64,000 nt of DNA from a virus, in the IMG/VR virus record IMGVR_UViG_3300031963_000020, positions 1 to 64,000 of that record; one strand, written 5' to 3'. Positions 1 through 64,000 of the stretch are shown in pieces. How positions within the stretch are numbered: position 1 is the stretch's first letter; each line of letters starts with the position of its first letter. The notes under the pieces were generated by a model. The model did not search any database, had not been told where the DNA came from, and was given only the letters and a program-made list of their open reading frames with translations. The translations under genes were made by a program, and so were the position numbers.

Positions 1-158
1 ATATCGTAACTGGTGTTATGGGTATGCCATTAGAAATTCACGAATTTGTGTATAACTCATTTATGATTATTACACTTGGTTCGTTTGGTATTGCTGGATT
101 AGAAAAGTTTTCACCAACCGCAGTCAAACAAGCAAATGCTGGTGAAGGAGAAGGGTAA
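1..158 (+). CDS. Membrane protein, 5'-truncated (possible holin)
   Basis: Only the C-terminal 51 residues are present; the start lies before the window. The reading frame begins at base 3 and ends at TAA 156-158, overlapping the next ATG by one base. It contains one hydrophobic stretch (VYNSFMIITLGSFGIAGL) followed by a polar, Gly/Glu-rich tail. Its position ahead of a CsgG-like protein, a lipase and an amidase fits a lysis-associated membrane protein such as a holin, but this is inference from context; the fragment alone identifies no family. Confidence 0.5.
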   Translation, partial: IVTGVMGMPLEIHEFVYNSFMIITLGSFGIAGLEKFSPTAVKQANAGEGEG

Positions 159-868
159 TGAAAAAACTATTAGTGTTACTATTAGTTCCAACACTTCTTT
201 CGGCACAAGTTGTTGGGTCAACTAAAACCGAAGAGTATCGTGCATCATTTGAAAAAAAGATCAATATTGATTCATTGCTGGATTACAATGGACCAAAAAT
301 TCCTATTCAATTGTTGAACATTGGTATCAACGAAGAAGTGTTTGCAATGTATCCAGAACTCAAAGACAAGCGTGTTGGTCTTGGGGTTACCAATATCGTT
401 GTAGAATACTTGGAAGAAACTAATCGTTTTACCTTTACCGAAGATAAGACAGAAATTAAAAACAGAATGGTAAAACAATTTCAAGCGTCCCAATCTGGAT
501 TTACTGAAAACAAATTAGATGGTCGTGGTAAAATTAAATTAGCAGAATATTTTGTATATATTGAAGTGTATGATTTTTCAGTAAGTGAAGATGAAACCAT
601 CAATCTCAAAGATGGTGTCAAGAACAAAGTGGTCACTCGTTTAGGTTTACAAGTAAAGTTTGTGGACGCAGAAACTGGTGAATACTTTACTGGTTCTGGT
701 CTTGGTGAAGCAAAAACAATTCGTGAATTGACTCTAATGAACGACGATAACTTTGGTGAAATAAAGTTCAATCAAAGTACTATTGGTACAACCACCAAGA
801 AGGCATTAGAAGATGCATCGGCAAAAATTGTAACCAGAATGGTTCGTAAAGGGTTGTTTAAGAAATAA
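158..868 (+). CDS. CsgG-like secreted/outer-membrane protein
   Basis: 236 residues with an N-terminal signal peptide (MKKLLVLLLVPTLLSAQ) and no clear lipobox cysteine. The middle and C-terminal parts follow the CsgG/HfaB pattern: a helix leading to NRFTF (about residue 90), a GRGKIKLAEYFVYIEVYDF strand region, then VKFVDAETGEYF, the family's 'D.kTGe' strand, and a C-terminal helix ending in TRMVRK. CsgG forms the outer-membrane curli export pore in bacteria; homologues occur in marine T4-like phages, where their role is not settled. It is translationally coupled to the next gene (TAATG overlap), so the pair may act together at the outer membrane, perhaps in lysis or release. Confidence 0.65.
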   Translation: MKKLLVLLLVPTLLSAQVVGSTKTEEYRASFEKKINIDSLLDYNGPKIPIQLLNIGINEEVFAMYPELKDKRVGLGVTNIVVEYLEETNRFTFTEDKTEIKNRMVKQFQASQSGFTENKLDGRGKIKLAEYFVYIEVYDFSVSEDETINLKDGVKNKVVTRLGLQVKFVDAETGEYFTGSGLGEAKTIRELTLMNDDNFGEIKFNQSTIGTTTKKALEDASAKIVTRMVRKGLFKK

Positions 869-2292
869 TGCGACACATCAAGAAAGCAGTTATACTATTA
901 TTATTTATAGCATCAAGCTGTGGTAAAGCACAAGTTGTAGTACAAACTTGGGTTGACCCGTGTACGAATACAGTTCAAACGGCAACATTTCCTATTAATG
1001 GGCCTGGTGTACTGATTTCGTATCGTGGTCAATCCAAGATTTTTACTGCGGCACAAGCACAAGCAGGTGAACTATTAACATGGATTAATCAAGTTACTGT
1101 TAATATTCCGTGTCCCGTAGTGAATAATCCAGTTGTGACACAAACAACAACGACAGTAGCAACCCAAGCTGCAACACAGGCGGCGTCCGCTGCGGCAAGT
1201 GCTGCGGCATCAGCAGCCGCAAGTGCCGCAGCTTCTTCAGCGGCATCTTCAGCAGCAGGTAGTGCGGCAAATTCGGCAGCAAATAGTGCAGCAAGTTCTG
1301 CTGCAACGTCAGCGGCGGCGTCTACACCACCCCCAACACCACCACCCGCTCCTGCAGCACCTGCGGCACCAGCTGCACCCGCACCATCTAGTAGTTCGTC
1401 CTCTACTCCTGCTCCTTCTAGTTCATCGTCAGAACCAGCACCCACATCAAGTGGTGGTGGTGGAGAACCCGCGGCAGAATCTAAACCCGCAGAAGCTAAA
1501 GCCGAGGCTAAGTCAGAATCTTCATCGGAATCTAAATCGGAATCAAAGTCAGAAGAAAGTAAATCTGAATCTAAGTCTGAAGAAAAGTCTGAAGAGAAGA
1601 AGGACGAAAAGAAAGAAGAAAAGAAAAAGGGTGGTGAAAATGTTAATCCTTTATTGGTAGCATCCGATTTAACAACCGGTCAAAATCCAGATGGTAGTTT
1701 GACCGCAATGTTGACCACGGGTGTTTCTCAATCTTCATTAGCAGGTGATAAGAGTTATGGGGTCACTGGTATTCTTTGGTTGACATTTGACCAAGGAGCT
1801 ATCAACGCATCCTATTCTAAGATGAAGTTTGATAAAGGTAAATTAAAACATATTATGTCATATGCCAACACCGCAGCATATCTAAAAGGAACGTGGATGA
1901 ATATGACTGGTGTAACGTGGGTCAAACCCGACCCTAAGTGGGGAATTGTTGGTGTAAGTGGAAACGTTATTATCTTGGCAATTCCAGACAAAATGGAAAA
2001 GAAAACAGCAATTAGTTACGCAACGTCATTTGCAGCATTCTGGATGCACAATCCAATTCAGCTAAATGAACGTGCCACACTATCTCCACAGATATTTATT
2101 CTGGGTTCACCAGTATCATATAATGATATGACCAAGTTTACCTTTAGTGATCAGTTAAGTGCTATGGTCGGTAACTCGGTTGATTACAAAATTACCAAAA
2201 GATTTGGTCTAACGGGTGCACATCGTGTAATGGTCCCATCAACAGGCAAGCCGTTACATTTCTTACTTATCGGTTCACGAGTAACACTATAG
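868..2292 (+). CDS. Ala/Ser-rich lipoprotein with C-terminal beta-rich domain
   Basis: 474 residues. The first 22 residues look like a lipoprotein signal (hydrophobic stretch ending in IASSC). After a short domain with paired cysteines (CTNTV, IPCPV), residues about 95-150 are Ala/Ser low complexity, about 150-200 Pro/Ala/Ser linkers, and about 205-255 Lys/Ser/Glu repeats. The last 220 residues are beta-strand-like, with many aromatic and Gly residues, and end in LLIGSRVTL, reminiscent of outer-membrane barrel ends. I recognise no family. The linker suggests a periplasm-spanning tether between an anchored N-terminus and an outer-membrane C-terminal domain (inference). It directly follows and overlaps the CsgG-like gene. 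Confidence 0.6.
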   Translation: MRHIKKAVILLLFIASSCGKAQVVVQTWVDPCTNTVQTATFPINGPGVLISYRGQSKIFTAAQAQAGELLTWINQVTVNIPCPVVNNPVVTQTTTTVATQAATQAASAAASAAASAAASAAASSAASSAAGSAANSAANSAASSAATSAAASTPPPTPPPAPAAPAAPAAPAPSSSSSSTPAPSSSSSEPAPTSSGGGGEPAAESKPAEAKAEAKSESSSESKSESKSEESKSESKSEEKSEEKKDEKKEEKKKGGENVNPLLVASDLTTGQNPDGSLTAMLTTGVSQSSLAGDKSYGVTGILWLTFDQGAINASYSKMKFDKGKLKHIMSYANTAAYLKGTWMNMTGVTWVKPDPKWGIVGVSGNVIILAIPDKMEKKTAISYATSFAAFWMHNPIQLNERATLSPQIFILGSPVSYNDMTKFTFSDQLSAMVGNSVDYKITKRFGLTGAHRVMVPSTGKPLHFLLIGSRVTL

Positions 2293-2300
2293 GAGTAGTT

Positions 2301-3074
2301 ATGATTAAGAATTTAAGTTTTGCAGAACAAAGTGCATTATTTGCACGCTTTAGTAATTTAGCATATGAAAAACCAGAAGATGCAAAGAAGTTATTTGTTA
2401 AAGCTGGGTTTGATGGTGTAACGTATTATGGTAATGATGGTAGTAATGCATATGTAGTAGAAAGTAAAGATGATGTAGTAGTCATTTGTCGTGGAACCGA
2501 AGTGAAGGAATGGAATGATATTAAGGCTGACCTCAGTATTGCATTAACACCATCACGCACTGGTATTGGTCGTGTACATCGTGGGTTCCGTACATATACG
2601 GACAAGATATGGGAACCAATTAAAATACATATTAGTCCAATCAAGAACAAAGATATTTGGTTTACTGGACATAGTTTAGGTGCGGCAATGGCAACCTTAA
2701 TGGCTCGTCGTTGTGTATTAGATATTAGTATGAGAGTTCCTACCTTATTTACTTATGGTAGTCCACGTGTTGGTGACCGTGATTACATTGATGAATTCAA
2801 CGGACACATCACACATCATCGTTGGGTCAATGATGGTGATATTGTAACCAAAGTTCCATTTGCTCCACTTTATTATCATTGCGGTACTATGCATCATATT
2901 AGTAAAGATGGTAAGGTAACCGTAGAATACGATAGAAAAATTAGTTGGGCTCGCGTTTTATCATTGCTTCTTCCACACGGTATCTTTAAGCTGATTGCGG
3001 GAGACGCACAGGACCACTCATCAGTAGGATACACAGAAAAATTATTATTTTGGTCAATTAACGATATAAAGTAA
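2301..3074 (+). CDS. Lipase class 3 family hydrolase
   Basis: 257 residues with the alpha/beta-hydrolase nucleophile elbow GHSLG (Ser125) followed by AAMATLMA. The class 3 (fungal-type) lipase features follow in order: VICRGTEV strand and oxyanion loop, VHRGF, the serine elbow, TYGSPRVGD, then WVNDGDIVTKVP with the likely catalytic Asp180, and DHSS with the likely catalytic His239. The expected reaction is hydrolysis of lipid esters, plausibly phospholipids. A GGAG-type ribosome binding site (taggagtagtt) precedes the ATG. No signal peptide is visible, so access to membrane lipid would be from the cytoplasm or after holin action. Position between envelope proteins and an endolysin suggests a part in membrane disruption (inference). 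Confidence 0.85.
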   Translation: MIKNLSFAEQSALFARFSNLAYEKPEDAKKLFVKAGFDGVTYYGNDGSNAYVVESKDDVVVICRGTEVKEWNDIKADLSIALTPSRTGIGRVHRGFRTYTDKIWEPIKIHISPIKNKDIWFTGHSLGAAMATLMARRCVLDISMRVPTLFTYGSPRVGDRDYIDEFNGHITHHRWVNDGDIVTKVPFAPLYYHCGTMHHISKDGKVTVEYDRKISWARVLSLLLPHGIFKLIAGDAQDHSSVGYTEKLLFWSINDIK

Positions 3075-3083
3075 TATTTATTA
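3074..3083 (+). promoter_or_regulatory. AT-rich ATATTTATTA element, late-promoter-like
   Basis: A variant of the ATATTTATAT element that recurs between genes in this window. It lies about 67 bases before the amidase start. Assigned only by similarity to the other copies. Confidence 0.3.
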
Positions 3084-3103
3084 TTAGTTGTTAAAGACGG
3101 GGG

Positions 3104-3132
3104 TTGACTTTTGTTGACCTCCGTTTTACTTT
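3104..3132 (+). promoter_or_regulatory. Possible sigma70-type promoter for the endolysin
   Basis: TTGACT (3104-3109), a 17-base spacer and TACTTT (3127-3132). Transcription would start just before the aggagg ribosome binding site of the amidase gene, leaving a very short leader, so confidence is modest. Confidence 0.35.
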
Positions 3133-3149
3133 TGTATAGGAGGGGTAGT

Positions 3150-3662
3150 ATGTTTAAACCTTTTATTATGTTAGTTGCGATGATGTCGTTCCAGCAACTA
3201 AAGATTAATAAGATGCCACTTCCACCACGAGGGATACGAGATAGCACGCAAAACTATATCGTGATACACAATGATGGTACTAATATGACTGCAAGACAAA
3301 CGCACGGTGTATTACGCAGACGTAGATTGTCGTATCATTACTTTGTGGCACGTGACGGAAAGATATATGAATATGTAAATCCAAAGTATATTGCTCGTCA
3401 CGCTGGGATATCGTTGTTCGATGGTATTAAACTCTGGAACAACTTTAGTATTGGTATCTGTTTACAAGGTATGAATGGATTGATGTATAGCGACCAACAA
3501 TATGAAAGTTTGAGTAAGTTAGTACAACAACTTCACAATAGATACCCAGATAGTAAGACACGACCGATACTGACACATGCACAAGTTGCGTTTCCATTTG
3601 GTCGTAAGAAAGACCCTGGTGAAACGTTCGATTTAACAAGAATAAAACTTGATAGTATTTAA
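3150..3662 (+). CDS. N-acetylmuramoyl-L-alanine amidase (endolysin)
   Basis: 170 residues from the ATG at 3150, chosen because AGGAGGGG lies 5-12 bases upstream; an upstream in-frame start at 3111 has no such site. The Amidase_2/PGRP fold is visible: YIVIHND (Zn ligand His40), SYHYFVARDGKIYEYV, ARHAG, SIGICLQG, ILTHAQVA (Zn ligand His143) and KKDPG (third ligand Asp155, as in AmpD rather than the Cys of T7 lysozyme). The enzyme would cut the amide bond between muramic acid and the stem peptide. Residues 1-14 are hydrophobic (FKPFIMLVAMMSF) and may act as a signal or signal-anchor, allowing export. Sited with the lipase, it is the best endolysin candidate here. Confidence 0.85.
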   Translation: MFKPFIMLVAMMSFQQLKINKMPLPPRGIRDSTQNYIVIHNDGTNMTARQTHGVLRRRRLSYHYFVARDGKIYEYVNPKYIARHAGISLFDGIKLWNNFSIGICLQGMNGLMYSDQQYESLSKLVQQLHNRYPDSKTRPILTHAQVAFPFGRKKDPGETFDLTRIKLDSI

Positions 3663-3677
3663 ACGAGGATAAAGGTT

Positions 3678-4691
3678 ATGATTAGATACGCTGATGTAAT
3701 TGTAGATTTACAGGCGGGTGATACTGGTAAGGGGAAAGTTGCCCATGCACTCGCTAACAACTATGATTTAATCCTTCGATATAATGGTGGTTCTAACGCA
3801 GGTCACACAGTCTATCACCATGGAAAGAAGGTTGTGACGCATCTTGTTCCTATTGGTGTGTTGTTTGGTATTCCAAGTGTGATTGGATTTGGATGTGTTG
3901 TGAATCTTAAAAAGTTAGAAGAAGAAATTAAAGATTTAAATAAAGCAGGATTCAACACCGATGGGCTAATATTTGTTGATGAACGATGCCACCTGGTATT
4001 AGATAAACATATTGAAGAAGATAGTTCCGATAGTAAAATTGGAACCACTCGACAAGGAATTGGTCCAACCTATCGTGATAAGTATAACCGCACAGGTATG
4101 CGGATGAAGGATTTGGGTATCCAACCTTCTTCACTATTCTCTGTTATTGATACTTATGAGTTATTCCATAACAAGCATAACGACTGGCGTATCTTATGTG
4201 AAGGTGCACAGGGATTTCAAATTGATGTTGATTGGGGTGATTACCCATACGTGACCAGCTCGCATTGCACGATTGGGTCAGCGGTTCTGAATGGAATTCC
4301 TCCACAAAAAATACAGAAGGTTATTGGGACGATGAAAGCGTATGAAACATATTCTGGTTTCAAGACTACATTTCAAGATGAGAACGACCCGATATTACAG
4401 AAGATACAAGAAGTAGGTGGTGAGGTAGGCGCAACCACAGGTCGTAAACGTAAGGTTCGTTGGTTGGATTTAGATGGTGTCATTAAAGCAATCAATATCA
4501 ATGGTGTGACAGACCTCATCATTAACAAAGCTGATATTTTAGAGCAGGTTGGTGTGTTTCGTTATGTGTATGAAGGTGAGTTGCGTGAATGTAATACACT
4601 AAATCAAATGATATCAGAGGTACGGAATATATTGTATGACGTTACCCAAGTAAAAAATATTGTTTGGTCAATGACGCCTAATGGGATCTAA
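3678..4691 (+). CDS. purA: Adenylosuccinate synthetase family (PurA-like)
   Basis: 337 residues, shorter than bacterial PurA (about 430). The GTP/IMP site motifs are intact: AGDTGKGK (catalytic Asp15), YNGGSNAGHT (catalytic His43), GTTRQGIGPTYRDK, and GATTGRKRKVRWLD near residue 250. The family joins IMP and aspartate, using GTP, to give adenylosuccinate, the first step from IMP to AMP. Short phage homologues include PurZ, which makes 2-aminoadenine nucleotides; as I recall, PurZ replaces the catalytic Asp, whereas this protein keeps it, so ordinary PurA chemistry or a PurZ0-like enzyme is more likely. An IMPDH/GMP reductase homologue lies 25 kb away. A gagg ribosome binding site precedes the ATG. 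Confidence 0.85.
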   Translation: MIRYADVIVDLQAGDTGKGKVAHALANNYDLILRYNGGSNAGHTVYHHGKKVVTHLVPIGVLFGIPSVIGFGCVVNLKKLEEEIKDLNKAGFNTDGLIFVDERCHLVLDKHIEEDSSDSKIGTTRQGIGPTYRDKYNRTGMRMKDLGIQPSSLFSVIDTYELFHNKHNDWRILCEGAQGFQIDVDWGDYPYVTSSHCTIGSAVLNGIPPQKIQKVIGTMKAYETYSGFKTTFQDENDPILQKIQEVGGEVGATTGRKRKVRWLDLDGVIKAININGVTDLIINKADILEQVGVFRYVYEGELRECNTLNQMISEVRNILYDVTQVKNIVWSMTPNGI

Positions 4692-4711
4692 CTACTATTT
4701 ACTATAGTAGT
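4691..4711 (+). repeat. Perfect inverted repeat after purA
   Basis: ACTACTAT, a five-base loop, then ATAGTAGT: a perfect 8-bp hairpin directly after the purA stop. No T-tract follows, so an intrinsic terminator is uncertain; it may stabilise the mRNA end or mark a processing site. Confidence 0.5.
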
Positions 4712-4740
4712 ACTTGACAAAATTTTAACCGAGAGTTAAG

Positions 4741-4953
4741 ATGAAGAAGTTAGATAAGTTTGTAGTACCTGTAAATGTTATTGTTTATGGGGAAGATGCG
4801 GAGGATGCGGTATCATATGTAGAAGAAGCATTGGATGTTAGCTCGTTTATCACAGAAGATGGTCTAATCGGAGCAGAGATTATGACCGATGATGTCGAAC
4901 TTTTTGACGAGGGTTACGAAGATGATGATGCAGACTATGAGGACGAAGATTAA
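4741..4953 (+). CDS. Small acidic protein, unknown function
   Basis: 70 residues starting with MKKLDKFVVPVNVIVYGEDAEDAVSYVEEAL and ending in a run of Asp/Glu/Tyr (last 16 residues almost all acidic). A gagag site precedes the ATG. The first half could form a small beta-alpha-beta unit; the acidic tail resembles DNA-mimic or protein-interaction tails, but no family is recognised. Its 3' end overlaps the start of the next gene by 17 bases, so the two are likely co-translated. Confidence 0.6.
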   Translation: MKKLDKFVVPVNVIVYGEDAEDAVSYVEEALDVSSFITEDGLIGAEIMTDDVELFDEGYEDDDADYEDED

Positions 4954-5161
4954 TTGGTCGAATGTGAAGTTTTGGACGTTGATTGTAGGAATTGCAGCAT
5001 TCACGTTGTGGAATATGAACAACGATATAAAGTCCGCAGAGCAGTATAAAAGTATAGCGTGTCCATCACTATTCAGTATCGCACGTTCTTCTCGTGATAC
5101 CTTGATTGTGATGAAGAATGTAGATGTATGTAATGACTTTATGATGGAAAATCTAAAGTGA
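4937..5161 (+). CDS. Small single-pass membrane protein
   Basis: 74 residues from the ATG at 4937, chosen over an upstream in-frame ATG at 4889 that would lie deep in the preceding gene. One transmembrane segment (about 12-25, FWTLIVGIAAFTLW) with a positive N-terminus, followed by an outward-facing domain with two cysteines (IACPS and DVCND) that could form a disulfide. This layout is seen in phage lysis accessory or superinfection proteins, but no family is recognised. Confidence 0.55.
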   Translation: MRTKINWSNVKFWTLIVGIAAFTLWNMNNDIKSAEQYKSIACPSLFSIARSSRDTLIVMKNVDVCNDFMMENLK

Positions 5162-5168
5162 GGTTTTT

Positions 5169-5366
5169 ATGGACGCGATAGATTATGAAAAAACTGGATT
5201 TATCAAAGGTGCTAATGCACGAATGAAAAACTCTGGATATAAAGTTTTATTGGTATCCAACCCAAAAACGGACGAGGTAGATGGAAAAACTCGTGCTTGG
5301 GTTGCTATGGAGTTTGACACGCATGTTAGATATTTAGCTATAATGGATGATTTAGAATTAATTTAA
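5169..5366 (+). CDS. Conserved-looking small protein, unknown function
   Basis: 65 residues, soluble, with a good gagg site ahead of the ATG. The composition is that of a small alpha/beta protein (YKVLLVSNPKTDEVDG, AWVAMEF, RYLAIMDDLELI). No motif is recognised. It sits in a run of short early-type phage genes, eight bases after the upstream stop. Confidence 0.55.
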   Translation: MDAIDYEKTGFIKGANARMKNSGYKVLLVSNPKTDEVDGKTRAWVAMEFDTHVRYLAIMDDLELI

Positions 5367-5397
5367 TTGGTTATGTCCACTAATAATCAGTTGTAGT

Positions 5398-5601
5398 ATG
5401 AAACATAAAGCAGCAATCAATATAGTAATTACAATTGTGTTTATGTTGGGTGTATTGGTTGGAACACTAATGCACGGACACGTAATGTGGCATGATGTGG
5501 TTGCCGCAATGATTGCTGGTATTATATTCGGTGGTATTTTATTCACCCAATTTAGACTAATTATACGAAAGGTTCTGCAACTATTTACTAAGAAGAAATA
5601 A
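5398..5601 (+). CDS. Small two-pass membrane protein
   Basis: 67 residues with two hydrophobic segments (about 8-26 and 34-56), short loops containing His residues (MHGHVMWHD), and a basic C-terminal tail (KKK). Size and topology match class II holin-like or other phage inner-membrane proteins, but the sequence does not identify a family. Its stop overlaps the start of the next gene by one base (TAATG). Confidence 0.5.
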   Translation: MKHKAAINIVITIVFMLGVLVGTLMHGHVMWHDVVAAMIAGIIFGGILFTQFRLIIRKVLQLFTKKK

Positions 5602-5930
5602 TGGCAGATCCAACTATACTTTCACCAGAAGCCACAACCGCAGGTGTAGCAGCGATTGTTGGTGGTGTCGTTCTAAAACTGATAGAAAAACTATGGTTAA
5701 GTAAAACTGTAGTTGATGAACATGCTGTTCTTCGCAAGGAACTTCGTGAAGAGCTTGACGCAGTAAAGGATGAAATTGCGTGTCTCCGTGAAGAGGTTGA
5801 CGAATGGCGTGAGAAGTATTATAGTCAAGTAGAAACAACAAACGAATTATTGTTTGAGGTCAGTGTATTAAAAACTCGTCTACGCAAATATGAATCAGAT
5901 TCAGGCGAGTTTTCTAAAGATGATTTCTAA
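5601..5930 (+). CDS. Membrane-anchored coiled-coil protein
   Basis: 109 residues: a small hydrophobic N-terminal segment (GVAAIVGGVVLKLIEKLWL, about 15-33) then a long heptad-like, charged helix (residues 40-100). The arrangement is seen in phage i-spanins and tail-chaperone-like proteins. Overlap with the preceding two-pass membrane protein suggests that the two cooperate in the membrane. Function not assigned. Confidence 0.5.
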   Translation: MADPTILSPEATTAGVAAIVGGVVLKLIEKLWLSKTVVDEHAVLRKELREELDAVKDEIACLREEVDEWREKYYSQVETTNELLFEVSVLKTRLRKYESDSGEFSKDDF

Positions 5931-6234
5931 GGTATACACTGTGACTGTGGTTGACCTCCGTAATCTCTTACCTTTAGGGATACGACGAACACCACTTATA
6001 TGTACAGAACTTGAAGATGCAATATACGCAGTAAAAAACAATATGCAGGATTTGGCGGACGGGGCAACATATCAGTATGCAGTTGTCGAACAAACTATAT
6101 TGAATGTAGTTCGTCCTAACATCGAAGGTAGTGGAACCAGACTTTGGTACAAGTATAACTCAGTAATAGATGAGTTTGAACCATGCGATGTACCTATCGC
6201 ACTTCGTAATCAAACTGGGTTCGGTATCGGATAA
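5920..6234 (+). CDS. Hypothetical protein
   Basis: 104 residues if started at the ATG at 5920, which overlaps the upstream gene by 11 bases; an earlier ATG at 5890 would extend it but overlap more. It looks like a soluble mixed alpha/beta protein (VYTVTVVDLRNLLPLGIRR, DAIYAVKNNMQDLADG, YQYAVVEQTILNVVRP). No family recognised. Confidence 0.5.
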   Translation: MISKVYTVTVVDLRNLLPLGIRRTPLICTELEDAIYAVKNNMQDLADGATYQYAVVEQTILNVVRPNIEGSGTRLWYKYNSVIDEFEPCDVPIALRNQTGFGIG

Positions 6235-6247
6235 CTAAGAGGTGTAT

Positions 6248-6709
6248 GTGAGTAATTTTATATTAGGTTTATTGGCAGGTGCGTTTGTAATTGGAACAAC
6301 CACAACAATTATATTGATGGTTAAAGCAGTCGCTATATTAGCAGAGACACTAACCATTATTAAAACCATCTATATAGAAGGGAATAAAACACAGCAGATG
6401 GTTCAAGCTACTATGGAAGCATCAGAGAACTTTGTTGATGCATTGAACTCCGCAACCGTAGAAATGGAAAAGCAGCAGCAACAACAGATGCAACAGCAAG
6501 GATTTTTCCAAGTGTTTAAGACACAAGATGGTAAGCACATAGCACCATCCTTCGAAAAACTAATAGAGAAAATGAAAAACGATCCTGACTATCGTAAGAT
6601 AAGTGAAAAGGATATGGATGAACTTCGTCGTTTATTTGAAGATAATTCAAACGATGAAGAAGATGATAGTGATGAACCACAAGAACCCTGGAAAGGGGAG
6701 GATAAATGA
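6248..6709 (+). CDS. Membrane-anchored Gln-rich coiled-coil protein
   Basis: 153 residues from the GTG at 6248, preferred over GTG 6242 because AGAGG at 6238-6242 is correctly spaced. One transmembrane segment (about 3-27), then a helical region with a Gln/Met cluster (KQQQQQMQQQG), and a strongly acidic C-terminus. No enzyme motif. The stop overlaps the next start (ATGA at 6706). Confidence 0.5.
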   Translation: MSNFILGLLAGAFVIGTTTTIILMVKAVAILAETLTIIKTIYIEGNKTQQMVQATMEASENFVDALNSATVEMEKQQQQQMQQQGFFQVFKTQDGKHIAPSFEKLIEKMKNDPDYRKISEKDMDELRRLFEDNSNDEEDDSDEPQEPWKGEDK

Positions 6710-6876
6710 TACCTTCTGATAAAGAAATCGAAAGGTTGGTCAAGAAATTAAGTGGAAAACATCCACCAAAGCAACAAAAAATAAAGATGGAAAAAGAGGA
6801 ACACGATGAGGAAATTCGTCGTGCATCAGCAGACGATATTTTTCGTGAAATGAAGAAGCTGCCGTTTTCTGGCTGA
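6706..6876 (+). CDS. Small charged protein
   Basis: 56 residues, ATGA-overlapping the upstream gene and preceded by ggggaggata. Highly charged and helical (KEIERLVKKLSGKHPP, then EEHDEEIRRASADDIFREMKK). No motif recognised. The overlap and strong ribosome binding site support it being real. Confidence 0.5.
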   Translation: MIPSDKEIERLVKKLSGKHPPKQQKIKMEKEEHDEEIRRASADDIFREMKKLPFSG

Positions 6877-7033
6877 ACCTCACTACATATAATACACATC
6901 CCGCATGAGCTCGTGTGGGCAATCAAATACAATTTAAAAACTGCATACTAAGTTTTTAGGGGCTTTCTCCTGCCCGCACGTGCATTATAAGAAAGAAAAG
7001 AAAAAGAAGCAAAAAGAAAAGAAAGAAAAAAAT
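6877..7033 (+). other. Noncoding gap with two short hairpins
   Basis: Between two small genes. It holds a hairpin CCCGCA...TGTGGG (about 6900-6919) and an AT-rich hairpin AAAAACT...AGTTTTT (about 6936-6957), which could end transcription of the upstream operon. It then runs into a purine-rich stretch of A/G. No gene is supported here. Confidence 0.35.
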
Positions 7034-7393
7034 ATGAATAAAGAAAAAGCTAAAGAAATAATAAAACCAGGATGGCATAAGCTAATAGATAAAGCTTATG
7101 CTATAACTGATATACTATCATTTGCGCAAATAGTAGATGTTAGTACGAATCATTCTATGCTGCAAATTCATTTCACTTCAGCCCTTGACAAGTCACAGCA
7201 GTACGTGTTAGATTGTATCTCATACAAGATAGAAAGAGAATCGGCAAAGATATGTGAAGAATGTGGACTGAATGGTTTTAGAAGAAAAGATATACCGCAT
7301 TCACCTTGTTTATGTACAGCGTGTTATACTATTCAGTATAATGAAAAGATGGAGTCCGTGTCACCACAGGTGACGAATCAAGAACCTCAATAA
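7034..7393 (+). CDS. Small zinc-ribbon-like protein
   Basis: 119 residues from ATG 7034; a GTG at 6980 would add a Lys-rich extension translated from the purine tract. Neither start has a convincing ribosome binding site. The C-terminal half has two cysteine pairs, ICEECG and CLCTAC, separated by about 17 residues, consistent with a zinc ribbon. The N-terminal part (PGWHKLIDKAYAITDILSFA) is helical. No family is recognised. Confidence 0.5.
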   Translation: MNKEKAKEIIKPGWHKLIDKAYAITDILSFAQIVDVSTNHSMLQIHFTSALDKSQQYVLDCISYKIERESAKICEECGLNGFRRKDIPHSPCLCTACYTIQYNEKMESVSPQVTNQEPQ

Positions 7394-7403
7394 CGAGGTA
7401 TAT

Positions 7404-7655
7404 ATGTTCTACACAGCAGAAGATGTACAACCCGCAGTAAACGCAGCAGTTAAGATGTTTGGTCGTCAGGGACGTATGGACACAGGAAAGAATGTTTTCT
7501 ACAATGTGTCTGTATTCACCAGAGAGTACGGCAAGTTGTGGTACGGAGACATCAGTAAAGATGGAATTGAGGAAAAGCTTAAGATGCTTTCAGCCTCCAT
7601 CAATATGAATGTCTCGTTGGTAGATGAACATTTCGAAATCATCTCTACTAACTAA
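7404..7655 (+). CDS. Hypothetical protein
   Basis: 83 residues with an acgagg site upstream and spacing of 10 bases from the preceding stop. A small alpha/beta protein (VFYNVSVFTREYGKLWYGDIS, EEKLKMLSASINMNVSLVD). No family recognised. It is the last gene before a long leader and promoter region. Confidence 0.5.
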   Translation: MFYTAEDVQPAVNAAVKMFGRQGRMDTGKNVFYNVSVFTREYGKLWYGDISKDGIEEKLKMLSASINMNVSLVDEHFEIISTN

Positions 7656-7690
7656 AAAATATTTAATATCCAACAATCTTTTCAAGGGTA

Positions 7691-7719
7691 TTGACAACGT
7701 GGTGAAGATGTTGTATGTT
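7691..7719 (+). promoter_or_regulatory. sigma70-type promoter ahead of the GC-rich gene
   Basis: TTGACA (7691-7696), 17-base spacer, TATGTT (7714-7719). It would give a leader of nearly 100 bases before the ATG at 7824, with its own aaagagg ribosome binding site. The gene that follows has codon use typical of high expression and its own terminator, so a strong stand-alone promoter makes sense. Confidence 0.6.
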
Positions 7720-7823
7720 TAACGTGTACTGAGTGAGACAGTTCCGAAGCCCACGCACTATGGCGATGACGCTCGAACAAATATCGGATATCTTACAAAA
7801 CTTTTTATAAAGAGGTTATTTTT

Positions 7824-8144
7824 ATGGCAAAGCGCAACAGCAAGACCCGTAGCGACTTCTCGATGAACCGCTACTTCAACACGACCGAGTTCGAGGCTAC
7901 CGCTCGTCGGATGACTTCGTACCTCCGCTCACTTTCGAACCGCCGTTCGTCGGGTATCGTCACCGCTGACGATGTGAACGCCTACCTCACCCGTGAGGGT
8001 GTCCACCAGAAGCAGGTTCGTACCCGCCTTTCGTTCATCAACGCTGTCCTCGCTGGCAGTGGTGAGTTCGAGCAGAACGGCACGGTCGCTTCGGCCCGTC
8101 CCGCTGCTAAGGGTCGCACCATCACGGCTTGGACCGCTGCGTAA
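7824..8144 (+). CDS. Small basic protein with GC-rich, host-like codon use
   Basis: 106 residues, rich in Arg, Ser, Thr and Ala, and net basic. The predicted helical core contains NRYFNTTEFEATARRMTSY and a DVNAYLTREGVHQKQVRTR segment that could be helix-turn-helix-like. What stands out is the DNA: nearly every codon ends in C or G (AAC, TTC, ACC, CTC, ATC, CGC, GAG), whereas flanking genes prefer A/T-ending codons. It is alone between a TTGACA promoter and a strong intrinsic terminator. This pattern suggests selection for very high expression in a higher-GC host, or recent acquisition. An abundant DNA-binding or host-takeover protein is a reasonable guess, not a demonstrated role. Confidence 0.75.
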   Translation: MAKRNSKTRSDFSMNRYFNTTEFEATARRMTSYLRSLSNRRSSGIVTADDVNAYLTREGVHQKQVRTRLSFINAVLAGSGEFEQNGTVASARPAAKGRTITAWTAA

Positions 8145-8167
8145 TCTACGCTAAATCCAAAAAACTT

Positions 8168-8205
8168 AAACGGAAGGGCTAACGCTCTTCCGTTTTTGTT
8201 TTATT
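8168..8205 (+). terminator. Intrinsic terminator
   Basis: AAACGGAAGGGC (8168-8179), loop TAAC, GCTCTTCCGTTT (8184-8195): a 12-bp stem with one G-T pair, followed by TTGTTTTATT. It ends the transcript of the GC-rich gene. Confidence 0.85.
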
Positions 8206-8210
8206 GCTTG

Positions 8211-8220
8211 ATATTTATAT
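8211..8220 (+). promoter_or_regulatory. ATATTTATAT element, late-promoter-like
   Basis: A perfect copy of a motif found in many intergenic gaps here. It sits directly after a terminator and 30 bases before a start codon, as expected of a promoter element read by the phage late sigma factor. Confidence 0.45.
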
Positions 8221-8249
8221 TAGTAAGGTTATTCACAAGGAGTTAGGTT

Positions 8250-8396
8250 ATGGCATCACAATTTCATGGTAATGAAGTATTTCTACGCTCGTTGACCACT
8301 GAACAACTAGAGCAAATTAAACAAGAAGCTGCGACCTTATCTAAAGGACACGAAGCAGCCATCAAAGAACAATTAGAACGTTTAAATATTAAGTAA
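8250..8396 (+). CDS. Small helical protein
   Basis: 48 residues with an AAGGAG ribosome binding site seven bases upstream of the ATG. Mostly helical and charged (TTEQLEQIKQEAATLSKGHE, AIKEQLERLNIK). Two bases separate its stop from the glycosyltransferase start. No family recognised; the ribosome binding site and spacing support it. Confidence 0.6.
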   Translation: MASQFHGNEVFLRSLTTEQLEQIKQEAATLSKGHEAAIKEQLERLNIK

Positions 8397-8398
8397 TT

Positions 8399-9535
8399 AT
8401 GCGATTACATCTACTAGGTATTCCGCATACTCAAACTACTTACGAGTTCAGCCATTGTGCGTTTACTGGTAAGGTAAAACGGTTTGCCCCAATGATGCAA
8501 TCGGTAGGATATGACGTTATTCATTACGGGGTAGAGGGAGCACATAGTGGGGCAACCTATGATGTGAATCTAATGTCGTTTGATGAATGGGCGGGAATTA
8601 GAACAAAATTATTTAATGAAATATACGGTAATCGTGATGCCATGCCATCCGACTTTATCGGTGATTTAGCGAATACTGGTAATGAATTGTATCAAACGTT
8701 CAATGCACGCTTAAAGATACAATTAGGAAGAAATCTTGACACACACGATATTATTTGTTTACCCTTCGGATTTGCCCACGATACGGCTATTAAAGATTTT
8801 CCAAATCCAAAAGTAGAAACTGGTATCGGTTACCCAAACTCATACCAAGACTTCAGAATATTTGAAAGTAATGCGTGGTATCATTACGAGATAGGTCGTG
8901 AAGGTAGAAGTGGTCACGATTATCATTGGGTCATTCCAAACTACTTTAAGGTTGACGATTGGGACTTCAATCCAAACCCAGAAGGATATGTCGCATACTT
9001 TGGTAGATTATCAAATATTAAGGGAGTGCATTTTATATCAGAAATAGCCAAAGTTCGTCCTGATTTAAAGTTTAAAATTTGTGGACAAGGTGACCCAACT
9101 CCATATTTAACTTCACCAAATATTGAGTATGTTCCACCTATTCACGGACGAGAGCGTTCAAAGTTTTTGGGTAACGCAATGGCAGTTATAATGCCAACAC
9201 GTTATGTAGAACCATTTGGTGGAGTTACCGTAGAAGCAGAACTCTGCGGAACACCAGTATTGGGTTCTTCATACGGAAGTTTTACAGAAACGGTTGAACA
9301 CGGAAAAACTGGATATCAATGTAGAACACTTGGTGATTTCTTAGCAGGATTAGAGCAAATTGAAAATGGTGCAATCGACAGAGCATATGTCCGTAATTTT
9401 GCAGTAGAACATTTTGATATGTACAAGTTGGCTCACAAATATGATGGTGCATTTAGACAAATTAATGATATATCAACTGATAAGGGATGGTATAGTAGAC
9501 GTTCAATGATTGGACCAATCACGAGGGTCGTATGA
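8399..9535 (+). CDS. Family 4-type glycosyltransferase (GT-B fold)
   Basis: 378 residues. The C-terminal half carries the GT4 donor-binding signature: GYVAYFGRLSNIKGVHFISEIAK, then KICGQGD, VPPIHGRERSKFLGNAMAVIMPTRYVEPFGGVTVEAELCGTPVLGS, with the EPFG...E pattern that contacts the nucleotide sugar. The N-terminal half would bind the acceptor. The enzyme would move a sugar from a nucleotide donor to a glycan, DNA or protein. It overlaps (ATGA) a UDP-glucose-dehydrogenase-like gene, so the pair may make and transfer a uronic acid-type sugar to host surface glycan or to the phage's own DNA or virion (inference). Confidence 0.8.
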   Translation: MRLHLLGIPHTQTTYEFSHCAFTGKVKRFAPMMQSVGYDVIHYGVEGAHSGATYDVNLMSFDEWAGIRTKLFNEIYGNRDAMPSDFIGDLANTGNELYQTFNARLKIQLGRNLDTHDIICLPFGFAHDTAIKDFPNPKVETGIGYPNSYQDFRIFESNAWYHYEIGREGRSGHDYHWVIPNYFKVDDWDFNPNPEGYVAYFGRLSNIKGVHFISEIAKVRPDLKFKICGQGDPTPYLTSPNIEYVPPIHGRERSKFLGNAMAVIMPTRYVEPFGGVTVEAELCGTPVLGSSYGSFTETVEHGKTGYQCRTLGDFLAGLEQIENGAIDRAYVRNFAVEHFDMYKLAHKYDGAFRQINDISTDKGWYSRRSMIGPITRVV

Positions 9536-10377
9536 ATAAAATTGGTGTAGTAGGATTGGGTTATGTGGGAACAGCGGTGCAGAAAGGTTTTGAATCTACA
9601 CACACCGTCCTAACATACGATATCGCAAAAGAATGCACAGAAGATTCTGTTTCTAGTTTAGCAAACAAAGTTGGTATTATTTTTATATGTGTCCCGACAC
9701 CAATGAATCTAGATGGAACATGTAATACGGATATAGTAGAATCTGTGTTAAAAGAAATATCAACACGTAACGAATCCGAAAGTTCGGCACCAATATGTGT
9801 TCTTAAATCTACAGTCACACCAGGAACAACAAACAGACTAGCAGAAAAATTTATTAATTTGACTATCTGCTTCAACCCAGAATTCCTAACCGAAAAAAAC
9901 TATATCAACGATTTTGTATCTCAGGTTGATATTATTTTAGGATATACTCACAATAGTAGACAAGTAAAAATGGTTGATGATGCATATTGGCAACGGTTCC
10001 CAAATTCCAGTATTCGTCACACAACGGCAAAAGAAGCAGAGATGATTAAGTATGTGGCAAATACTATGCTGTCTGCAAAGGTTGCATATCTCAACGAAAT
10101 ATATCAGATATGTCAAAAGGTTGGTATAGAGTATAGTAACATCGCAAAAACTTTAAAGTGTGATACACGACTAGGAACATCACACTGGGAAGTTCCAGGA
10201 CCAGATGGGCACTTTGGATTCGGTGGAACGTGTTTTCCAAAAGATATAAATGCTTTGATTCAATTTGCAAAGGAAAATAGTCAAGACGTTCCTTTACTAG
10301 AAGCTGTCTGGAATAAAAATCTTGAAGTACGACCTGAAAAAGATTGGGAACTTGATAAAGGTAGAGCAGTAGTATAA
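9532..10377 (+). CDS. UDP-glucose/GDP-mannose dehydrogenase family protein, short form
   Basis: 281 residues with an N-terminal Rossmann motif (IGVVGLGYVGTAV), FICVPTPM, LKSTVTPGTT, FNPEFLTE, then the helical dimer segment AEMIKYVANTMLSAKVAYLNE and the active-site loop GFGGTCFPKD with catalytic Cys234. The family oxidises the C6 hydroxyl of a nucleotide sugar to the acid with two NAD+. Usual enzymes are about 400-450 residues; this one stops shortly after the catalytic cysteine and lacks most of the C-terminal UDP-binding domain, so it may be a reduced enzyme or use another substrate. Translationally coupled to the glycosyltransferase upstream. Confidence 0.75.
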   Translation: MNKIGVVGLGYVGTAVQKGFESTHTVLTYDIAKECTEDSVSSLANKVGIIFICVPTPMNLDGTCNTDIVESVLKEISTRNESESSAPICVLKSTVTPGTTNRLAEKFINLTICFNPEFLTEKNYINDFVSQVDIILGYTHNSRQVKMVDDAYWQRFPNSSIRHTTAKEAEMIKYVANTMLSAKVAYLNEIYQICQKVGIEYSNIAKTLKCDTRLGTSHWEVPGPDGHFGFGGTCFPKDINALIQFAKENSQDVPLLEAVWNKNLEVRPEKDWELDKGRAVV

Positions 10378-10400
10378 AATATTATTGAATACTATATATT

Positions 10401-10433
10401 AAGACCGACTTGACAAATGAGTTCGGTCTTTTT
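10401..10433 (+). terminator. Intrinsic terminator, overlapping a promoter
   Basis: AAGACCGACT and AGTTCGGTCTT pair over 10 bp with one bulge, followed by TTTTTATATTT. It closes the sugar-gene operon. The hairpin loop contains the TTGACA of the next promoter. Confidence 0.75.
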
Positions 10434-10438
10434 ATATT
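10410..10438 (+). promoter_or_regulatory. sigma70-type promoter for tmRNA
   Basis: TTGACA (10410-10415), 17-base spacer, TATATT (10433-10438): a near-ideal sigma70 promoter. Start of transcription would fall about 20 bases before the mature tmRNA 5' end. The -35 is in the terminator loop and the -10 in its T-tract, so both elements share the same 38 bases. Confidence 0.7.
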
Positions 10439-10447
10439 TAAGTGTAG

Positions 10448-10456
10448 ATATTTATA
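10448..10456 (+). promoter_or_regulatory. ATATTTATA element ahead of tmRNA
   Basis: A copy of the recurring AT-rich element, ending 10 bases before the tmRNA 5' end. If it is a late promoter, tmRNA would be made both early (sigma70) and late. Confidence 0.4.
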
Positions 10457-10466
10457 GTAGTTAGAA

Positions 10467-10818
10467 GGGCCTGTCATGGTTTCGACGGGATGTAGATGAC
10501 TAAGCTTTGTATCCAGTTTGGTAATACTGGTGAAACAGACCACAAATTTCAACTGGCAACTCATACAGCCAACCTCTCGCCCTCGCTGCGTAAGCAGTAG
10601 AGCCGAAGGACCGATGACCTGACCCATATAAGGGTAATCGGACTTATCATATGGTGTAGTGTTAGTAACGGGTAGTAGCTAACATCAAACACAACTACCC
10701 TACGTCCGACTTATGTTTGTTCCTTGTCAAGAGGCGGATGAAACTAAACAAGGAACTATGTGCATAAACGCTTAGTAGGAAGCAGTCTCGGACGAGGGTT
10801 CGACTCCCTCCAGGTCCA
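10467..10818 (+). ncRNA. ssrA: Transfer-messenger RNA (tmRNA)
   Basis: 352 bases. The 5' end GGGCCTG pairs with 3' CAGGTCC (10811-10817), including the G3-U70 pair that marks alanine tRNA, with A as discriminator and no encoded CCA. The 5' part has the tRNA-like GTCATGGTTTCGACGGG typical of ssrA, and the 3' part has the T arm GGGTTCGACTCCC. The tag frame starts at GGC 10555 and runs to TAA 10591-10593, giving GNSYSQPLALAA, with the ALAA ending recognised by host proteases. tmRNA with SmpB rescues stalled ribosomes and tags the nascent chain for degradation. I see no smpB in the window, so host SmpB is presumably used. Confidence 0.95.
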
Positions 10819-10859
10819 TTAAAATTGACGGTTGTGTTAATAATTTGAAGGAGGTAGAG

Positions 10860-11144
10860 ATGTATGTGTTCAAAATTATTCAACGCATCTTCAATCAAAT
10901 ATTTCCTCCTATGTCAGTAGAAACTACAACCTTGTTGTTAGAAGAAGCAGACATAATAATGAAGGAAATAAAAGAAGCAAGAAAGTTGGCAGATTTACTA
11001 AGAATTAAAGAAATTTTAAGAAAGTTTCGTGGTGCAGTAGAACTAGCAGGATCACCAAGAGAAGTAAAACAAAAATTGGTTTTTTTAGAAGCACAGTGGA
11101 ACAGGCAATTTAGACTGTGGAAAGCAAATGGTAATCGGTTCTAA
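10860..11144 (+). CDS. Small helical protein, unknown function
   Basis: 94 residues from the ATG at 10860, eight bases after AAGGAGG; an in-frame ATG at 10845 precedes the ribosome binding site and is rejected. Amphipathic and helical throughout (TTTLLLEEADIIMKEIKEAR, KEILRKFRGAVELAGSPREV). The 3' end overlaps the sulfotransferase-like gene by 17 bases. No family recognised. Confidence 0.6.
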   Translation: MYVFKIIQRIFNQIFPPMSVETTTLLLEEADIIMKEIKEARKLADLLRIKEILRKFRGAVELAGSPREVKQKLVFLEAQWNRQFRLWKANGNRF

Positions 11145-11763
11145 AGTTTCTAGTAAAAGATATATCTGGTTACGAGTTCCAAGAACGGCAACAGTAGCAT
11201 ACGGAAAGATATTTTTTCCAGACGGAAATTACGAACATACTCATAGTAACTACTTTTATGAAAGAGATAGATACGGTGAACTACCAGCGTTTTCTGTTGT
11301 AAGAAATCCGTATGATAGGTTTGTATCCTCAGTAAAGCACATATATAAACAGCAGTTGGTAAATGGTACATCTGGGAAATACAAGTTCACAATACCATTT
11401 ACCGATACAAAAACACTGTATACCTTTTTTGAAACTAATTTGAAAGTACTACGAGATATAGACAACAACGTAGAACACAAAAGAATTTTTCAAACAGAGG
11501 ATTTAAGTTTTGTAAAGATGTTTTTTAGGTTACAAAAAAATTTTGTAGGGTATTCACAAGTAAAAGTGTTCAAGTACGAAGAGCTAGAGGAATTCAATTA
11601 CTGGATACAAACTGAGTTGGGATTAGACACAGGTAAAGTGAGCATACTTAACAGCTCATCTGAAGAGTTGTCTCATATTAACTTCTCATCGGATGAATTC
11701 AAAGAACTTACATATAAGTTATTTGAAGAAGATTATAAATTTTTTGGTTACGTTCAACATTAA
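11128..11763 (+). CDS. Sulfotransferase-like protein
   Basis: 211 residues. The N-terminal WLRVPRTATVAYGKIFFP resembles the 5'-phosphosulfate loop (P[KR]T.[ST]...) of Sulfotransfer_2-type enzymes, and FSVVRNPYDRFVSSVKH matches the 3'-phosphate-binding RNPYDR.vS motif. Such enzymes move a sulfo group from PAPS to a sugar or protein hydroxyl. The gene at 13632 has the same two motifs and similar length, so the two are probably paralogues. The target could be host surface glycan or a virion glycan. Assignment rests on the two motifs only. Confidence 0.65.
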   Translation: MVIGSKVSSKRYIWLRVPRTATVAYGKIFFPDGNYEHTHSNYFYERDRYGELPAFSVVRNPYDRFVSSVKHIYKQQLVNGTSGKYKFTIPFTDTKTLYTFFETNLKVLRDIDNNVEHKRIFQTEDLSFVKMFFRLQKNFVGYSQVKVFKYEELEEFNYWIQTELGLDTGKVSILNSSSEELSHINFSSDEFKELTYKLFEEDYKFFGYVQH

Positions 11764-11775
11764 CTAGGAGGCACT

Positions 11776-11958
11776 ATGGACGAAAATAATATCCCCACGG
11801 GTGAGTTCGTCAGTGAAGGCACTCCCGCAAGACCAGGTGAAGAACACTTACCGGCAGAGTTGAGAACCTATGGTATTATGGACTCTAACGGATATAAGAT
11901 TCTTACAAATATGGGTATTCACGGCGGTGGTGGTATCACTTCAGAAGGCTTCGACTGA
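11776..11958 (+). CDS. Small Gly-rich protein
   Basis: 60 residues with a strong taggagg ribosome binding site. Contains EFVSEGTPARPGEEHLPAEL and a GIHGGGGITSEG tail; no membrane segment, no motif recognised. Three bases separate it from the next gene. Might be a minor virion or host-interaction protein. Confidence 0.55.
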   Translation: MDENNIPTGEFVSEGTPARPGEEHLPAELRTYGIMDSNGYKILTNMGIHGGGGITSEGFD

Positions 11959-11961
11959 CCC

Positions 11962-12402
11962 ATGTTACGTAATTGGGTAGTCCAGTTTGGACACGCCCCA
12001 GGTGACAGAGCAGGAGATGAACGTGTATCTCCTGAAGATAGAGGAAAGTATATTTCACAAGTAGGCTACTATTTTGGATGGCAACCTCCTCCCGGAATGA
12101 GTTGGATTGTTGAAGTTACCAAAGATTTACACGGTAAGCATCCTGGTAGATACATAGCTTGTTTTATGAGATATATGACAGATGGTGAAGCAGAAAAGAT
12201 GCTTGGAACTAACTACGAAAAGTATCAAGCACCAGTAGTAAAACCAGCGGCAACGCACGAAGAATTCTTACGTGGACAACTAGAAGCAATTCAAAAACAA
12301 CTCACTCAATATGAGCAACAAACTCAAACCACAGAAGTTTCAGAGAATTGTGAAGTATGTCCAATAGAAGAAACAACTAACGAAACACAACCAGAAACGT
12401 AA
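11962..12402 (+). CDS. Hypothetical protein
   Basis: 146 residues. The first 80 residues are a compact domain (RNWVVQFGHAPGDRAGDE, VGYYFGWQPPPGMSWIVEV, GRYIACFMRYMTDGEAEKM), then a Gln/Thr/Glu-rich helical tail with two cysteines near the end (ENCEVCPIEE). No convincing ribosome binding site, so it is probably coupled to the gene before it. Function unknown. Confidence 0.55.
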   Translation: MLRNWVVQFGHAPGDRAGDERVSPEDRGKYISQVGYYFGWQPPPGMSWIVEVTKDLHGKHPGRYIACFMRYMTDGEAEKMLGTNYEKYQAPVVKPAATHEEFLRGQLEAIQKQLTQYEQQTQTTEVSENCEVCPIEETTNETQPET

Positions 12403-12411
12403 GAGGTATGT

Positions 12412-12756
12412 ATGTTAAAGAAAAAGGTTACGAAGTTTACTGGTAGTAAGTTAAATGTGATGGAACGTAAGGCACTTGTTTGTCAAGAGTGCAATATTGT
12501 CACGGTTACGGTAGCAAACGATATCGCTGCCGTAACCTGTGCATATTGCGTACAAAAGTCTATTGAACCACCAAAGTTTTATACACCGAAACCAGAGGGT
12601 GAAAAGTTTCCTCGTGGGTGGCATTTTAAACAACGATATGTGCATACAGATGGTCGTGTGTTCTGTAAAGGTGTAGAAACTGGTGAGACTGATACACCAG
12701 AAGTACCAAAGAAGAAAAAGGTAGTTAAGAAAAAGACACCTAAAAAGAGGAAGTAA
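12412..12756 (+). CDS. Zinc-ribbon protein with Lys-rich tail
   Basis: 114 residues. A zinc ribbon is suggested by LVCQECNIV and VTCAYCVQ about 20 residues apart. The C-terminus is a Lys/Pro tail (KKKKVVKKKTPKKRK) typical of nucleic-acid-binding proteins. Ribosome binding site aagagg; the stop abuts the next ATG. A nucleic-acid-binding role is likely but unspecified. Confidence 0.55.
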   Translation: MLKKKVTKFTGSKLNVMERKALVCQECNIVTVTVANDIAAVTCAYCVQKSIEPPKFYTPKPEGEKFPRGWHFKQRYVHTDGRVFCKGVETGETDTPEVPKKKKVVKKKTPKKRK

Positions 12757-13092
12757 ATGTTAAATCTACCATCGAAACCATTTCCAGTAATACAAAAGTT
12801 TTTGCATGAAAACAAACTTGTAGTTTACAAATATTTGGTAAAACAAGTACGAAAGGGTATTCGTGAAGATTTAGATAAAGTAGAACTATTTCAGATTACG
12901 CCGATGCACTCACACCAAAAACACACAGCAGTAGTGAAAAAAGAAGATTATGAAAATGTTTTACAAGATGCGATGAAACAAGCGATTAAAGAAGAAGATT
13001 ATGAAACAGCAGCAAAAGTAAGAGATACAATACAGTTCTACAAAGAAAAAAGTATTACTAAACTCTTAAACGATACAAAACCAGAGGAATAA
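12757..13092 (+). CDS. UVR-motif-like small protein
   Basis: 111 residues; the ATG directly follows the upstream stop and is preceded by aaagagg. The C-terminal half contains EEDYETAAKVRDTIQFYKEK, which resembles the UVR motif (E.A..RD.I..L) found in UvrB, UvrC and Clp-linked adaptors such as McsA. That motif mediates protein-protein contact. It follows a zinc-ribbon protein, an arrangement reminiscent of McsA, which joins zinc fingers and a UVR motif; the similarity is only suggestive. Confidence 0.5.
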   Translation: MLNLPSKPFPVIQKFLHENKLVVYKYLVKQVRKGIREDLDKVELFQITPMHSHQKHTAVVKKEDYENVLQDAMKQAIKEEDYETAAKVRDTIQFYKEKSITKLLNDTKPEE

Positions 13093-13095
13093 AAT

Positions 13096-13629
13096 ATGGC
13101 TATGGCGTTGGATTCAACTAAATGTGTTGTCCTAAATGCCACGTATGAGCCCATAACAGTTGTGACTTCGAAGCGAGCACTATTGTTATTTTTGGAAGGA
13201 AAAGCTATCATAGTCGAGGAACATCCAGAGTTGGTGGTGCGGTCACCAAGACAGACATTCCCTGTACCATTGATGATTGCGTTAGTACGCTATATCAAGG
13301 GCCGCCGTGTATTTAAGACACCAGCTTTACTCACACAGAAAAACCTATTCGTTCGTGATGCATACACTTGCCAATATTGTAATCGGCATAAGAGTGCGTT
13401 CCGTCCTAGTGAATTTTTGACTCGTGACCACGTACATCCTGTTGCAAAGGGTGGTCAAGACAAGTGGGAAAATGTGGTGACGAGTTGTAGTACCTGTAAC
13501 AATAAGAAAGCAGACAAGTTGTTAGAAATGACTACGATGAAACTGGCAAAACAACCTGTCACACCTACAATTTTTGAGCTGTGGACAAAACAACAGGCAC
13601 GAACTAACCGAGCAATAATGGTTGCATAA
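13096..13629 (+). CDS. HNH endonuclease
   Basis: 177 residues. An N-terminal domain (CVVLNATYEPITVVTSKRAL) like that of phage and bacterial HNH proteins with the 'LN..YEP' signature is followed by a treble-clef HNH: TCQYCN, TRDHVHPVAKGG, KWENVVTSCSTCNNKKAD. The two CxxC pairs bind structural zinc, and DH plus the Asn/His positions bind the catalytic metal. It would nick or cut DNA. It is not inside an intron or another gene, so a stand-alone HNH enzyme with a phage or mobile-element role is likely. Confidence 0.85.
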   Translation: MAMALDSTKCVVLNATYEPITVVTSKRALLLFLEGKAIIVEEHPELVVRSPRQTFPVPLMIALVRYIKGRRVFKTPALLTQKNLFVRDAYTCQYCNRHKSAFRPSEFLTRDHVHPVAKGGQDKWENVVTSCSTCNNKKADKLLEMTTMKLAKQPVTPTIFELWTKQQARTNRAIMVA

Positions 13630-13631
13630 CT

Positions 13632-14327
13632 ATGCTGATAACATCTAAAATTGATGATACAAAATGGTTATGGGTCAACGTTCCCAAGACTGCTTCTACG
13701 GCAGTAATGAGAACGTTTTTCCCATTAAAGGAAATAAACGAGCAAGAACATCAAACGTATAATCATTTGATAGACATTCACGGAAGTTTTGATGCTTTCA
13801 CTACTGTTAGAAATCCCATTACACGCTTTAAGTCCGCTCTCAATCACACATTGAATGTTTGTGTATGTGGAAAATGTAAAATATCGGACAGACCTGTTGA
13901 TAAAATAGATATTATACATTTCGTAAGTGATATGCTAAAACTAAAAAGTCAGAAAACAGATTTTTTTAGAGCCGTTTATATGAACGGAGAAAGTGATTAT
14001 CAAATGAATGTCGCTAGAAGTATGGAAAACAGGTTTAGTAAGTATCTTATACCAAGTGGAGTAAATTGTTTACGAATTCCAGCATATGTTTCACAAACAT
14101 TTATATTGAATGGTCCGCAAAATAAATTGCATATATTTAAGTATGAAAACCTACAAGAATTGTCGGAATTCATACAAAATAAATTGGGATATACATTTAA
14201 TAATATTATTTATCGAAAATACACCGATAAATTGGGGGTTGACTTTTTAGACCCTACCCTGTTAGATTTACTCCACGAGCTGTATCGTGAAGATTATGAT
14301 AACTTTAACTACGGGAAACGGTTATGA
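13632..14327 (+). CDS. Sulfotransferase-like protein
   Basis: 231 residues. WVNVPKTASTAVMRTFFP fits the PAPS 5'-phosphosulfate loop (PKT.ST), and FDAFTTVRNPITRFKSALNH the 3'-phosphate site (RNP..R..S). Similar to the 11128 gene in motif placement. A CVCGKC cluster near residue 80 may bind zinc. It would transfer sulfate from PAPS to a carbohydrate or protein; the acceptor is unknown. Its stop overlaps the next start (ATGA). Confidence 0.65.
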   Translation: MLITSKIDDTKWLWVNVPKTASTAVMRTFFPLKEINEQEHQTYNHLIDIHGSFDAFTTVRNPITRFKSALNHTLNVCVCGKCKISDRPVDKIDIIHFVSDMLKLKSQKTDFFRAVYMNGESDYQMNVARSMENRFSKYLIPSGVNCLRIPAYVSQTFILNGPQNKLHIFKYENLQELSEFIQNKLGYTFNNIIYRKYTDKLGVDFLDPTLLDLLHELYREDYDNFNYGKRL

Positions 14328-14947
14328 TGGATTACGAAGAGAAGGCTAAGAAAAACTTGGAAAAGTTCAACGCATTTCTTGCTGACGATCCTCGTGTTGA
14401 AAAGTTGAATGAAATGTACGAAGTTTTCGGTGAACAACTACTTTCCGCACCCGCATCTGGTAAGATTCACTACCACAATGCATTTCCTGGGGGGTATCTC
14501 GATCACGTAGTTCATGTCGCGGAGACTTCTATGAAGGTGGCTACCGCGTATAAGGCTATTGGTGGCGAAATTGACTTCACCAAGCAAGAAATGATTTTTG
14601 CAGCACTTCATCACGACCTTGGAAAGCTCGGTAATGAGACAGGTCCATATTACCTTGACCAAGATAGTGATTGGCATCGTAAGCGCGGTGAAATGTATAC
14701 GTACAATGATAATATTCAGTTTATGACAGTCACAGATAGAGCATTGTATCTTTTACAGAAGTTTGAAGTTCCTATCACAGAAAAGGAATGGTTAGCAATC
14801 AAGATGTCCGATGGTTTGTATGATGATGGAAATAAGCCATACTATAAGCCGTATCAAAAGTATGCGATGAAAACAAATCTTCCGTATGTCATCCATTGGT
14901 CTGACCACATGGCTTGTACGGCAGAACGTGACGCAGGAATGTTTTAA
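14324..14947 (+). CDS. HD-domain phosphohydrolase
   Basis: 207 residues with the metal-binding H...HD...D set: GGYLDHVVHVAE (His61 or His64), AALHHDLGKLG (His97, Asp98) and IHWSDHMACTAERD near the end. HD enzymes cleave phosphoesters in nucleotides or nucleic acids. The spacing recalls YhaM-like and other marine-phage HD proteins. A dNTP hydrolase such as DatZ is possible but nothing here singles it out. The start could be either of two adjacent ATGs (14324 or 14327). Confidence 0.75.
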   Translation: MMDYEEKAKKNLEKFNAFLADDPRVEKLNEMYEVFGEQLLSAPASGKIHYHNAFPGGYLDHVVHVAETSMKVATAYKAIGGEIDFTKQEMIFAALHHDLGKLGNETGPYYLDQDSDWHRKRGEMYTYNDNIQFMTVTDRALYLLQKFEVPITEKEWLAIKMSDGLYDDGNKPYYKPYQKYAMKTNLPYVIHWSDHMACTAERDAGMF

Positions 14948-14955
14948 TAGTTGAT

Positions 14956-15037
14956 GCACTTGTGGCGGAATTGGGAGACGCACCAGCCTTAGGAGCTGGC
15001 GCCGTGAGGCGTGTGGGTTCGACCCCCACCGAGTGCA
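14956..15037 (+). tRNA. tRNA-Leu (anticodon TAG)
   Basis: Type II tRNA, acceptor GCACTTG/CGAGTGC, anticodon stem CCAGC/GCTGG with loop CTTAGGA. The long variable arm fits leucine. First tRNA of the island. Confidence 0.93.
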
Positions 15038-15042
15038 TTTGT

Positions 15043-15116
15043 GGTGATTGTAGCTCAGCTGGCAGAGCAGCGGATTGTGGTTCCGCGGGTCGCGGGTTCG
15101 AGCCCCGTCAGTCACC
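15043..15116 (+). tRNA. tRNA-His (anticodon GTG)
   Basis: Acceptor GTGATTG/CAGTCAC with the extra G-1 opposite C73 that HisRS needs. Anticodon stem GCGGA/TCCGC, loop TTGTGGT. Confidence 0.93.
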
Positions 15117-15137
15117 CGTACAAAAAGGAGAATTGTT

Positions 15138-15323
15138 ATGGCAAAACAAAAAATAAATGAAAATTGGAATGTCCAGTATTATTCACGTGATTCTCAATCA
15201 AACGAAGATATTTTAAATTTAAATATGTCGTGGGAAAATCGTGATATTGATGGAGTGAAGAAAAATTTAAATATCTGGTTGTCTGCAATAGGCATACCAC
15301 TCCAAGTGACAGATAAAAAGTAA
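15138..15323 (+). CDS. Small protein between tRNA genes
   Basis: 61 residues from the ATG at 15138, with AAGGAG nine bases upstream. Polar and mixed in structure (KINENWNVQYYSRDSQSNED, NLNIWLSAIGIPLQVTDKK). No family recognised. It sits between tRNA-His and tRNA-Thr with no own promoter visible, so it is presumably cut out of the tRNA transcript. Confidence 0.5.
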   Translation: MAKQKINENWNVQYYSRDSQSNEDILNLNMSWENRDIDGVKKNLNIWLSAIGIPLQVTDKK

Positions 15324-15325
15324 TC

Positions 15326-15398
15326 GCTGACATAGCTCAGTTGGTAGAGCACCACTTTGGTAAAGTGGAGGTCACCAGTTCAATCCTGGTTGTCAGCT
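15326..15398 (+). tRNA. tRNA-Thr (anticodon GGT)
   Basis: Acceptor GCTGACA/TGTCAGC, anticodon stem CCACT/AGTGG with loop TTGGTAA. Standard cloverleaf. Confidence 0.93.
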
Positions 15399-15400
15399 CT

Positions 15401-15474
15401 GCCTCAATAGCTCAACTGGATAGAGCACCTGACTTCGGATCAGGGGGTTGTGGGTTCGAATCCTTCTTGGGGCG
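15401..15474 (+). tRNA. tRNA-Arg (anticodon TCG)
   Basis: Acceptor GCCTCAA/TTGGGGC, anticodon stem CCTGA/TCAGG with loop CTTCGGA. Starts two bases after tRNA-Thr. Confidence 0.92.
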
Positions 15475-15478
15475 TTAT

Positions 15479-15552
15479 ACCCGCGTAGCTCAGTTGGATA
15501 GAGCAACAGCCTTCTAAGCTGTGGGTCAGAGGTTCGAATCCTCTCGCGGGTG
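15479..15552 (+). tRNA. tRNA-Arg (anticodon TCT)
   Basis: Acceptor ACCCGCG/CGCGGGT, anticodon stem ACAGC/GCTGT with loop CTTCTAA. Reads AGA/AGG, codons common in AT-rich phage genes. Confidence 0.93.
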
Positions 15553-15570
15553 CTAATCTATGGAGGTTGT

Positions 15571-16176
15571 ATGTCGTATCCGTTGACAACAAGAGTACAT
15601 AGTATAAAAAAGGACATGCTTCCTTACACATTTATTGATGATGTATTTACAAACGAAGAATTAAACCAAGTAATAAATTATTGTAATACTTTAAGTTTGG
15701 GTGATGCAACGGTAGGTGAAGGACGAATTGCACCAAACTATAGAAAGTCTAAAGTAAACCAGTTTAAGGTAAATAATCAAAATAATTGGATATTTGATAG
15801 ATTACAAACAGCGGCAACTTATGTAAATAACGAATTTTTTAGATTTGACTTGATTGGATTTGACAAAATTCAATACACAGAGTACAGAGATCAAAATGAT
15901 TTATATGATTTTCACGTAGATTGTTGGATGGGCGAGAATACACCAGCTGACCATATGTTTCCGAGAAAGTTATCGTGCAGTCTCATACTGTCAGATTCAA
16001 ACGAATATGAAGGTGGTCAGTTTGAAGTTATGTACACCAAACAACCAGAAGAAGTAAAACAAATAAAAAATAGACTAATTACATTTCCGTCATACATGCT
16101 ACATAGAGTAAAACCAGTAGTAAAAGGAACACGTAAATCATTAGTATTTTGGGTCATTGGCCCTAAATTTAAATAA
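15571..16176 (+). CDS. 2-oxoglutarate/Fe(II) dioxygenase, prolyl-hydroxylase-like
   Basis: 201 residues from ATG 15571, seven bases after GGAGG. The double-stranded beta-helix metal triad is visible: FHVDCW (His115, Asp117) and MLHRVKPV (His178), with Arg188 (GTRKSLVFW) as the 2-oxoglutarate anchor. LSCSLILSDSNEYEGGQFEV is the typical core strand pair. Family members hydroxylate protein side chains or nucleic-acid bases, using O2. Such enzymes are common in marine T4-like phages with unknown targets. The stop codon abuts the first base of tRNA-Cys. Confidence 0.85.
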   Translation: MSYPLTTRVHSIKKDMLPYTFIDDVFTNEELNQVINYCNTLSLGDATVGEGRIAPNYRKSKVNQFKVNNQNNWIFDRLQTAATYVNNEFFRFDLIGFDKIQYTEYRDQNDLYDFHVDCWMGENTPADHMFPRKLSCSLILSDSNEYEGGQFEVMYTKQPEEVKQIKNRLITFPSYMLHRVKPVVKGTRKSLVFWVIGPKFK

Positions 16177-16262
16177 GGTGCGATGGCCGAGAGGCTGAAG
16201 GCACGGGTCTGCAAAACCCTTGGACTAAACATCCCGCGTCAGTTCGAATCTGACTCGCACCT
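16177..16262 (+). tRNA. tRNA-Cys (anticodon GCA), type II with long variable arm
   Basis: 86 bases. Acceptor GGTGCGA/TCGCACC with discriminator T73, the key CysRS identity base. Anticodon stem GGGT/ACCC with loop CTGCAAA. The D arm (GGCCGAGAGGCTGAAGGC) and an 18-base variable region with a GGA/TCC stem look like a serine tRNA, whereas normal tRNA-Cys is short. T stem GTCAG/CTGAC. Cys charging is likely from T73 and anticodon; Ser mischarging is the alternative. Confidence 0.85.
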
Positions 16263-16278
16263 CTTTTCAGGAGAAACT

Positions 16279-16443
16279 ATGACAAGACTAACACCAGAAA
16301 TTGTAAAGAATACAATTGTTACGGTTATTTGTGTTCTCACCATAGTTATGTTAGCCACCGCACTGATAGTTGGTGAAGTTAACAAACCAGAAGTGCTACA
16401 AGGTGGTGATATTCAACACGCTATGGAGACAGGACAATTTTAA
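16279..16443 (+). CDS. Small single-pass membrane protein
   Basis: 54 residues from ATG 16279, after CAGGAGA. One transmembrane segment (about 12-34, TIVTVICVLTIVMLATALIVG) and a short polar C-terminus. TAATG overlap with the next gene, another membrane protein, suggests that the two act together. Function unknown. Confidence 0.55.
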   Translation: MTRLTPEIVKNTIVTVICVLTIVMLATALIVGEVNKPEVLQGGDIQHAMETGQF

Positions 16444-16724
16444 TGAAGAAACTTTTATTTACGAAACCGATTACATTGTCGGACACCGCAGAACATAGAA
16501 TTCATACTCGTAAGTGGTGGGCGATACTGATTTTGGTTGTAGGTGGTTTATTGTTAGCAGGACGAGTACCCGTCCCGATGTCGTTAAGTTATACTTTACT
16601 GTTCTTCGGTCATGCTGGAATGTTGCATAGTTTCTGGGAGAAACGAGATTATCCTATGGTTATCGTCAACCTTGTTTGGCTTGGTGTTGATGCCTTAGGA
16701 TTCATACGATGGTGGAATATGTAA
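16443..16724 (+). CDS. Small multi-pass membrane protein
   Basis: 93 residues with three hydrophobic segments (about 25-43, 45-63 and 70-86) and a polar, basic N-terminus. Overlaps the preceding membrane gene by one base. Contains His, Trp and Arg residues near the membrane edge. It resembles nicotinamide riboside transporter (PnuC)-like small phage membrane proteins only loosely; no family is claimed. Confidence 0.5.
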   Translation: MKKLLFTKPITLSDTAEHRIHTRKWWAILILVVGGLLLAGRVPVPMSLSYTLLFFGHAGMLHSFWEKRDYPMVIVNLVWLGVDALGFIRWWNM

Positions 16725-16727
16725 CAA

Positions 16728-17153
16728 ATGACAAGACAATGTGGAAGTTGTACCAAATGTTGTGATGGTTGGTTAACCGCCGATGTATACGGACACAAAA
16801 TGGAACCAGGCAAACCCTGTCCATTTGTTGGTGACCATAAATGTACAATATACAATAAGCGACCACAATTATGTAGTGATTTTAAGTGTGGGTGGTTAAA
16901 AGATGATGGAACCTTGTTTGATGAATGGCTGCGTCCTAACAATACTAATGTTATATTCGTTCATTTCAAAATTGATGATATCGTGTGGTATCGTTTGGCC
17001 GAAGCAGGTGCAAAAGTAAACACAATACTGTTAAGTTATATAATTCAAATATTTACAAAAAATAATGTAAATTTAGAATATTGGATAAACGGAGCGCAGT
17101 TTCTTATAGGTACGCAAAAGTTCAAAGACTTGGTTAAAACACACCACAACTAA
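16728..17153 (+). CDS. YkgJ-like CxxCxxCC metal-binding protein
   Basis: 141 residues. The N-terminus has CGSCTKCCDG, then PCPFV..HKCTIYNKRPQLCSDFKCGW: the eight-cysteine pattern of the YkgJ family (zinc or iron chelating; C..C..CC, C, C.iY..RP..C..f.C). The biochemical role of the family is unclear. The C-terminal 80 residues lack cysteines and look alpha/beta. An unusual gene for a tRNA island; perhaps it binds Fe-S or zinc in a host protein modification. Confidence 0.7.
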   Translation: MTRQCGSCTKCCDGWLTADVYGHKMEPGKPCPFVGDHKCTIYNKRPQLCSDFKCGWLKDDGTLFDEWLRPNNTNVIFVHFKIDDIVWYRLAEAGAKVNTILLSYIIQIFTKNNVNLEYWINGAQFLIGTQKFKDLVKTHHN

Positions 17154-17162
17154 TTTGTAAAC

Positions 17163-17236
17163 GGCAGGGTAGCTCAGTTGGTGAGAGCGCACGACTCATA
17201 ATCGTGAGGTCGAGGGTTCGAATCCCTCCCCCGCTA
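17163..17236 (+). tRNA. tRNA-Met (anticodon CAT), elongator-type
   Basis: Acceptor GGCAGGG/CCCCGCT has one A-C mismatch. Anticodon stem CACGA/TCGTG with loop CTCATAA. CAT could also be lysidine-type Ile, but a separate Ile(TAT) gene covers ATA, so Met is preferred. Confidence 0.85.
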
Positions 17237-17251
17237 TAACACGGAGAATGT

Positions 17252-17428
17252 ATGTTTATTATTAAGTTCAACGATATTGAAACACCAACACAGTATGCAA
17301 CACGTGAAGATGCGGTACGAGAATTAATAGGTATGTTTGGTGATATTGAATTGGATGAAATGAATATTGCGTTCTGGCCTAGTGTATCGGCACGAGGATA
17401 CACAAAGATAGAGATAGTAGAACAATAA
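17252..17428 (+). CDS. Small protein abutting tRNA-Tyr
   Basis: 58 residues, ATG preceded by cggaga. Alpha/beta character (MFIIKFNDIETPTQYATRED, FWPSVSARGYTKIEIVEQ). Its TAA is the base before the tRNA-Tyr 5' end, so tRNA processing by RNase P would cut right behind the stop codon. No family recognised. Confidence 0.55.
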   Translation: MFIIKFNDIETPTQYATREDAVRELIGMFGDIELDEMNIAFWPSVSARGYTKIEIVEQ

Positions 17429-17512
17429 GGGAGTGCCGCAGAGTTGGAGGACTGCAACAGACTGTAAATCTGTCGCCAATAGGCCTAGTAGGTTCGAATC
17501 CTTCCACTCCCA
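17429..17512 (+). tRNA. tRNA-Tyr (anticodon GTA)
   Basis: Type II, as usual for bacterial tRNA-Tyr. Acceptor GGGAGTG/CACTCCC, anticodon stem ACAGA/TCTGT with loop CTGTAAA, long variable arm. Confidence 0.93.
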
Positions 17513-17515
17513 TAT

Positions 17516-17589
17516 AGGCGCGTAGCTCAGGTGGTTAGAGCACTGACCTGATAAGTCAGGGGTCGCTGGTTCAACTCCAGCCGTGCCTA
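17516..17589 (+). tRNA. tRNA-Ile (anticodon GAT)
   Basis: Acceptor AGGCGCG/CGTGCCT, anticodon stem CTGAC/GTCAG with loop CTGATAA. Confidence 0.93.
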
Positions 17590-17593
17590 CTTT

Positions 17594-17666
17594 GCACCGT
17601 TAGCTCAACTGGTAGAGCATTCGCCTCTTAAGCGACAGGTTGTAGGATCGTCCCCTACACGGTGCA
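17594..17666 (+). tRNA. tRNA-Lys (anticodon CTT), odd T loop
   Basis: Acceptor GCACCGT/ACGGTGC. Anticodon loop CTCTTAA on a TCGC/GCGA stem. The T arm GTAGG/CCTAC has loop ATCGTCC, so the normal T54-A58 pair is swapped to A54-T58. Confidence 0.85.
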
Positions 17667-17669
17667 TAC

Positions 17670-17742
17670 GCCAAGATAGCTCAGTTGGTAGAGCGCCAGC
17701 CTGAAGAGCTGGGCGTCGGGGGTTCGACTCCCTCTCTTGGCA
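17670..17742 (+). tRNA. tRNA-Phe (anticodon GAA)
   Basis: Acceptor GCCAAGA/TCTTGGC, anticodon stem CCAGC/GCTGG with loop CTGAAGA. Confidence 0.93.
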
Positions 17743-17759
17743 TTACATAGGAGAACGTT

Positions 17760-17873
17760 ATGTTTAATGCAGCATTATTATTTTTTATTGTATTCGTCGC
17801 ATACCGATGGGTAAAAGGTATAGAAAATATGAAAAATCTTCACCCAGACTACAAAGGTGAGGACTTCCCGTGA
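17760..17873 (+). CDS. Tiny membrane protein (37 residues)
   Basis: ATG at 17760, six bases after TAGGAGA. An N-terminal hydrophobic segment (NAALLFFIVFVAYRW) is followed by a polar tail ending in EDFP. Its TGA overlaps the GTG start of a second tiny membrane protein. Such pairs are typical of phage membrane micropeptides; function unknown. Confidence 0.5.
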   Translation: MFNAALLFFIVFVAYRWVKGIENMKNLHPDYKGEDFP

Positions 17874-17965
17874 TATACGCTATTATTACATTTTTAATAA
17901 TAGCTATTACTATAAGCTTGACAACGGCTTGGATAGCAGTTATATTAGAAAAGGACGAGTTTTAG
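17870..17965 (+). CDS. Tiny membrane protein (31 residues), GTG start
   Basis: Starts at GTG 17870 inside the upstream stop (GTGA overlap). Almost entirely one transmembrane helix (IITFLIIAITISLTTAWIAV) with an acidic tail. Its coding sequence contains a TTGACA-N17-TATATT promoter for the tRNA behind it, and its stop shares one base with tRNA-Trp, so it is less certain than its partner. Confidence 0.4.
   Translation: MIYAIITFLIIAITISLTTAWIAVILEKDEF
17918..17946 (+). promoter_or_regulatory. sigma70-type promoter ahead of tRNA-Trp
   Basis: TTGACA (17918-17923), 17-base spacer, TATATT (17941-17946). The start of transcription would be about 12 bases before tRNA-Trp. It lies inside a 31-codon reading frame. 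Confidence 0.55.
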
Positions 17966-18036
17966 GGTCTATGGTGTAATTGGCAGCACAATGCTCTCCA
18001 AAAGCATTAGTCAAGGTTCGAGTCCTTGTGGGCCTG
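17965..18036 (+). tRNA. tRNA-Trp (anticodon CCA)
   Basis: Acceptor GGGTCTA/TGGGCCT with G-T pairs, anticodon stem ATGCT/AGCAT with loop CTCCAAA, discriminator G73. Confidence 0.92.
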
Positions 18037-18042
18037 TTTCAT

Positions 18043-18116
18043 TCCCAGTTAGCTCAGTTGGTTAGAGCATCTGACTGTTAATCAGAGGGTCGGGGGTTCA
18101 AGTCCCTCACTGGGAG
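18043..18116 (+). tRNA. tRNA-Asn (anticodon GTT)
   Basis: Acceptor TCCCAGT/ACTGGGA, anticodon stem TCTGA/TCAGA with loop CTGTTAA, discriminator G73. Confidence 0.93.
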
Positions 18117-18142
18117 CTTTACAAAACAACAATGAGGTTATT

Positions 18143-18400
18143 ATGAATTTGACACCGAATGATAAGTTGAAGTTAGAAGCAGCATTAAAAGATATGGCAA
18201 CGTCTATGACCCGTGTTGCCGCAGAACGTGACTTGCAAAAGAATGTGATTGGAGACATCTGTGAAGAACTCCAACTCAACAAGAAGGTATTCCGTAAGTT
18301 AGCACGTGTATATTACAAGCAGAACTTTGATGATGAAGTTGCAACGCACCAAGAGTTTGAAACCCTTTACGAGACGGTAACGCAAACCACTAAGCCCTAA
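18143..18400 (+). CDS. dsbA: DsbA-like late transcription regulator
   Basis: 85 residues, all helical. The region RDLQKNVIGDICEELQLNKKVFRKLARVYYKQNFDDEV resembles the T4 DsbA double-stranded-DNA-binding protein (89 residues; same order of a basic helix, a 'k.F..L...Y.kq' helix, then an acidic end). T4 DsbA binds near late promoters and aids gp55-dependent transcription, and a gp55-like gene is present at 30895. Ribosome binding site tgagg. Family assignment is by pattern, not alignment. Confidence 0.6.
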   Translation: MNLTPNDKLKLEAALKDMATSMTRVAAERDLQKNVIGDICEELQLNKKVFRKLARVYYKQNFDDEVATHQEFETLYETVTQTTKP

Positions 18401-18410
18401 GAGGTGACGT

Positions 18411-18860
18411 ATGAATCGGTTATGGATGTTGTTGTTCGTTCTAGTAGGATGTTCATCACCAACGCAACCGCAAGTTGTACAAAATTATGAACTTAACTTT
18501 GTAAAAGATATAGATACTATTTTTGTAGATGTATCTGGTGGACAAGTAGTTAAACATCTAGGTGCGTTTACCAATGTTCGTAGTCGCAGAATGGTTTTAA
18601 TCAGTAGTAATATTTTTGTTCAAGCAACGGCAGGTTTTGGTCAGATTGATACCGTGTCTACTGTGAATGGTATATCACATACTAACAATGGATATGTTGG
18701 AACTGCATTTGGCGCATTTCCAAATATGATTGGTATGACCGCAACGATTATAGCTAAAGTAGTTGACGATAGTAAAACACCAGAGGAGTTTAGATATCCA
18801 CATTTACGAAAAGTTTTAGCAGTGGATACTATGCGAGTATTGATACTTCCTCGAAAATAG
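18411..18860 (+). CDS. Lipoprotein, unknown function
   Basis: 149 residues with a clear lipoprotein signal (MNRLWMLLFVLVGCSS; lipobox LVGC, Cys14). The mature part is beta-rich, with YELNFVKDIDTIFVDVSGGQ, RRMVLISSNIFVQATAGFG and MIGMTATIIAKVVD. It would be anchored in the host envelope; superinfection exclusion and envelope modification are possible roles. A gaggtg site lies just upstream. Confidence 0.65.
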   Translation: MNRLWMLLFVLVGCSSPTQPQVVQNYELNFVKDIDTIFVDVSGGQVVKHLGAFTNVRSRRMVLISSNIFVQATAGFGQIDTVSTVNGISHTNNGYVGTAFGAFPNMIGMTATIIAKVVDDSKTPEEFRYPHLRKVLAVDTMRVLILPRK

Positions 18861-18866
18861 TAGGTT

Positions 18867-18940
18867 GGGGTGGTAGCTCAATCGGTTAGAGCACTGCACT
18901 GTCACTGCAGAGGTTGCGGGTTCGATTCCCGTCCATCCCG
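18867..18940 (+). tRNA. tRNA-Asp (anticodon GTC)
   Basis: Acceptor GGGGTGG/CCATCCC, anticodon stem CTGCA/TGCAG with loop CTGTCAC, discriminator G73. Confidence 0.93.
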
Positions 18941-18964
18941 TGTCACACCACAAAGGAGTGTATT

Positions 18965-19162
18965 ATGAAACGTATATATTTGAGTAGTAAAGAAAACAAA
19001 ATCGCTGGAGTCTGTGGTGGGTTTGCGGAGTCATTAAATATTGACCCAACCCTCATCAGACTTTTGTTTATTGCGGCATTTCTTTCACCACTCCCGGCAG
19101 TCATTTTTTATCTTCTATGCTGGATAGCAATTCCAAAAGACCCAGGATACGAGAAGGAGTAA
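18965..19162 (+). CDS. PspC-domain membrane protein
   Basis: 65 residues from ATG 18965 (AAGGAG upstream), covering a whole PspC domain: YLSSKENKIAGVCGGFAESL, NIDPTLIRLLFIAAFL and the transmembrane end PAVIFYLLCWIAIP. Cellular PspC is part of the phage-shock response that senses and counters inner-membrane damage. A stand-alone phage copy could dampen or mimic that response, for example to keep the membrane sealed until lysis (inference). Confidence 0.85.
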   Translation: MKRIYLSSKENKIAGVCGGFAESLNIDPTLIRLLFIAAFLSPLPAVIFYLLCWIAIPKDPGYEKE

Positions 19163-19165
19163 GTT

Positions 19166-20287
19166 GTGAAGCTATTATTTTTATCCGCATGTGGAAAAAC
19201 AAAAGAAGCAGAAGATAATGGATATATCAATTTGTATCTTGCATCACTGAAACAATATATCGTTCCACATTTCGATGTGAAAGTTATTTTGTTTAACAAC
19301 GCACTTAATCAAAACTCCAGCGAAAGTCAAACATTTCAACGAGTAAAAGAGTTTGGGTTGGAACATATAGTAGAAGTAAAGAATATGTACGAAATGGGAC
19401 TACCACAGGAATCTGTAAACTTTCTTGATAATTTGCATTGGTTTGGTAAAATTGGTATCAATATGAATATGTTATTCGATTATGCCAAGATGAATAATTT
19501 TTTTGATGCGGATTGGGTTTTCCACTTCGATACAGATTTAGAGTTTTTACCAAACTTTAAAGATGTGTTAATGAGTATTGATGAAGTTAGAAAAGTAAAT
19601 AATGAAGTTATGATAACAGCTGGTGGTGACACCTACCCATACAATATACGATACAAGGATACAGAATTTATTTTCGATGAACCATCACGAATAAATATTT
19701 ATGATGCATCCACTCTTAGCCATCACTTTAATTTACGCAAGCTGAAGGTTAATAAACGCAATGAGGGATCAGACACATCCGCCTATATGAACAACGAAAG
19801 GTTGGTATTCAACCTACAGCAACAAAAAATACGTAATGATTTTGTTGGGTACTCCAAAGACGCTGCAAGGTCTAATTTATTTAATTGGATTGGTTGTCAC
19901 TATTCAAGTAACTTTGAGGCTCTCGGACATTTGAAAGACGATGAAGAAGCAAAGTATTTACAACAACTGTGGGAAGAAAAGGGAAGTCCAAATCTTCAAC
20001 TTACAATAAGTCACGATAAGGGTTCGTTACCACAATTTTTCTTACAAGGATCAAGTCATAACGTAATAAAAATACAAGTTCGTGGATATTCGGATATGGC
20101 TAAACATTTTAGTTCCGGGTATTATGAGGAAACACCATACAGAAAATATTCAGAACAACGATTGAAAGAACATTACACCGACACACAACACATCTGGGAA
20201 AAAGATTATTTGACAAAAGAAGAAATAGAATCTAGAATTTTTAATTTACAAAACGAAATCCAACGATTACAACAAATGTTAAATTAG
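19166..20287 (+). CDS. Glycosyltransferase-like protein (GT-A)
   Basis: 373 residues starting at GTG 19166 (GAAGGAG nine bases upstream). The N-terminal half has a nucleotide-sugar-enzyme look: MKLLFLSACGKTKEAEDNGY, VKVILFNNALN, and a DxD motif in DWVFHFDTDLEFLPNF (about residues 113-128), with WIGCHYSSNFEALGHL and a C-terminal coiled helix. It would use a metal-bound nucleotide sugar. A third sugar enzyme in the window; acceptor unknown. Confidence 0.65.
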   Translation: MKLLFLSACGKTKEAEDNGYINLYLASLKQYIVPHFDVKVILFNNALNQNSSESQTFQRVKEFGLEHIVEVKNMYEMGLPQESVNFLDNLHWFGKIGINMNMLFDYAKMNNFFDADWVFHFDTDLEFLPNFKDVLMSIDEVRKVNNEVMITAGGDTYPYNIRYKDTEFIFDEPSRINIYDASTLSHHFNLRKLKVNKRNEGSDTSAYMNNERLVFNLQQQKIRNDFVGYSKDAARSNLFNWIGCHYSSNFEALGHLKDDEEAKYLQQLWEEKGSPNLQLTISHDKGSLPQFFLQGSSHNVIKIQVRGYSDMAKHFSSGYYEETPYRKYSEQRLKEHYTDTQHIWEKDYLTKEEIESRIFNLQNEIQRLQQMLN

Positions 20288-20293
20288 CAGTAG

Positions 20294-20378
20294 GGACAGT
20301 TGGCTGAGTGGTCTAAAGCAGGAGATTACTAATCTCTCGTACCGAAAGGTACCGTGGGTTCGAATCCTACACTGTCCG
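20294..20378 (+). tRNA. tRNA-Ser (anticodon ACT)
   Basis: Type II. Acceptor GGACAGT/ACTGTCC with G73, anticodon stem GGAGA/TCTCT with loop TTACTAA, variable arm GTACC/GGTAC. The usual serine tRNA for AGY has GCT; here base 34 is A. An A34 serine tRNA of this box is very unusual in bacteria or phages. Confidence 0.9.
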
Positions 20379-20396
20379 TTTTAAATGGAGTATACA

Positions 20397-20507
20397 ATGG
20401 CTACACATAAAAGAAAAGGACATACTAGAAAACCAAGAAAATCTTGGCAAGCTAGTATAAAAGTAAAATCAACAACTGTTAAAAATCCGCGTAGAAAACG
20501 TAAATAA
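20397..20507 (+). CDS. Tiny Arg/Lys-rich protein (36 residues)
   Basis: ATG at 20397 with atggag upstream. Strongly basic (HKRKGHTRKPRKSWQASIKV, then NPRRKRK). The composition matches ribosomal or RNA-binding micropeptides. A similar basic 30-residue peptide is encoded at 24419, also between tRNA genes. Possibly ribosome- or nucleic-acid-binding. Confidence 0.55.
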   Translation: MATHKRKGHTRKPRKSWQASIKVKSTTVKNPRRKRK

Positions 20508-20529
20508 TTAGTATTTATTTAGATGGGGG

Positions 20530-20558
20530 TTGACAATTAGCAGTCCCCTAGTTATATT
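20530..20558 (+). promoter_or_regulatory. sigma70-type promoter within the tRNA island
   Basis: TTGACA (20530-20535), 17-base spacer, TATATT (20553-20558). It lies 18 bases before tRNA-Lys(TTT) and would drive that tRNA, the noncoding interval behind it and following genes. Confidence 0.75.
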
Positions 20559-20575
20559 ACTGGTGTAGGGTAAAC

Positions 20576-20649
20576 GCCTCCATAACTCAATTGGTCAGAG
20601 TAGCTGGCTTTTAACCAGTAAGTTCTAGGTTCGAGTCCTAGTGGGGGCA
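20576..20649 (+). tRNA. tRNA-Lys (anticodon TTT)
   Basis: Acceptor GCCTCCA/TGGGGGC, anticodon stem GCTGG/CCAGT with loop CTTTTAA. Confidence 0.92.
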
Positions 20650-20878
20650 CTGTTGATTAAAAATTGAAAGTTAGTTGTAGAGCTTATCCGCGGTAGGAAA
20701 ACCCCGCGCTACACGATTTAAGCGACCCTTACGTGAGACACCACTACAACGGTGCAGGGGAAGTTTCCGTAAGTAGTAGTCCTCGTATGTAGACAAACGT
20801 TCGGTGAGGATGGCACCAACGATGATAGATAAGTTCTTCTCTATAAAATGAGAGGATACTATAACAACTCATCCATAC
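20650..20878 (+). ncRNA. Candidate structured noncoding RNA interval
   Basis: 229 bases between tRNA-Lys and tRNA-Leu without a supported gene. It contains a two-part stem GTAG..CGCGG / CCGCG-CTAC (20687-20713), a CACC/GGTG hairpin (about 20740-20755), CCTC/GAGG (about 20781-20809) and a TTCTCT/AGAGGA hairpin (about 20836-20855). It follows a strong promoter. No known RNA family recognised. Confidence 0.4.
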
Positions 20879-20961
20879 GCCCTGGTGGTGGAATGGTATA
20901 CACAGCAGACTTAAAATCTGCCGGCCTCACGGTCTTGCGAGTTCGAGTCTCGCCCTGGGCA
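20879..20961 (+). tRNA. tRNA-Leu (anticodon TAA)
   Basis: Type II. Acceptor GCCCTGG/CCTGGGC with one T-T mismatch, anticodon stem GCAGA/TCTGC with loop CTTAAAA. Reads TTA/TTG, heavily used in this genome. Confidence 0.92.
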
Positions 20962-20980
20962 TTAGTCTGTAGGAGAATGT

Positions 20981-21145
20981 ATGATTAAGTATTTAGTAAA
21001 GATATATTTTGAAGGTGGTGTAACATCCTTCACATATTACGCAGCAGAAGCAACCGAGGCTATTACACAGTTTCGTAATGACCCAGATGCACAAAAGTTG
21101 TTAGAAGGAAAAGTATTGACGCATTATGAAGTAGGACCTGTTTGA
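20981..21145 (+). CDS. Small protein between tRNA genes
   Basis: 54 residues, ATG preceded by aggagaa. A small alpha/beta protein (MIKYLVKIYFEGGVTSFTYY, then AEATEAITQFRNDPDAQKLL). Similar in size and fold-type to the 17252 gene, but no clear sequence kinship. Function unknown. Confidence 0.55.
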   Translation: MIKYLVKIYFEGGVTSFTYYAAEATEAITQFRNDPDAQKLLEGKVLTHYEVGPV

Positions 21146-21150
21146 TAGTT

Positions 21151-21222
21151 GCGGGTGTAGCTCAGTGGTAGAGTCCGTGCTTGCCAAGCACGTTGTCGTG
21201 GGTTCGAATCCCATCGCCCGCT
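21151..21222 (+). tRNA. tRNA-Gly (anticodon GCC)
   Basis: Acceptor GCGGGTG/CGCCCGC, anticodon stem CGTGC/GCACG with loop TTGCCAA. Confidence 0.93.
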
Positions 21223-21234
21223 CTTGGAGAATTT

Positions 21235-21804
21235 ATGTTTGATATGTTTAATAGAGTAATCTCACAACGAGGTTACACAAGATACCTAGAAATCGGTGTT
21301 AGTAATGGTGGAACATTCTACAACATAGAATGTCAAGTAAAGCATGGTGTGGATCCTAATAATAAGGATATGCTTTACCCCATTACATCCGATGAGTTTT
21401 TTGAAAACTGTAATCAAACATATGATATAGTTTTTATTGATGGTGACCACGAGTGTAATCAAGTCTTACGAGACATTGATAATAGTATTAAACACTTGTC
21501 ACCAAATGGTATTATCTTTATTCACGATACAAAGCCGCACACGGAGTTGATGCAACAATCACCGATGCCCAACAATCTTTGTGAAAGAGGATTGTGGACT
21601 GGTGATGTGTGGAAAGCTATCGCAAAGTTTAGAAACACAAGAAAAGATTTTACAGTTAGAACATTTGACATAGAACTTGGATTGACTATATTAGAACGTG
21701 GTGAGGGAACGCTGATAGAAATACCAGATGAACTCACTTATGATTGGTACTTGACAAATCAAGATTATGTGTTAAATTTAATTCCGTACAATACGGGCCT
21801 GTAG
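21235..21804 (+). CDS. Class I methyltransferase-like protein
   Basis: 189 residues from ATG 21235, preceded by ggaga. It shows the SAM-binding pattern TRYLEIGVSNGGTFYNIE (motif I), HGVDPN (acidic end of strand 2), YDIVFIDGDHECNQVLRDI and GIIFIHDTKPH, as in Methyltransf_24 proteins linked to glycan or lipid modification. The last ten bases lie inside tRNA-Ala; the stop is part of its TGTAGC. Substrate unknown. Confidence 0.7.
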   Translation: MFDMFNRVISQRGYTRYLEIGVSNGGTFYNIECQVKHGVDPNNKDMLYPITSDEFFENCNQTYDIVFIDGDHECNQVLRDIDNSIKHLSPNGIIFIHDTKPHTELMQQSPMPNNLCERGLWTGDVWKAIAKFRNTRKDFTVRTFDIELGLTILERGEGTLIEIPDELTYDWYLTNQDYVLNLIPYNTGL

Positions 21805-21867
21805 CTCAGCTGGGAGAGCGCCTGATTTGCATTCAGGAGGTCATCGGTTCGATCCCGTTCAGGTCCA
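21795..21867 (+). tRNA. tRNA-Ala (anticodon TGC)
   Basis: Acceptor GGGCCTG/CAGGTCC with the G3-T70 alanine identity pair, anticodon stem CCTGA/TCAGG with loop TTTGCAT. The acceptor stem is identical to that of the phage tmRNA. The 5' end overlaps the previous gene. Confidence 0.93.
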
Positions 21868-21872
21868 TAGTT

Positions 21873-21946
21873 GGGTGGTTAGCTCAGTTGGTTAGAGCAT
21901 CTCGTTTACACCGAGAGGGTCGGGGGTTCGAGTCCCTCACTACCCA
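21873..21946 (+). tRNA. tRNA-Val (anticodon TAC)
   Basis: Acceptor GGGTGGT/ACTACCC, anticodon stem TCTCG/CGAGA with loop TTTACAC. Confidence 0.93.
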
Positions 21947-21966
21947 TTTACCATAAGGAGGTTATT

Positions 21967-22191
21967 ATGAAAGCACGTGTAGTTGAAATGTTACGAACAC
22001 AAGCGGAAGCAGAACGCCAGAAGGCGTTACTTTCACTCGAATTGTTGATGGATTATTCCGCTGGTATTGGTGACCATTCCACCGGCGATTTTTATAAGAA
22101 CGCAGAAGAAGCATTACAAATGCTTGTTGATGCAGACGATAAGTTAGAAGCTCTTGACCGTTACTTTGGTGGTGACGTAATCGCAGAATAA
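21967..22191 (+). CDS. Small helical protein
   Basis: 74 residues with AAGGAGG seven bases upstream of ATG. Helical throughout (ARVVEMLRTQAEAERQKALL, FYKNAEEALQMLVDADDKLE) with a C-terminal RYFGGDVIAE. No family recognised. Codon use is slightly more GC-rich than its neighbours. Confidence 0.6.
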   Translation: MKARVVEMLRTQAEAERQKALLSLELLMDYSAGIGDHSTGDFYKNAEEALQMLVDADDKLEALDRYFGGDVIAE

Positions 22192-22200
22192 AAGTAGTCG

Positions 22201-22271
22201 CGGGTGTCGTATAACGGCTATTACCCCAGCCTTCCAAGCTGGTGACGAGGGTTCGACTCCCTCTACCCGCT
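22201..22271 (+). tRNA. tRNA-Gly (anticodon TCC)
   Basis: Acceptor GCGGGTG/TACCCGC, anticodon stem CCAGC/GCTGG with loop CTTCCAA. Confidence 0.92.
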
Positions 22272-22275
22272 CTTT

Positions 22276-22359
22276 GCTCTTGTGACGGAACCGGCAGACG
22301 TAGCGGACTCAAAATCCGCCGCCCTCAAAGGCGTGTGGGTTCGACTCCCACCGAGAGCA
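22276..22359 (+). tRNA. tRNA-Leu (anticodon CAA)
   Basis: Type II. Acceptor GCTCTTG/CGAGAGC, anticodon stem GCGGA/TCCGC with loop CTCAAAA. Confidence 0.93.
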
Positions 22360-22362
22360 TAA

Positions 22363-22435
22363 CGGGGAGTAGCTCAGTTGGTAGAGTGCACGCTTTGGGA
22401 GCGTGATGTCGCAGGTTCGAGTCCTGTCTCCCCGA
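22363..22435 (+). tRNA. tRNA-Pro (anticodon TGG)
   Basis: Acceptor CGGGGAG/CTCCCCG, anticodon stem CACGC/GCGTG with loop TTTGGGA. A C1-G72 start and A73 are typical for tRNA-Pro. Confidence 0.93.
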
Positions 22436-22451
22436 CTAACAAGGAGAATAT

Positions 22452-22772
22452 ATGAAAGTGGTAGAAGAATATTTTGATGCATTCGTCAATAAAGATTTAA
22501 TAAGACTATCAGAACTTTATAGTGATGATATTGTCTTATCTGAATGGGATGAAAATGTTTTCGCTGGTAAAGAAGCCGTATTACAAGCCAACGCAGATTT
22601 ATTCAATAAGTTTGAGAAAATTGGTATACTTGTAAAAGCACGTGGAGAAAGTGGAAATATTTCATTAAACGAAATAATCGTAAATCTAGACGATGTATCA
22701 GTAAAAGTGGTTGATAGCATAACTGTTGTAGATGAAAAAATAGTTTATATAATGGCATATCGTGGATTCTAA
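22452..22772 (+). CDS. SnoaL/NTF2-like protein
   Basis: 106 residues, the size of a single NTF2-like domain. The opening MKVVEEYFDAFVNKDLIRLSELYSDDIVLSEW is the family's helix 1-2 pattern ('y..a...gD...l..ly.dD'), followed by GKEAVLQANADLF and C-terminal strands VVDSITVVDEKIVYIMAYRGF. The fold serves many roles (small-molecule enzymes, binding). Preceded by aaggaga. Function in a phage unknown. Confidence 0.7.
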   Translation: MKVVEEYFDAFVNKDLIRLSELYSDDIVLSEWDENVFAGKEAVLQANADLFNKFEKIGILVKARGESGNISLNEIIVNLDDVSVKVVDSITVVDEKIVYIMAYRGF

Positions 22773-22782
22773 TACCAAAAAG

Positions 22783-22792
22783 ATATTTATAT
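22783..22792 (+). promoter_or_regulatory. ATATTTATAT element, late-promoter-like
   Basis: Perfect copy of the recurring motif, 40 bases before the sulfotransferase-like gene at 22832 and 11 bases after the previous stop. Confidence 0.45.
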
Positions 22793-22831
22793 TGTAATAC
22801 GGTTCTGTAAATTTACACAAGAGAAAAATAT

Positions 22832-23524
22832 ATGAAATATGCAGTTTTTTCAACTTACAGAACAGCTAGTACTCTTATGCATGAAATAATAAGAAATCAT
22901 TTCAGCATAACAGATTTGGGTGAGTTAACAGGTCATATTCCTGCCGATAAGAGAAGTGATGAAACACTTCGTCACGGATGGTTAGCTGAACAACTAGCTT
23001 TAGAAGATTACGTTGTAAAATTATTTTCATATGATTTTACAATCTCTGGATATTATTTTAATAGATCAACTTTTGATTGGTCTATATTTGATAAAATAGT
23101 ACTTAGTACAAGAGCAAATGTAACTGACCAAATGTGCAGTGTCTATTATATGAAACCATGGTTACCACCGTCTGACCAAACACATCCGTTTCCAGCAGAC
23201 CCTACACCAGAAGCTATAGATTTTACAAATGCGGGTTGGAATGCTCAACTTGAAAGACAAAGAAATGGACTACTCAGATTTCACGAAATAAAAACTGAAT
23301 TGTTAAATAATTTTCCAACAAAAGTCTGTATTGTCCCATCAGAAATATTTAGTGATCCACAAGAAACTTACTTACCAATATTAAATTCATTGACTGGTAT
23401 AGAATTTATTGCATCTGACTTTTCACCTATATCACCAAACACAACTGGATTAAATTATAGAGAAAAGTATACAAACTATGATGACTTAAAGTACATCACA
23501 GATTCTTGGGGATTGCCAACATAA
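22832..23524 (+). CDS. Sulfotransferase-like protein
   Basis: 230 residues. The N-terminus AVFSTYRTASTLMHEII matches the P-loop-like PAPS-binding segment (R[TS].ST.L). IFDKIVLSTRANVTDQMCSVYYM is in the place of the second motif (R.n..dq..S). The downstream gene at 23544 has the same plan (AVFSTPRTCSSLMCYI; FDYVFITERVNLVDQMASLY), so the two arose by duplication. A Stf0/LPS-type sulfotransferase is the closest idea; enzymatic activity is not certain. Confidence 0.6.
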   Translation: MKYAVFSTYRTASTLMHEIIRNHFSITDLGELTGHIPADKRSDETLRHGWLAEQLALEDYVVKLFSYDFTISGYYFNRSTFDWSIFDKIVLSTRANVTDQMCSVYYMKPWLPPSDQTHPFPADPTPEAIDFTNAGWNAQLERQRNGLLRFHEIKTELLNNFPTKVCIVPSEIFSDPQETYLPILNSLTGIEFIASDFSPISPNTTGLNYREKYTNYDDLKYITDSWGLPT

Positions 23525-23543
23525 GTTAGTGTGAAGATTACGT

Positions 23544-24179
23544 ATGAGAGTAGCAGTATTTTCTACACCAAGAACTTGTAGTAGTTTGATGTGTTATATA
23601 ACATCACGAAGATTTGAAATACACAATCATCGTGAAGATGTGTATACACATTTTACACAAGGAATGCAAGAAGAAAAACTTGAATTCTTAAAAACAACAG
23701 ATGGTTATGTTGTTAAATTATTTTCTAGATATTTTCATAATGATAGAAATATAAGACTGAACGATATGAACTGGAATATGTTTGACTACGTTTTTATTAC
23801 TGAACGAGTCAATTTGGTAGACCAGATGGCTAGTTTGTATCGTAGAATTTATGAAAACACAACATATATAAATTTACAAAGTAGTGAAGTATTAGAATTT
23901 TATTTACAACATAAAGAATATCTCAAACTGTTCTACAATATAAAGACGGATATACTATCTTTACATAAGAATGCATATGTAGTAACATATGAAGGGTTAC
24001 AAAATAATCCAATAAAATATTTAAATTCTGTAACAAATTTAAATTTTATAGATAGTAATATTCCACTACCAAAAGTATTTCCTGCTGTTACTCAAACCTT
24101 AATAGATTATAAACAATATTTTACAAATTATAATGAGTTAAAATTATTTGTAGAGTCTTGGAATTTAATAAAAGATTAA
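23544..24179 (+). CDS. Sulfotransferase-like protein, paralogue of the previous gene
   Basis: 211 residues, 19 bases after the previous stop. It shares with its neighbour the N-terminal FSTPRTCSSLM loop, the VVKLFS strand, the E/TR.N..DQM.S..Y motif, and the C-terminal 'Y..yFTNYNELK.f.eSW.l' ending. It is more AT-rich than most of the window. Likely substrates are surface glycans or proteins; acceptor unknown. Confidence 0.6.
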   Translation: MRVAVFSTPRTCSSLMCYITSRRFEIHNHREDVYTHFTQGMQEEKLEFLKTTDGYVVKLFSRYFHNDRNIRLNDMNWNMFDYVFITERVNLVDQMASLYRRIYENTTYINLQSSEVLEFYLQHKEYLKLFYNIKTDILSLHKNAYVVTYEGLQNNPIKYLNSVTNLNFIDSNIPLPKVFPAVTQTLIDYKQYFTNYNELKLFVESWNLIKD

Positions 24180-24188
24180 TGTTGGGGC

Positions 24189-24217
24189 TTGACAAACTCA
24201 ACTACCGATGTTAGATT
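24189..24217 (+). promoter_or_regulatory. sigma70-type promoter ahead of tRNA-Glu
   Basis: TTGACA (24189-24194), 17-base spacer, TAGATT (24212-24217). tRNA-Glu begins 18 bases downstream, the same distance as for the promoter at 20530. Confidence 0.6.
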
Positions 24218-24234
24218 ACTAGTATAATGGTTAC

Positions 24235-24306
24235 GCCGCGTTCGTCTATCGGTTAGGACATAGCCCTTTCAAGGCTAGAAGGCGGGTTCGATTCCCGCAC
24301 GCGGTA
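24235..24306 (+). tRNA. tRNA-Glu (anticodon TTC)
   Basis: Acceptor GCCGCGT/ACGCGGT with G1-T72, anticodon stem TAGCC/GGCTA with loop CTTTCAA. Confidence 0.92.
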
Positions 24307-24323
24307 TGAGTCAAAGGTATTAC

Positions 24324-24397
24324 CCGCGAGTAGCTAAATGGTGAAGGCAGCGGTCTTATATACCGAAGATATGGGGGTTCAAGTCCCTCCTCGCGGA
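24324..24397 (+). tRNA. tRNA-Ile (anticodon TAT)
   Basis: Acceptor CCGCGAG/CTCGCGG, anticodon stem CGGT/ACCG with loop CTTATAT. TAT reads ATA directly; most bacteria instead use lysidine-modified CAT. So this phage does not need host TilS for ATA. Confidence 0.85.
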
Positions 24398-24418
24398 CTG
24401 CTTAATTAGGAGATTTAA

Positions 24419-24511
24419 ATGCCACATCCAAAAAAGTGCGGAAAGGGTCGTCGTAAGATTGGCTCAAAGAAACGCAACAATCGTTGGAAAAATAGAAAGC
24501 GTAAACATTAG
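24419..24511 (+). CDS. Tiny Arg/Lys-rich protein (30 residues)
   Basis: ATG at 24419 with TTAGGAGA upstream. Very basic, with CGKGRRKIGSKKRNNRWKN at its core and one Cys and two His. It resembles the 36-residue basic peptide at 20397 in composition and location. It could bind RNA, DNA or the ribosome. Confidence 0.55.
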   Translation: MPHPKKCGKGRRKIGSKKRNNRWKNRKRKH

Positions 24512-24741
24512 TACTATCCGAGGCCTTTTCCCTACCTTTCACCTCGTTAACAGCCTTCGGGCGAATGGAAAGACATAATAAAATTTGATAGGGCGGGTTC
24601 TAGGGTCGTGAGGCCTAGAGACTTTTTGGCTCGTTTAGTTTTGATAAACAAGCAGGCGGTTCGGGGAAGTTCGACGGAATGATGTGTCCGCCTATATAAT
24701 GTTGACAAGAAAGCTGATATCTTTCAACACATCCCCCGTAT
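24512..24741 (+). ncRNA. Candidate structured noncoding RNA interval
   Basis: 230 bases without a supported gene. It holds hairpins GCC-TTCG-GGC (about 24552-24561), TCTAGG/CCTAGA (24598-24618), GTTTA/TAAAC (about 24635-24651), GGCGG/CCGCC (about 24655-24692) and GAAAG/CTTTC (about 24709-24725). A TTGACA at 24702 has no good -10. No known RNA family recognised. Confidence 0.4.
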
Positions 24742-24812
24742 TGCCCTCTCGTTCAATGGCAGGACATCAGACTTTGGATCTGATTATCGTGGTTCGAATC
24801 CACGGGGGGCAA
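24742..24812 (+). tRNA. tRNA-Gln (anticodon TTG)
   Basis: Acceptor TGCCCTC/GGGGGCA, anticodon stem TCAGA/TCTGA with loop CTTTGGA. A T1-A72 start is typical for bacterial tRNA-Gln. Confidence 0.93.
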
Positions 24813-24852
24813 CTTGGTTATGTTAAACTTTAATCCATTATGGAGCGTACAA

Positions 24853-25047
24853 ATGTACAAGTTCATTCTCGCAGTAGCAGTAATCGGTCTTTCGGCATGT
24901 GCAGCAAAGGAAGAAGTTCAAGGTGAAGTTGCAGCAGATTCAACCGCAGTAGTAGCACCAGTTGTTGCAGATTCAACCAAGATTGATACTGATTCAATCA
25001 AGTCACCAGAAGTAAAGCCAGTAGTAGAAGGTGAAGCAGCAAAGTAA
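24853..25047 (+). CDS. Small lipoprotein
   Basis: 64 residues from ATG 24853 (GGAG at 24842-24845). Lipoprotein signal MYKFILAVAVIGLSACAAKE with lipobox LSAC (Cys16). The mature part is a Val/Ala/Asp/Thr-rich flexible tail with a repeated 'aDST' pattern (AADSTAVVAPVVADSTKIDTD). Probably an envelope-tethered spacer peptide, for example an o-spanin-like lysis protein, but this is only inferred. Confidence 0.55.
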   Translation: MYKFILAVAVIGLSACAAKEEVQGEVAADSTAVVAPVVADSTKIDTDSIKSPEVKPVVEGEAAK

Positions 25048-25055
25048 TAATATAC

Positions 25056-25125
25056 GCGGTCTTAGTGTAACGTCAGCACGGTAAGCTTCCAGCTTACAAG
25101 AGCAGTTCAACTCTGTCAGACCGCT
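25056..25125 (+). tRNA. tRNA-Gly (anticodon TCC), second divergent copy
   Basis: Acceptor GCGGTCT/AGACCGC, anticodon stem GTAAG/CTTAC with loop CTTCCAG. The T stem has an A-C mismatch, and the sequence differs widely from the first Gly(TCC). Confidence 0.8.
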
Positions 25126-25131
25126 CCACTT

Positions 25132-25222
25132 TGTAAGAACAATCCCGTGCGAGGTGTGGCGCACTCGTTGTGGTGGCGGGAAGAGTAGTATTAACTACTT
25201 GAAAGGGATCTGTTCTTACATT
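25132..25222 (+). ncRNA. Candidate novel small structured RNA
   Basis: A 10-bp perfect stem TGTAAGAACA (25132-25141) with TGTTCTTACA (25211-25220) continues as ATCCC/GGGAT across a one-base bulge. Inside are a GTGCG/CGCAC hairpin (25147-25164), a G/T-rich linker, and an AGTAGT/ACTACT hairpin (25184-25199). T-rich sequence follows. It is a closed three-way-junction-like RNA of about 90 bases between tRNA-Gly and tRNA-Ser. Not a tRNA (no T arm or anticodon arm). Confidence 0.65.
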
Positions 25223-25231
25223 TATTTTTCT

Positions 25232-25316
25232 GGACAGGTGGCAGAGTGGTCTATTGCAACGGTCTTGAAAACCGTCGAGCTGAGAGGCTCCGAGAGTTCG
25301 AATCCCTCCCTGTCCG
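25232..25316 (+). tRNA. tRNA-Ser (anticodon TGA)
   Basis: Type II. Acceptor GGACAGG/CCTGTCC with G73, anticodon stem ACGGT/ACCGT with loop CTTGAAA, long variable arm. Confidence 0.93.
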
Positions 25317-25331
25317 CTTAATGAGGTTATT

Positions 25332-25532
25332 ATGATACACGAATTTAAAACACCGTTCGATGTAAAAACTCCGCATGGAGATGGCCGAGCAATCTTATTG
25401 ATTGATTATGGTATTGATGTAAATACTGTTTGGGTCGTTAAACTTGACGGTGGAATCGTGAAGCATTACTATTCGGATGATATTCGTATTTACGACAACC
25501 CTATGAATGGTAAGGGTTGGAACGTAGAATAA
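25332..25532 (+). CDS. Small protein, unknown function
   Basis: 66 residues, ATG preceded by tgagg. A compact beta-rich protein (HEFKTPFDVKTPHGDGRAIL, VWVVKLDGGIVKHYYSDDIR), possibly an SH3-like barrel as in small phage RNA- or protein-binding proteins. No family recognised. Confidence 0.55.
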   Translation: MIHEFKTPFDVKTPHGDGRAILLIDYGIDVNTVWVVKLDGGIVKHYYSDDIRIYDNPMNGKGWNVE

Positions 25533-25541
25533 TAAATATCT

Positions 25542-25613
25542 GCCACAATAGCTCAGCGGTAGAGCACTCGATTTGTAATCGAGCGGTCGTCGGTTCAATC
25601 CCGACTTGTGGCT
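25542..25613 (+). tRNA. tRNA-Thr (anticodon TGT)
   Basis: Acceptor GCCACAA/TTGTGGC, anticodon stem CTCGA/TCGAG with loop TTTGTAA. Last tRNA of the island. Confidence 0.93.
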
Positions 25614-25633
25614 CTTAAAACAACATAATCTAG

Positions 25634-25643
25634 ATATTTATAT
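25634..25643 (+). promoter_or_regulatory. ATATTTATAT element, late-promoter-like
   Basis: Perfect copy of the recurring motif, directly before a hairpin with T-tract and 78 bases before the Hsp20 start. Confidence 0.35.
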
Positions 25644-25644
25644 A

Positions 25645-25674
25645 GGACTCGCACCGCAGTGGTGGAGTCCTTTT
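25645..25674 (+). terminator. Intrinsic terminator closing the tRNA island
   Basis: GGACTC, bulged G, CACC / GGTG, GAGTCC (10 bp) followed by TTTT at 25671-25674. Confidence 0.65.
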
Positions 25675-25720
25675 CACCGTATCGCTCATTATGAGGATAC
25701 ACAATATAGGAGGTCATTTT

Positions 25721-26200
25721 ATGACTCATTTAGTATTTCGCCCATTTGGGTCAACGGTTTTGAACAATCGGGACAATTTCATCAGTACATTTGATAAAAT
25801 GTTTGATGAATTCGCCAGAAAAGATTTCCCTGAGTTTTTTCAACACTTTGGGGCAGAACCTTTTGGAAAGGCAGCATATCCAAAGGTTAATGTGATTACA
25901 AATGACGAGACTGTAGTTATTGAAGCAGAACTCGCTGGTTATAAGAAGGATGAAATTGATATTGAGGTCAAGGAAGGTGTCTTGACCATTTCAGGCGGTG
26001 CGTCACAATTGAACGAGCAAACTGATAAAGTAGTTTATCTTCTACGAGAACTGAAGCGTAGCTCATTCTCTCGATCCTTTAAGCTCGGTGACCAATTGGA
26101 TGCTTCCGAAGTAGATGCAAAGTTTGATAATGGGTTACTTACAATCACAATCCAAAAATTACAAAAGGAGCCAGAGTCGAAAAAGGTTACGATTAAGTAA
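25721..26200 (+). CDS. Small heat-shock protein (Hsp20/alpha-crystallin)
   Basis: 159 residues from ATG 25721, after AGGAGG; an in-frame ATG at 25691 has no site. The alpha-crystallin domain spans about residues 50-148: YPKVNVITNDETVVIEAELAG, EIDIEVKEGVLTISG, FSRSFKLGD and NGLLTITIQK, with the 'GLLTI' end typical of the family. It acts as an ATP-independent holdase for unfolded proteins. Hsp20 genes are common in marine T4-like phages, probably helping virion assembly or stress survival. Confidence 0.9.
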   Translation: MTHLVFRPFGSTVLNNRDNFISTFDKMFDEFARKDFPEFFQHFGAEPFGKAAYPKVNVITNDETVVIEAELAGYKKDEIDIEVKEGVLTISGGASQLNEQTDKVVYLLRELKRSSFSRSFKLGDQLDASEVDAKFDNGLLTITIQKLQKEPESKKVTIK

Positions 26201-26223
26201 TAACACTCAACGCAGGAGAGTAT

Positions 26224-26304
26224 ATGTGCAGTTGTAATAGTGGTGTCTGTACGTGTGGCACCGGATGTACTTGCAGTTGTTGCTTAACCCATATAACCGA
26301 TTAA
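26224..26304 (+). CDS. Cys-rich metallothionein-like micropeptide (26 residues)
   Basis: ATG at 26224, five bases after CAGGAGAG. Eight of 26 residues are cysteine, at positions 2, 4, 9, 11, 15, 17, 19 and 20, arranged as repeated CxC plus one CC, with His23 near the end. That is the pattern of metallothioneins, which bind several Zn, Cu or Cd ions in thiolate clusters. No aromatic residues. The ribosome binding site and composition argue that it is translated; function (metal storage, redox or toxicity control) is inferred. Confidence 0.6.
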   Translation: MCSCNSGVCTCGTGCTCSCCLTHITD

Positions 26305-26329
26305 CTAGGAGGTGATCCTTATCGGTTAT
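26293..26329 (+). promoter_or_regulatory. Hairpin presenting a 12-nt anti-SD complement
   Basis: A 9-bp stem ATAACCGAT/ATCGGTTAT with a 19-base loop containing AGGAGGTGATCC (26307-26318), a perfect complement of the 3' end of bacterial 16S rRNA (GGATCACCTCCT). No credible coding start follows: the next ATG gives a five-codon frame. Confidence 0.5.
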
Positions 26330-26363
26330 GTTTGACTCAAAAACCTAAAGCAATGGAGATAAC

Positions 26364-26400
26364 AAAACGGGTCGGGCTCACAAGGTTCGACCCGTTTTCT
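26364..26400 (+). terminator. Intrinsic terminator
   Basis: AAAACGGGTCG (26364-26374) and CGACCCGTTTT (26388-26398) form a perfect 11-bp stem, followed by CTTT. It ends the Hsp20/micropeptide transcript. Confidence 0.8.
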
Positions 26401-26411
26401 TTGGAGATAGT

Positions 26412-27491
26412 ATGAGTAGATTTTTTAATTTCAAAACACTGGTTTCATTTTCCGCATTAGCAATAGCAGGATGCGCAGCACTCTTTTCGGTCACGGGTAT
26501 CGGTACCCTATTCGCTGGAGCAGCTGTATCTGCGATGGTAATGGCTAGTGCTTTGGAATTAGGTAAGTTGGTGGGTATTTCGTTCTTATATCGTTATTGG
26601 AGTGAAATACCAAAAGTACTAAAAAGTTATATGTTGGTCGCAAGTATGGTACTAATTGGTATTACATCAGCAGGAATTTACGGGTATCTCTCATCAGCAT
26701 ATGCTAAGGTAGCGGCAGACCCACTAAAGATGAATGCAGAAGTGCAAATATTAAATTCACAAGCACAAACACTTGATGAAGAAATACAACGAAAGACTCA
26801 ACGATTAGACCAAATTATTTCACTCCGTGGTCAGCAAGAAAATCGTATTGATAATCTTATTAGTAAAAGTACCACGGGTTCAAATACAACTATTCGTTCA
26901 GCACAAAATAGTTTAAACGAACTGAACAGAACAGCAAATACATTACAACGAGAAATCAATCAAGCATCTGCACAACGTGATAGTTTGAAAGCAAAGAGTT
27001 TGACCACAGATGTTGCAATCACAACAAATTCGGATATTGGAACGTTCGTCTATATTTCCCGTGCAATCGGTGTTCCATTAGATACCGTAGTTAAATGGTT
27101 TATATTGGTCATCGTATTAGTATTTGACCCATTATCCATTTGTTTAGTATTAGCTTATAACTTCTTACAAAAACGTGGTGAAGTTGTAGAAGAACCCAAA
27201 AAATTAACTATTTTTAATGAATCCCCACCACAACCTACCCCAGAGGTGGTGGAGGAAACAATAGTCGTTCCTGAACCAATCGTGCAAGAGGAAACGATGA
27301 TAAAACGCGAAGAAATGGAACCAGTCCAGCCAGTTGAACCAGAAGAACCAGTTGAAGAAGAACGTAGAGTAATACCATTTAATAATGGTGATTTCAACGA
27401 AGATGACCCATTCCCACAATATATGACAAAGGCCGAAACAGAAGAAGTTTTAGAAAATTGGTGGGCAAAAAGAAATGGTCTTAAAAAATAA
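26412..27491 (+). CDS. Membrane protein with coiled coil and acidic/Pro-rich tail
   Basis: 359 residues. Three transmembrane segments near the N-terminus (about 9-28, 30-50, 72-95), a coiled coil (about 105-200, NAEVQILNSQAQTLDEEIQR), a further membrane segment (about 225-252) and a Pro/Glu-rich cytoplasmic tail ending in a short helix. A protein of this plan is frequent in marine T4-like phages but has no assigned role. Ribosome binding site tggaga. Confidence 0.65.
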   Translation: MSRFFNFKTLVSFSALAIAGCAALFSVTGIGTLFAGAAVSAMVMASALELGKLVGISFLYRYWSEIPKVLKSYMLVASMVLIGITSAGIYGYLSSAYAKVAADPLKMNAEVQILNSQAQTLDEEIQRKTQRLDQIISLRGQQENRIDNLISKSTTGSNTTIRSAQNSLNELNRTANTLQREINQASAQRDSLKAKSLTTDVAITTNSDIGTFVYISRAIGVPLDTVVKWFILVIVLVFDPLSICLVLAYNFLQKRGEVVEEPKKLTIFNESPPQPTPEVVEETIVVPEPIVQEETMIKREEMEPVQPVEPEEPVEEERRVIPFNNGDFNEDDPFPQYMTKAETEEVLENWWAKRNGLKK

Positions 27492-27506
27492 TATTTAATA
27501 AGGGAC

Positions 27507-27535
27507 TTGACAAATATAGGAATTAGTGTTATTAT
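27507..27535 (+). promoter_or_regulatory. sigma70-type promoter for the UV endonuclease
   Basis: TTGACA (27507-27512), 17-base spacer, TATTAT (27530-27535); 25 bases to the ATG. It probably drives the three-gene run to the IMPDH-like gene as an early operon. Confidence 0.7.
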
Positions 27536-27560
27536 TATACATCTCTAACAAGGATGTAAT

Positions 27561-28457
27561 ATGCCGCATCAAGTCGGTTATTGCTGTATCAATCTCACAC
27601 TACAAAAGACCCGCAAGATTACTACTAATCGCGGTATGATACAGCGTACCTTTCTGGAGCGTGGTGTCAAGTATGCGTCTGAACTCGCACTACAGAACGC
27701 CAAAGACTTAGTGGAAATTGTCAAGTGGAACGCACAGAATGGTGTCAAGGTGTTCCGACTATCCTCGGATTTATTTCCGTGGAACTCCAAATACAAACTT
27801 GTTGACCTTCCAGATTACGATAAGATTAGTCAATATCTTCTTGCTGCTGGTGCGATGGCGTATAATACTGGTCAACGTATCACCGCACATCCAGACCACT
27901 TTGTTAAGCTGGGTTCACTTAAGCCCGATGTTGTTGACAACGCTATTCACGACCTTGAACACCATTCAGAAGTCTTTGACTTGATGGGATTGGAGGTGTC
28001 GCACTATAACTGCCTCAATATCCACGTAGGTATGAACTACGACAACGATACCATCGACCGATGGGTTCGTGCGTTTGATAGACTTTCTGACAACTGCAAG
28101 AAGCGATTGGTGGTCGAGAATGACGATAAGGAAAACGCATTCTCTATTAAACAGCTCCATCGTGAGATTACTTCTCGCACTGGTGTCCCCTTGACATTTG
28201 ATTACTTTCACCATACATTTCATACAGATGGAATGTCCTCTACAGATGCTGCACATCTTGCTGCATCTACGTGGGACACCAAACCACTATTTCATTACAG
28301 CGAGTCCAAGAACCTGAACGAGAGTGTTTCGGGTAATCCACGGGCACACGCTGATTATGTATTCCGTAGTATTGATGACTACGGACTTGATATTGATATT
28401 GACTTAGAAGCTAAAGCTAAAGAACTTGCATTACTCAAATATCGGGAGTTGCTATGA
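27561..28457 (+). CDS. uvsE: UV DNA damage endonuclease (UVDE)
   Basis: 298 residues of the UvsE/UVDE TIM-barrel family: GYCCINLTL at the N-terminus, FRLSSDLFPW, RITAHPDHFVKLGS, NIHVG, RLVVENDD, VPLTFDYFHHTFH and PLFHYSES, supplying the His, Glu and Asp residues that hold the metal cluster. It nicks DNA 5' to cyclobutane dimers and 6-4 photoproducts, starting repair. A light-exposed aquatic phage would benefit. Driven by its own promoter and coupled (ATGA) to the next gene. Confidence 0.9.
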   Translation: MPHQVGYCCINLTLQKTRKITTNRGMIQRTFLERGVKYASELALQNAKDLVEIVKWNAQNGVKVFRLSSDLFPWNSKYKLVDLPDYDKISQYLLAAGAMAYNTGQRITAHPDHFVKLGSLKPDVVDNAIHDLEHHSEVFDLMGLEVSHYNCLNIHVGMNYDNDTIDRWVRAFDRLSDNCKKRLVVENDDKENAFSIKQLHREITSRTGVPLTFDYFHHTFHTDGMSSTDAAHLAASTWDTKPLFHYSESKNLNESVSGNPRAHADYVFRSIDDYGLDIDIDLEAKAKELALLKYRELL

Positions 28458-29080
28458 TAAGTTTCGCAATCACAACACATAATGAAGGTCAATATATTCA
28501 AGAATTACTTGACCAGCTTGTTCCCCATTGCGAAAAGACAGGGGACGAGATTGTTGTGGTTGATGACCATTCTACGGATTCATTTACCTCGCAGATATTG
28601 TATGGGTATGAAGAACAGGACAAAATCAAATTATATAATCATGCACTTAACAATGATTTTGCTACACATAAGAATTATCTCAATTCTGTGTGTGATGGGG
28701 ACTATATTTTCCAAGTTGATGCGGACGAAAAATTTCACGATAACCTCTTGACTTATCTTGATGATATTGTGTATAATAATACGAACGTAGATTTGTTTTT
28801 AATTCCACGAGTAAATGTGGTTGCTGGTTTGACTGACGATGATGTTCGTAGATGGGGTTGGGTCATAAATGAAAAAGGTTGGGTAATGTTCCCAGACTAT
28901 CAAACCAGACTATACAGAAATCGTGAAGATATTAGGTGGGAAGGAAAAGTGCATGAACGTATTGTGGGATATAAGACACACGCACCACTTCCCGCAGAAG
29001 AAGAGTGGGCATTGTATCACATTAAGGACATTATGAGACAACGAGAGCAAAATGAATATTATGACACCATTACACGGTAA
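28454..29080 (+). CDS. Family 2 glycosyltransferase
   Basis: 208 residues, GT-A fold. ISFAITTHNEGQYIQELLDQ at the N-terminus, EIVVVDDHSTD (nucleotide-binding), and DYIFQVDADEKF with the DxD metal motif (about residues 92-96). C-terminal YRNREDIRWEGKVHERI is typical of small GT2 enzymes. It overlaps both neighbours. It would add a sugar to a lipid, glycan or base; the acceptor is unknown. Confidence 0.85.
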   Translation: MISFAITTHNEGQYIQELLDQLVPHCEKTGDEIVVVDDHSTDSFTSQILYGYEEQDKIKLYNHALNNDFATHKNYLNSVCDGDYIFQVDADEKFHDNLLTYLDDIVYNNTNVDLFLIPRVNVVAGLTDDDVRRWGWVINEKGWVMFPDYQTRLYRNREDIRWEGKVHERIVGYKTHAPLPAEEEWALYHIKDIMRQREQNEYYDTITR

Positions 29081-30101
29081 GCAAGCACTCACCTACGACG
29101 ATATCCAGTTAATCCCTGCATATTCTTATATCGAATCACGTAGCACTATTGACCTATCTGCACAATTAACGACTAATTATAGGATCAAGGTTCCTCTTAT
29201 CGCATCCCCGATGGATACGGTGTGTGATAGTGAAATGGCAATTGCAATAATGGAACTTGGTGGAGTTGGTATTATTCACCGATTTATGAATATAGAAGAA
29301 CAAGCCAATGAAGTTAAATGTGTAGTCAGTTCTGCAATCCCAGAAAAAGTTTGGGGGGATACAAAAGTTCCTGTCTCAGCGGCAATTGGTGCAAACGGTG
29401 ATTATTTAGAACGAGCACAAGAGTTGGTTAAAGCAGGCGCAAATATTATTTTGATTGATGTTGCACACGGGTATCATAAATTTGTGATTGACGCAATTCA
29501 TAACTTAAAGAATACTCTTCCATCTCACGTAGATATTATTGCAGGAAATGTCGCAACAGGAGGAGCTGCTCTCAGGTTACAAGATGCAGGGGCAGATGCA
29601 ATTCGTGTCGGTATCGGCGGTGGGTCACTTTGCACCACCCGTATCAAGACTGGTTTCGGTGTTCCCAATGTGACCTCACTACAAGATTGTGCGAAAACGG
29701 TTAGTGTTCCTGTTATCGCATGTGGTGGTATCCGTAGTAGTGGTGATATTGCAAAGGCGTTGGGAGTTGGTGCAAACTCAGTAATCCTTGGCTCACTCTT
29801 GGCAGGAACAAAAGAAGCACCTGGTGCAATCATTGAGAAGCAGAATGGTTTGTATAAGCGGTATCGTGGAGCCGCATCGTTGGAAACAAAGAGTGTCCAC
29901 GGTCAAGCAAAGAGAAATGTGGAAGGTGAATCCACAGTCGTTCCGTTTAAAGGTGGTGTAAAGTTCATTGTAGATGGTTTGTTAGATGGTCTGCGGTCAG
30001 CATTGTCTTACGCAGGAGCAAACAATCTTACGGAATATTTCCCTGAATATGTCGTTGTGACCCAAGCTGGAGTAAATGAGGCACGACCGCATCTTCTCTA
30101 A
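29052..30101 (+). CDS. IMP dehydrogenase / GMP reductase family protein
   Basis: 349 residues, a bare TIM barrel without CBS domains. LTYDDIQLIPAYS, IASPMDTVCDSEMAIAIMELGGVGIIHRFM, IDVAHG, GNVAT, and the active-site loop GIGGGSLCTTRIKTGFGVP with Cys194; the flap/C-terminal part is YRGAASLE..., VPFKGG, DGLLDGLRSALSYAGA. IMPDH turns IMP into XMP; GMP reductase turns GMP into IMP. The length is that of GMP reductase, but the 'GV' loop and the C-terminal T.AG..E..PH look more like IMPDH, so I leave it open. With purA it would act at the IMP branch point. Confidence 0.85.
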   Translation: MNIMTPLHGKQALTYDDIQLIPAYSYIESRSTIDLSAQLTTNYRIKVPLIASPMDTVCDSEMAIAIMELGGVGIIHRFMNIEEQANEVKCVVSSAIPEKVWGDTKVPVSAAIGANGDYLERAQELVKAGANIILIDVAHGYHKFVIDAIHNLKNTLPSHVDIIAGNVATGGAALRLQDAGADAIRVGIGGGSLCTTRIKTGFGVPNVTSLQDCAKTVSVPVIACGGIRSSGDIAKALGVGANSVILGSLLAGTKEAPGAIIEKQNGLYKRYRGAASLETKSVHGQAKRNVEGESTVVPFKGGVKFIVDGLLDGLRSALSYAGANNLTEYFPEYVVVTQAGVNEARPHLL

Positions 30102-30114
30102 ACAGGAGGATAGT

Positions 30115-30639
30115 ATGAAAAACTTAATAACTGTTTTCGCTATAATAACAGTTTTGGTGTTGTTAAAAGTAAATGAAAGTTATATACCGAACCGTATTGT
30201 TCGGTCACAACCAACAGAGTTAGAAAAGTTTCTTACACATATGGCATATCGGGAAAGTGATAACACTCCCCACGCCGTTAATCGGTTCGGTATGTTAGGA
30301 AAGTATCAGTTCTCACCAAGCACAATCCGTGTATTGGGGTATCGTGTAAATAAAAACCAGTTCTTAACTAATCCAGAACTTCAGGACTCTGTAATGGTTG
30401 CATACCTACGAGCAAACAATAAAGAACTAAACTCATTAATCTCTAAATACGAAAATAAAGTAGTAAAGGGAGTAAAAGTTACACGGTCTGGTGTATTGGC
30501 AGCGGCACATTTAGCAGGTTCTACAAATGTGAAGCTCTTTTTCCAAAACGCAGATTGGAATGGTCGAACAGATGCAAACGGTACGAGTATTCGTGAGTAT
30601 ATGCAGACATTCTCAATCTACAACCTAAAGAAGATATGA
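30115..30639 (+). CDS. Membrane-anchored lysozyme-like (transglycosylase-type) protein
   Basis: 174 residues from ATG 30115, after CAGGAGG. An N-terminal signal/anchor (LITVFAIITVLVLLKV), then LTHMAYRESDNTPHAVNRFGMLGKYQFSPSTIRVLG, the lysozyme-like 'ES...N..G..G..Q' pattern with likely catalytic Glu47. It would cut peptidoglycan glycan strands, either in the tail for DNA entry or in lysis. It begins the late module and overlaps the next gene (ATGA). Confidence 0.7.
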   Translation: MKNLITVFAIITVLVLLKVNESYIPNRIVRSQPTELEKFLTHMAYRESDNTPHAVNRFGMLGKYQFSPSTIRVLGYRVNKNQFLTNPELQDSVMVAYLRANNKELNSLISKYENKVVKGVKVTRSGVLAAAHLAGSTNVKLFFQNADWNGRTDANGTSIREYMQTFSIYNLKKI

Positions 30640-30923
30640 TAGTATTACTCATAATCAGTATTTTAGTAAATGGAGCACTCGGTTACGCCTGTTGGAATAT
30701 GTTGCGTAAGAATGAGATGATGGAAGATGCCATAAATAACTTTTACACTCGCTTAGATAGAACATTAAAAACTATGCGGGCAATTGACACACGAGAAATG
30801 TTTGAGAAGGACGACGAAGTAGGGTCGGTTTTCGGTCAAATAGTGGATACAGTCAATGATTTACGCCCGCTTCTATACGGGAGTGATATAGAAGATGGGG
30901 AGAAAGAAAACGAAGCTCGGTAA
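30636..30923 (+). CDS. Small membrane-anchored helical protein
   Basis: 95 residues: one transmembrane segment (about 2-20, IVLLIISILVNGALGYACW) and a helical domain (ENAINNFYTRLDRTL-type, then EMFEKDDEVGSVFGQIV). ATGA overlap at its start and a 29-base overlap with the gp55-like gene at its end. A spanin-like or regulator role is possible; not assigned. Confidence 0.55.
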   Translation: MIVLLIISILVNGALGYACWNMLRKNEMMEDAINNFYTRLDRTLKTMRAIDTREMFEKDDEVGSVFGQIVDTVNDLRPLLYGSDIEDGEKENEAR

Positions 30924-31632
30924 AGTCTATTTTACCCAAGAAACAGAAGATGCAATCATCAAGTATAACCAAAGTGACGATATGGAAGAACGGGAAAACC
31001 TATATCGTGAGTATATTTGGGCACCATTCGATAAATTAGCAGAAAACGTAATCAACAGATTTAAGTTTCCTTATATGGAAGGCTCTTTTGACGATGTGAA
31101 GTCAGAGGTGGTTTCCTTTTTGGTTATCAACTTACACAAATACGCTGCAGGAAAAGGTAAAGCATTCTCATACTTCAGCGTTATTGCAAAAAACTATCTT
31201 ATATTACACAATAACAACGCATACAAGGAAGAAAAGCGGTCAGTATATCTCGCAGATAAGACTGACGAAACGTTTGCCCTCGAAGAAATCCTTGTATCGG
31301 AACCAGAAGAACAAGAAATAAAGAGTGACATGCGTGATTTTACCCAACTTTTGGTCCAATACTGGGATTTTAACACCACCAAGATTTTTAAGAAGAAGCG
31401 GGATATAGAAATCGCTAACGCCGTGGTCGAACTTCTCCGTAGAGTTGATAACATCGACAATTTTAATAAAAAAGCTCTCTATCTTATGATTAGAGAGATG
31501 ACGAACCACAAAACATCCCATATCACCAAGGTCATCAATAAGATGCGGGTGCATGTTTTGGAGCAAATGAACGAATTTAGACGAACAGGACATATTTCCG
31601 ACCCATCCGCCTATTTTACGTATAAAAAATAG
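30895..31632 (+). CDS. Late-transcription sigma factor (T4 gp55-like)
   Basis: 245 residues. The pattern of small phage sigma factors is visible: an N-terminal helical RNA-polymerase-binding part (WAPFDKLAENVINRFKFPYM, then SEVVSFLVINLHKYAAGKGKAFSYFSVIAKNYLI), as in sigma region 2, and a C-terminal helical part (ALYLMIREMTNHKTSHITKVINKMR). T4 gp55 directs host polymerase to late promoters with a sliding clamp. The gene heads the structural operon, and AT-rich ATATTTATAT elements recur ahead of late genes. Confidence 0.75.
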   Translation: MGRKKTKLGKVYFTQETEDAIIKYNQSDDMEERENLYREYIWAPFDKLAENVINRFKFPYMEGSFDDVKSEVVSFLVINLHKYAAGKGKAFSYFSVIAKNYLILHNNNAYKEEKRSVYLADKTDETFALEEILVSEPEEQEIKSDMRDFTQLLVQYWDFNTTKIFKKKRDIEIANAVVELLRRVDNIDNFNKKALYLMIREMTNHKTSHITKVINKMRVHVLEQMNEFRRTGHISDPSAYFTYKK

Positions 31633-31640
31633 CCTCTAAC

Positions 31641-31649
31641 TATTTATAT
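31641..31649 (+). promoter_or_regulatory. TATTTATAT element, late-promoter-like
   Basis: Copy of the recurring motif between the sigma-factor gene and the baseplate operon; 22 bases before the ATG at 31671. It is flanked by ACTA/TAGT. Confidence 0.5.
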
Positions 31650-31670
31650 GGTAGTAACTTGGAGGTTATT

Positions 31671-32066
31671 ATGAGTTTAGACAAGGAAATATTTGACGGA
31701 AAGACACTTTCCGACCTCTTTTCAGAAATTTACAAGAATACCGACTCTAAGAGACAACAAATTAATACGTTTGTCTCTAAGTTGGTTATGCTTATCCGCA
31801 CCCCAGAAGATGCAGCGGTTATTGGACCTGTTATCAAGGACTTTATTGAAGTGAACGTCAAGAATGACGAACATTTAGTCCGTGTAGCACAGATTGCACA
31901 ACGTCTTGTGGGGGCAGTTTCTAAGGGTGACTCCATTGATGGATTATTAAGTGAAGCCGAGAAGCAAGCTTTACTTGGTGACTTAAAGATGGAAGTAGAA
32001 AAGTTAGAAGATGAAGGAAAAGATATCGAAGAAGATATCTTTGCAATCTCAAAGAGAGTTAAGTAA
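31671..32066 (+). CDS. Helical protein, first gene of the baseplate operon
   Basis: 131 residues from ATG 31671, six bases after GGAGG; an in-frame ATG at 31659 precedes that site. All helical (FDGKTLSDLFSEIYKNTDSK, TFVSKLVMLIRTPEDAAVI, EKLEDEGKDIEEDIFAISKRVK). One-base overlap with the gp5-like gene. Proteins in this spot in T4-like phages are often baseplate chaperones or structural; function unassigned. Confidence 0.6.
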   Translation: MSLDKEIFDGKTLSDLFSEIYKNTDSKRQQINTFVSKLVMLIRTPEDAAVIGPVIKDFIEVNVKNDEHLVRVAQIAQRLVGAVSKGDSIDGLLSEAEKQALLGDLKMEVEKLEDEGKDIEEDIFAISKRVK

Positions 32067-33589
32067 TGGCTACTGGCATTGGTGCTAGAATACAAACAAG
32101 AACAAATGGTGTAAAAACCATACTTCCTGGTGCGCCAGGTTCTCAACCAATGCAAGCAATTATGGACAGTTTCATTTATGAAGCTGCACAAGTTGAGGAC
32201 ATTGTAATTAATGAAGCGGATGATAGATCTGGTAAAACTGGTAGCTCCGCTAACGTAGGAAGAGTAAAGATTAGATTTGTAAATACAGAAAAAGGTGCAA
32301 AAGGAGAAGATTTACCCTGGGCAGATCCTTTATTCCCATATCAGTCAACATATCCCTTGATTGGTGAGTATGTATTAGTATTCAAAGCTATATCAACATA
32401 TTTTTACATAGGTCCAGTAAATATAAAAAGAAAAATTACTGAAAATGCTGCACCACTTATTGGTAAACTACAAGCCAGACAAGACAATAGTGTAAAAAAT
32501 CAACGTGCACAAGCTGCTGGTGTACTTACACAACCCAAAGAAAATGTAAATCAAATAGGAACGAATTTCAAATCATTAAAAGTAAATCCATTAAAAACAT
32601 TTGAAGGTGATGTATTATTCCAAGGACGATATGGTAATTCAATTCGTCTTGGAAGTAGTCAAATGATACGTTCTGCATTGGGTGAACAAAACCCGAACAT
32701 TATTATGCGTGTTGGTCAAGGACCAGCGACATCTTTGACTAACGAAGATCGTAGTCCACAATCACTAACGAATGAATCCATAAACACTGATGCTAGTTCT
32801 ATATGGATGGTATCAAAACAGATATTGGGACTAGTACCAGCTACCTTTAATACAAATGTGTTTCTGGCGTCGTTGTTTGAAAAACCTACAGTATTTGGTG
32901 GAGCATCTATACTATTAAACTCAGATAGAGTTATTTTAAATTCAAAAGATACATCAATTTTCTTATTTGCTAAAAAAGGTATACATTTAAATTCTCTAGA
33001 AGATGGTATTTCACTAGATACATCTGGGCAAGTTTCATTAACTACTCCAAATAATATAACGCTTTCGTCGGGTAAAACAGTAAGTTTGACCAGTACCAAA
33101 GAAGATATAATTATTAGTACTAAACGTGATGTGACCATTTCAGGTGATAGAAACATTGTAGTTCACGGAAATGAAATATTCTTAGGTGGTAGAAGTGTAC
33201 AAGCATCACCAATTGTAATGGCAAGACCACTAAAGTTGTTTATGTATGAACTTTTACGAACTTTAATGTCAACTTCACCACTGACACTCGGACCAAGTGG
33301 TATAGTAAACCCAGCGTTGATAGCTAGAATGTTGATAGTATTTTCAAAATACATGGTATTACCCGATCCATTTAATCCATTATGGGCATCAAATGATAAC
33401 TTTGTAATGAAAACCAATACCAGAACTACTGCATCAGACTTACCACCAAGCCAAAACTTTAAACAACTTACTGGTCTTGGAACCAGAGGTAGTCAAGATG
33501 CATTTACCACAGTCAGTCAAGTAGCAGATAATGCTGGGGTAAAAAATCTACGTAAGTTGTATGGTGAAGAACTTATTTCTAAGTTATAA
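32066..33589 (+). CDS. Baseplate hub/central spike protein (gp5/VgrG-like)
   Basis: 507 residues. An N-terminal OB-fold region is suggested by GRVKIRFVN, LPWADPLFPYQSTYPLIGEYVLV. Residues about 280-390 are a triangular beta-helix of the spike type, with repeating strands (IILNSKDTSIFLFAKKGIHL, ISLDTSGQVSLTT, ITLSSGKTVSLTS, DVTISGDRNIVVHG). Such proteins trimerise into the needle that pierces the outer membrane. I see no lysozyme domain, unlike T4 gp5; the lysozyme-like gene at 30115 may serve that need. Confidence 0.7.
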   Translation: MATGIGARIQTRTNGVKTILPGAPGSQPMQAIMDSFIYEAAQVEDIVINEADDRSGKTGSSANVGRVKIRFVNTEKGAKGEDLPWADPLFPYQSTYPLIGEYVLVFKAISTYFYIGPVNIKRKITENAAPLIGKLQARQDNSVKNQRAQAAGVLTQPKENVNQIGTNFKSLKVNPLKTFEGDVLFQGRYGNSIRLGSSQMIRSALGEQNPNIIMRVGQGPATSLTNEDRSPQSLTNESINTDASSIWMVSKQILGLVPATFNTNVFLASLFEKPTVFGGASILLNSDRVILNSKDTSIFLFAKKGIHLNSLEDGISLDTSGQVSLTTPNNITLSSGKTVSLTSTKEDIIISTKRDVTISGDRNIVVHGNEIFLGGRSVQASPIVMARPLKLFMYELLRTLMSTSPLTLGPSGIVNPALIARMLIVFSKYMVLPDPFNPLWASNDNFVMKTNTRTTASDLPPSQNFKQLTGLGTRGSQDAFTTVSQVADNAGVKNLRKLYGEELISKL

Positions 33590-33592
33590 TTT

Positions 33593-36499
33593 ATGACATT
33601 TTTACAAGACCTCAGAAGTGCAACAAGAAGTGCGCAAACAAACCCATACTTTGCGTCATATATACAAAATGCTACCAATGATGTATCGAAAATAGCATCA
33701 GTTTCTCGTGTGCCATCGGATGTACCGTTAGAAACATTGGTGGCATTATCTACATTCCGTCCAATCACTGCACCAGGAACAGTAACACAGACATCTCCGC
33801 AAAATATACAAGGTGTACAAGACGCAATACGAGCTAGATTACAAGCGTCAAATGTAAACATAACAAATTTATCAAACTTTGTACCATCTATTGCAGGAAA
33901 TGCAATACAAACACGGGGTAATCCAACAGCAAATGACAGAAGAGTAAATGGTGTTCTTCGTGGATTGAATGCAAGACAACGAGTACTGGCTGGACTAGAC
34001 CCAAAAACTAGAAAACTAGTTGAAGATTTGCAAGATTTAAAGAGATTACGAGAACTACAAGCAAAACTTGAAGCACTCGCAGCTAGACTGGAACAAGAAA
34101 TTATAAAATACACAGGTATATTTAATGCAATCGTGAACGGACCAGATGCAATTGCATCTGCATTTTTGACTAGTGTAATTAATAAAATAGAATTGTTAGA
34201 ACGTTCATACACTTCTGCAAAGAACTTGATATTATTGGTCAAGAAAACAATAGAAAACACAGTAAGAGCGATAACAAAAGCTTTATTCAAAGATATTCCA
34301 CAAAGTATAGCTAGAATTAGAACTGGATTTGACGCATTAACAAAAATATTGAAGCTACCTGAAATATCTTTACGATTACGGTTCCCAAAACGTCCTAAGT
34401 TCCCACGGATGAATTGGACGATTGGGGATTTCTATCAAAAGTATAGAAAAGCCTTTGAAACTCTAAAACAAAAAAACAGTCAATTCTATCAAAAAGCTTT
34501 AGACACAGCTATACAGCAATCTGGTGTAGAAATTATTGACCCAAACAAAGATAAAATTCAACAAGGATTAACCAAAGCAAGAAATGCTCTTAAAGAAGCA
34601 CGAGCACAATTACAAGCAAGACAAGCTGTACGTAATGAAGCAATTAACAGAGCAAGAACACAACTTATTGATAATATTAGAAAGACAACTCAGGTCACAG
34701 AACGTGAACGTGAACGTATTGCACGTGGTGATACTGGATTACAAAGAAACGCAAAGAATGCAATTGCTAGAGCACAAGCTAGATTGGCAGATATCGCGGG
34801 TAGAAGATTATATCTTACACCAGAAGAACAACGTATTATACAACCATCTAGTAGAGTTGCTGGTAGTACAACAAATGCATTTGGAGATTTGTCATATTCT
34901 GTAAACGATCGTATTGTTGTAACTCCTGATGGTAGAACTGTATATAAGGATAGACGAACAGATAAATTGTATGTAATACAATCACCACAAGACCGTGTTC
35001 GTGAGTTAACGGCCACCTCAGTAAATCGCTTGCAAGCAAATGCTCAAGAATTTACCGCAGGTATAGGTACTATCAATACGGCAATAGCGACAGCAGCAGA
35101 AGTTCAAGCTACGATGAATAGTAAAGTATTAAAAGCAGAATTTGGTATTAATTTATTACAAGAAGCGCAAAATGTAAATAATATAACACGAGAAGCCAGA
35201 CAAAGTACAAATGAAGTTACTCAACAGCAAAATCCTGTATTAGCTGACGAATTTACAATAGATGCAGAAACACGAACAGTAACAACCATTACACGAAGAT
35301 TATCTGCATCAGAAGCTACTAACCAAGCAACTGCTTATAATAGAAGAACTGCTGAATTTAATGGATATACAACACCGTTAACTATCAGACCAAGTGGACC
35401 AAAACTATTGAATGTAAGTGGTCAAAACGTGTATGAATTAGTATTGGCAATAACATATAAAAATTTTAATAACTTAAATCAAGCTAGACTTGAACAATTA
35501 GGACAACAGCAGTCGGCTGTAGCATTCGATAGGAGTACGGCTACTGTGGGAACTCCGATAACCTCAGTTCCAGCATCAGCACCAATTTCAGTTTCACCAC
35601 AAGTAGAAGTACCAACTTCACAATTTGTTGCGGCTAGTGCAACTCCAAGAACATCCACTCCTGCACCTACACCACCAATTGCAACACCAGGATTTGATAT
35701 AGACCAATCACAATCAATATTTGGAACACCACGTAAGTTGTCCGTGTTTGAAATAGAAGCATTAAATAATAGATTAGCTAGTCCGCTTATCTCCGATGAA
35801 GAAAAAGTAAGAATACGACAAATACTAGGAGTTGCAAACCAACTTCCAACGGATTTGCAACTACCAAAAGATGCTGAATTAGAATTTTCACAAGAGGTTA
35901 CTAGACCAAACTTAAATGTAAACCTTAGTGGTAACACTGCAACACTATCATTTAATGCAAGATCAAATAGCGATCCAAGAGTAAATGTAGAATATAGTTT
36001 AGATAATGGAAATACGTGGACTGCAGCAAACCCACCAAGAGTTTCAGGTGACATTGTAATACCTAATCTAGATACTGGTATTTACGCTGCTAGAATTCGT
36101 GGTATACGAGCAGACGGGACAACCAGTATTTCTTCTCAACCAAAACCAATCGTAATCAATATAAGTAAACCTGTTATATTTGCGATAAGACCACGTACAT
36201 CTACTAGTGCAAAAATATTATTTGATGATACAGTATCTACAGTACAGATACAAGTGTATCAAGTCAAAGCAACAACTGGAAACCAGCCTAGTGCATGGTA
36301 CGATGCACTTCCTGACGATGGGCAAAGTGATCGTAAAGCTATAAGATCTCCTATAGTGGTATATGGTTTGGAAACAGATAAACCATATACAATTGCAATA
36401 CGAGCTAGATACGCAGACGGTACATTTGGAAACCCATCGAATGCAATAACGTATACACCATTTAAAATGGCATCTGAAGGTGGTGGAGTTATTGCCTAA
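33593..36499 (+). CDS. Large baseplate/tail structural protein with Fn3-like C-terminus
   Basis: 968 residues. Residues about 130-250 and 320-410 are long amphipathic, coiled-coil-like helices rich in Ala, Arg and Gln; a Thr/Pro-rich linker follows (about 650-700). The last 200 residues hold two immunoglobulin/fibronectin-like repeats (NVEYSLDNGNTWTAANPPRV... and KPYTIAIRARYADGTFGNPS). It lies between gp5-like and gp25-like genes, so a hub-associated structural role is likely. It is not obviously a tape measure. Confidence 0.6.
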   Translation: MTFLQDLRSATRSAQTNPYFASYIQNATNDVSKIASVSRVPSDVPLETLVALSTFRPITAPGTVTQTSPQNIQGVQDAIRARLQASNVNITNLSNFVPSIAGNAIQTRGNPTANDRRVNGVLRGLNARQRVLAGLDPKTRKLVEDLQDLKRLRELQAKLEALAARLEQEIIKYTGIFNAIVNGPDAIASAFLTSVINKIELLERSYTSAKNLILLVKKTIENTVRAITKALFKDIPQSIARIRTGFDALTKILKLPEISLRLRFPKRPKFPRMNWTIGDFYQKYRKAFETLKQKNSQFYQKALDTAIQQSGVEIIDPNKDKIQQGLTKARNALKEARAQLQARQAVRNEAINRARTQLIDNIRKTTQVTERERERIARGDTGLQRNAKNAIARAQARLADIAGRRLYLTPEEQRIIQPSSRVAGSTTNAFGDLSYSVNDRIVVTPDGRTVYKDRRTDKLYVIQSPQDRVRELTATSVNRLQANAQEFTAGIGTINTAIATAAEVQATMNSKVLKAEFGINLLQEAQNVNNITREARQSTNEVTQQQNPVLADEFTIDAETRTVTTITRRLSASEATNQATAYNRRTAEFNGYTTPLTIRPSGPKLLNVSGQNVYELVLAITYKNFNNLNQARLEQLGQQQSAVAFDRSTATVGTPITSVPASAPISVSPQVEVPTSQFVAASATPRTSTPAPTPPIATPGFDIDQSQSIFGTPRKLSVFEIEALNNRLASPLISDEEKVRIRQILGVANQLPTDLQLPKDAELEFSQEVTRPNLNVNLSGNTATLSFNARSNSDPRVNVEYSLDNGNTWTAANPPRVSGDIVIPNLDTGIYAARIRGIRADGTTSISSQPKPIVINISKPVIFAIRPRTSTSAKILFDDTVSTVQIQVYQVKATTGNQPSAWYDALPDDGQSDRKAIRSPIVVYGLETDKPYTIAIRARYADGTFGNPSNAITYTPFKMASEGGGVIA

Positions 36500-36534
36500 A
36501 AACGGTCTAAATCGTTCTAAATCATATATTTTTG

Positions 36535-36544
36535 ATATTTAAAT
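36535..36544 (+). promoter_or_regulatory. ATATTTAAAT element, late-promoter-like
   Basis: Variant of the recurring motif, in an 83-base gap, 38 bases before the next ATG. The same gap has CTAAATC three times. Confidence 0.35.
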
Positions 36545-36582
36545 AGAGGGGCTAAATCGGTTATTTTTATCAGGAGAGACAA

Positions 36583-36930
36583 ATGGACAAAACATTACTA
36601 AAAGCATACATCAGAACAATAGTCGAAGAAGAAGTCAATAGAATTCTTCCTGACATTTTGGGTGAAGCTGTGGCACAAATCAAGGGTACACAACAAGTTA
36701 ACGAAACTGTTGCGCCCCCAAGTAAGCCAAAGTTTGACCGTTCAAAGTTGGCTGCGATGATGGGATTGGAACGTCACGGTGACACCATTTCGGCAACAAC
36801 CAGTAATATAAGATTACCAGAAAATATTCCACAGGGTTTAGACTTAAACAACCCATCAGTGCAACCAGCGGTAGAGGCCATTACCAAAGACTACAGCGCT
36901 TTGATGAAAAAGATGGGATTGAGTAAGTAG
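36583..36930 (+). CDS. Small helical protein, baseplate operon
   Basis: 115 residues after a CAGGAGAG site. N-terminal helix YIRTIVEEEVNRILPDILGE, then a Pro-rich linker and a C-terminal helix (PAVEAITKDYSALMKKMG). One base separates it from the gp25-like gene. No family recognised; probably a capsid, tail or assembly factor. Confidence 0.55.
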   Translation: MDKTLLKAYIRTIVEEEVNRILPDILGEAVAQIKGTQQVNETVAPPSKPKFDRSKLAAMMGLERHGDTISATTSNIRLPENIPQGLDLNNPSVQPAVEAITKDYSALMKKMGLSK

Positions 36931-36931
36931 T

Positions 36932-37447
36932 ATGGCAAAAACCGTCTATCTAGGACAAACACTTCCGTTACAAAGAACCAATCGTGGATATTTTCAATCT
37001 ACTACGGACCCTTTAGAAAATGAAAAGTCAAAGTTTATTAACCTAATTTTGACAAAAAAAGGTGAACGTGTATCCAATCCAACGTTTGGGTGTGACCTGT
37101 GGAGATTATTGTTTGAGCAAAAAAACGGTGACACGCAAGATTTAGCAAAACAATATGTTCTAGATGCGGTAAATAGATTTATGCCATACCTAGTACTCCA
37201 AGAAATTCAAGTCACAAACACAGAAACTTTTTTAAATGACAATTATATTATATTGTACGTCAGATATGGATTTACTAACAACCCATTGGCATCCGATTCG
37301 GTAGAACTAACACTTGGAACTAGTGTTTCTGGTCAATTAGTTACTTCTGGTAGAACTGTGAGTTCTAATATTTTTGACACACAAACCGACCCAAACGTTT
37401 TAAGTTCTTTGGGAAGAAGAACTACCTCAAACGGGCAAACTATTTAA
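36932..37447 (+). CDS. Baseplate wedge protein, gp25/W family
   Basis: 171 residues. The GPW/gp25 pattern is seen: EKSKFINLILTKKGERVSNPTFGCDLWRLLFEQ, then a helix and the strand pair LQEIQVTNTETF / IILYVRYGFT. gp25 family proteins form the sheath-initiating part of the wedge in contractile tails. A Thr/Ser-rich C-terminal extension follows. Encoded directly ahead of the gp6-like protein, as in T4. Confidence 0.85.
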   Translation: MAKTVYLGQTLPLQRTNRGYFQSTTDPLENEKSKFINLILTKKGERVSNPTFGCDLWRLLFEQKNGDTQDLAKQYVLDAVNRFMPYLVLQEIQVTNTETFLNDNYIILYVRYGFTNNPLASDSVELTLGTSVSGQLVTSGRTVSSNIFDTQTDPNVLSSLGRRTTSNGQTI

Positions 37448-37461
37448 TTTTGAGATAGAAA

Positions 37462-39384
37462 ATGGCTACAACCAACCACGTATTAAATAAACTATCAGTA
37501 GCACCCAAAGAGGTAAGTTACCTCAACAAGTCATTTACTGACTTTAAGGGTGATCTAATTACGTTTGTAAAAAATTATTATCCTACAACGTGGACAGATT
37601 TTAACGAAGCCAATCCAGGCATGATTATGTTGGAATTGGCAGCATATGTTGGTGATGTGTTATCGTTTTATGTGGATAATTCATTTAAAGAAAATTTATT
37701 AGCATACGCTGAAGAAGAAGGAAACGTAATTACAATAGCACAAGCTTTAGGATATAAACCAAAAACAATAGTACCGGCTACAGCAGAAGTTTTAATTTCT
37801 CAAGTAGTACCAGCATTAGGTGCATCGGAAGGTTATATTCCTGACGCAACATATTTTTTAAAAATAGATAGGAATTCAACAGTTTTCACGCAGGCACCAA
37901 ATGTTGTGTCATTTAGAACAACAGAACTTGTGGATTTTGCAGATCCTACAGGCAGGTCTATAATTCCTAGACAATTAGATTCTACAACATTATTACCAGT
38001 AACGTATCTAGTAACTAAAAAAGTTAAAGTTATTGCGGGTGATGTTCGTCAAGAAACATTTACGTTTGGTGATCCAGAAAAATTTTCTGCAATTACCATA
38101 GGTGATGTTAATGTAACAGCTATTAGTGATGTAGTTGATGCAGACGGATATAAATTTTATGAAGTAGATTATTTAGCACAAGATACAATAATTGATGACA
38201 AAGAAGTAAGCTATGTTTCAAGTGTTAGTGAATCGGTAGCACCTACATACGCTATAAAATACAGAACAGTTCCACGTAGATTTGTCACACGACTAACACC
38301 AGATAAAAGAACACAGGTAATATTTGGTTCTGGTCGAGGAAACGCATCAGAAGATATCGTATATCTAGATTCACAACAGGTAGCAAATAGTGAATACGGT
38401 ACACAATTAGCAAGTGTTTCACTTAGTAATACAGATTTGTTGAACACAGATAACTTTGGTATAGCACCAGCAAATACAACACTTACGGTTACATATTTTT
38501 CTGGTGGTGGAGTAGCAAGTAATGTTGCATCAGGAACAATAGTAAACGTTGGTGAATTAAATATTTTAAATAGAACAACAGAATTCAATCAAACCGAAAC
38601 TGATTTATTTAATGACATAGTAAAAACGGTAACAGTATATAATGAAATGCCAGCAACAGGTGGTCAAGATGGTGAAACTGTTGAAGAAATTCGTCAACGA
38701 GCACTCGCAATATACAGTTCACAAAATCGTGTAGTTACCAGAAGAGATTACGAAGCACGTGTGTTATCTATGCCTTCAAAATACGGAGCAGTAGCAAAAG
38801 TACTAGCAGTCACAGATGCCTCACAGACAACTATACAATCGCAGCAAACATCAACACAACAAGAAATAAATACTCCAAAACCAAACGCAATTAATCTTTA
38901 TGTGCTTGGATATAATCAAAATAAAAAGATTACAACCTTAAACAGTTTGGTAAAGTCAAATTTACAACAATATCTATCGCAATATAGAATGTTAACGGAC
39001 CAAGTAAACATTCTTGACGCATTTATTGTTAACATTGGTGTAAATTTTGATATAACTGTATATAAAAACTATAATATACAAGATGTATTAGCAGTGTGTT
39101 TGGGTGCAATTAAAGAGTATTTCGATAGTACCAAATGGAACATCAATCAACCAATTAGACTAGGTGATTTAGCACTATTAATACAAGCACAAGATGGAGT
39201 GCAGAGTGTAAATTTTGTAGAAATAGTAAATAAGTATTTCTTTAAAGATGGTAGAGATTATCAACCATATCGTTATGACATCACAGACGCGACCGTTGAT
39301 GGAATAGTATATCCATCACTTGACCCATGCATCTTTGAAGTTAGATACCCAGAAGATGATATCGTAGGAAGTGCAAGACAATGA
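37462..39384 (+). CDS. Baseplate wedge protein, gp6/J family
   Basis: 640 residues. N-terminal FNEANPGMIMLELAAYVGDVLSFYVDN is the gp6/J signature, and GGQDGETVEEIRQRALAIYSSQNRVVTRRDYEARVLSMPSKYG is the 'GG.D.Et..e.r.R' core of baseplate_J proteins. It forms the ring of wedges round the hub. A four-base overlap joins it to the next gene. Confidence 0.85.
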   Translation: MATTNHVLNKLSVAPKEVSYLNKSFTDFKGDLITFVKNYYPTTWTDFNEANPGMIMLELAAYVGDVLSFYVDNSFKENLLAYAEEEGNVITIAQALGYKPKTIVPATAEVLISQVVPALGASEGYIPDATYFLKIDRNSTVFTQAPNVVSFRTTELVDFADPTGRSIIPRQLDSTTLLPVTYLVTKKVKVIAGDVRQETFTFGDPEKFSAITIGDVNVTAISDVVDADGYKFYEVDYLAQDTIIDDKEVSYVSSVSESVAPTYAIKYRTVPRRFVTRLTPDKRTQVIFGSGRGNASEDIVYLDSQQVANSEYGTQLASVSLSNTDLLNTDNFGIAPANTTLTVTYFSGGGVASNVASGTIVNVGELNILNRTTEFNQTETDLFNDIVKTVTVYNEMPATGGQDGETVEEIRQRALAIYSSQNRVVTRRDYEARVLSMPSKYGAVAKVLAVTDASQTTIQSQQTSTQQEINTPKPNAINLYVLGYNQNKKITTLNSLVKSNLQQYLSQYRMLTDQVNILDAFIVNIGVNFDITVYKNYNIQDVLAVCLGAIKEYFDSTKWNINQPIRLGDLALLIQAQDGVQSVNFVEIVNKYFFKDGRDYQPYRYDITDATVDGIVYPSLDPCIFEVRYPEDDIVGSARQ

Positions 39385-40418
39385 GATTAATATTAACCGC
39401 ATCCGCAGATACCACTATCTATAAAAGATATCCACTAAACAACGCTGGACTGGATGAAATTATAGAGGTAGGTAAAGTAGCAAAACCAGAAGATTTAGAT
39501 ATAGCATATAGCGCCAGTGCCGCACGTACATTGGTAAATTTTGCATTACCAACAAGTGGATCAATTCCAGATACGGCATCATTTTATCTTAACTTGAAGA
39601 TTGCAAATGCAGAAAAAATGCCATATTCGCAACAACTAGAAATATACGAAATTTCTGGTTCGTGGATAGAAGGTAGTGGATACTTCGTTCAACAAAATGT
39701 AAATCCTCGTGATGGTGCAACGTGGAGTGGTAGTAATGCATCAGCGGGTGTGTCGTGGAGTATTTTGGGTGGTGATTATTACGCATCACCATCAACCAGT
39801 GTTATATTAAATGAATATCCAATGCAAGATTTACGTGTTGATGTATCGAACATAATGCAAGACGTGTTGGTTAATAATAGAGATTTTAAAGGATTTATAG
39901 TTAAATTTTCATCTGCATCAGAAGCAGATTACGTAAATGAAGGAAATATCAAATTCTTCTCAAAACAAACACACACCATCCACGCACCAGTTTTGGAAGC
40001 TGCGTGGGACACATCAACATTTTCAACTGGTTCGTTAAAAGTAATACCAAATACAACAGATATCGAAGTTGTTCCCAAGAATGCAAAAGAAACGTATATT
40101 CGTAATACAAAAGAAAAAATTCGTTTTGTAGTACGTGATAAGTATCCACGTAAAAATTTTGATTCAACATTACGATACACGAGTAGATATTATTTACCAA
40201 CATCGTCATACTTTAGTGTAGTTGATAGACAAGCAGGTACAACAATATATCCAGCAGATAGTTTTGCAAAGTTGAGTTGTGATGCAACTGGGTCATATTT
40301 TGTATTGGATACATCACCACTTTACAAAAACAGATACTACGCTGTAAATTTAGAAATAAATAACGGAAGTGAGGATACCACCACCATTCCAGAAATATTT
40401 ACTTTCTTGGTGAAGTAA
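39381..40418 (+). CDS. Baseplate/tail structural protein with DNRLRE-like domain
   Basis: 345 residues. The N-terminal 200 residues look like a DNRLRE carbohydrate-binding-type jelly roll: ADTTIYKRYPLNNAG, RTLVNFALPTSGSIPDTASFYLNLKIANAE, LEIYEISGSWIEGSGYF, RVDVSNIMQDVL. The C-terminal part is beta-rich (FVVRDKYPRKNFDSTLRYTSR). Coupled to the gp6-like gene. Likely a wedge or attachment-related protein binding glycan or neighbouring fibres; role inferred from position. Confidence 0.6.
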   Translation: MRLILTASADTTIYKRYPLNNAGLDEIIEVGKVAKPEDLDIAYSASAARTLVNFALPTSGSIPDTASFYLNLKIANAEKMPYSQQLEIYEISGSWIEGSGYFVQQNVNPRDGATWSGSNASAGVSWSILGGDYYASPSTSVILNEYPMQDLRVDVSNIMQDVLVNNRDFKGFIVKFSSASEADYVNEGNIKFFSKQTHTIHAPVLEAAWDTSTFSTGSLKVIPNTTDIEVVPKNAKETYIRNTKEKIRFVVRDKYPRKNFDSTLRYTSRYYLPTSSYFSVVDRQAGTTIYPADSFAKLSCDATGSYFVLDTSPLYKNRYYAVNLEINNGSEDTTTIPEIFTFLVK

Positions 40419-41143
40419 TGTCGTTCGATGATTTGATTAAAACGTTTAAGGTGCAACCAGACTTGAATAGAGAGTTCTGGACATCTAATAACAAGCTTAA
40501 TCCAACTATTCGTGCAGCGTTGATGAAGATTGCAAAGGAGTTCTACGATAGTATTGACCTCGAAAATAAACCAAAGGTCAAAGACATTGTATTTACTGGT
40601 AGTTTAGCAAACTATAACTACTCACAATACTCCGATGTTGACCTTCATTTGTTATTTGATTTTGGTAAAGACAAGGAAATATTATCACAATTTTTCTTGT
40701 TAGCAAAGTCAAAATGGAATGATAAGCACGACATCACAATCAAGGGATATGATGTCGAAGTTTATGCAGAAGATGCAAGCTCACCTCACGTTGCAACGGG
40801 TTTGTATAGTGTATTGAAAAACAAATGGATTAAGGAACCAAAAAAAGAAACACCAGTATACGATGAACAAGACGTAATGACTAAGGTAAAACACATAGTT
40901 GGTATATTTGACCAACTAGTGAATCAATATAAGTCTGGTCAACTTACTGGATTAGATAAAAAAATTGAAAAATTTAGAGACAAGTTGGGTAAGTTTAGAC
41001 AATCTGGATTAGATACAGGTGGAGAATTCTCGACAGAAAATCTCACATTTAAGTTATTACGTCGAGCAGGATATATGGAAAAGTTAGCAAATCTACAAAA
41101 TATGACAACGGACAGACAACTTTCGGTCAAGGAAGTAAACTGA
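40418..41143 (+). CDS. Nucleotidyltransferase-fold protein within the baseplate operon
   Basis: 241 residues. VFTGSLANYNYSQYSDVDLHLLFDF carries the pol-beta-type GS...D.D motif (Gly61-Ser62, Asp73, Asp75), with DVEVYAED as the third acidic strand. Such enzymes add a nucleotide to a protein, RNA or small molecule. The C-terminal half is helical. It is unexpected among structural genes, with one-base overlap upstream and one-base gap downstream. It might modify a virion or host protein, or be a structural relic. Confidence 0.75.
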   Translation: MSFDDLIKTFKVQPDLNREFWTSNNKLNPTIRAALMKIAKEFYDSIDLENKPKVKDIVFTGSLANYNYSQYSDVDLHLLFDFGKDKEILSQFFLLAKSKWNDKHDITIKGYDVEVYAEDASSPHVATGLYSVLKNKWIKEPKKETPVYDEQDVMTKVKHIVGIFDQLVNQYKSGQLTGLDKKIEKFRDKLGKFRQSGLDTGGEFSTENLTFKLLRRAGYMEKLANLQNMTTDRQLSVKEVN

Positions 41144-41144
41144 T

Positions 41145-42431
41145 ATGGCACAACTGATAGCAATAAACAAAACAACAGTAGAAGCAACAGATTTTACTAC
41201 AGGGTCATCAGACTTAGTATTACGTATACCACTAACGTCCGGCGAAGTTGTACAGTTTACCGCTGAAACACAATTTTTTACTCCAAGACAAATCGCAACA
41301 AGTAAATCAGATGTATTGGGATTGCCAAGTCAAAGTGTTGTAGAATACACAGCAAATAGTATTCCAGTAGTAAAATTACCATTGGGTGACGCCGAAATAC
41401 CTGCTACACAATATTATCCTATTTCCGTTGTAAGTGATGTATATATTGACGCACCAATTGATAACTTTTTTAGAGAGTTAGTGGATGATTTAGAACTACC
41501 AGAAGATCCTACACTTACTCAACTTCGTGACCAACGAGCAGCAGCAATGCAAGCAGCAATGGCACTAGAAGATTTATCCGCCGCAGCACAAGTAGCAGAC
41601 CCAGAATTGTTTGCCGAAGCTGATGATGCAATTACAGAAGGATTAGCAGAAGCAGTTCCAGCTGAACAACCAGACCCAACAGCAATCTTAACTCCGGAAG
41701 AAGCAGATGAATTAGCTGCTCTCGACCTAGTGGGTATTACGGACGCATCGGGTGTCACCGATGGTGCAGACGATATTATCGACCCAACCCCAGAAGTATT
41801 ATACGACGATTTAATCCAGAAACTTCCAAGAGTTCCTGGAAACGATAAAATTGAAGGTATTGATACAATCAACAAAGCAATTGATTTACTTAATGAAGGT
41901 ATTCAAGCAGTTGAAGAATCGACAAAAACTGGTGTTGACGAAGATGGTAAATGTAAGTTTATTACCGTTGCAAAGGGTAAAAAAGGATTCCGTGGTATTG
42001 GTAAAAAGAAAGAACGTAAGGTGTCTCGTGCAGATACAGAAGCTAAGTTAAAGTTGGTCAAAGAAGATATCGCTGCACAAGAAGCAAGCACTACAATATT
42101 AAAAAATCCACAAAGTGGTGTCAAACCACTTGTAAAAATTAGTAGATTGGCAGCATTTGGATCGGCAGTTGCAGGGTTTGCAAAAGGTGCAGGATTTCTT
42201 GGAGCGGTAGTTGGTGCGGTTGCAACAGTAGCTACAGGAGGATTGGCTGGTGGATTAATCGCAGCAGCAGGAACCACAGCAGCAGGTATTGTTGGGGGTG
42301 TAGCAACTAGTGCTGCAGGTGCTTTGGTCATTCCTCGTGGATACACATTGATGAGAAAAAATGATTATCTAAAAGTACTTAGAAAAACATCAGAACAATT
42401 AGAAAAAATATTGAATAAGGATTGTGACTAA
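41145..42431 (+). CDS. Structural protein with hydrophobic Gly/Ala segment
   Basis: 428 residues. N-terminal beta-rich part (LVLRIPLTSGEVVQFTAETQ), a long acidic Ala/Glu/Asp stretch (about 110-215), a basic segment with a zinc-free Cys, and a C-terminal Gly/Ala-rich hydrophobic region (about 340-405, GFLGAVVGAVATVATGGLAG). The last resembles membrane-inserting or glycine-zipper segments. No family recognised; located in the tail operon. Confidence 0.55.
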   Translation: MAQLIAINKTTVEATDFTTGSSDLVLRIPLTSGEVVQFTAETQFFTPRQIATSKSDVLGLPSQSVVEYTANSIPVVKLPLGDAEIPATQYYPISVVSDVYIDAPIDNFFRELVDDLELPEDPTLTQLRDQRAAAMQAAMALEDLSAAAQVADPELFAEADDAITEGLAEAVPAEQPDPTAILTPEEADELAALDLVGITDASGVTDGADDIIDPTPEVLYDDLIQKLPRVPGNDKIEGIDTINKAIDLLNEGIQAVEESTKTGVDEDGKCKFITVAKGKKGFRGIGKKKERKVSRADTEAKLKLVKEDIAAQEASTTILKNPQSGVKPLVKISRLAAFGSAVAGFAKGAGFLGAVVGAVATVATGGLAGGLIAAAGTTAAGIVGGVATSAAGALVIPRGYTLMRKNDYLKVLRKTSEQLEKILNKDCD

Positions 42432-43381
42432 TGCCCAATCAAAATAATTTCGTTCAGGTTATTCCTAATAACCCACGATCATTTCCAGTATCACGTATTG
42501 CTGAATCGGATGCCGACCAAGATATTTTGGAGGGTAGACTTCCTGGACAATTTGGGTTTGATGCAGACGATACAATTGAAATGCATTTCTATGATACAGC
42601 AAATAGTCTAGTAGGGTCGGTAGTCATACCAGTAAGTACAGGAATAATATCGGCAAAAACTATTGCACTACCAGACGGAACTACTGATGAAAAAGTTATT
42701 ATAGATATGACCAGAGTTCAACAAGAACTTGGTTTACTAGTACCTCCGGGAAACTATAATGTATCTATAAACTTTTTTTCAGATGAAATTGGATCATACA
42801 CCGACCCAAAAATGATTGTTGAAGAAGTATCACCATCAAGAACAGAATTACGATTGGGATTTACTAACAATACGGTTACAACCACAGAACAAAGTGAATT
42901 ATTTGAATTTGTCCAACAATCAGTTCCTCGGGTAATTGCAGCAGGATTAGTTGCAGATACACTTGGGGTTAATCAACAAGGTACTGGTGTAGAAATAAAT
43001 CCAGAAATAGAAACATTAATTGATACATCAAGAACTGCAATTCAGGGATTTATAGATACTGTTGTAGAACAACTTATCGCAGAAAATCCAGACATTATAG
43101 GACAACTAGCAGATTTACAACCAGATGCTCCAGAAAACTTAAATTTTACTATAGAATTTTTAGTTGGTTCTATTTATGATGAGATGGTTGCCTTGTTGTC
43201 AACAACAAAGAATTCTAAGCAATTTGATAGATTACAAGAAGATGAGATGACAGTATTATTAACGCAGGCAATAGATAATGTCCTTAAAAATACTAATTTA
43301 AATTTATATACGCAAGACACAGTACGATACGAAACTAATTTGGTTGCAGACACATTTGCAACATCATTGGCATTGGGGTAA
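42431..43381 (+). CDS. Structural protein, unknown function
   Basis: 316 residues with one-base overlaps at its start. Beta-rich N-terminal domain (SFPVSRIAESDADQDILEGR, TIEMHFYDTANSLVGSVVIP, GNYNVSINFFSDEIGSY), then a helical C-terminal half. The order suggests a wedge or fibre-connector protein. No family recognised. Confidence 0.55.
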   Translation: MPNQNNFVQVIPNNPRSFPVSRIAESDADQDILEGRLPGQFGFDADDTIEMHFYDTANSLVGSVVIPVSTGIISAKTIALPDGTTDEKVIIDMTRVQQELGLLVPPGNYNVSINFFSDEIGSYTDPKMIVEEVSPSRTELRLGFTNNTVTTTEQSELFEFVQQSVPRVIAAGLVADTLGVNQQGTGVEINPEIETLIDTSRTAIQGFIDTVVEQLIAENPDIIGQLADLQPDAPENLNFTIEFLVGSIYDEMVALLSTTKNSKQFDRLQEDEMTVLLTQAIDNVLKNTNLNLYTQDTVRYETNLVADTFATSLALG

Positions 43382-43384
43382 TAT

Positions 43385-44983
43385 ATGGCTAACGCGGCAG
43401 ATTATTTAATACTAGATACAACACAGTTGATAAATACTTACAAGTTGAGAACTCGTAGTATACAATCTCGTACATTTGTAGCTAGAAATTCGGCACCAAA
43501 TTATATTCTATCGGCGGTTATAACATCAAATTTGGACGGGGTAGTAGTAACCCCAGGTGCATTTAAGCTGCAACCAGATGAAAGTATTACCGTATCAGTA
43601 GAATACGATACAAATCAATTAGAAGTGTACCCAGCGGGAACACTTGAAGGTTCACTTGACATCGCTGTTTCTGCAAATCCTGTGGTAATACCACAAATAC
43701 CAGTAGCACCTCCAGCTCCAGAACTACCAGAGGCTCCAAGACAAATTATTTCTCGTATACAAATTTTACCAACAAACTTTACTTTGTCCGAAGTTGGCGA
43801 AACAACACAGTTTAGTGCAGTGTTGTATGTTGACGATGTACCGGAACCCGCTACATTCCGGTGGAGTTTAGAAAATAATAGAGCGGGTGCATTTATAATA
43901 AACGAAAATACTGGTATTGTCAAAGCGTTAACTCCTGGAGTTACAAAAGCAAACGTAAAAGCTGTATTGTTAACCCCAACCAAATATTTGGGTACCGAAG
44001 GATTATCAATTGTTGCATCAAATATCGCAGTTGTAGTTCCTGTTGGAGGAGCACCAGTACCAACAACAGGTAACTTAACAGTTATTGTTAATGGTATGAC
44101 GAGAAATATAGGAGCAAGTGTAACAATATCTGGTATAAACCAATCAATAACTCAAACAACGACATTTAACAACATTCCAGCAGGTAATTACACAATTACA
44201 CCAAATGTTGTAACGGCTGGAGGAGTAAATTATAATCCAGTTGGTGGTGGTGAAATTTACGTAGCACCAGGACAAAATGCAGAGGTTACAATTCAGTACA
44301 CCAAACAACTACCACCTGATGTAAACTCAATTCAAATAGTAACGGTGTCTGACTCCGCAGGTAATGTATTACAACCAGGACAAAGAGTTAAGACTGGTGA
44401 AAGAATAGTTGTTGTAGCAAATACATACAGAAACGGTATTGTAGCAAATATTGGTGATGTACAGTTTACTGCAAACAACACACAAGAAGGTGTACAAACA
44501 GTACAATCTAGATCAGACGGTACATATAAAGTACTATTTACTGTTACGCAACCAGGTGAAATAAACATAACAGCGTTTAATCAATCAGCGGGTTCTGTAA
44601 CTGGTCAATTATCCGCAACACGTGCAACAGAATATAGTATTAGATTGGTAGCACCATCAACCTTAATTCTAGGACAATCTTCACCGTTAACTGCGGTAGT
44701 ACTACAAGATGGAGTAGAAACAAATATTCCTGTAGAAATTGAAATAGCAAGTGGTACAGGAACAATATCTAGTAAACGACCGGCAGAACTAAGGACGCAA
44801 CCACCAGTAACACCACCACAAGAACAACCAACTTTCGTAGCAGCGACCGAAGCAGCACAAACTGGAACGGCAACTGGTGGTACAATAGTAGACACTAGTG
44901 CAGCAGGAACATCTGGTGGAGTATCTACGGGTGGTGAATTTGACCAAATAGCATTTATAAATCAGGGACAAAACGCAATTTAA
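43385..44983 (+). CDS. Ig-like-domain structural protein
   Basis: 532 residues. A Big2-type bacterial Ig domain spans about residues 118-205 (RIQILPTNFTLSEVGETTQF, FRWSLENNRAGAFIINENTG, VKALTPGVTKANVKAV). Further strand-rich repeats follow, including an invasin/Big1-like one (VVVANTYRNGIVANIGDVQF). The C-terminus is Thr/Gly-rich. Ig domains on phage tails often make weak contacts with cell-surface glycan. Confidence 0.65.
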   Translation: MANAADYLILDTTQLINTYKLRTRSIQSRTFVARNSAPNYILSAVITSNLDGVVVTPGAFKLQPDESITVSVEYDTNQLEVYPAGTLEGSLDIAVSANPVVIPQIPVAPPAPELPEAPRQIISRIQILPTNFTLSEVGETTQFSAVLYVDDVPEPATFRWSLENNRAGAFIINENTGIVKALTPGVTKANVKAVLLTPTKYLGTEGLSIVASNIAVVVPVGGAPVPTTGNLTVIVNGMTRNIGASVTISGINQSITQTTTFNNIPAGNYTITPNVVTAGGVNYNPVGGGEIYVAPGQNAEVTIQYTKQLPPDVNSIQIVTVSDSAGNVLQPGQRVKTGERIVVVANTYRNGIVANIGDVQFTANNTQEGVQTVQSRSDGTYKVLFTVTQPGEINITAFNQSAGSVTGQLSATRATEYSIRLVAPSTLILGQSSPLTAVVLQDGVETNIPVEIEIASGTGTISSKRPAELRTQPPVTPPQEQPTFVAATEAAQTGTATGGTIVDTSAAGTSGGVSTGGEFDQIAFINQGQNAI

Positions 44984-45001
44984 TATAGAAGGATTTTATT
45001 T

Positions 45002-45862
45002 ATGACAACTACAAGATACGTAACTGGTGATGGAATAGGTGCATTAACTCTCGTTGCTAGAGCAGTCGATCCTAACGGAAATTCAATCGTACAACAAACA
45101 ACAATTACAGTAAATCCGTCACCTTCTGTACCAAAATGCTATAGTGCAGTTTTAACACTTAGTACAGTACAAAGTAGTATTGAAACAGCATGTGCTCAAT
45201 TTGGAGCACTTGGTACATACTATTTGGGTTCACCAACTGCTACGGTATATAGCACCGATAGCTGTTCAGAAGTAGCGGTAGATGGATTTTACAAAACAGA
45301 AGATGGTAATTGGATTAATATTAATGCCGGTACAATAAGTCAACGTGGATCGTGTGTAACATTAACAGCACCAAGAGCAGTAGAAAGACGCCCACAAGAA
45401 TTTAATATCGGTGGTGTAACAAATACAGTATTTTTAACTCCACCAATAGCAGCTAGAATACCTGGAACACCAGATAGAGGTGAAGATTTTGTAAGAAAAC
45501 CATCGTTTACAAATCCGGCACCAAGCACAATTCCTGTAAAAGAACAATTTGTTAATGTACGTCAATCCGAAACAGTACCCCAACGCCTACCAGAACAATT
45601 GGTAGCTCGTATAAAAGAATTAGCTCCTACGAATGTTGATGAATTAATTTCACGTGCAAGGTCTTTGGGATTGAGTGTATCTCAAGATACTGCTACAACT
45701 ATTACTAGTGTTAGAGGTGGGCCGAAAAAACAAGCATTGTTTGTACGATTACGTCAACAGGTACAGGCAGCTATTGATAAAGCAGAAAGACAATCGGTTA
45801 ACGGTGGAGTAGTTGTATCAGAAACAAATCAAACAATATCCGACACCAACACAGAATTATAA
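45002..45862 (+). CDS. Structural protein, unknown function
   Basis: 286 residues. N-terminal 45 residues look like the end of an Ig-like repeat (GIGALTLVARAVDPNGNSIV, ITVNPSPS). A Cys-containing domain follows (CYSAVLTLSTVQSSIETACAQFG), then a Pro-rich linker and a helical end. Ribosome binding site aagga. Could be a fibre or adaptor. Confidence 0.55.
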   Translation: MTTTRYVTGDGIGALTLVARAVDPNGNSIVQQTTITVNPSPSVPKCYSAVLTLSTVQSSIETACAQFGALGTYYLGSPTATVYSTDSCSEVAVDGFYKTEDGNWININAGTISQRGSCVTLTAPRAVERRPQEFNIGGVTNTVFLTPPIAARIPGTPDRGEDFVRKPSFTNPAPSTIPVKEQFVNVRQSETVPQRLPEQLVARIKELAPTNVDELISRARSLGLSVSQDTATTITSVRGGPKKQALFVRLRQQVQAAIDKAERQSVNGGVVVSETNQTISDTNTEL

Positions 45863-45868
45863 TAAAAT

Positions 45869-48800
45869 ATGGCACTTGCATCTGGTATTAAATCATTAAA
45901 AACTGTAGTAGCAGTTTACGAAGCAGATATAGATCAATCACAGAAGTCAGTATCACTTCAAACTAATTTACAACAGTACGAACCTGTTGTAGTTGATTTG
46001 CGATCTGCTTTGGTAAAGGCACTTACCAGTCAAGTTAATTCTAAAATACGTGCGTATAATGACAAAGAACGTTTTCTAAAAACATTATTGAATTTTGGTG
46101 ATGATACGCAACGTATTATTACTAATTGGAAGTTGGACCCAAACGATTCCACAAAACTTTTAGTCAAACTATTAACACCACTTGATTTTAATTTGGATGT
46201 TGGTAATAGAGTATTTTTAAGTCGTGAAGTAGTAAATACAGTTGTAGATACAATCAAACTAGACGCACCACCACAACCAGATACTACATCGGTAGTATTA
46301 CGAACTAAAAATACAGATTTAACAAACATTGGTAGCTCTGATATTGAATTACTAAACGTTCAAAATCGTAGAGTTGCAAATCAGACGTTATCAAGCATTG
46401 GAATAGACATAACAGGATCAGAAGATCAATATGGTGGATTTACATTCCAAGACAATTTACTACGTAAATGGTATACCGACGATTATCGTTCCGCAGAACT
46501 TAATATAGATTATACAGACTACGCAAATTTCGTCACATATAGTTCTGCAAAATTACGATTGGATGCATTTAAACAAAAAATTACAAAAATACGTGAACTG
46601 GAAACAAAATCTAGATTCTACGCCACAGGAACTACAGGATCAATATTTGGATTTTCTGAAACCGTTATTGATACACCAACTATTTTTTATGAAGATACAA
46701 CATTAGCAAGTCCAGTATTAATTGATGAATCAGGTTCGGCAACAGTATCTTCTGGGTCTACTTTAACAATATACGCAGTGGATGCACTACCTTCTGCTGC
46801 GGTATATCTTGTAGAGGGTGCTAAAGTTGCTGCACTTGAAATAGAAAATATTATCCGTAGTTTTGATGGATATGAACGATACCTATTCAACCAATCAGGT
46901 AGTGCATATAGTGCAAGTGTGTACTGGCAATTAAGCGGAACAGAGTATAATGTCGATGGCACTTGGCCAAAGAAAAATTCAAATGGAGACTTGTACCCAC
47001 CATCTAGCGTACAAGTAGCTGATTGGTACGAAATACAATCTAATATTGCAAGAAGATATGATGAAAATAATGTAAACTTATTATCAAATGCAATACCGCA
47101 ATATCTAGTAGACGATGTAAACTCACAAGAATTTATTAAGTTTACACAAATGATTGGGCACTTATTTGATAACATTAAATCATATATTGATCAATTACCA
47201 AATATTTACGACAGAAAAGTAAATGCTACGGAAGGATTATCGCAAGATTTAGTATGGGAAGTTGCAAAGTCGTTCGGGTTATCATTGACCAATCCTGATT
47301 CAGCAGCATCGTTATATAGTTTTACCACAGATACATCATTAACAAAGAAACGTGAACAAGTTACAGAACTTTGGAAGCGTTTCTTACATAATGCTCCATA
47401 TCTCAATAAAACACGTGGTACTGTAAATTCACTTAAAGCGTTACTTAGTATTTTTGGATTAAATGAACAAGTTGTTGGCATTCGTGAAACAGATACAACG
47501 AGTACTGGTAGCTATGAGATATTTGACGAAGTAACTAACGCATTAAATTTTAATACCAGTTCATATCTAGTATTACCTATGAGTGGTGCTTCTCAACGTG
47601 AAACATACACGTTGCAATTTAGATTTAATAATCCTACACAAGTAAACACCACGTTGGGTGTTGGAGATACAGGAACACCTTCAGGTTCGTGGACAGTAGA
47701 ATTACAAACATATCCATCAGCATCGTCACCATATGGACGAGTAGTTGTTAAAGACACAATAGGTGAAGTGTTACTCAGTAGTAGTTATGCAGATATGTTT
47801 GATAGTGAAGATTACTATGATGTAATGCTTCGTTATAATGTAAATTCTGTAGATTTATTAGTAGCACACTCTGATGGTGAAGAAATTTTATACTCATCAA
47901 GTATGAGTACCACTGGTTCATACTTACGTGACGCATGGAAAGCTACCCAAAATTTCTTCCTTGGTGGATCTGGTTCATTAAGTTTAAACAACTTTAACGG
48001 ATTTGTTGACGAAGTTCGTGTGTGGGGAGAACGCATCACAAATCAACGATTCTATGAACAAGTATTAGACCCAGGAAGTTTTGTCGGTAATACTTATACG
48101 TCACCTGTTGAAAACTTATGGGTAAGATTATCGTTCCACACACCAAAAAATCTTTCTTCGGGAAGTATCGCAAACGAATCACCGTACAGAAATAAAGACG
48201 GTGCTTCCGACCCACTATTACCATTGTTACCAAACTTAACAAATGTTGTGGCGGTTGGGTTTGTAAGTCAGACATCATATCCGTATAGTATGGCTCGTGT
48301 AAGTAGAAAAGTTAAACAATATACAACAAACGCTGGGGCATACTCATACGGTAGTAATAATATATTGATAGCTCCACCACCTGTATTTACAGAAGTATCT
48401 ACCGACGGTGGACTGGTTCTTCACAGAACAAAAAGTATCGTTGATAACGAAACTCGTAGACAACAACAGCAAACAAAAAAATATCTTGGATTTTTTGTAT
48501 CACCGACAGATGCAGTCAACAATCTATTAATTCGTTCACTAGGTAATATTGATGTACGTGGACTTGTAGGTATTAATCCACGATACAAATCAAAATACGA
48601 AGGTATTGAAGCAATACAAAATTATTACAAACAATACTATAATGCAACAGTAAATATTGCACAATTTGTTCGCTTTTTTGACCAACTTGCACCAACACTT
48701 TTTGAACAAGCAAATCAATTAATACCAGCAAGAACAGTACTAGGTTCCGGTGTTGTCATTGAACCAAATATTCTTGAACATAAAAAAGTTACATTTGAAA

Positions 48801-50500
48801 AACCAGTAAAATTAAGTGGTGCAAATACAAGAAGAAATAGCACGTTTGCAAACACAGAAAAAACTTATGTACGTGATTTTGATATAACCGTATCAACAGA
48901 AACTACAATTAATATTAGAGCACGTGAAAGTCAAAGTGCATTCTTTACGGATTATAATACAGCTCTTAATATGAACGATGAAATGGTATTACGTGGGGAT
49001 TCAAACAACACGTTTACCACAGAATTAACAAGTTCATTAATTGTTCCGTCTGGTGATTATCATAACACGTATAATGCACAACCATTGTTTATGACCTCAT
49101 CAATGCCACAAGGAGAAATACTTACTGGATTATTAGATGGTGTTACGATTGAAAACGCTGGTGGAGTAATGTTAGGTGACTACAGCTATTATGAAGGGCC
49201 AGCATTCCATCCATATACATCACGTTCTATTGAATCACAATACGATGTATTTGATTCTGATATTGACAAATTAAGTTATATTAATTACTTGCAAACTTAC
49301 GCAGGTATGACACCAACTGAAGCAAGACAAGCTGCGGTAAAGTACAAACCAGGAAACATTATTGATATCAATGATATTATTGGTACTAATGATAATCTTA
49401 CTTATGCAAGTTTAATTAATGTCATTCCACCAACTGCGGATTTTGATGATTTGGGAGTTACTAGTTATTTTATTAGAGATAGTGGTATTTACTCATTTGA
49501 AACTGTGTATAAAGAAATTATAGGACAAAACCAACTAAATTTCTTAACTGGTGCGGCAGCAACGTGGTCGTTTGGAACACAGTATGGTAGAAACGATGTA
49601 GTAGTTCAACTCGGAGCTACAGGATCAGCTAAAACGTCAAATGGTAAACTATTTAGATATATTGCCCAAGACGCACCATCGGTATCATATAATTTCCCAT
49701 CACAAGACAAAAATAGATGGGCACCTGTATTTTACCGTGGGAAAGCAGTTAATACACCATATCGTCTTATTTTTGATATTAATAAGGCACAAGGTGATGA
49801 ATCGGTATTTACACTACCAATAACACGAGTATTGGTAAGTAGACCAATTGTTACACCTGGTAGATATTCTAAAAAGTTAAGTTTCGGTTCATTCTCTGCA
49901 AACACTAGAGAAACAGGTCTTATTCGTTTACAGGCGATTGCGTCATTATTTTCTGTAAATGTTGGTGTTGGTGATTCACCAGCACCAAATATACGAGTTA
50001 GATTGTATGATAGATCTGACAAACGTGATGCAGATTTAAACAGAGTATTTGGTATAGAACCAACTGGTGACCACGGTGTTCTATTCGATATGAAGTTTGA
50101 GTCTGGGTCGGTTAGTAAAAATGTTGGATTGTACCCACCCGTAACTCTAGTAAACAATGATACTGGTCTGGCATCAAGCCCTATTATTTATTATACAGTT
50201 GACGAGTTGGGTGGTAATACCTACGGTAATGGATTTATCGTAACATTTAATTACTTCGCTATTGAAGCACCTATCGAACTTCCAATTGGATATCTACCAA
50301 GACATTATAAGTTTTATAGAGACACACTTTTAGCCACAAAACGTAGAAATTATGTGGGATGTCTACAAACACAAGACACAACAACAGATGGACGTTCACC
50401 AGTTGAGGTCACATTCACCGCAGGTACCACGATTACGGTATCTCCAAACATCCTCCAAGAAGAAGATAATTTGGGTGGAATTAACCTAAATGTGAACTAA
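45869..50500 (+). CDS. Very large baseplate/fibre protein with LamG-like domain
   Basis: 1543 residues, the largest gene here. The N-terminal 500 residues appear to be a virion-docking part, with a segment found in baseplate wedge proteins (YDRKVNATEGLSQDLVWEVA, then LWKRFLHNAPYLNKTRGTVN). Residues about 555-720 form a LamG/concanavalin-like domain (YTLQFRFNN, RVVVKDTIGEVLLSSSY, FNGFVDEVRVWGERI). The rest is mostly beta. A gp7/gp10-like wedge or a short tail fibre is the likely identity; glycan binding through LamG is inferred. Confidence 0.65.
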   Translation: MALASGIKSLKTVVAVYEADIDQSQKSVSLQTNLQQYEPVVVDLRSALVKALTSQVNSKIRAYNDKERFLKTLLNFGDDTQRIITNWKLDPNDSTKLLVKLLTPLDFNLDVGNRVFLSREVVNTVVDTIKLDAPPQPDTTSVVLRTKNTDLTNIGSSDIELLNVQNRRVANQTLSSIGIDITGSEDQYGGFTFQDNLLRKWYTDDYRSAELNIDYTDYANFVTYSSAKLRLDAFKQKITKIRELETKSRFYATGTTGSIFGFSETVIDTPTIFYEDTTLASPVLIDESGSATVSSGSTLTIYAVDALPSAAVYLVEGAKVAALEIENIIRSFDGYERYLFNQSGSAYSASVYWQLSGTEYNVDGTWPKKNSNGDLYPPSSVQVADWYEIQSNIARRYDENNVNLLSNAIPQYLVDDVNSQEFIKFTQMIGHLFDNIKSYIDQLPNIYDRKVNATEGLSQDLVWEVAKSFGLSLTNPDSAASLYSFTTDTSLTKKREQVTELWKRFLHNAPYLNKTRGTVNSLKALLSIFGLNEQVVGIRETDTTSTGSYEIFDEVTNALNFNTSSYLVLPMSGASQRETYTLQFRFNNPTQVNTTLGVGDTGTPSGSWTVELQTYPSASSPYGRVVVKDTIGEVLLSSSYADMFDSEDYYDVMLRYNVNSVDLLVAHSDGEEILYSSSMSTTGSYLRDAWKATQNFFLGGSGSLSLNNFNGFVDEVRVWGERITNQRFYEQVLDPGSFVGNTYTSPVENLWVRLSFHTPKNLSSGSIANESPYRNKDGASDPLLPLLPNLTNVVAVGFVSQTSYPYSMARVSRKVKQYTTNAGAYSYGSNNILIAPPPVFTEVSTDGGLVLHRTKSIVDNETRRQQQQTKKYLGFFVSPTDAVNNLLIRSLGNIDVRGLVGINPRYKSKYEGIEAIQNYYKQYYNATVNIAQFVRFFDQLAPTLFEQANQLIPARTVLGSGVVIEPNILEHKKVTFEKPVKLSGANTRRNSTFANTEKTYVRDFDITVSTETTINIRARESQSAFFTDYNTALNMNDEMVLRGDSNNTFTTELTSSLIVPSGDYHNTYNAQPLFMTSSMPQGEILTGLLDGVTIENAGGVMLGDYSYYEGPAFHPYTSRSIESQYDVFDSDIDKLSYINYLQTYAGMTPTEARQAAVKYKPGNIIDINDIIGTNDNLTYASLINVIPPTADFDDLGVTSYFIRDSGIYSFETVYKEIIGQNQLNFLTGAAATWSFGTQYGRNDVVVQLGATGSAKTSNGKLFRYIAQDAPSVSYNFPSQDKNRWAPVFYRGKAVNTPYRLIFDINKAQGDESVFTLPITRVLVSRPIVTPGRYSKKLSFGSFSANTRETGLIRLQAIASLFSVNVGVGDSPAPNIRVRLYDRSDKRDADLNRVFGIEPTGDHGVLFDMKFESGSVSKNVGLYPPVTLVNNDTGLASSPIIYYTVDELGGNTYGNGFIVTFNYFAIEAPIELPIGYLPRHYKFYRDTLLATKRRNYVGCLQTQDTTTDGRSPVEVTFTAGTTITVSPNILQEEDNLGGINLNVN

Positions 50501-50514
50501 AACCAAACTATAAC

Positions 50515-50524
50515 ATATTTATAT
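50515..50524 (+). promoter_or_regulatory. ATATTTATAT element, late-promoter-like
   Basis: Perfect copy of the recurring motif, in the only sizeable gap of this part of the operon, 31 bases before the next ATG. Confidence 0.5.
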
Positions 50525-50555
50525 TAGACAATTTACGTCAGGAGAGGTACAAATT

Positions 50556-51182
50556 ATGGGATATCTAAACAAATCAACAATCACAGTTGATGCGGTGTTA
50601 ACGAAAAAGGGTAGAGAACTTCTATCCAAGGGAAGAAGTGAATTCGAAATCACTCAGTTTGCAGTGGCTGATGACGAAGTAGATTACACATTATATACTA
50701 CTTCTCACCCACTTGGTTCTGCATACTATGGTTCAATCATTGAAAGTATGCCAGTTCTTGAAGCTTCTCCTGATGAAACACAAGCAATGCGTTATAAGCT
50801 TGTTTCATTAGACAGAGGTACCAAGGAAATTCCAGTTATTTCATTGGGTGTTTCTGCATACTCACTTAATTACAACGACTCGGTTGTAGTAAGTCCAACC
50901 ACAACCGCAGAACTTGCAACCGCTGGTTACACAGCAATTCTTTATGATGGAAACGTAGCAACGTTGACCACCAACCAACCATTGGCAGCTGGAACAACAG
51001 TTCCATTCTTCCAAGTCAACCAAGCAACATCTGCTAACGCAGTTGTTGTCCAAGGATTTAGTTTCAACTTAACATCCAAGGAATTAACAGTTGACCGCAC
51101 AACACAATTAACAATTGTAAACAATCTTACTGGTGCAACCAAGACGGTCACCGTTTCTGTGGCTGCTAAGCCAACAGTATAA
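50556..51182 (+). CDS. Virion structural protein with Ig-like C-terminus
   Basis: 208 residues following a CAGGAGAGG site. The N-terminal domain (YLNKSTITVDAVLTKKGREL, FEITQFAVADDEVDYTLY) is of a kind seen in tail-associated proteins of marine T4-like phages. The C-terminal half is beta-rich with Ala/Thr/Val repeats. Strong motif and ribosome binding site suggest abundant late expression. Confidence 0.6.
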   Translation: MGYLNKSTITVDAVLTKKGRELLSKGRSEFEITQFAVADDEVDYTLYTTSHPLGSAYYGSIIESMPVLEASPDETQAMRYKLVSLDRGTKEIPVISLGVSAYSLNYNDSVVVSPTTTAELATAGYTAILYDGNVATLTTNQPLAAGTTVPFFQVNQATSANAVVVQGFSFNLTSKELTVDRTTQLTIVNNLTGATKTVTVSVAAKPTV

Positions 51183-51196
51183 TAGGGGTTTAACAT

Positions 51197-52327
51197 ATGG
51201 CAATTAGAACTTTCGTCCCATTTAACATTGATGAAGATGTAGTACCAGCGAACCAAACCACGGTAACAACTGGTTTGTGGTCTGGTGACACAGGTAGTTT
51301 GACTACACTCTTCACATCAACCACACAGATTTCTGCTAGTGGTGAATATTATTTTGATGCATATGATAAGAACCCAGCAACCGATACCACAGCAGAAGTT
51401 CAATTTGCTGTAGCATACGGTCATATTTCTGGTGGTGGTTCTCCAACATTAGCACAAGATGACTTGGCAGTATTAGCAACTAAAGCAACATATCTACAAT
51501 ATAAGAACATTTTGTTAGACCCATCGGATGACTTATTTACATTTGGTAACACAAACGCAGACCACATTTATGTTATTAATGTTCAACGCGCAAGACTACG
51601 TGAACAACTTGACCCAGGCAATTGGCTCTTGACATTATCTGGATCGTTAGGTAAATATACATTTATTGACGATAGTGGTCAAACATTAAGTGCAAAGTCA
51701 AAAACCAGTAAGTCTGGTCGTGTATTTAACGTAGCATCGGGATCATTAACAGGTCCAAGTGGTAGTACAGTACTAACCAGTCAATCAGCAGCAGGTAAGG
51801 GATTTGGTCTTGTATATCCAGATTTGGGTATCATCGTATTAAATCCAGATGCAATCATTCCAACCGTTGGTTTTGAATCCGCATCAGCTGGATTTGGTTG
51901 TGGTAACGCTGGTGCACAAGATTTCACATATGATACTACTAACACTGTAGTTCCATTTGCACCATTTACAGGTTCATTAACAACTAACAGTGGTGCTGGT
52001 CGTGAACAACGTGCACACGATGGATTACTTCGTTCAATCAAGTTGGGTGCAGATTTCCAAGCACGTTCAGCAGAAACAATTTCGTCAACACATTATTTCG
52101 TTCGTTTAAGAAATAAAGACTTTAACTATACAAATAATCCAACATTCTACAACAATACAAATGGTCAAATCTTGAACGATGACTTCGTACAAGACCCACG
52201 AGTATACGCAACAAGTATTGGATTATATAATGGTAAGAATGAATTATTAGCAGTTGCAAAACTCAGTCGTCCATTAGAAAAGTCATTTGACAAGGAAGCA
52301 TTAATCCGCGTTCGTCTTGACTTCTAA
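51197..52327 (+). CDS. Structural protein, paralogue of the next gene
   Basis: 376 residues, largely beta. The last 40 residues (YATSIGLYNGKNELLAVAKL...) match the end of the following protein (YVTTIGLYDKNYNLVAMAKL...), so both share a C-terminal module. Mid-region segments YVINVQRARLREQLDPGNW and GFGLVYPDLGIIVLNPDAI suggest a baseplate/fibre-type protein. Precise role unknown. Confidence 0.6.
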   Translation: MAIRTFVPFNIDEDVVPANQTTVTTGLWSGDTGSLTTLFTSTTQISASGEYYFDAYDKNPATDTTAEVQFAVAYGHISGGGSPTLAQDDLAVLATKATYLQYKNILLDPSDDLFTFGNTNADHIYVINVQRARLREQLDPGNWLLTLSGSLGKYTFIDDSGQTLSAKSKTSKSGRVFNVASGSLTGPSGSTVLTSQSAAGKGFGLVYPDLGIIVLNPDAIIPTVGFESASAGFGCGNAGAQDFTYDTTNTVVPFAPFTGSLTTNSGAGREQRAHDGLLRSIKLGADFQARSAETISSTHYFVRLRNKDFNYTNNPTFYNNTNGQILNDDFVQDPRVYATSIGLYNGKNELLAVAKLSRPLEKSFDKEALIRVRLDF

Positions 52328-52345
52328 TGAACAAAGGGAGGTTCT

Positions 52346-53317
52346 ATGAGAGCAGTAAAACCTCTCGACACGGATGGATATACTAAAAATGATTATGTAG
52401 CGTATGTGTCCCAGAGTTATACAATTACCTCTGGGTCATTTACGAATACAGAATATGTAACAATTGATTTTGCTGACCAACCTTCCGATGATTGGAAGTA
52501 TCAACAAACCAGTGATTTTGATTTAGGTTATCTCAATTCTAGTAGCGGTATATATTCTTATCCGTTGTACAGTTTATTAAATCGTGCATTTTATTCTTCA
52601 CAATCAATTGTGGAATATGGTACATCGTCTATAGCTGTAAATAAATTTACACCAAGTCAATCGCTGTATGTCTTTAATATAGCAAACCAATCGGTGGGGG
52701 ACGGAATAAAACCAGGTAGTTTTAGTATTAGAGTATCTGGGTCGTCTCCAATTCTTGATGATGGTTATGGTCGATTATATGTAAATAATACTGGTAGTGT
52801 GGTGGGTAATGTTTTTTACAAGCATGGTATCGCAACTGTAAAAAATAATAAAACATCACCTTCACAATCTATTTCTACAAATGGATTAAAGTTAGCACCA
52901 TTCTTACCAGTAGACGTAAACTACACATCGTCATATACAATTACAGAACACACTGTAGTGTGTAAAATTCGACCAACAGAATTTAACGCATCTGTATTTA
53001 ATCACACAATAGGTTACTATAAAGTAGTTACTGGTTCGTATGTATCGGCTTCACAAACTGTTATATACACAAATTATGAACCGAATGTATCTTCGTCGGC
53101 AGTTGCACAAAATTATGTAGAAGTTAACGGAACGGGAAGTTTAGTAGTAGGACAAGCACTATCAGAACTATTTGATTCCGGAAGTTTAACACCATATGTT
53201 ACAACGATTGGATTATACGACAAAAATTACAATTTGGTTGCTATGGCAAAGTTAGCAAATCCAGTACCAAGAACGAAAAACGTAGACCAAACTTTTATTG
53301 TAAAGTTTGATACCTAA
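52346..53317 (+). CDS. Structural protein, paralogue of the previous gene
   Basis: 323 residues with a strong AAGGGAGG site. Beta-rich with many Ser/Thr/Tyr. Shared order with its neighbour: a segment 'IKPGSFSIRVSGSSPILDDG' parallel to 'LDPGNWLLTLSGSLGKYTFI', and the same C-terminal 'IGLYdk...LvAmAKLa.P' module. This supports duplication and divergence. Confidence 0.6.
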   Translation: MRAVKPLDTDGYTKNDYVAYVSQSYTITSGSFTNTEYVTIDFADQPSDDWKYQQTSDFDLGYLNSSSGIYSYPLYSLLNRAFYSSQSIVEYGTSSIAVNKFTPSQSLYVFNIANQSVGDGIKPGSFSIRVSGSSPILDDGYGRLYVNNTGSVVGNVFYKHGIATVKNNKTSPSQSISTNGLKLAPFLPVDVNYTSSYTITEHTVVCKIRPTEFNASVFNHTIGYYKVVTGSYVSASQTVIYTNYEPNVSSSAVAQNYVEVNGTGSLVVGQALSELFDSGSLTPYVTTIGLYDKNYNLVAMAKLANPVPRTKNVDQTFIVKFDT

Positions 53318-53332
53318 TGTGGAGAACATAGT

Positions 53333-53788
53333 ATGTCAAAGTTAGTAGAACTATTAGAAAATAGACAAAAGTACGATAGATTAAATAAATTAAGTGCACA
53401 CTCACCAAATACAGCAAATCCAAAAGAGTTCAGTGCTCGTAATCAATCTGATTTAACGCAAGGTAGAGAAGAAATTATTCAATCTAACTCGGTTGATTTT
53501 TTTGGTAATACTTATCAAACTGGGTTTGATGCATTTAGACCAACCTTGAGTGTAACAGGATTTAGAAAATCAGACGGTGCACAAAATTCAAAATTTACAG
53601 GAAACCCAGCTGGGGCAGCTACAACTGAAGATAATGCATTTGATTCGTACAATAGATTTGCAAACGATTCGGTTCGTAAAAATTACGACTCAAAATTAGT
53701 TCACAGATATCTAGCAACAAATAACGAACAACAATATAAGACACAACAAGCAGCAGCACCAGGATTAATATTAACATATAACGTCTAA
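53333..53788 (+). CDS. Polar structural-operon protein
   Basis: 151 residues, ATG preceded by gtggaga. Mostly polar and low in hydrophobics (NRQKYDRLNKLSAHSPNTAN, DFFGNTYQTGFDAFRPTLSV), so probably extended or partly disordered, as in virion linker proteins. No family recognised. A CGTCTA/TAGACG hairpin spans its stop. Confidence 0.5.
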   Translation: MSKLVELLENRQKYDRLNKLSAHSPNTANPKEFSARNQSDLTQGREEIIQSNSVDFFGNTYQTGFDAFRPTLSVTGFRKSDGAQNSKFTGNPAGAATTEDNAFDSYNRFANDSVRKNYDSKLVHRYLATNNEQQYKTQQAAAPGLILTYNV

Positions 53789-53804
53789 TATAGACGAGGT
53801 TACG

Positions 53805-54155
53805 ATGAAACCCAGAAGTGCAAAGAACAAGGGTAAACGGTTACAAAATGCAATACGAGATTTAATATTAGAACACTTTCCACAGCTCGAACCTGACGAT
53901 GTAGTATCTACATTGATGGGTGATTCGGGGACAGACATCAAGCTGTCCCCAGCTGCTCGGAAAGTGTTTCCGTATTCTCCTGAATGTAAAAACCAAGAAA
54001 AGGTGAATATTTGGGCCGCCCTTGAACAAGCAGAAGATAATACCAAAGAAAATACCTATCCAGTCGTATTCTTTAAACGAAACAATACGAAAACATATGC
54101 GATTATACCCGCAGACCATTTCTTTGAGTTGACTAAACCAAAAAATACAAATTAA
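53805..54155 (+). CDS. PD-(D/E)XK nuclease-fold protein
   Basis: 116 residues. The core KGKRLQNAIRDLILEH, MGDSGTDIKLSPAARKVF, YSPECKNQEK is the PD-(D/E)XK layout: Asp44, Glu60, Lys62, with a following helix (NIWAALEQAE) and strands YPVVFFKRNN / TYAIIPADHFFEL. This resembles Holliday-junction-resolvase-like or VRR-type nucleases. It would cut DNA, perhaps branched DNA. It directly precedes primase and Mre11-Rad50 genes, consistent with recombination-dependent replication. Confidence 0.75.
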   Translation: MKPRSAKNKGKRLQNAIRDLILEHFPQLEPDDVVSTLMGDSGTDIKLSPAARKVFPYSPECKNQEKVNIWAALEQAEDNTKENTYPVVFFKRNNTKTYAIIPADHFFELTKPKNTN

Positions 54156-54202
54156 TAAATCAACACTTGATTTTTTGATAAAGAGATGTTAGTTTTCATC
54201 GT

Positions 54203-55117
54203 ATGAACCTAATATCTCTGTTATCGCAAATACTCGGTGATTACAAGCAAATGGGCAAGGGGGAGCACTACTTCTCCTGTCCATTCTGCCATCATCACAA
54301 TAAGAAGTTTGCGGTGAATGTTGTTAAGAACAAATGGAAGTGTTGGGTCTGTGGAGCACGTGGTCGGCATTTGATTGGATTGTTCAAGAAGTTGGATGTC
54401 TCACCAGCACAAATCAAAGAGTTAAAGAAGTGTCTCAACGAAGATGATGTTAAGAGTTATGTAGATACTGACCCAGATGAAGTCGTAGAGCTTCACCTTC
54501 CGTATGAGTTCAAACCTCTTTGGAAACCAATCAATACTTTTGAATACAAGCACGCAATCAATTATTTAAAAAAGCGTGGTATTACGGGGTATGACATCAT
54601 CAGGTATCGTATGGGATATTGTGAAACAGGCACCTATGGTGGTCGTATCATTGTCCCGTCCTATGATGTATATGGGAAACTCAACTACTTTATTGCCCGC
54701 GCATATCACGACTCGGGTATGAAATATAAGAACCCACCAGTCTCGAAGAATGTGGTAGTATTCGAGGAACAAATCAACTGGAACGAACCTGTTGTGTTGG
54801 TGGAAGGAGTGTTTGATGCACTGGCGGTTCGTCGTAATGCAATCCCGATGTTGGGGAAGTTTATACCGAAGAAGTTGGAAGTCAAACTACTTGAAAATCG
54901 TGTCAAGAGAGTATATATTCTTCTTGATGATGATGCAAAGACGGAAGCAATACAGCTGGAACGCAAGTTGTCGGCATACGGAATACAAGTATCACAGGTG
55001 TCGGTGAGTGGTGGTGACGCCGCTGACCTTGGGTTCCAAAAGACCTGGGAGTTTATCAATGACTCGAAGGCAACTACCTTTAAGGACTTTATACAAAATA
55101 GGTTATCAAACGCATGA
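54203..55117 (+). CDS. DNA primase (DnaG/gp61-type)
   Basis: 304 residues. Zinc-binding domain SCPFCHHHNKKF...KCWVCG (Cys26, 29, 47, 50), then the toprim fold: VVLVEGVFDALAVRR (catalytic Glu) and VYILLDDDAKTEAIQLE (Asp cluster). It makes RNA primers for lagging-strand synthesis. The size is that of T4 gp61. No replicative helicase is seen in the window. ATGA overlap joins it to the Mre11-Rad50 gene. Confidence 0.85.
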   Translation: MNLISLLSQILGDYKQMGKGEHYFSCPFCHHHNKKFAVNVVKNKWKCWVCGARGRHLIGLFKKLDVSPAQIKELKKCLNEDDVKSYVDTDPDEVVELHLPYEFKPLWKPINTFEYKHAINYLKKRGITGYDIIRYRMGYCETGTYGGRIIVPSYDVYGKLNYFIARAYHDSGMKYKNPPVSKNVVVFEEQINWNEPVVLVEGVFDALAVRRNAIPMLGKFIPKKLEVKLLENRVKRVYILLDDDAKTEAIQLERKLSAYGIQVSQVSVSGGDAADLGFQKTWEFINDSKATTFKDFIQNRLSNA

Positions 55118-58100
55118 ATATAAGTGTCCCATTTAATAAACTAAAGAAAATAGTCCACCTCGCAGATATTCATATTCGATTATTTAAGCGACACGACGAA
55201 TACAACGAATGTTTCCAGACCCTCTATAACCAGTTGCGTCAAGAAGATTTGACCGACTCGGTTATTGTTGTTGCTGGTGACATCGTGCATGCTAAGACGG
55301 ATATGAGTCCTGAGATGGTGGTGATGGCTACGCAGTTCTTAAAGACGTTAGCTGACATGGCACCGACCATTATTATCGCAGGTAATCACGACCTCAACTT
55401 ATCCAATATGAACCGATTGGATAGTTTGACCCCTATCGTCGATAGTATCAATCACAAAGACCTGCATTACTTTAAGCACTCTGATGTTTACACGATTGCA
55501 GACACCGACTTTGCCGTATACTCCATTCTTGATGACAAGGAGAAGTGGCCGTCCCACAAGGATTGTCATTCTCGTCGTAAGGTGGCTCTCTATCACGGAC
55601 CTGTTCACGGCGCAACTACGGATGCACGATATACCATTACGAACCGACATGTCGAAGTCTCGGCATTCAACGGGTTCGATATGGTCTTACTTGGAGACAT
55701 TCATAGACATCAAGTATTGCAAGAACGAGACACAGAAAGCAAGAAACCTATCGTCGTATACGCATCGTCACTTATCCAACAGAACCACGGGGAAAGTGTC
55801 GATAATCACGGATGGTGCATGTGGGATGTGAATAGTTGTTCGTTCGAGTTCCGTCCACTTCCAAACAACTATGGCTACTACACAATAGAGGTGAAGGGTG
55901 GAAAGGTACCTGTATTGAATGATGTCCCGAAGAATGTTCGTATGCGCATATTCACGGGGAACCTTGATACTTCTGCGGTCAAGAAGTTGACGGCGGTATT
56001 ACGAAAGCAATACAACATTATTGAGTTAAGTATCAACAAGTCCAGATACGACAATACCAATCAAGAAAAGATGAAGAGTGGGATTGAGATTGTAGATGTC
56101 CAGAACATCAACAACCAGAACCAACTTATCCAAGATTGGTTAGAACGACAATATGACGATACGATTGACAAGCCGTTAATGGACAAAATCTTGGATGTCA
56201 ACAAGAACCTTAATGCTCAAATCAATCACGATGACCATTCCCGTAATGTGAACTGGCGCCCTCTTCAACTGAAGTTCTCGAATATGTTCTCGTATGGTGA
56301 GGACAATATCATCAACTTTGGCAAGATGAAGGGTATATATGGTATCTTTGCCAATAACGCATCGGGTAAGAGTTCCGCAATGGATGCCCTCATCTTTACC
56401 CTTTACGATAAGACTCCACGTGCGTTCCGTGGTGACCATATAATGAATAATCGTAAGGATACCTTTACCTGCCAGTTAAAGTTTGAAATCAACAATGAAA
56501 TCTTCTATATCCGTAGAACAGGTACCCGTAAAAAGACGGGTGATGTCAAGGTTGATGTCTCATTCTGGCGGGAAAACGAGGATGGAACCCACGAGTCGTT
56601 AAATGGTGAGGACCGCCGTGATACCAATGCCAATATCCGTAACTATGTCGGCACCTATGAAGATTTCGTCCTAACGGCACTCAGTAGTCAGAATAGTAAT
56701 GCGTTATTCATTGACAAGTCCCACTCTGAACGTAAAGACCTACTTATCCAGTTTATGGGATTAAGTATCTTTGACAAGTTATGTGACACCGCCAACGACG
56801 AGATGAAGGAAATCTCTGGGGCACTCCGTAAGTTTAAGAAGGTCGATTTCTCTCAGACATTATCCGATACCCAGAGTAAGTTGGATGCCACCCGTGAGGA
56901 ACACGAACGGGTAGAAGGGTTGTTCTCTAACATTAAACAGGAACAGGAAACCCTCTACGAGAAGTTAAAGGGATTACAGGAACAAAAACGACCTGTTCCG
57001 AATATTGAGTTGGATATTGATACCCTCTTATCTACGAAGGATAAGGTGGTTGACCTTGCGGCATCCTACGAAGAAGATAAGGGTGAAGCAGAAGGACGAT
57101 TACAATATATTCACGATACAATCGCAGAGAAAACAAAGGAAGTAGTAGATGCAAATATTCCAGAACTTCGGAACTCTGTTGAAGAATATAATAGATTATC
57201 TGACCTCTTTAATAAGGGTAGTAATGCCTTGAAGTTAACCACCTCGAAGATTGGGGAAAAGGTAAAGTTCCAAATCAAACTTGATAGTTACAAATACAAT
57301 CCAGATTGTGATGTTTGTGTTGACAACAATAAAACAATCATTTCTGATAAACAACAAGTAGCACAAGAGTTGTTGGAGTTGGAAGAGGTGCGAATCAAGC
57401 AAACAGCTGCTATCGAAGAAATCAAACAGCAGATGGAACCACTGGTCGAAAAGGTTAATCTCTGTGCATACTACGAGAAGATACAGAGTGAAGTCCAACA
57501 ACTCCAGAAAAAGGCAAGTGGGATTGAACTTGACATCCAAAAGATATTGACCAACATCGAAAAGTGTGACCGCAAGCGTGAGCAAGTGGAAAAGGACATT
57601 GAACTCCATCGGTCAAACAAAGAAAATATAGAATATAATATTGAGATAGATGAACGTATTGACCATATCCAATACGACATCACTACATCTAAAAAGAAGG
57701 CCGACCACATGGAAAAGGTTGTCCGTGACTTGCATGGTGAGATTAAAGTATTAGAAGCCACCAAGACAGACATTATGAACCAGATTAAGGAAGCTGAGGA
57801 GTTAGAAGCAACCTACGAGGCGTACAAGTATTATATGGAAGCGGTGGGTCGTGATGGTATTCCATATGACTTGATGAGTAAGGCAATCCCGAACATCGAA
57901 GCTGAAATAAATAATATTTTAAGTCAGATTGTGGACTTCACTATCTCACTCGAAGTGGATGGAAAGAACATCGTCGGTAAGTTAAACTACGATTATGACC
58001 GCGTATGGCCGCTGGAAAACTCATCTGGGATGGAACGCTTCATTAGTAGTCTGGCAATCCGTGTAGCCTTGATGAACGCTTCGAACCTTCCAAAGTCCAA

Positions 58101-58293
58101 CTTCTTGATTATTGATGAAGGATTGGGGACATTAGACGCCGAGAATATGACTTCGATGCATACCCTATTCGGTATCTTAAAGGCTCAATTTGATTTCCTT
58201 ATCGTCATCAGTCATTTGGATGTGGTCAGAGATATGGTAGACAACTTAATTGAGATAAAAAGAGAGGACGGATTCTCCTATATTCAGTCGTGA
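55114..58293 (+). CDS. Fused Mre11-Rad50 (SbcD-SbcC, T4 gp47-gp46) nuclease
   Basis: 1059 residues in one frame. Residues 1-250 are the Mre11/SbcD phosphoesterase: LADIHI (Asp18, His20), AGDIVH (Asp56), AGNHD (Asn91, His92), HGPVH (His161), LGDIHRH (Asp195, His197, His199). Residues 385-1059 are Rad50/SbcC: Walker A GIFANNASGKS (410-420), long coiled-coil arms, zinc hook CDVC (732-735), signature SSGMERF, Walker B FLIIDEGLGTLD. The complex resects double-strand ends for recombination. In T4 these are two separate genes, so the fusion is notable. Confidence 0.9.
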   Translation: MNISVPFNKLKKIVHLADIHIRLFKRHDEYNECFQTLYNQLRQEDLTDSVIVVAGDIVHAKTDMSPEMVVMATQFLKTLADMAPTIIIAGNHDLNLSNMNRLDSLTPIVDSINHKDLHYFKHSDVYTIADTDFAVYSILDDKEKWPSHKDCHSRRKVALYHGPVHGATTDARYTITNRHVEVSAFNGFDMVLLGDIHRHQVLQERDTESKKPIVVYASSLIQQNHGESVDNHGWCMWDVNSCSFEFRPLPNNYGYYTIEVKGGKVPVLNDVPKNVRMRIFTGNLDTSAVKKLTAVLRKQYNIIELSINKSRYDNTNQEKMKSGIEIVDVQNINNQNQLIQDWLERQYDDTIDKPLMDKILDVNKNLNAQINHDDHSRNVNWRPLQLKFSNMFSYGEDNIINFGKMKGIYGIFANNASGKSSAMDALIFTLYDKTPRAFRGDHIMNNRKDTFTCQLKFEINNEIFYIRRTGTRKKTGDVKVDVSFWRENEDGTHESLNGEDRRDTNANIRNYVGTYEDFVLTALSSQNSNALFIDKSHSERKDLLIQFMGLSIFDKLCDTANDEMKEISGALRKFKKVDFSQTLSDTQSKLDATREEHERVEGLFSNIKQEQETLYEKLKGLQEQKRPVPNIELDIDTLLSTKDKVVDLAASYEEDKGEAEGRLQYIHDTIAEKTKEVVDANIPELRNSVEEYNRLSDLFNKGSNALKLTTSKIGEKVKFQIKLDSYKYNPDCDVCVDNNKTIISDKQQVAQELLELEEVRIKQTAAIEEIKQQMEPLVEKVNLCAYYEKIQSEVQQLQKKASGIELDIQKILTNIEKCDRKREQVEKDIELHRSNKENIEYNIEIDERIDHIQYDITTSKKKADHMEKVVRDLHGEIKVLEATKTDIMNQIKEAEELEATYEAYKYYMEAVGRDGIPYDLMSKAIPNIEAEINNILSQIVDFTISLEVDGKNIVGKLNYDYDRVWPLENSSGMERFISSLAIRVALMNASNLPKSNFLIIDEGLGTLDAENMTSMHTLFGILKAQFDFLIVISHLDVVRDMVDNLIEIKREDGFSYIQS

Positions 58294-58297
58294 TAAC

Positions 58298-58306
58298 TAT
58301 TTATAT
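58298..58306 (+). promoter_or_regulatory. TATTTATAT element inside an inverted repeat
   Basis: Copy of the recurring motif, in a 38-base gap, between ATAACTA and TAGTTAT (perfect 7-bp repeat 58293-58317). The next gene, a structural one, starts 26 bases on. Confidence 0.45.
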
Positions 58307-58331
58307 TGAGTAGTTATTACGGTGAGAAACT

Positions 58332-60149
58332 ATGGCACGAACTAGAAAAGCATTAGGAAAGCAATTTTTAAACCAGGTACCTGTCTTGATTGAAGATTCA
58401 AGTCAGGAATCTGTGTATTTTAATATAAAAAAATTAGATAGTTATTTCACTGGTGGTAAGAACGCTTTTCTTGTTACTGGAACAGGATTACTGGAACCAA
58501 ACACCACCATTCAAATTGAAATATTAGACGTTGATGGAAACAGTATTTATGTAGAAGCTATACGTAATTTTTCTGAAGCAGGGTCACGTGTGGTGGTAGT
58601 TGAAATATACGAAAACACACCACGAGGACCAGCTATTCTCACGATATTAGGAACTGCTAGACGTTTAGCAAACGGACAATCTATACCTGATATTTGGCAA
58701 GGTCGTGTTAATTTACGTTGGCAAAAGAAACTCATTGTAGAACCAAAAGCAAGAAACAACACACCAATACGAATTAAAAGACAACCTGAAATTATTACAA
58801 GTGAATTACTATTGACAGGTTCATTACTCAGTCAATCTCGTATCAATAATCCTATAGGTCAAATTACATTAACACCAAAAAATGTATTAAATAAACAACG
58901 TGGTTATATAGTAACTCTTAATAGTGGTAGTGCGTTCAAAGGATTTCATTTAACACCAAAAATAACAGGAAGTTTTAGTTTACAAGAACGTAAATATACG
59001 GGGACAATACCAGCAACAACTGAATCAATACAGATACTTTCAAACCACACAGCATCCGTAGATTTACCACTTTCTCATTTAAATGCATCACGGTCATTTA
59101 CCGATGTAAATATTACTAGCTCGACAGATAATAATATACTTAATTTTACACCAGTAAGAAATGGACAATACGAAATAGGTGAAACATTATATACAGCGTC
59201 ATCTACCACGTATATTAGAACTGCAAAATCAATCACATCCTCACTTAACTACAGTTTTATAAGTGAAAGTTCTACATTGATAACCAGTAGTATATTATCG
59301 TTTGCGAAACTTCGTATCATAAATCTAGATACAGTTAGTGGTGAAATCTTTAGAATTAAGGCGTCGGGTAAGCAAGCAGGTGCACAAACAGATTTCGGTT
59401 TCATAGCAGATACACCAACTACAGTAGGTGAACTATTAATAACCAGTTCTACAGACCAAGATGATAGAGAACAACCAATTGGTATATTTAACACTCATGC
59501 GATATTAACTGCAAGTTGGTATGCACATAATGTTACGGGGTCTGGTATACCTGATACCTCATATGGTGATGATACGTTAAATGCATCTACGCATATTAGT
59601 TTAAGTCTTGATGATAGTAATATCTTGGATGCAGGATATGCGGTCACTGCTACAAGTAGCTACTTTATAGGAACACGAGAAGAATTTGCTTTATTTCCAA
59701 CATCTGAGTATACACTAAAATTTGATAGTTATGTATATACTACATCTGGAGCATTCGCATACACAGCAAGTGCCTATAATACAGACGTATATATAACTGG
59801 TTCCGCTATCGCTGGTAATAATCTATTTGGTCAAAAAATAGGTTCAATCACCACTACGGGCAAAGCAGGATATTTCCCAAATAAACAGTTTAATTTTACA
59901 GTTCCACGTAGTGGTAGTGCTGGATTACGATTTGTAGTAAATAATGGGTTCTGGCAATTTGCAAATATTTCATTAAAGGTTGCGGAAGAGTATGCATTTA
60001 GCCCCGACGAAGTTATCGTTACGATTCCAAACGATGCGGCAAATACGTCAAGTTTGATATTTAAAACAGATTTGTTTGATATTAACAATAATGCATTAGA
60101 TTTAAATATTCAGTCAGTTCCAACTATCTTTACAGGTTCAAGACGATGA
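58332..60149 (+). CDS. Large beta-rich virion protein
   Basis: 605 residues, Ser/Thr-rich and mostly beta. N-terminal section has an Ig-like look (FTGGKNAFLVTGTGLLEPNT, IQIEILDVDGNSIYVEAI). The remainder contains several jelly-roll-like stretches (FIADTPTTVGELLITSS, TLKFDSYVYTTSGAFAYTAS). It returns to structural genes after replication genes, so is probably a tail fibre or whisker. No family recognised. Confidence 0.6.
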   Translation: MARTRKALGKQFLNQVPVLIEDSSQESVYFNIKKLDSYFTGGKNAFLVTGTGLLEPNTTIQIEILDVDGNSIYVEAIRNFSEAGSRVVVVEIYENTPRGPAILTILGTARRLANGQSIPDIWQGRVNLRWQKKLIVEPKARNNTPIRIKRQPEIITSELLLTGSLLSQSRINNPIGQITLTPKNVLNKQRGYIVTLNSGSAFKGFHLTPKITGSFSLQERKYTGTIPATTESIQILSNHTASVDLPLSHLNASRSFTDVNITSSTDNNILNFTPVRNGQYEIGETLYTASSTTYIRTAKSITSSLNYSFISESSTLITSSILSFAKLRIINLDTVSGEIFRIKASGKQAGAQTDFGFIADTPTTVGELLITSSTDQDDREQPIGIFNTHAILTASWYAHNVTGSGIPDTSYGDDTLNASTHISLSLDDSNILDAGYAVTATSSYFIGTREEFALFPTSEYTLKFDSYVYTTSGAFAYTASAYNTDVYITGSAIAGNNLFGQKIGSITTTGKAGYFPNKQFNFTVPRSGSAGLRFVVNNGFWQFANISLKVAEEYAFSPDEVIVTIPNDAANTSSLIFKTDLFDINNNALDLNIQSVPTIFTGSRR

Positions 60150-62959
60150 ACATAAACAAATTATTTGAACAAATAGTAGCACTTGACGATTATGTTGAGC
60201 AACACAATTTCTTGGTAGAGACACTTGCACCACAACTTGTGGAAGAATTAGCTATTACAACGACTGATACATTGGAAGAAGCAAAAAAGAAGCGTAAGAA
60301 GGCAAAAGAAAAGATTAAACGATATGGATTTTTCTATCCATTATATCCTCGTGTAATTAAAACTGGTGAACAACCAAAAGAAGAACCAACAACACCACCA
60401 ACGGAACCAACCGATAGTGGTGATGCTGGAGCTGGTGATACTGGTGGTGTGGATGAAATTAAGCCACAAAATGTAGATAACGCATTTGCATTTCCTTATT
60501 CACTTGGTCCGGAGCAAGATGATGAATTCTTACAAAAAGAAGCACTATCAAGTACGGAACGGATGCGTAGGTACAACAAGCGTCACCCCGAAAAAGTTCG
60601 TCAGTACCTTAAAAAGACTCAGGATGACCGCGTTGCCCGTAACCGCGACCGTAAAAAAGCAGTAAAGAAATACGGCAAAACAAAGATGAAGAACCATGAC
60701 GTACATCATCCAAACGGACCACATAATGGTGGTGCTCGCTTGGTACGTAAAGATCATGGACGAGATAAGAAAAACGAAAATATTGAGTACGTATATCTCT
60801 CCGAGTTATTAGAAGGTAATGTACCAAATGGTCCGTGGATATTGTTATCAGAGGGTGGAGCAGCAGGACATTTAGCGCATCCATACGAAGATGATAGTTT
60901 GACGTTTAAAGATTTAAAAGAAATGGCAAAACGTGGTTTGGTCGGTGGATTAGATGCAGAAGGTCCAGTCACCGAAAAACTTGACGGACAGAACATCACC
61001 TTTAGTGTACGTGATGGTCGTGTGGTATTTGCTCGTAATAAAGGTCAAGTCAAAAATCGTGGACAGAACGCATTACCAGCAGCAGACTTACGACAAATGT
61101 TTGCTGGTCGTGGTGATATAGAAAAAGCATTTGGAAACTCAGCAGATGACTTACAAGCAGCAGTAGACGCATTACCACAAGAACAACGAGACGCGATGTT
61201 CGGTGATGGTCGTAAGTTTATGAATGTAGAAATTATATTCCCAGATACAAAAAATGTTATTCCATACGGTAAACCAGTGTTGGTATTTCATGGAACTATT
61301 GAATATGATGATGCAGGGGAAGAGATTGGTCGTAATGTAGATGATGCAAAAATTTTGGACCAACAACTTCAAGCAGTTAGTGCACAAAAACAACGCACAT
61401 TTGGCATATCAGGTCCACAACCTATTACATTTAATGATGCCGACACAGTACGCAATAAAGAACGATTACAACAATACGGTGCAGAAATTGCACGTATTCA
61501 AGAAGAATATGACCTTGATGATAATTCTACATTAGAAGATTACAAGGTGGCATGGTGGAATAGAGAAATTGATAATATGGGTATCGATTGGACTCCACAA
61601 GAACGTGAAGGTCTTATTCGTCGTTGGGCAATGGGTGAAAAGAAGTTTGGGGTCAAAGATATTGAAGATCCTGAAAAGAAAAAGGCATTTAGACAATTTG
61701 AAGTAAACGAACTTAAAGATAAACAAAAGGCTGCTACTCGTCCAATAGAACGTATTTTTTTACGTATTGGTGCAGATACGTTACTACGCGTCACTAATAC
61801 TCTTGGAGCTAATAATCCAGAGATGGCAGCACAATTAAAACAAGAAGTTAGAGATGCTATAGAAAAGATTAAAGACGCTGGTGATGAAAATCAATTGGCA
61901 ATGTTACAGCAACAAATAGAACGGTTAGATGACCTTGGTATTGAACGTGTGGTTCCAAGCGAAGGGTTGGTCTTTATCTATAATGGTAAACCATATAAAT
62001 TTACTGGAGCATTTGCACCAGTCAATCAAATCCTTGGTATGATGAAGTTTCAACGAGGTAAAGCTAAAGTTGTTGATGAACCAGAAAAGAAACCAGCAGA
62101 AGAACCACAAGTAACCACACAAACAACAACTACACCAACTGGTGAAAAACGAACCATTGCTATTTTTCCTGGTCGTTTTCAACCATTCCACGCAGGACAT
62201 TACAGTATCTATCGTGCTTTGGTCGAAAAGTTTGGTAAAGAAAATGTTTATATCGCAACCAGTGATAAGACCGACCCAACCAAATCACCATTTGGGTTTG
62301 TTGAAAAGAAAGACATTATCACAAGAATGTTTGATATTCCGGAAGATATGGTGGTACAAGTAAAAAATCCATACGCACCAGTTGAAATCACCGGTAATAT
62401 GCCAGACAATACAGTTGTGGTAACTGCAGTCAGTGAAAAAGACTCAGAACGATTAACGGGTGGTAAATACTTTACACCGTATGATGGTGAAACAGCGACA
62501 CAAGGATTTAAAGATAAAGGATATTTCATAGTTGCACCAGAAATGCAACTACAACTTCAAGGCAAAAACATTAGTGGAACTCAAGTTAGAGCATTGTTAG
62601 GTAATCCAAATATTACTGACGAAGCAAAAGAAGAAATATTCACAATGATATATGGTAAGTTCGACCCAGACATATTTAAAAAGATTGTTAAAACTACTAC
62701 GGACTCAGAAAAAGCATTGGCACTTACACAACAGCATGGTGGTAAAAAAGCTGCAAAACCACGAGTAAAAAAGAAAGCGGGAGAACCACAAAAAGGTGTG
62801 AGAAAAAAAGCAGTAAAACCAGAACCAAAAGATCCATCATTTTACAAACCTGGTGAATCGTGGGAAACTGAAACTGGAAACTTTGGTGGCAAGAATAAAA
62901 AGAATCAAGTAAGATATTTTGGTACAAAGGACCGAGCAGACAAATTCGCTAAATCATAA
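60146..62959 (+). CDS. Ligase-like nucleotidyltransferase fused to an HxGH nucleotidylyltransferase
   Basis: 937 residues. After a Lys/Arg/His-rich N-terminal part, residues about 270-640 contain covalent-nucleotidyltransferase motifs: TEKLDG (motif I, Lys278), VFARNKGQ, KFMNVEIIFP (motif III), PSEGLVF (motif IV) and KPYKFTG (motif V). Residues about 665-860 form a nucleotidylyltransferase: FPGRFQPFHAGH (HxGH, His682/His685) and ISGTQVR, as in NMN adenylyltransferase. The end is Lys-rich. A possible role is RNA/DNA end joining or capping linked with NAD or nucleotide chemistry; no biochemistry can be claimed. Confidence 0.75.
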   Translation: MNINKLFEQIVALDDYVEQHNFLVETLAPQLVEELAITTTDTLEEAKKKRKKAKEKIKRYGFFYPLYPRVIKTGEQPKEEPTTPPTEPTDSGDAGAGDTGGVDEIKPQNVDNAFAFPYSLGPEQDDEFLQKEALSSTERMRRYNKRHPEKVRQYLKKTQDDRVARNRDRKKAVKKYGKTKMKNHDVHHPNGPHNGGARLVRKDHGRDKKNENIEYVYLSELLEGNVPNGPWILLSEGGAAGHLAHPYEDDSLTFKDLKEMAKRGLVGGLDAEGPVTEKLDGQNITFSVRDGRVVFARNKGQVKNRGQNALPAADLRQMFAGRGDIEKAFGNSADDLQAAVDALPQEQRDAMFGDGRKFMNVEIIFPDTKNVIPYGKPVLVFHGTIEYDDAGEEIGRNVDDAKILDQQLQAVSAQKQRTFGISGPQPITFNDADTVRNKERLQQYGAEIARIQEEYDLDDNSTLEDYKVAWWNREIDNMGIDWTPQEREGLIRRWAMGEKKFGVKDIEDPEKKKAFRQFEVNELKDKQKAATRPIERIFLRIGADTLLRVTNTLGANNPEMAAQLKQEVRDAIEKIKDAGDENQLAMLQQQIERLDDLGIERVVPSEGLVFIYNGKPYKFTGAFAPVNQILGMMKFQRGKAKVVDEPEKKPAEEPQVTTQTTTTPTGEKRTIAIFPGRFQPFHAGHYSIYRALVEKFGKENVYIATSDKTDPTKSPFGFVEKKDIITRMFDIPEDMVVQVKNPYAPVEITGNMPDNTVVVTAVSEKDSERLTGGKYFTPYDGETATQGFKDKGYFIVAPEMQLQLQGKNISGTQVRALLGNPNITDEAKEEIFTMIYGKFDPDIFKKIVKTTTDSEKALALTQQHGGKKAAKPRVKKKAGEPQKGVRKKAVKPEPKDPSFYKPGESWETETGNFGGKNKKNQVRYFGTKDRADKFAKS

Positions 62960-62968
62960 GAGGTTACT

Positions 62969-63583
62969 ATGGCACGCATGGATGAAAAAGCAGTAGCAGA
63001 TGTAAGAAAAAGAATTGGTGAAGTAATGAACAAACAAGAACAAAAACTTGTATTTGGATGGCGTCCGCAACAAGTAGAGCGACAAGAAGGTGAAGTGTGG
63101 GAAGATCATGATGGTAAAAAATGGACAAAGAAGAATGGTCTTGTTCAAACCGTTACAAAACTTGATGGATTTAAAACTCCGTGGTGGTGTCCAAAATGTA
63201 ATACTCCACTAAACGGTATTCATCTTAAAGCATACAAAAAAGCAGGGCATTGCCACGAATGTATGTTAAAAGAAGAAATGGAATTAAAAAAGTCTGGTAA
63301 ATGGCATGACGTAATAATTGAAAAAGGTCGTCAAAATCATATGGCGATAATACGAGACAAGATACAAGAATTACAAAGCTATCACGATAATCTCTCACAA
63401 CCAGAATTTATTCACGCAGACAATGAAAAAATATTGATGATTGAAAAGTGGGATATGGATATCAATACGGTCAAAAAAGATTTGATGGAAGAAATTACCA
63501 AGCTGCAAAAGCATTTAGAAATGGTTGAGTCTGGAATGAGTGAAGAAGAAATCAGACAATACTACGAAACACAGGAACAATAA
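62969..63583 (+). CDS. Zinc-ribbon coiled-coil protein
   Basis: 204 residues, ATG preceded by agagg. N-terminal ADVRKRIGEVMNKQEQKLVF, a beta part (GEVWEDHDGKKWTKKNGLVQ), a zinc ribbon CPKCNTPL...CHEC about 20 residues apart, then a long helix ending in MSEEEIRQYYETQEQ. Common in T4-like marine phages but with no assigned role. Confidence 0.6.
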   Translation: MARMDEKAVADVRKRIGEVMNKQEQKLVFGWRPQQVERQEGEVWEDHDGKKWTKKNGLVQTVTKLDGFKTPWWCPKCNTPLNGIHLKAYKKAGHCHECMLKEEMELKKSGKWHDVIIEKGRQNHMAIIRDKIQELQSYHDNLSQPEFIHADNEKILMIEKWDMDINTVKKDLMEEITKLQKHLEMVESGMSEEEIRQYYETQEQ

Positions 63584-63584
63584 T

Positions 63585-64000
63585 ATGTCAAGAATAACAA
63601 ATAATATTACTACATTCGTTGTAAATCTTTGTATTTTTTTCGGTTTAGCACTAGCTATATTTTTCTTCGTCAGTAATTCAAAGCAAGACGAAGTGGACAA
63701 GTATATTGCGGAATACAAAGTATTTCAAGCTAAGGCAGATTCAGTCACCGAGTTAGCCGATAGTTTAAAAGCAGAAATTGTAGTTGCTGATAACGAGTCA
63801 CGAGCAGCAGAAAGTCGAGCAAAGGTATTGAGTCGTCAAGTTAATACTTTACGAGATGAAACGTTGAGTATGGAAGAACGTGCAGAAGTAATGAAAGAAA
63901 CACTTTTAGACACTCTTGTTTTAGCTCGTCAATTATTACCACTCAAAGATTCAATTATTGCAAAGCAAAAGGAAACAATTGATGTGCAGGGTGGTCAAGT
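63585..64000 (+). CDS. Membrane-anchored coiled-coil protein, 3'-truncated (spanin-like)
   Basis: ATG at 63585, one base after the previous TAA; runs off the window after 138 residues. One transmembrane segment (about 9-30, TTFVVNLCIFFGLALAIFFF) then a long heptad-type helix (DKYIAEYKVFQAKADSVTEL, ESRAAESRAKVLSRQVNTLR). This is the plan of Rz-type i-spanins, but the C-terminus is missing and the partner is not seen. Confidence 0.55.
   Translation, partial: MSRITNNITTFVVNLCIFFGLALAIFFFVSNSKQDEVDKYIAEYKVFQAKADSVTELADSLKAEIVVADNESRAAESRAKVLSRQVNTLRDETLSMEERAEVMKETLLDTLVLARQLLPLKDSIIAKQKETIDVQGGQ

Follow-up and report, generated by a model that had tools for sequence, protein, structure and literature searches.

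Does a phage that encodes tRNAs for all 20 amino acids free itself from the tRNA pool of its host, or is such a set kept for another reason? The question is raised by a locus in the first 64,000 nucleotides (the stretch analyzed here, called the window) of IMG/VR record IMGVR_UViG_3300031963_000020, a T4-like phage record of 148,340 bases with a genome GC content of 38.9%. The locus and the genes that delimit or characterize it are the following.

14955..25614, + strand: tRNA array, 29 genes interleaved with short protein genes (ARAGORN, Rfam RF00005, density)
14955..15038, + strand: tRNA-Leu(UAG), first gene of the array (ARAGORN, Rfam)
17163..17236, + strand: tRNA-Met(CAU), elongator-like (ARAGORN, clade comparison)
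24324..24398, + strand: tRNA-Ile(UAU) (ARAGORN, clade comparison)
25542..25614, + strand: tRNA-Thr(UGU), last gene of the array (ARAGORN, Rfam)

ARAGORN called 29 tRNAs between 14955 and 25614, every one on the + strand, and the identical 29, with scores of 41.7-73.2 bits, exceeded the gathering score of Rfam RF00005. The array contains three genes each for Leu (UAG, UAA, CAA) and Gly (GCC, UCC, UCC), two each for Ser (ACU, UGA), Thr (GGU, UGU), Arg (UCG, UCU), Ile (GAU, UAU) and Lys (CUU, UUU), and a single gene for each of the remaining 13 amino acids. The original prediction had given the same total, the same count per amino acid and the coverage of all 20, and both scans, each calling 29 of 29, agree with it exactly. 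Its remark that such sets are rare also stands, full 20-amino-acid sets being uncommon. Chance calls averaged 0.03 per 64-kb window in 30 Markov-1 surrogates of the same dinucleotide make-up, and scanning the remaining 84 kb found no additional tRNA. At 2.72 tRNAs per kb (29 in 10,660 bases), the locus qualifies as a tRNA array unit, whose published definition asks for no fewer than 20 tRNAs and for 2 or more of them per kb (PMC5966550). When the array DNA was compared with other phages, matches spanned single tRNA-sized stretches only. A gap of 228 nt between tRNA-Lys and tRNA-Leu (20651-20878) is 74-87% conserved in five relatives and has no ATG frame of 20 codons.

The window also holds a tmRNA gene, which had gone unnoticed in the original prediction.

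10467..10821, + strand: complete one-piece tmRNA gene, ssrA (Rfam RF00023, alignment, relatives)
10555..10593, + strand: tmRNA tag frame, GNSYSQPLALAA plus stop (sequence, translation, homologous tags in relatives)

The match to Rfam RF00023 covers the full model (positions 1-374) and scores 122.7 bits against a gathering score of 47 (E = 1.9e-47). The gene combines the tag GNSYSQPLALAA with an alanine-type acceptor stem that includes the G3-U70 pair (GGGCCTG/CAGGTCC). A different tag printed by ARAGORN (ANIKHNYP...) was rejected, because the relatives and the standard tag position both give the frame listed above. A tmRNA was found in 9 of the 15 records searched, namely in all eight relatives that include the region and in the 294-kb phage L064; a search of the whole genome of Flavobacterium phage immuto found none. 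The tags of the clade (GNSYSQPLALAA, GNYNSPALALAA, GNTQLALAA, GNYTLALAA, GNNQLALAA and GNQNLALAA) all end in ALAA. The G3-U70 pair is kept in every tmRNA of the clade, and where the acceptor stem varies, pairing is retained by compensatory changes. Phage tmRNAs have precedents: one survey (PMC9004378) reported them in 402 of roughly 18,000 phage genomes.

Elsewhere, the record encodes a terminase, portal, capsid and sheath of T4 type (phrog_2, 213, 138 and 23) and likewise T4-type baseplate wedge proteins, as is characteristic of a T4-like myovirus. The closest relatives are IMG/VR contigs, and G008 is in effect the phage described here. Among isolates, the terminase and capsid were best matched, at about 52% identity, by Flavobacterium phages including immuto and by Microcystis phage Mel-JY01, followed by Rhodothermus phage RM378. 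The phage is a member of a T4-like lineage from fresh water that has relatives among the Flavobacterium phages, and its host is likely to belong to the Bacteroidota. The tmRNA tag leaves the host unsettled, since a search by tag motif found GNxx[LF]ALAA tags in Bacteroidota, Chloroflexi and Acidobacteria, and since the phage tmRNAs are closer to one another than to any bacterial tmRNA. The original prediction had tentatively proposed a GC-rich host on account of a gene at 7824-8144, which encodes 106 amino acids at 60% GC. This proposal fails: the gene is GC-rich wherever it occurs among the relatives (GC 0.52-0.61), and the nearest isolates infect Flavobacterium. Its clade-wide conservation (61-90% identity) and composition mark it as an old resident rather than a recent acquisition from the host. 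A Mom-type DNA-modification protein is encoded at L010:14865-15455, with a second family member located nearby in the record. A short adenylosuccinate synthetase is encoded at 3678-4691; it is PurA-like (E = 4e-57) rather than PurZ-like (E = 6e-15), and the idea of a Z-genome, which this gene had raised, was discarded.

Full coverage of the amino acids is not fixed in the clade, where it ranges from 18 to 20. It is 20 in G003, 19 in G001, which lacks His, and 18 in G004, G007 and, by its list, L291, all of which lack His and Phe. The order of the array and its anticodons are nearly retained among the relatives, but genes with the same anticodon share 58% to 100% identity, often only 60-80%. 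The genes are intact, and the tmRNA, the array order and the anticodon set persist across the clade while the tRNA bodies are replaced. One gene of the array looks degenerate.

25056..25128, + strand: second tRNA-Gly(UCC), degenerate (Rfam score, fold, clade comparison)

This gene has the lowest score of the 29, has no G18-G19 doublet in the D loop, and has a weak T stem and an encoded CCA. It is identical to its counterparts in G003 and G004 at 72 of 73 positions, while the flanks are just 72-79% identical; a more diverged matching element in G001 was not called by ARAGORN. BLAST searches of the phage collection with this gene, the tRNA-Cys and the tmRNA returned no matches, and neither did a search of 297 genomes with the second tRNA-Gly, which lacked a positive control and is uninformative. 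A degenerate-looking gene in a mosaic array, from which single tRNAs come and go among relatives, is what might be expected if tRNAs simply piled up by recombination and contributed little. We find this account very improbable, given that order and anticodons are retained, that the acceptor stem of the tmRNA shows compensatory changes, and that even the second tRNA-Gly is highly conserved.

If U34 is assumed to read all four codons of a family box, the array decodes all sense codons except AGC; under strict wobble, 13 codons are left without an array tRNA. AGC accounts for 113 of 44,530 phage codons (0.25%) and is the rarest serine codon, while AGU is the commonest. The original prediction had called for a comparison of codon use with anticodons, and the codon choice of the phage does suit the set. 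The phage might carry tRNAs for codons that are commoner in its own genes than in those of the host. The preference for the A-ending codon of the phage U34 tRNA in most four-codon boxes (GCA 66%, CCA 67%) speaks for such compensation, as does the pairing of AGU as top serine codon with a phage tRNA-Ser(ACU). However, the fit is correlative and partly shared with relatives that have no array: immuto, with four tRNAs annotated in the stretch of its genome that was read, likewise prefers GCA and CCA. Moreover, the set spans every amino acid, even those without codon choice. We consider codon compensation a rather unlikely reason for the array. The AGU share of AGY codons is 0.85-0.93 in clade members with enough codons, with the exception of G005 (0.71, few codons). 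It is lower, at 0.61-0.78, in Chryseobacterium, immuto and the 294-kb phage, although the remaining NNY boxes do not differ in this way. Avoidance of AGC was dropped as proof of decoding by A34, because NGC codons are generally rare in the genome.

Two tRNAs of the array depart from their bacterial counterparts in anticodon or architecture.

20294..20378, + strand: tRNA-Ser(ACU), with A34 (ARAGORN, Rfam; in all full arrays of the clade)
16177..16263, + strand: tRNA-Cys(GCA), long variable arm (class II-like), U73 (fold, clade comparison)

The bacterial counterparts examined for tRNA-Ser(ACU) have GCU, and in the full arrays of the clade A34 occurs on three or more distinct tRNA bodies. Another A34 anticodon occurs in the relative G005, in a tRNA-Gly(ACC) at L219:15114-15187. 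The long variable arm of tRNA-Cys is present in G000, G001, G004, G005 and G007, where the stems differ yet pair, and the gene is short in G003, L064 and G002. The Bacteroidota tRNA-Cys genes examined are of class I with a short arm, and a literature search for long-arm tRNA-Cys in phages found nothing relevant. These departures bear on a published model in which phage tRNAs stand in for host tRNAs that toxins have cut, and themselves resist cleavage through altered anticodon loops (van den Berg et al. 2023, PMC10264068). Replacement of G34 by A34 in Ser on several bodies, G37 in Phe and A38 in Tyr, and the added arm of tRNA-Cys would all fit this model. In a small bacterial sample that may not represent the host, the Ser, Phe, Tyr and second Gly loops differ from the bacterial ones, but 15 of 19 comparable genes carry the commonest bacterial loop. 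For the Ser, Phe, Tyr and Cys tRNAs evasion of anticodon nucleases is possible; as the reason for the whole array it is a tentative proposal that we would not expect to hold.

Next to the second tRNA-Gly lies a further element that was absent from the original prediction.

25132..25221, + strand: structured RNA of about 85 nt, long closing stem and three hairpins (fold z-score, covariation)

The element sits between the second tRNA-Gly(UCC) and tRNA-Ser(UGA), folds with a z-score of -3.86, and matches no Rfam family. Across six members of the clade, 97.3% of cells are paired and six pairs are changed on both sides, whereas pairing drops to 42-54% in slid controls. Seven viral contigs carry its core motif; in L291, L293 and L296, which were scanned for tRNAs, and in the previously known records, the motif is at the same position in the array. 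This constant place between tRNA genes suggests that the RNA may be processed together with its neighbors. It is also conceivable that the structured RNA, as a new regulatory or decoy family, belongs to one functional set of altered translation RNAs together with the A34 tRNA-Ser, the long-arm tRNA-Cys and the elbow-poor second tRNA-Gly, a set that resists or redirects host control of tRNAs during infection, but we regard this as a speculative and quite unlikely idea.

The protein genes bear on the question of dependence on the host. Three of those within the array have recognizable domains.

15550..16176, + strand: 2OG-Fe(II) oxygenase gene (Pfam PF13640, E = 2.2e-12)
18143..18400, + strand: DsbA-like transcription regulator gene (Pfam PF11126, E = 1.7e-9)
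21181..21804, + strand: methyltransferase gene (Pfam PF13578, E = 2.3e-10, residues 70-117)

The annotated methyltransferase gene overlaps a tRNA-Gly, and its true start is probably downstream of it. Two further genes of the array (22832-23524 and 23544-24179) are distant paralogues with about 28% identity and no Pfam match. A direct search of the record for SmpB was negative, and Pfam searches of most predicted proteins, including most small frames, found neither an aminoacyl-tRNA synthetase nor a release or elongation factor. The sole CAU tRNA of the array resembles bacterial elongator tRNA-Met and, judging from its sequence, is presumably not an initiator; the set has no initiator-like tRNA-Met. 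Charging, initiation and tmRNA loading would consequently need the host, and any function of the tmRNA in ribosome rescue would require host SmpB. Near independence from the host, as originally predicted from the array, was therefore an overstatement. A phage-type ribosomal protein S21 (L007:11304-11522) is encoded elsewhere in the record, as is a ClpP-like protease.

Taken together, we favor, with a probability of roughly 0.6, the interpretation that a tmRNA and a nearly decoding-complete tRNA array together make up a kit with which the phage supports translation. It is supported by the twofold confirmation of the 29 genes, by AGC, the rarest serine codon, being the only one left unread under four-way U34 reading, by the kept order and anticodons, by the conserved tmRNA and by the presence of S21. 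It is weakened by the incomplete coverage in relatives, by the failure to find SmpB or synthetases, and by the correlative nature of the codon fit. In such a kit, the array and tmRNA would be expressed during infection, the tRNAs would be charged by host synthetases, and the tmRNA would be used with host SmpB to free stalled ribosomes late in infection. The selective reason may be that phage-encoded tRNAs and tmRNA keep late translation going when the tRNAs of the host are shut off, turned over or attacked.

The combination of a large tRNA set with a tmRNA is already known from Cluster C1 mycobacteriophages (Bxz1-like; McGee PMC9583779, Lethe PMC13097058, IkeLoa PMC9670876), which are likewise myoviruses, with 31-34 tRNAs, one tmRNA and genomes of similar size (about 155 kb). 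In contrast to the phage described here, they infect actinobacteria, have about 65% GC, and carry their RNA genes in several clusters (five in IkeLoa, PMC9670876); no sequence kinship of our record with Cluster C1 or Bxz1-type phages was seen. The Xanthomonas jumbo phage XacN1 (PMC5852040) also has tRNAs for all 20 amino acids, but its genome is 385 kb, the set is present in each 66-kb terminal repeat (56 tRNAs in all), and it encodes suppressor tRNAs and tRNA-processing enzymes. The tRNA array units of mycobacteria, their phages and plasmids (PMC5966550) belong to the same density class and can include a tmRNA and a structured RNA, although the latter is about 430 nt long. Stenotrophomonas phage Marzo (PMC8928761), a 159-kb myophage with 23 tRNAs and a tmRNA, has fewer tRNAs and a host from another phylum, and huge phages carry up to 67 tRNAs, some together with tmRNA and SmpB (PMC7162821). 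Immuto (MW353177), although among the nearest isolates, differs in its few annotated tRNAs and its lack of a tmRNA. What is new is therefore an example in an unrelated lineage, together with some details, of RNA kits known from few other phage groups: a near-complete tRNA set with tmRNA, best known from actinobacterial phages, now occurs in a freshwater T4-like lineage. That unrelated phages have this combination suggests a shared selection to keep translation running. The clade, which also holds a structured RNA absent from Rfam, offers natural variants (18-20 amino acids, different tags, swapped tRNA bodies) for testing why phages retain tRNAs.

Follow-up and report, generated by a model that had tools for sequence, protein, structure and literature searches.

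What is the compact, strongly folding sequence that sits between two tRNA genes of a tRNA-rich phage, and what might it do? The locus lies in a window of 64,000 nucleotides, the whole stretch of DNA analysed here, which is part of a 148,340-base IMG/VR virus record and carries 29 tRNA genes and one tmRNA. A first-pass annotation had described a closed RNA of about 90 bases that fits no tRNA model and no known family, and had suggested its release by RNase P and RNase Z cuts on both sides.

The locus folds as a structured RNA with a predicted four-way junction

Folding of positions 25132–25220 (+ strand) gave a minimum free energy of −35.7 kcal/mol, compared with −21.2 ± 3.0 kcal/mol for shuffled sequences (z −4.77), and none of 200 shuffles was equally stable. 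The same fold was recovered when both flanking tRNAs were included. Few other stretches in the inter-tRNA gaps of the window's cluster have a similar z, and the lowest of these lie within ORFs; the short gap between tRNA-Thr and an Hsp20 gene (25615–25690) also has an unusually stable fold (z −4.6). When 25132–25222 was folded, the 15-bp closing stem appeared exactly as first described, with UGUAAGAACA and UGUUCUUACA forming 10 bp, a bulged C at 25210, and then AUCCC/GGGAU forming 5 bp. It encloses three hairpins (P2, P3 and P4) rather than the two originally noted. The T-rich tail, TTTATTTTT, is present as claimed, but the element proper stops at 25220, not 25222. The features of the locus are as follows, with columns referring to alignment A4, described below.

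24852–25049, + strand: small lipoprotein-like ORF, seen in the translations, upstream of the element
25056–25128, + strand: tRNA-Gly(UCC), upstream neighbour
25132–25220, + strand: whole structured RNA element, 89 nt (model match 1–89)
25132–25141, + strand: P1 outer closing stem, 5' strand UGUAAGAACA
25142–25146, + strand: P1 inner closing stem, 5' strand AUCCC
25147–25164, + strand: P2 hairpin GUGCG-(AGGUGUGG)-CGCAC, columns 17–34
25165–25179, + strand: P3 hairpin UCG-(UUGUGGUGG)-CGG, columns 35–49
25180–25182, + strand: junction J3/4, GAA
25183–25200, + strand: P4 hairpin GAGUAG...CUACUU, columns 53–70
25201–25204, + strand: junction J4/1, GAAA (GAWA in the family)
25205–25220, + strand: P1 3' strand GGGAU-(C bulge, 25210)-UGUUCUUACA
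25221–25231, + strand: T-rich spacer up to tRNA-Ser
25232–25317, + strand: tRNA-Ser(UGA), constant downstream neighbour and probable RNase P source of the 3' end

None of the 29 window tRNAs given by ARAGORN and RF00005 lies at the element. No family of Rfam 15, including the catalogued self-cleaving ribozymes, riboswitches, GOLLD, ROOL, YrlA and tmRNA, matched at or above its gathering score, and a permissive search with E up to 10 returned two chance-level matches and no known ribozyme family. Both statements of the first-pass annotation about family membership are therefore borne out. There is very little doubt about the structure of 25132–25220, a four-way junction closed by a stem of 14–15 bp.

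Covariation supports the fold in a single phage clade

Homologues were found in 15 IMG/VR contigs including the window's own, representing nine distinct sequences of about 85–90 nt that are 70–99% identical, and all of them belong to a single clade of tRNA-rich phages. An exact 17-base word from P3 gave the first three relatives in viral contigs. More divergent homologues came from whole-record searches of phages with the same baseplate gene, and the rest from cmsearch, using covariance models with a short calibration, and a degenerate pattern. The protein relatives of the baseplate gene are in Flavobacterium phages (Immutovirus) and Microcystis phage Mel-JY01, at 38–40% identity. Relaxed-pattern scans for further relatives reached the same clade only, and the last of them added none. 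Among 84,980 bacterial and archaeal genomes, scanned twice, no real match emerged: the pattern matches there resembled ordinary coding DNA and scored at or near chance. In 50,697 phage records the matches to the element were all short and of chance level. Phages that share only UvdE, primase or baseplate genes, many of whose records are fragments, gave no element match. Within the reach of these tools, the absence of matches beyond the viral contigs searched indicates that the family is limited to one clade of tRNA-rich phages.

The first-pass annotation had made covariation in homologues a test of its proposal, and covariation is present. In A4, which holds nine sequences of one clade, two-sided compensatory change is seen in 11 of 29 pairs (22 such cells). 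It can be seen that 96.9% of cells pair, against 33–51% when the partners are slid by 1–3 columns, and the covariation score was reached by none of 500 shuffles, a control that contains related sequences. Unguided, RNAalifold returned the same four helices. Examples of compensation are GAGUAG/CUACUU to GAACAG/CUGUUU in P4, which has two compensatory pairs; UCG/CGG to UUG/CAG in P3; and AUCCC/GGGAU to ACUCU/AGAGU (in L207) or GACACC/GGUGUC (in L209) in inner P1, which covaries freely. Some of these changes are common by descent, but those in P1 occur separately in L129/L130, L207 and L209. As + RNA, 251 of 259 cells are paired, as against 232 of 259 as − RNA; because of 23 G-U cells, the + strand is the best fit. 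Every tRNA gene and plausible protein gene around the element is also on the + strand.

Conservation is concentrated in the loops and junctions. The P2 loop (NRGYGUGR), the P3 loop (UUGUGGUGG, invariant), the junctions GAA (invariant) and GAWA and most of the P2–P4 stem sequence are conserved, as is a six-pair stretch of outer P1 (UAAGAA/UUCUUA, invariant); the remainder of outer P1 covaries. Variation falls in the P4 loop, which differs in both length and sequence, and midway along P1. Support for P2 comes from conservation only, with no compensation and one A-C exception, and for P3 from conservation together with one covarying pair (C-G to U-A). Retention of loops and junctions while the sequence of the outer stem changes suggests that the RNA offers a surface for binding and is not a spacer. 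Since the homologues come from one clade, the loops may be invariant in part because too little time has passed for change, and descent accounts for the sharing of several compensatory changes. In the most distant case, L209, the element is conserved at 0.76 and tRNA-Ser at 0.58, so that the element is at least as well conserved as its tRNA neighbour.

The downstream neighbour is constant and the upstream neighbour varies

In the window the element lies 3 nt after tRNA-Gly(UCC) and 11 nt before tRNA-Ser(UGA). The 5' end of tRNA-Ser falls 3–13 nt past the element in all nine sequences, with L210 standing for the L207 type. Upstream, tRNA-Gly(UCC) or a degenerate relic of it (in L009) lies 3–7 nt away in five of the nine (the window, L005, L009, L052 and L053), and in the other four (L129, L130, L207/L210 and L209) the element adjoins the lipoprotein-like ORF directly, starting 1–6 nt past its stop codon. 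This ORF lies upstream of the element in all sequences that could be checked. The edges of the element are thus 1–13 nt from its neighbours on both sides, a spacing as tight as for a discrete gene.

These arrangements bear on the proposed excision by RNase P and RNase Z. With tRNA-Ser so close downstream, a 3' end made by RNase P is plausible in most members. At the 5' side tRNA-Gly is available in five of nine sequences only; two-sided release is therefore not general and fits part of the family, and the 5' end of the four elements that follow the ORF must have another origin.

The upstream tRNA-Gly of the window is a second tRNA-Gly(UCC), beside that at 22200–22272. It has a weak model score (41.7 bits) and the T-loop TGCAACT, and it is degenerate in L009 and L128 (about 7485–7558 in L128). 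It is possibly a special-role tRNA or a decaying gene. In L207 and L211 an HNH-type ORF is inserted between the element, identical to that of L210, and an intact tRNA-Ser. The insertion, an HNH-type endonuclease ORF at 9065–9572 of L207 and alike in L211, lies just within the tRNA-Ser start, and the intact tRNA-Ser that follows is not the version carried by L210, the relative that has no interruption.

Other features of the same phages

These phages also carry, immediately before tRNA-Gln(UUG), a second, larger and apparently structured RNA of about 185–230 nt; L207 and L210 likewise have it before tRNA-Gln. Its positions are:

window, about 24512–24741
L128, 6970–7182
L133, 7215–7396
L135, 6992–7171
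L130, 7034–7221
L209, 9278–9466

Among four relatives, nine of its 34 predicted pairs show two-sided changes, and interleaved GTCAA/TTGAC and GTAGAGT/ACTCTAC segments suggest a pseudoknot. It has no Rfam match, and in 100-nt windows the window copy did not fold better than shuffles. A tiny, very basic ORF (MPHPKKCGKGRRKIGSKKRNNRWKNRKRKH, 30 aa) occupies 24420–24512 of the window, between tRNA-Ile and this second RNA, and is conserved in L128, L133, L135, L130 and L209. The window's tmRNA (10467–10818) is given an unusually long tag by ARAGORN, ANIKHNYPTSDLCLFLVKRRMKLNKELCA, without an ALAA end, unlike the tags of UvdE-sharing phages (GNNQLALAA and similar).

Possible roles of the RNA

Set beside one of the serine tRNA genes of this clade, and with a conserved branched shape of about 88 bases outside the catalogued families, the RNA makes a good candidate for a phage RNA that is both new and functional. 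What is observed is its sequence and structure, their covariation and conservation, the strand and the place in the genome; from these we infer its transcription, processing, stability, trans action and partner as follows. The best explanation, to which we give about an even chance, is an uncatalogued phage non-coding RNA that is cut from the tRNA-region transcript, protected by its stem and acts in trans through its loops and junctions. The RNA would be transcribed inside the tRNA-region operon and then excised. Its 3' end would be set by RNase P at tRNA-Ser, and, according to the neighbour, either tRNA 3' processing or a different nuclease would trim its 5' end as far as the closing stem. 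The long closing stem would protect it against decay. Action in trans, which we consider evenly balanced, would proceed through the purine junctions and two G-rich hairpin loops that hardly vary, and the target, bound during infection, would most likely be a protein or RNA of the host tRNA or translation machinery. Antisense pairing of the UUGUGGUGG loop with phage targets was not above chance, its complement occurring six times in the window against 3.2 expected, without enrichment. Pairing of the P2 loop (GAGGUG) with the anti-Shine-Dalgarno sequence was set aside, as the match is lost in L052 and L053.

The constant adjacency of tRNA-Ser counts against the trans explanation, as it fits a role in cis too. 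The RNA might be a leader of tRNA-Ser(UGA), with no separate life of its own, that keeps the tRNA precursor apart from the mRNA or tRNA before it and offers RNase P its site. A fixed distance range of 3–13 nt downstream in nine of nine sequences, together with the varying upstream neighbour, is what this would lead one to see. However, a spacer has no need of invariant loops, tRNA-Ser has diverged more than the element in L209, and in L207 and L211 the HNH gene parts an unchanged element from an intact tRNA-Ser, though this insertion may be recent. We consider a leader unlikely.

Proximity to the ORF raises instead a cis-acting site bound by a ligand or by a protein of phage or host, a 3'-UTR or operator element regulating the lipoprotein-like or downstream genes. 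The ORF is upstream wherever this could be checked and ends 1–6 nt before the element in four of nine sequences, but in the other five tRNA-Gly or its relic stands between them, and its maturation would cut the site away. Such a role is quite unlikely.

The element also sits at an mRNA/tRNA boundary. It is small and has several branches, its loops and junctions are conserved and its outer stems vary in sequence, so that there is a slim chance of its being a self-cleaving ribozyme of an undescribed class, parting mRNA from tRNA in the polycistronic transcript. Against this, the permissive Rfam search gave no ribozyme family, no conserved candidate cleavage site was identified, and self-cleavage would double the work of RNase P. 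It is no more likely that phages use a new class of self-cleaving ribozyme or ligand-binding RNA at such boundaries with, as its core, the GUGCG-NRGYGUGR-CGCAC and UUGUGGUGG hairpins around the GAA/GAWA four-way junction.

A stem followed by a T-rich stretch recalls an intrinsic terminator of the upstream gene, which is very unlikely: none (a short G+C-rich stem and then a U-run) was called at the element, the stem base is A/U-rich, conserved loops would not be needed, and in L207, L209 and L210 TTT alone separates stem and tRNA, with no space for a tRNA promoter. A promoter within the element (TTGAAA-18-TATTTT) was also rejected, since the −35-like TTGAWA is conserved but the homologues have no correctly spaced −10. 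That the sequence is coding rather than RNA (GTG/ATG CGA GGT GTG ... TGG TGG ...) is hardly credible, for although each of the nine rows has an open frame of 13–17 codons and GTG becomes ATG in L009 at the cost of one base pair, the variable columns by codon position number 4/2/3 with no excess at the third, the window-lineage frame ends four codons early, and the compensatory changes at columns 36/48 alter residues while keeping the pair.

Comparison with known phage and bacterial RNAs

Bacterial Y RNAs (YrlA) are small RNAs with a long closing stem that mimic tRNAs. The window RNA is likewise small with a long closing stem, but it has no Rfam match and no tRNA-like arms, and a Ro/TROVE gene (PF05731) is absent from the 148 kb record, so that a Y RNA reading was rejected.

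GOLLD and ROOL, whose function is likewise unknown, are structured RNAs of phages or prophages that often lie close to tRNA islands (PMC12286853). They differ from the window RNA in being several hundred nucleotides long and nanocage-forming, and the window gives no match to the Rfam model of either.

The closest parallel, and a precedent for the favoured explanation, is T4, whose record annotates rnaC and rnaD (species 1 and 2 RNAs) as small stable RNAs in the tRNA cluster; their function is unknown (PMC9697503, PMC3014915). Like the window RNA they are small structured RNAs inside a phage tRNA cluster, but they measure 139 and 119 nt and match our model R2 in neither sequence nor structure, and the rnaC fold has a tRNA T-arm-like 3' hairpin that the window RNA lacks. 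Model R2 matches nowhere in the whole T4 record, and when the T4 tRNA region was scanned without filters the top hit, at 13.4 bits, fell outside rnaC and rnaD. Lack of homology to these RNAs and of any GOLLD or ROOL match indicates a new family within an already known kind, phage tRNA-region RNAs of unknown function. Its structure is supported by covariation and its conserved loops are clear, which gives experiments by mutation, pull-down and probing a well-defined target. Should it act in trans, small regulatory or decoy RNAs missed by gene-based annotation may commonly reside in phage tRNA clusters; rnaC and rnaD lie in such a cluster without a known role, and the window RNA is a second, unrelated and strongly conserved case.
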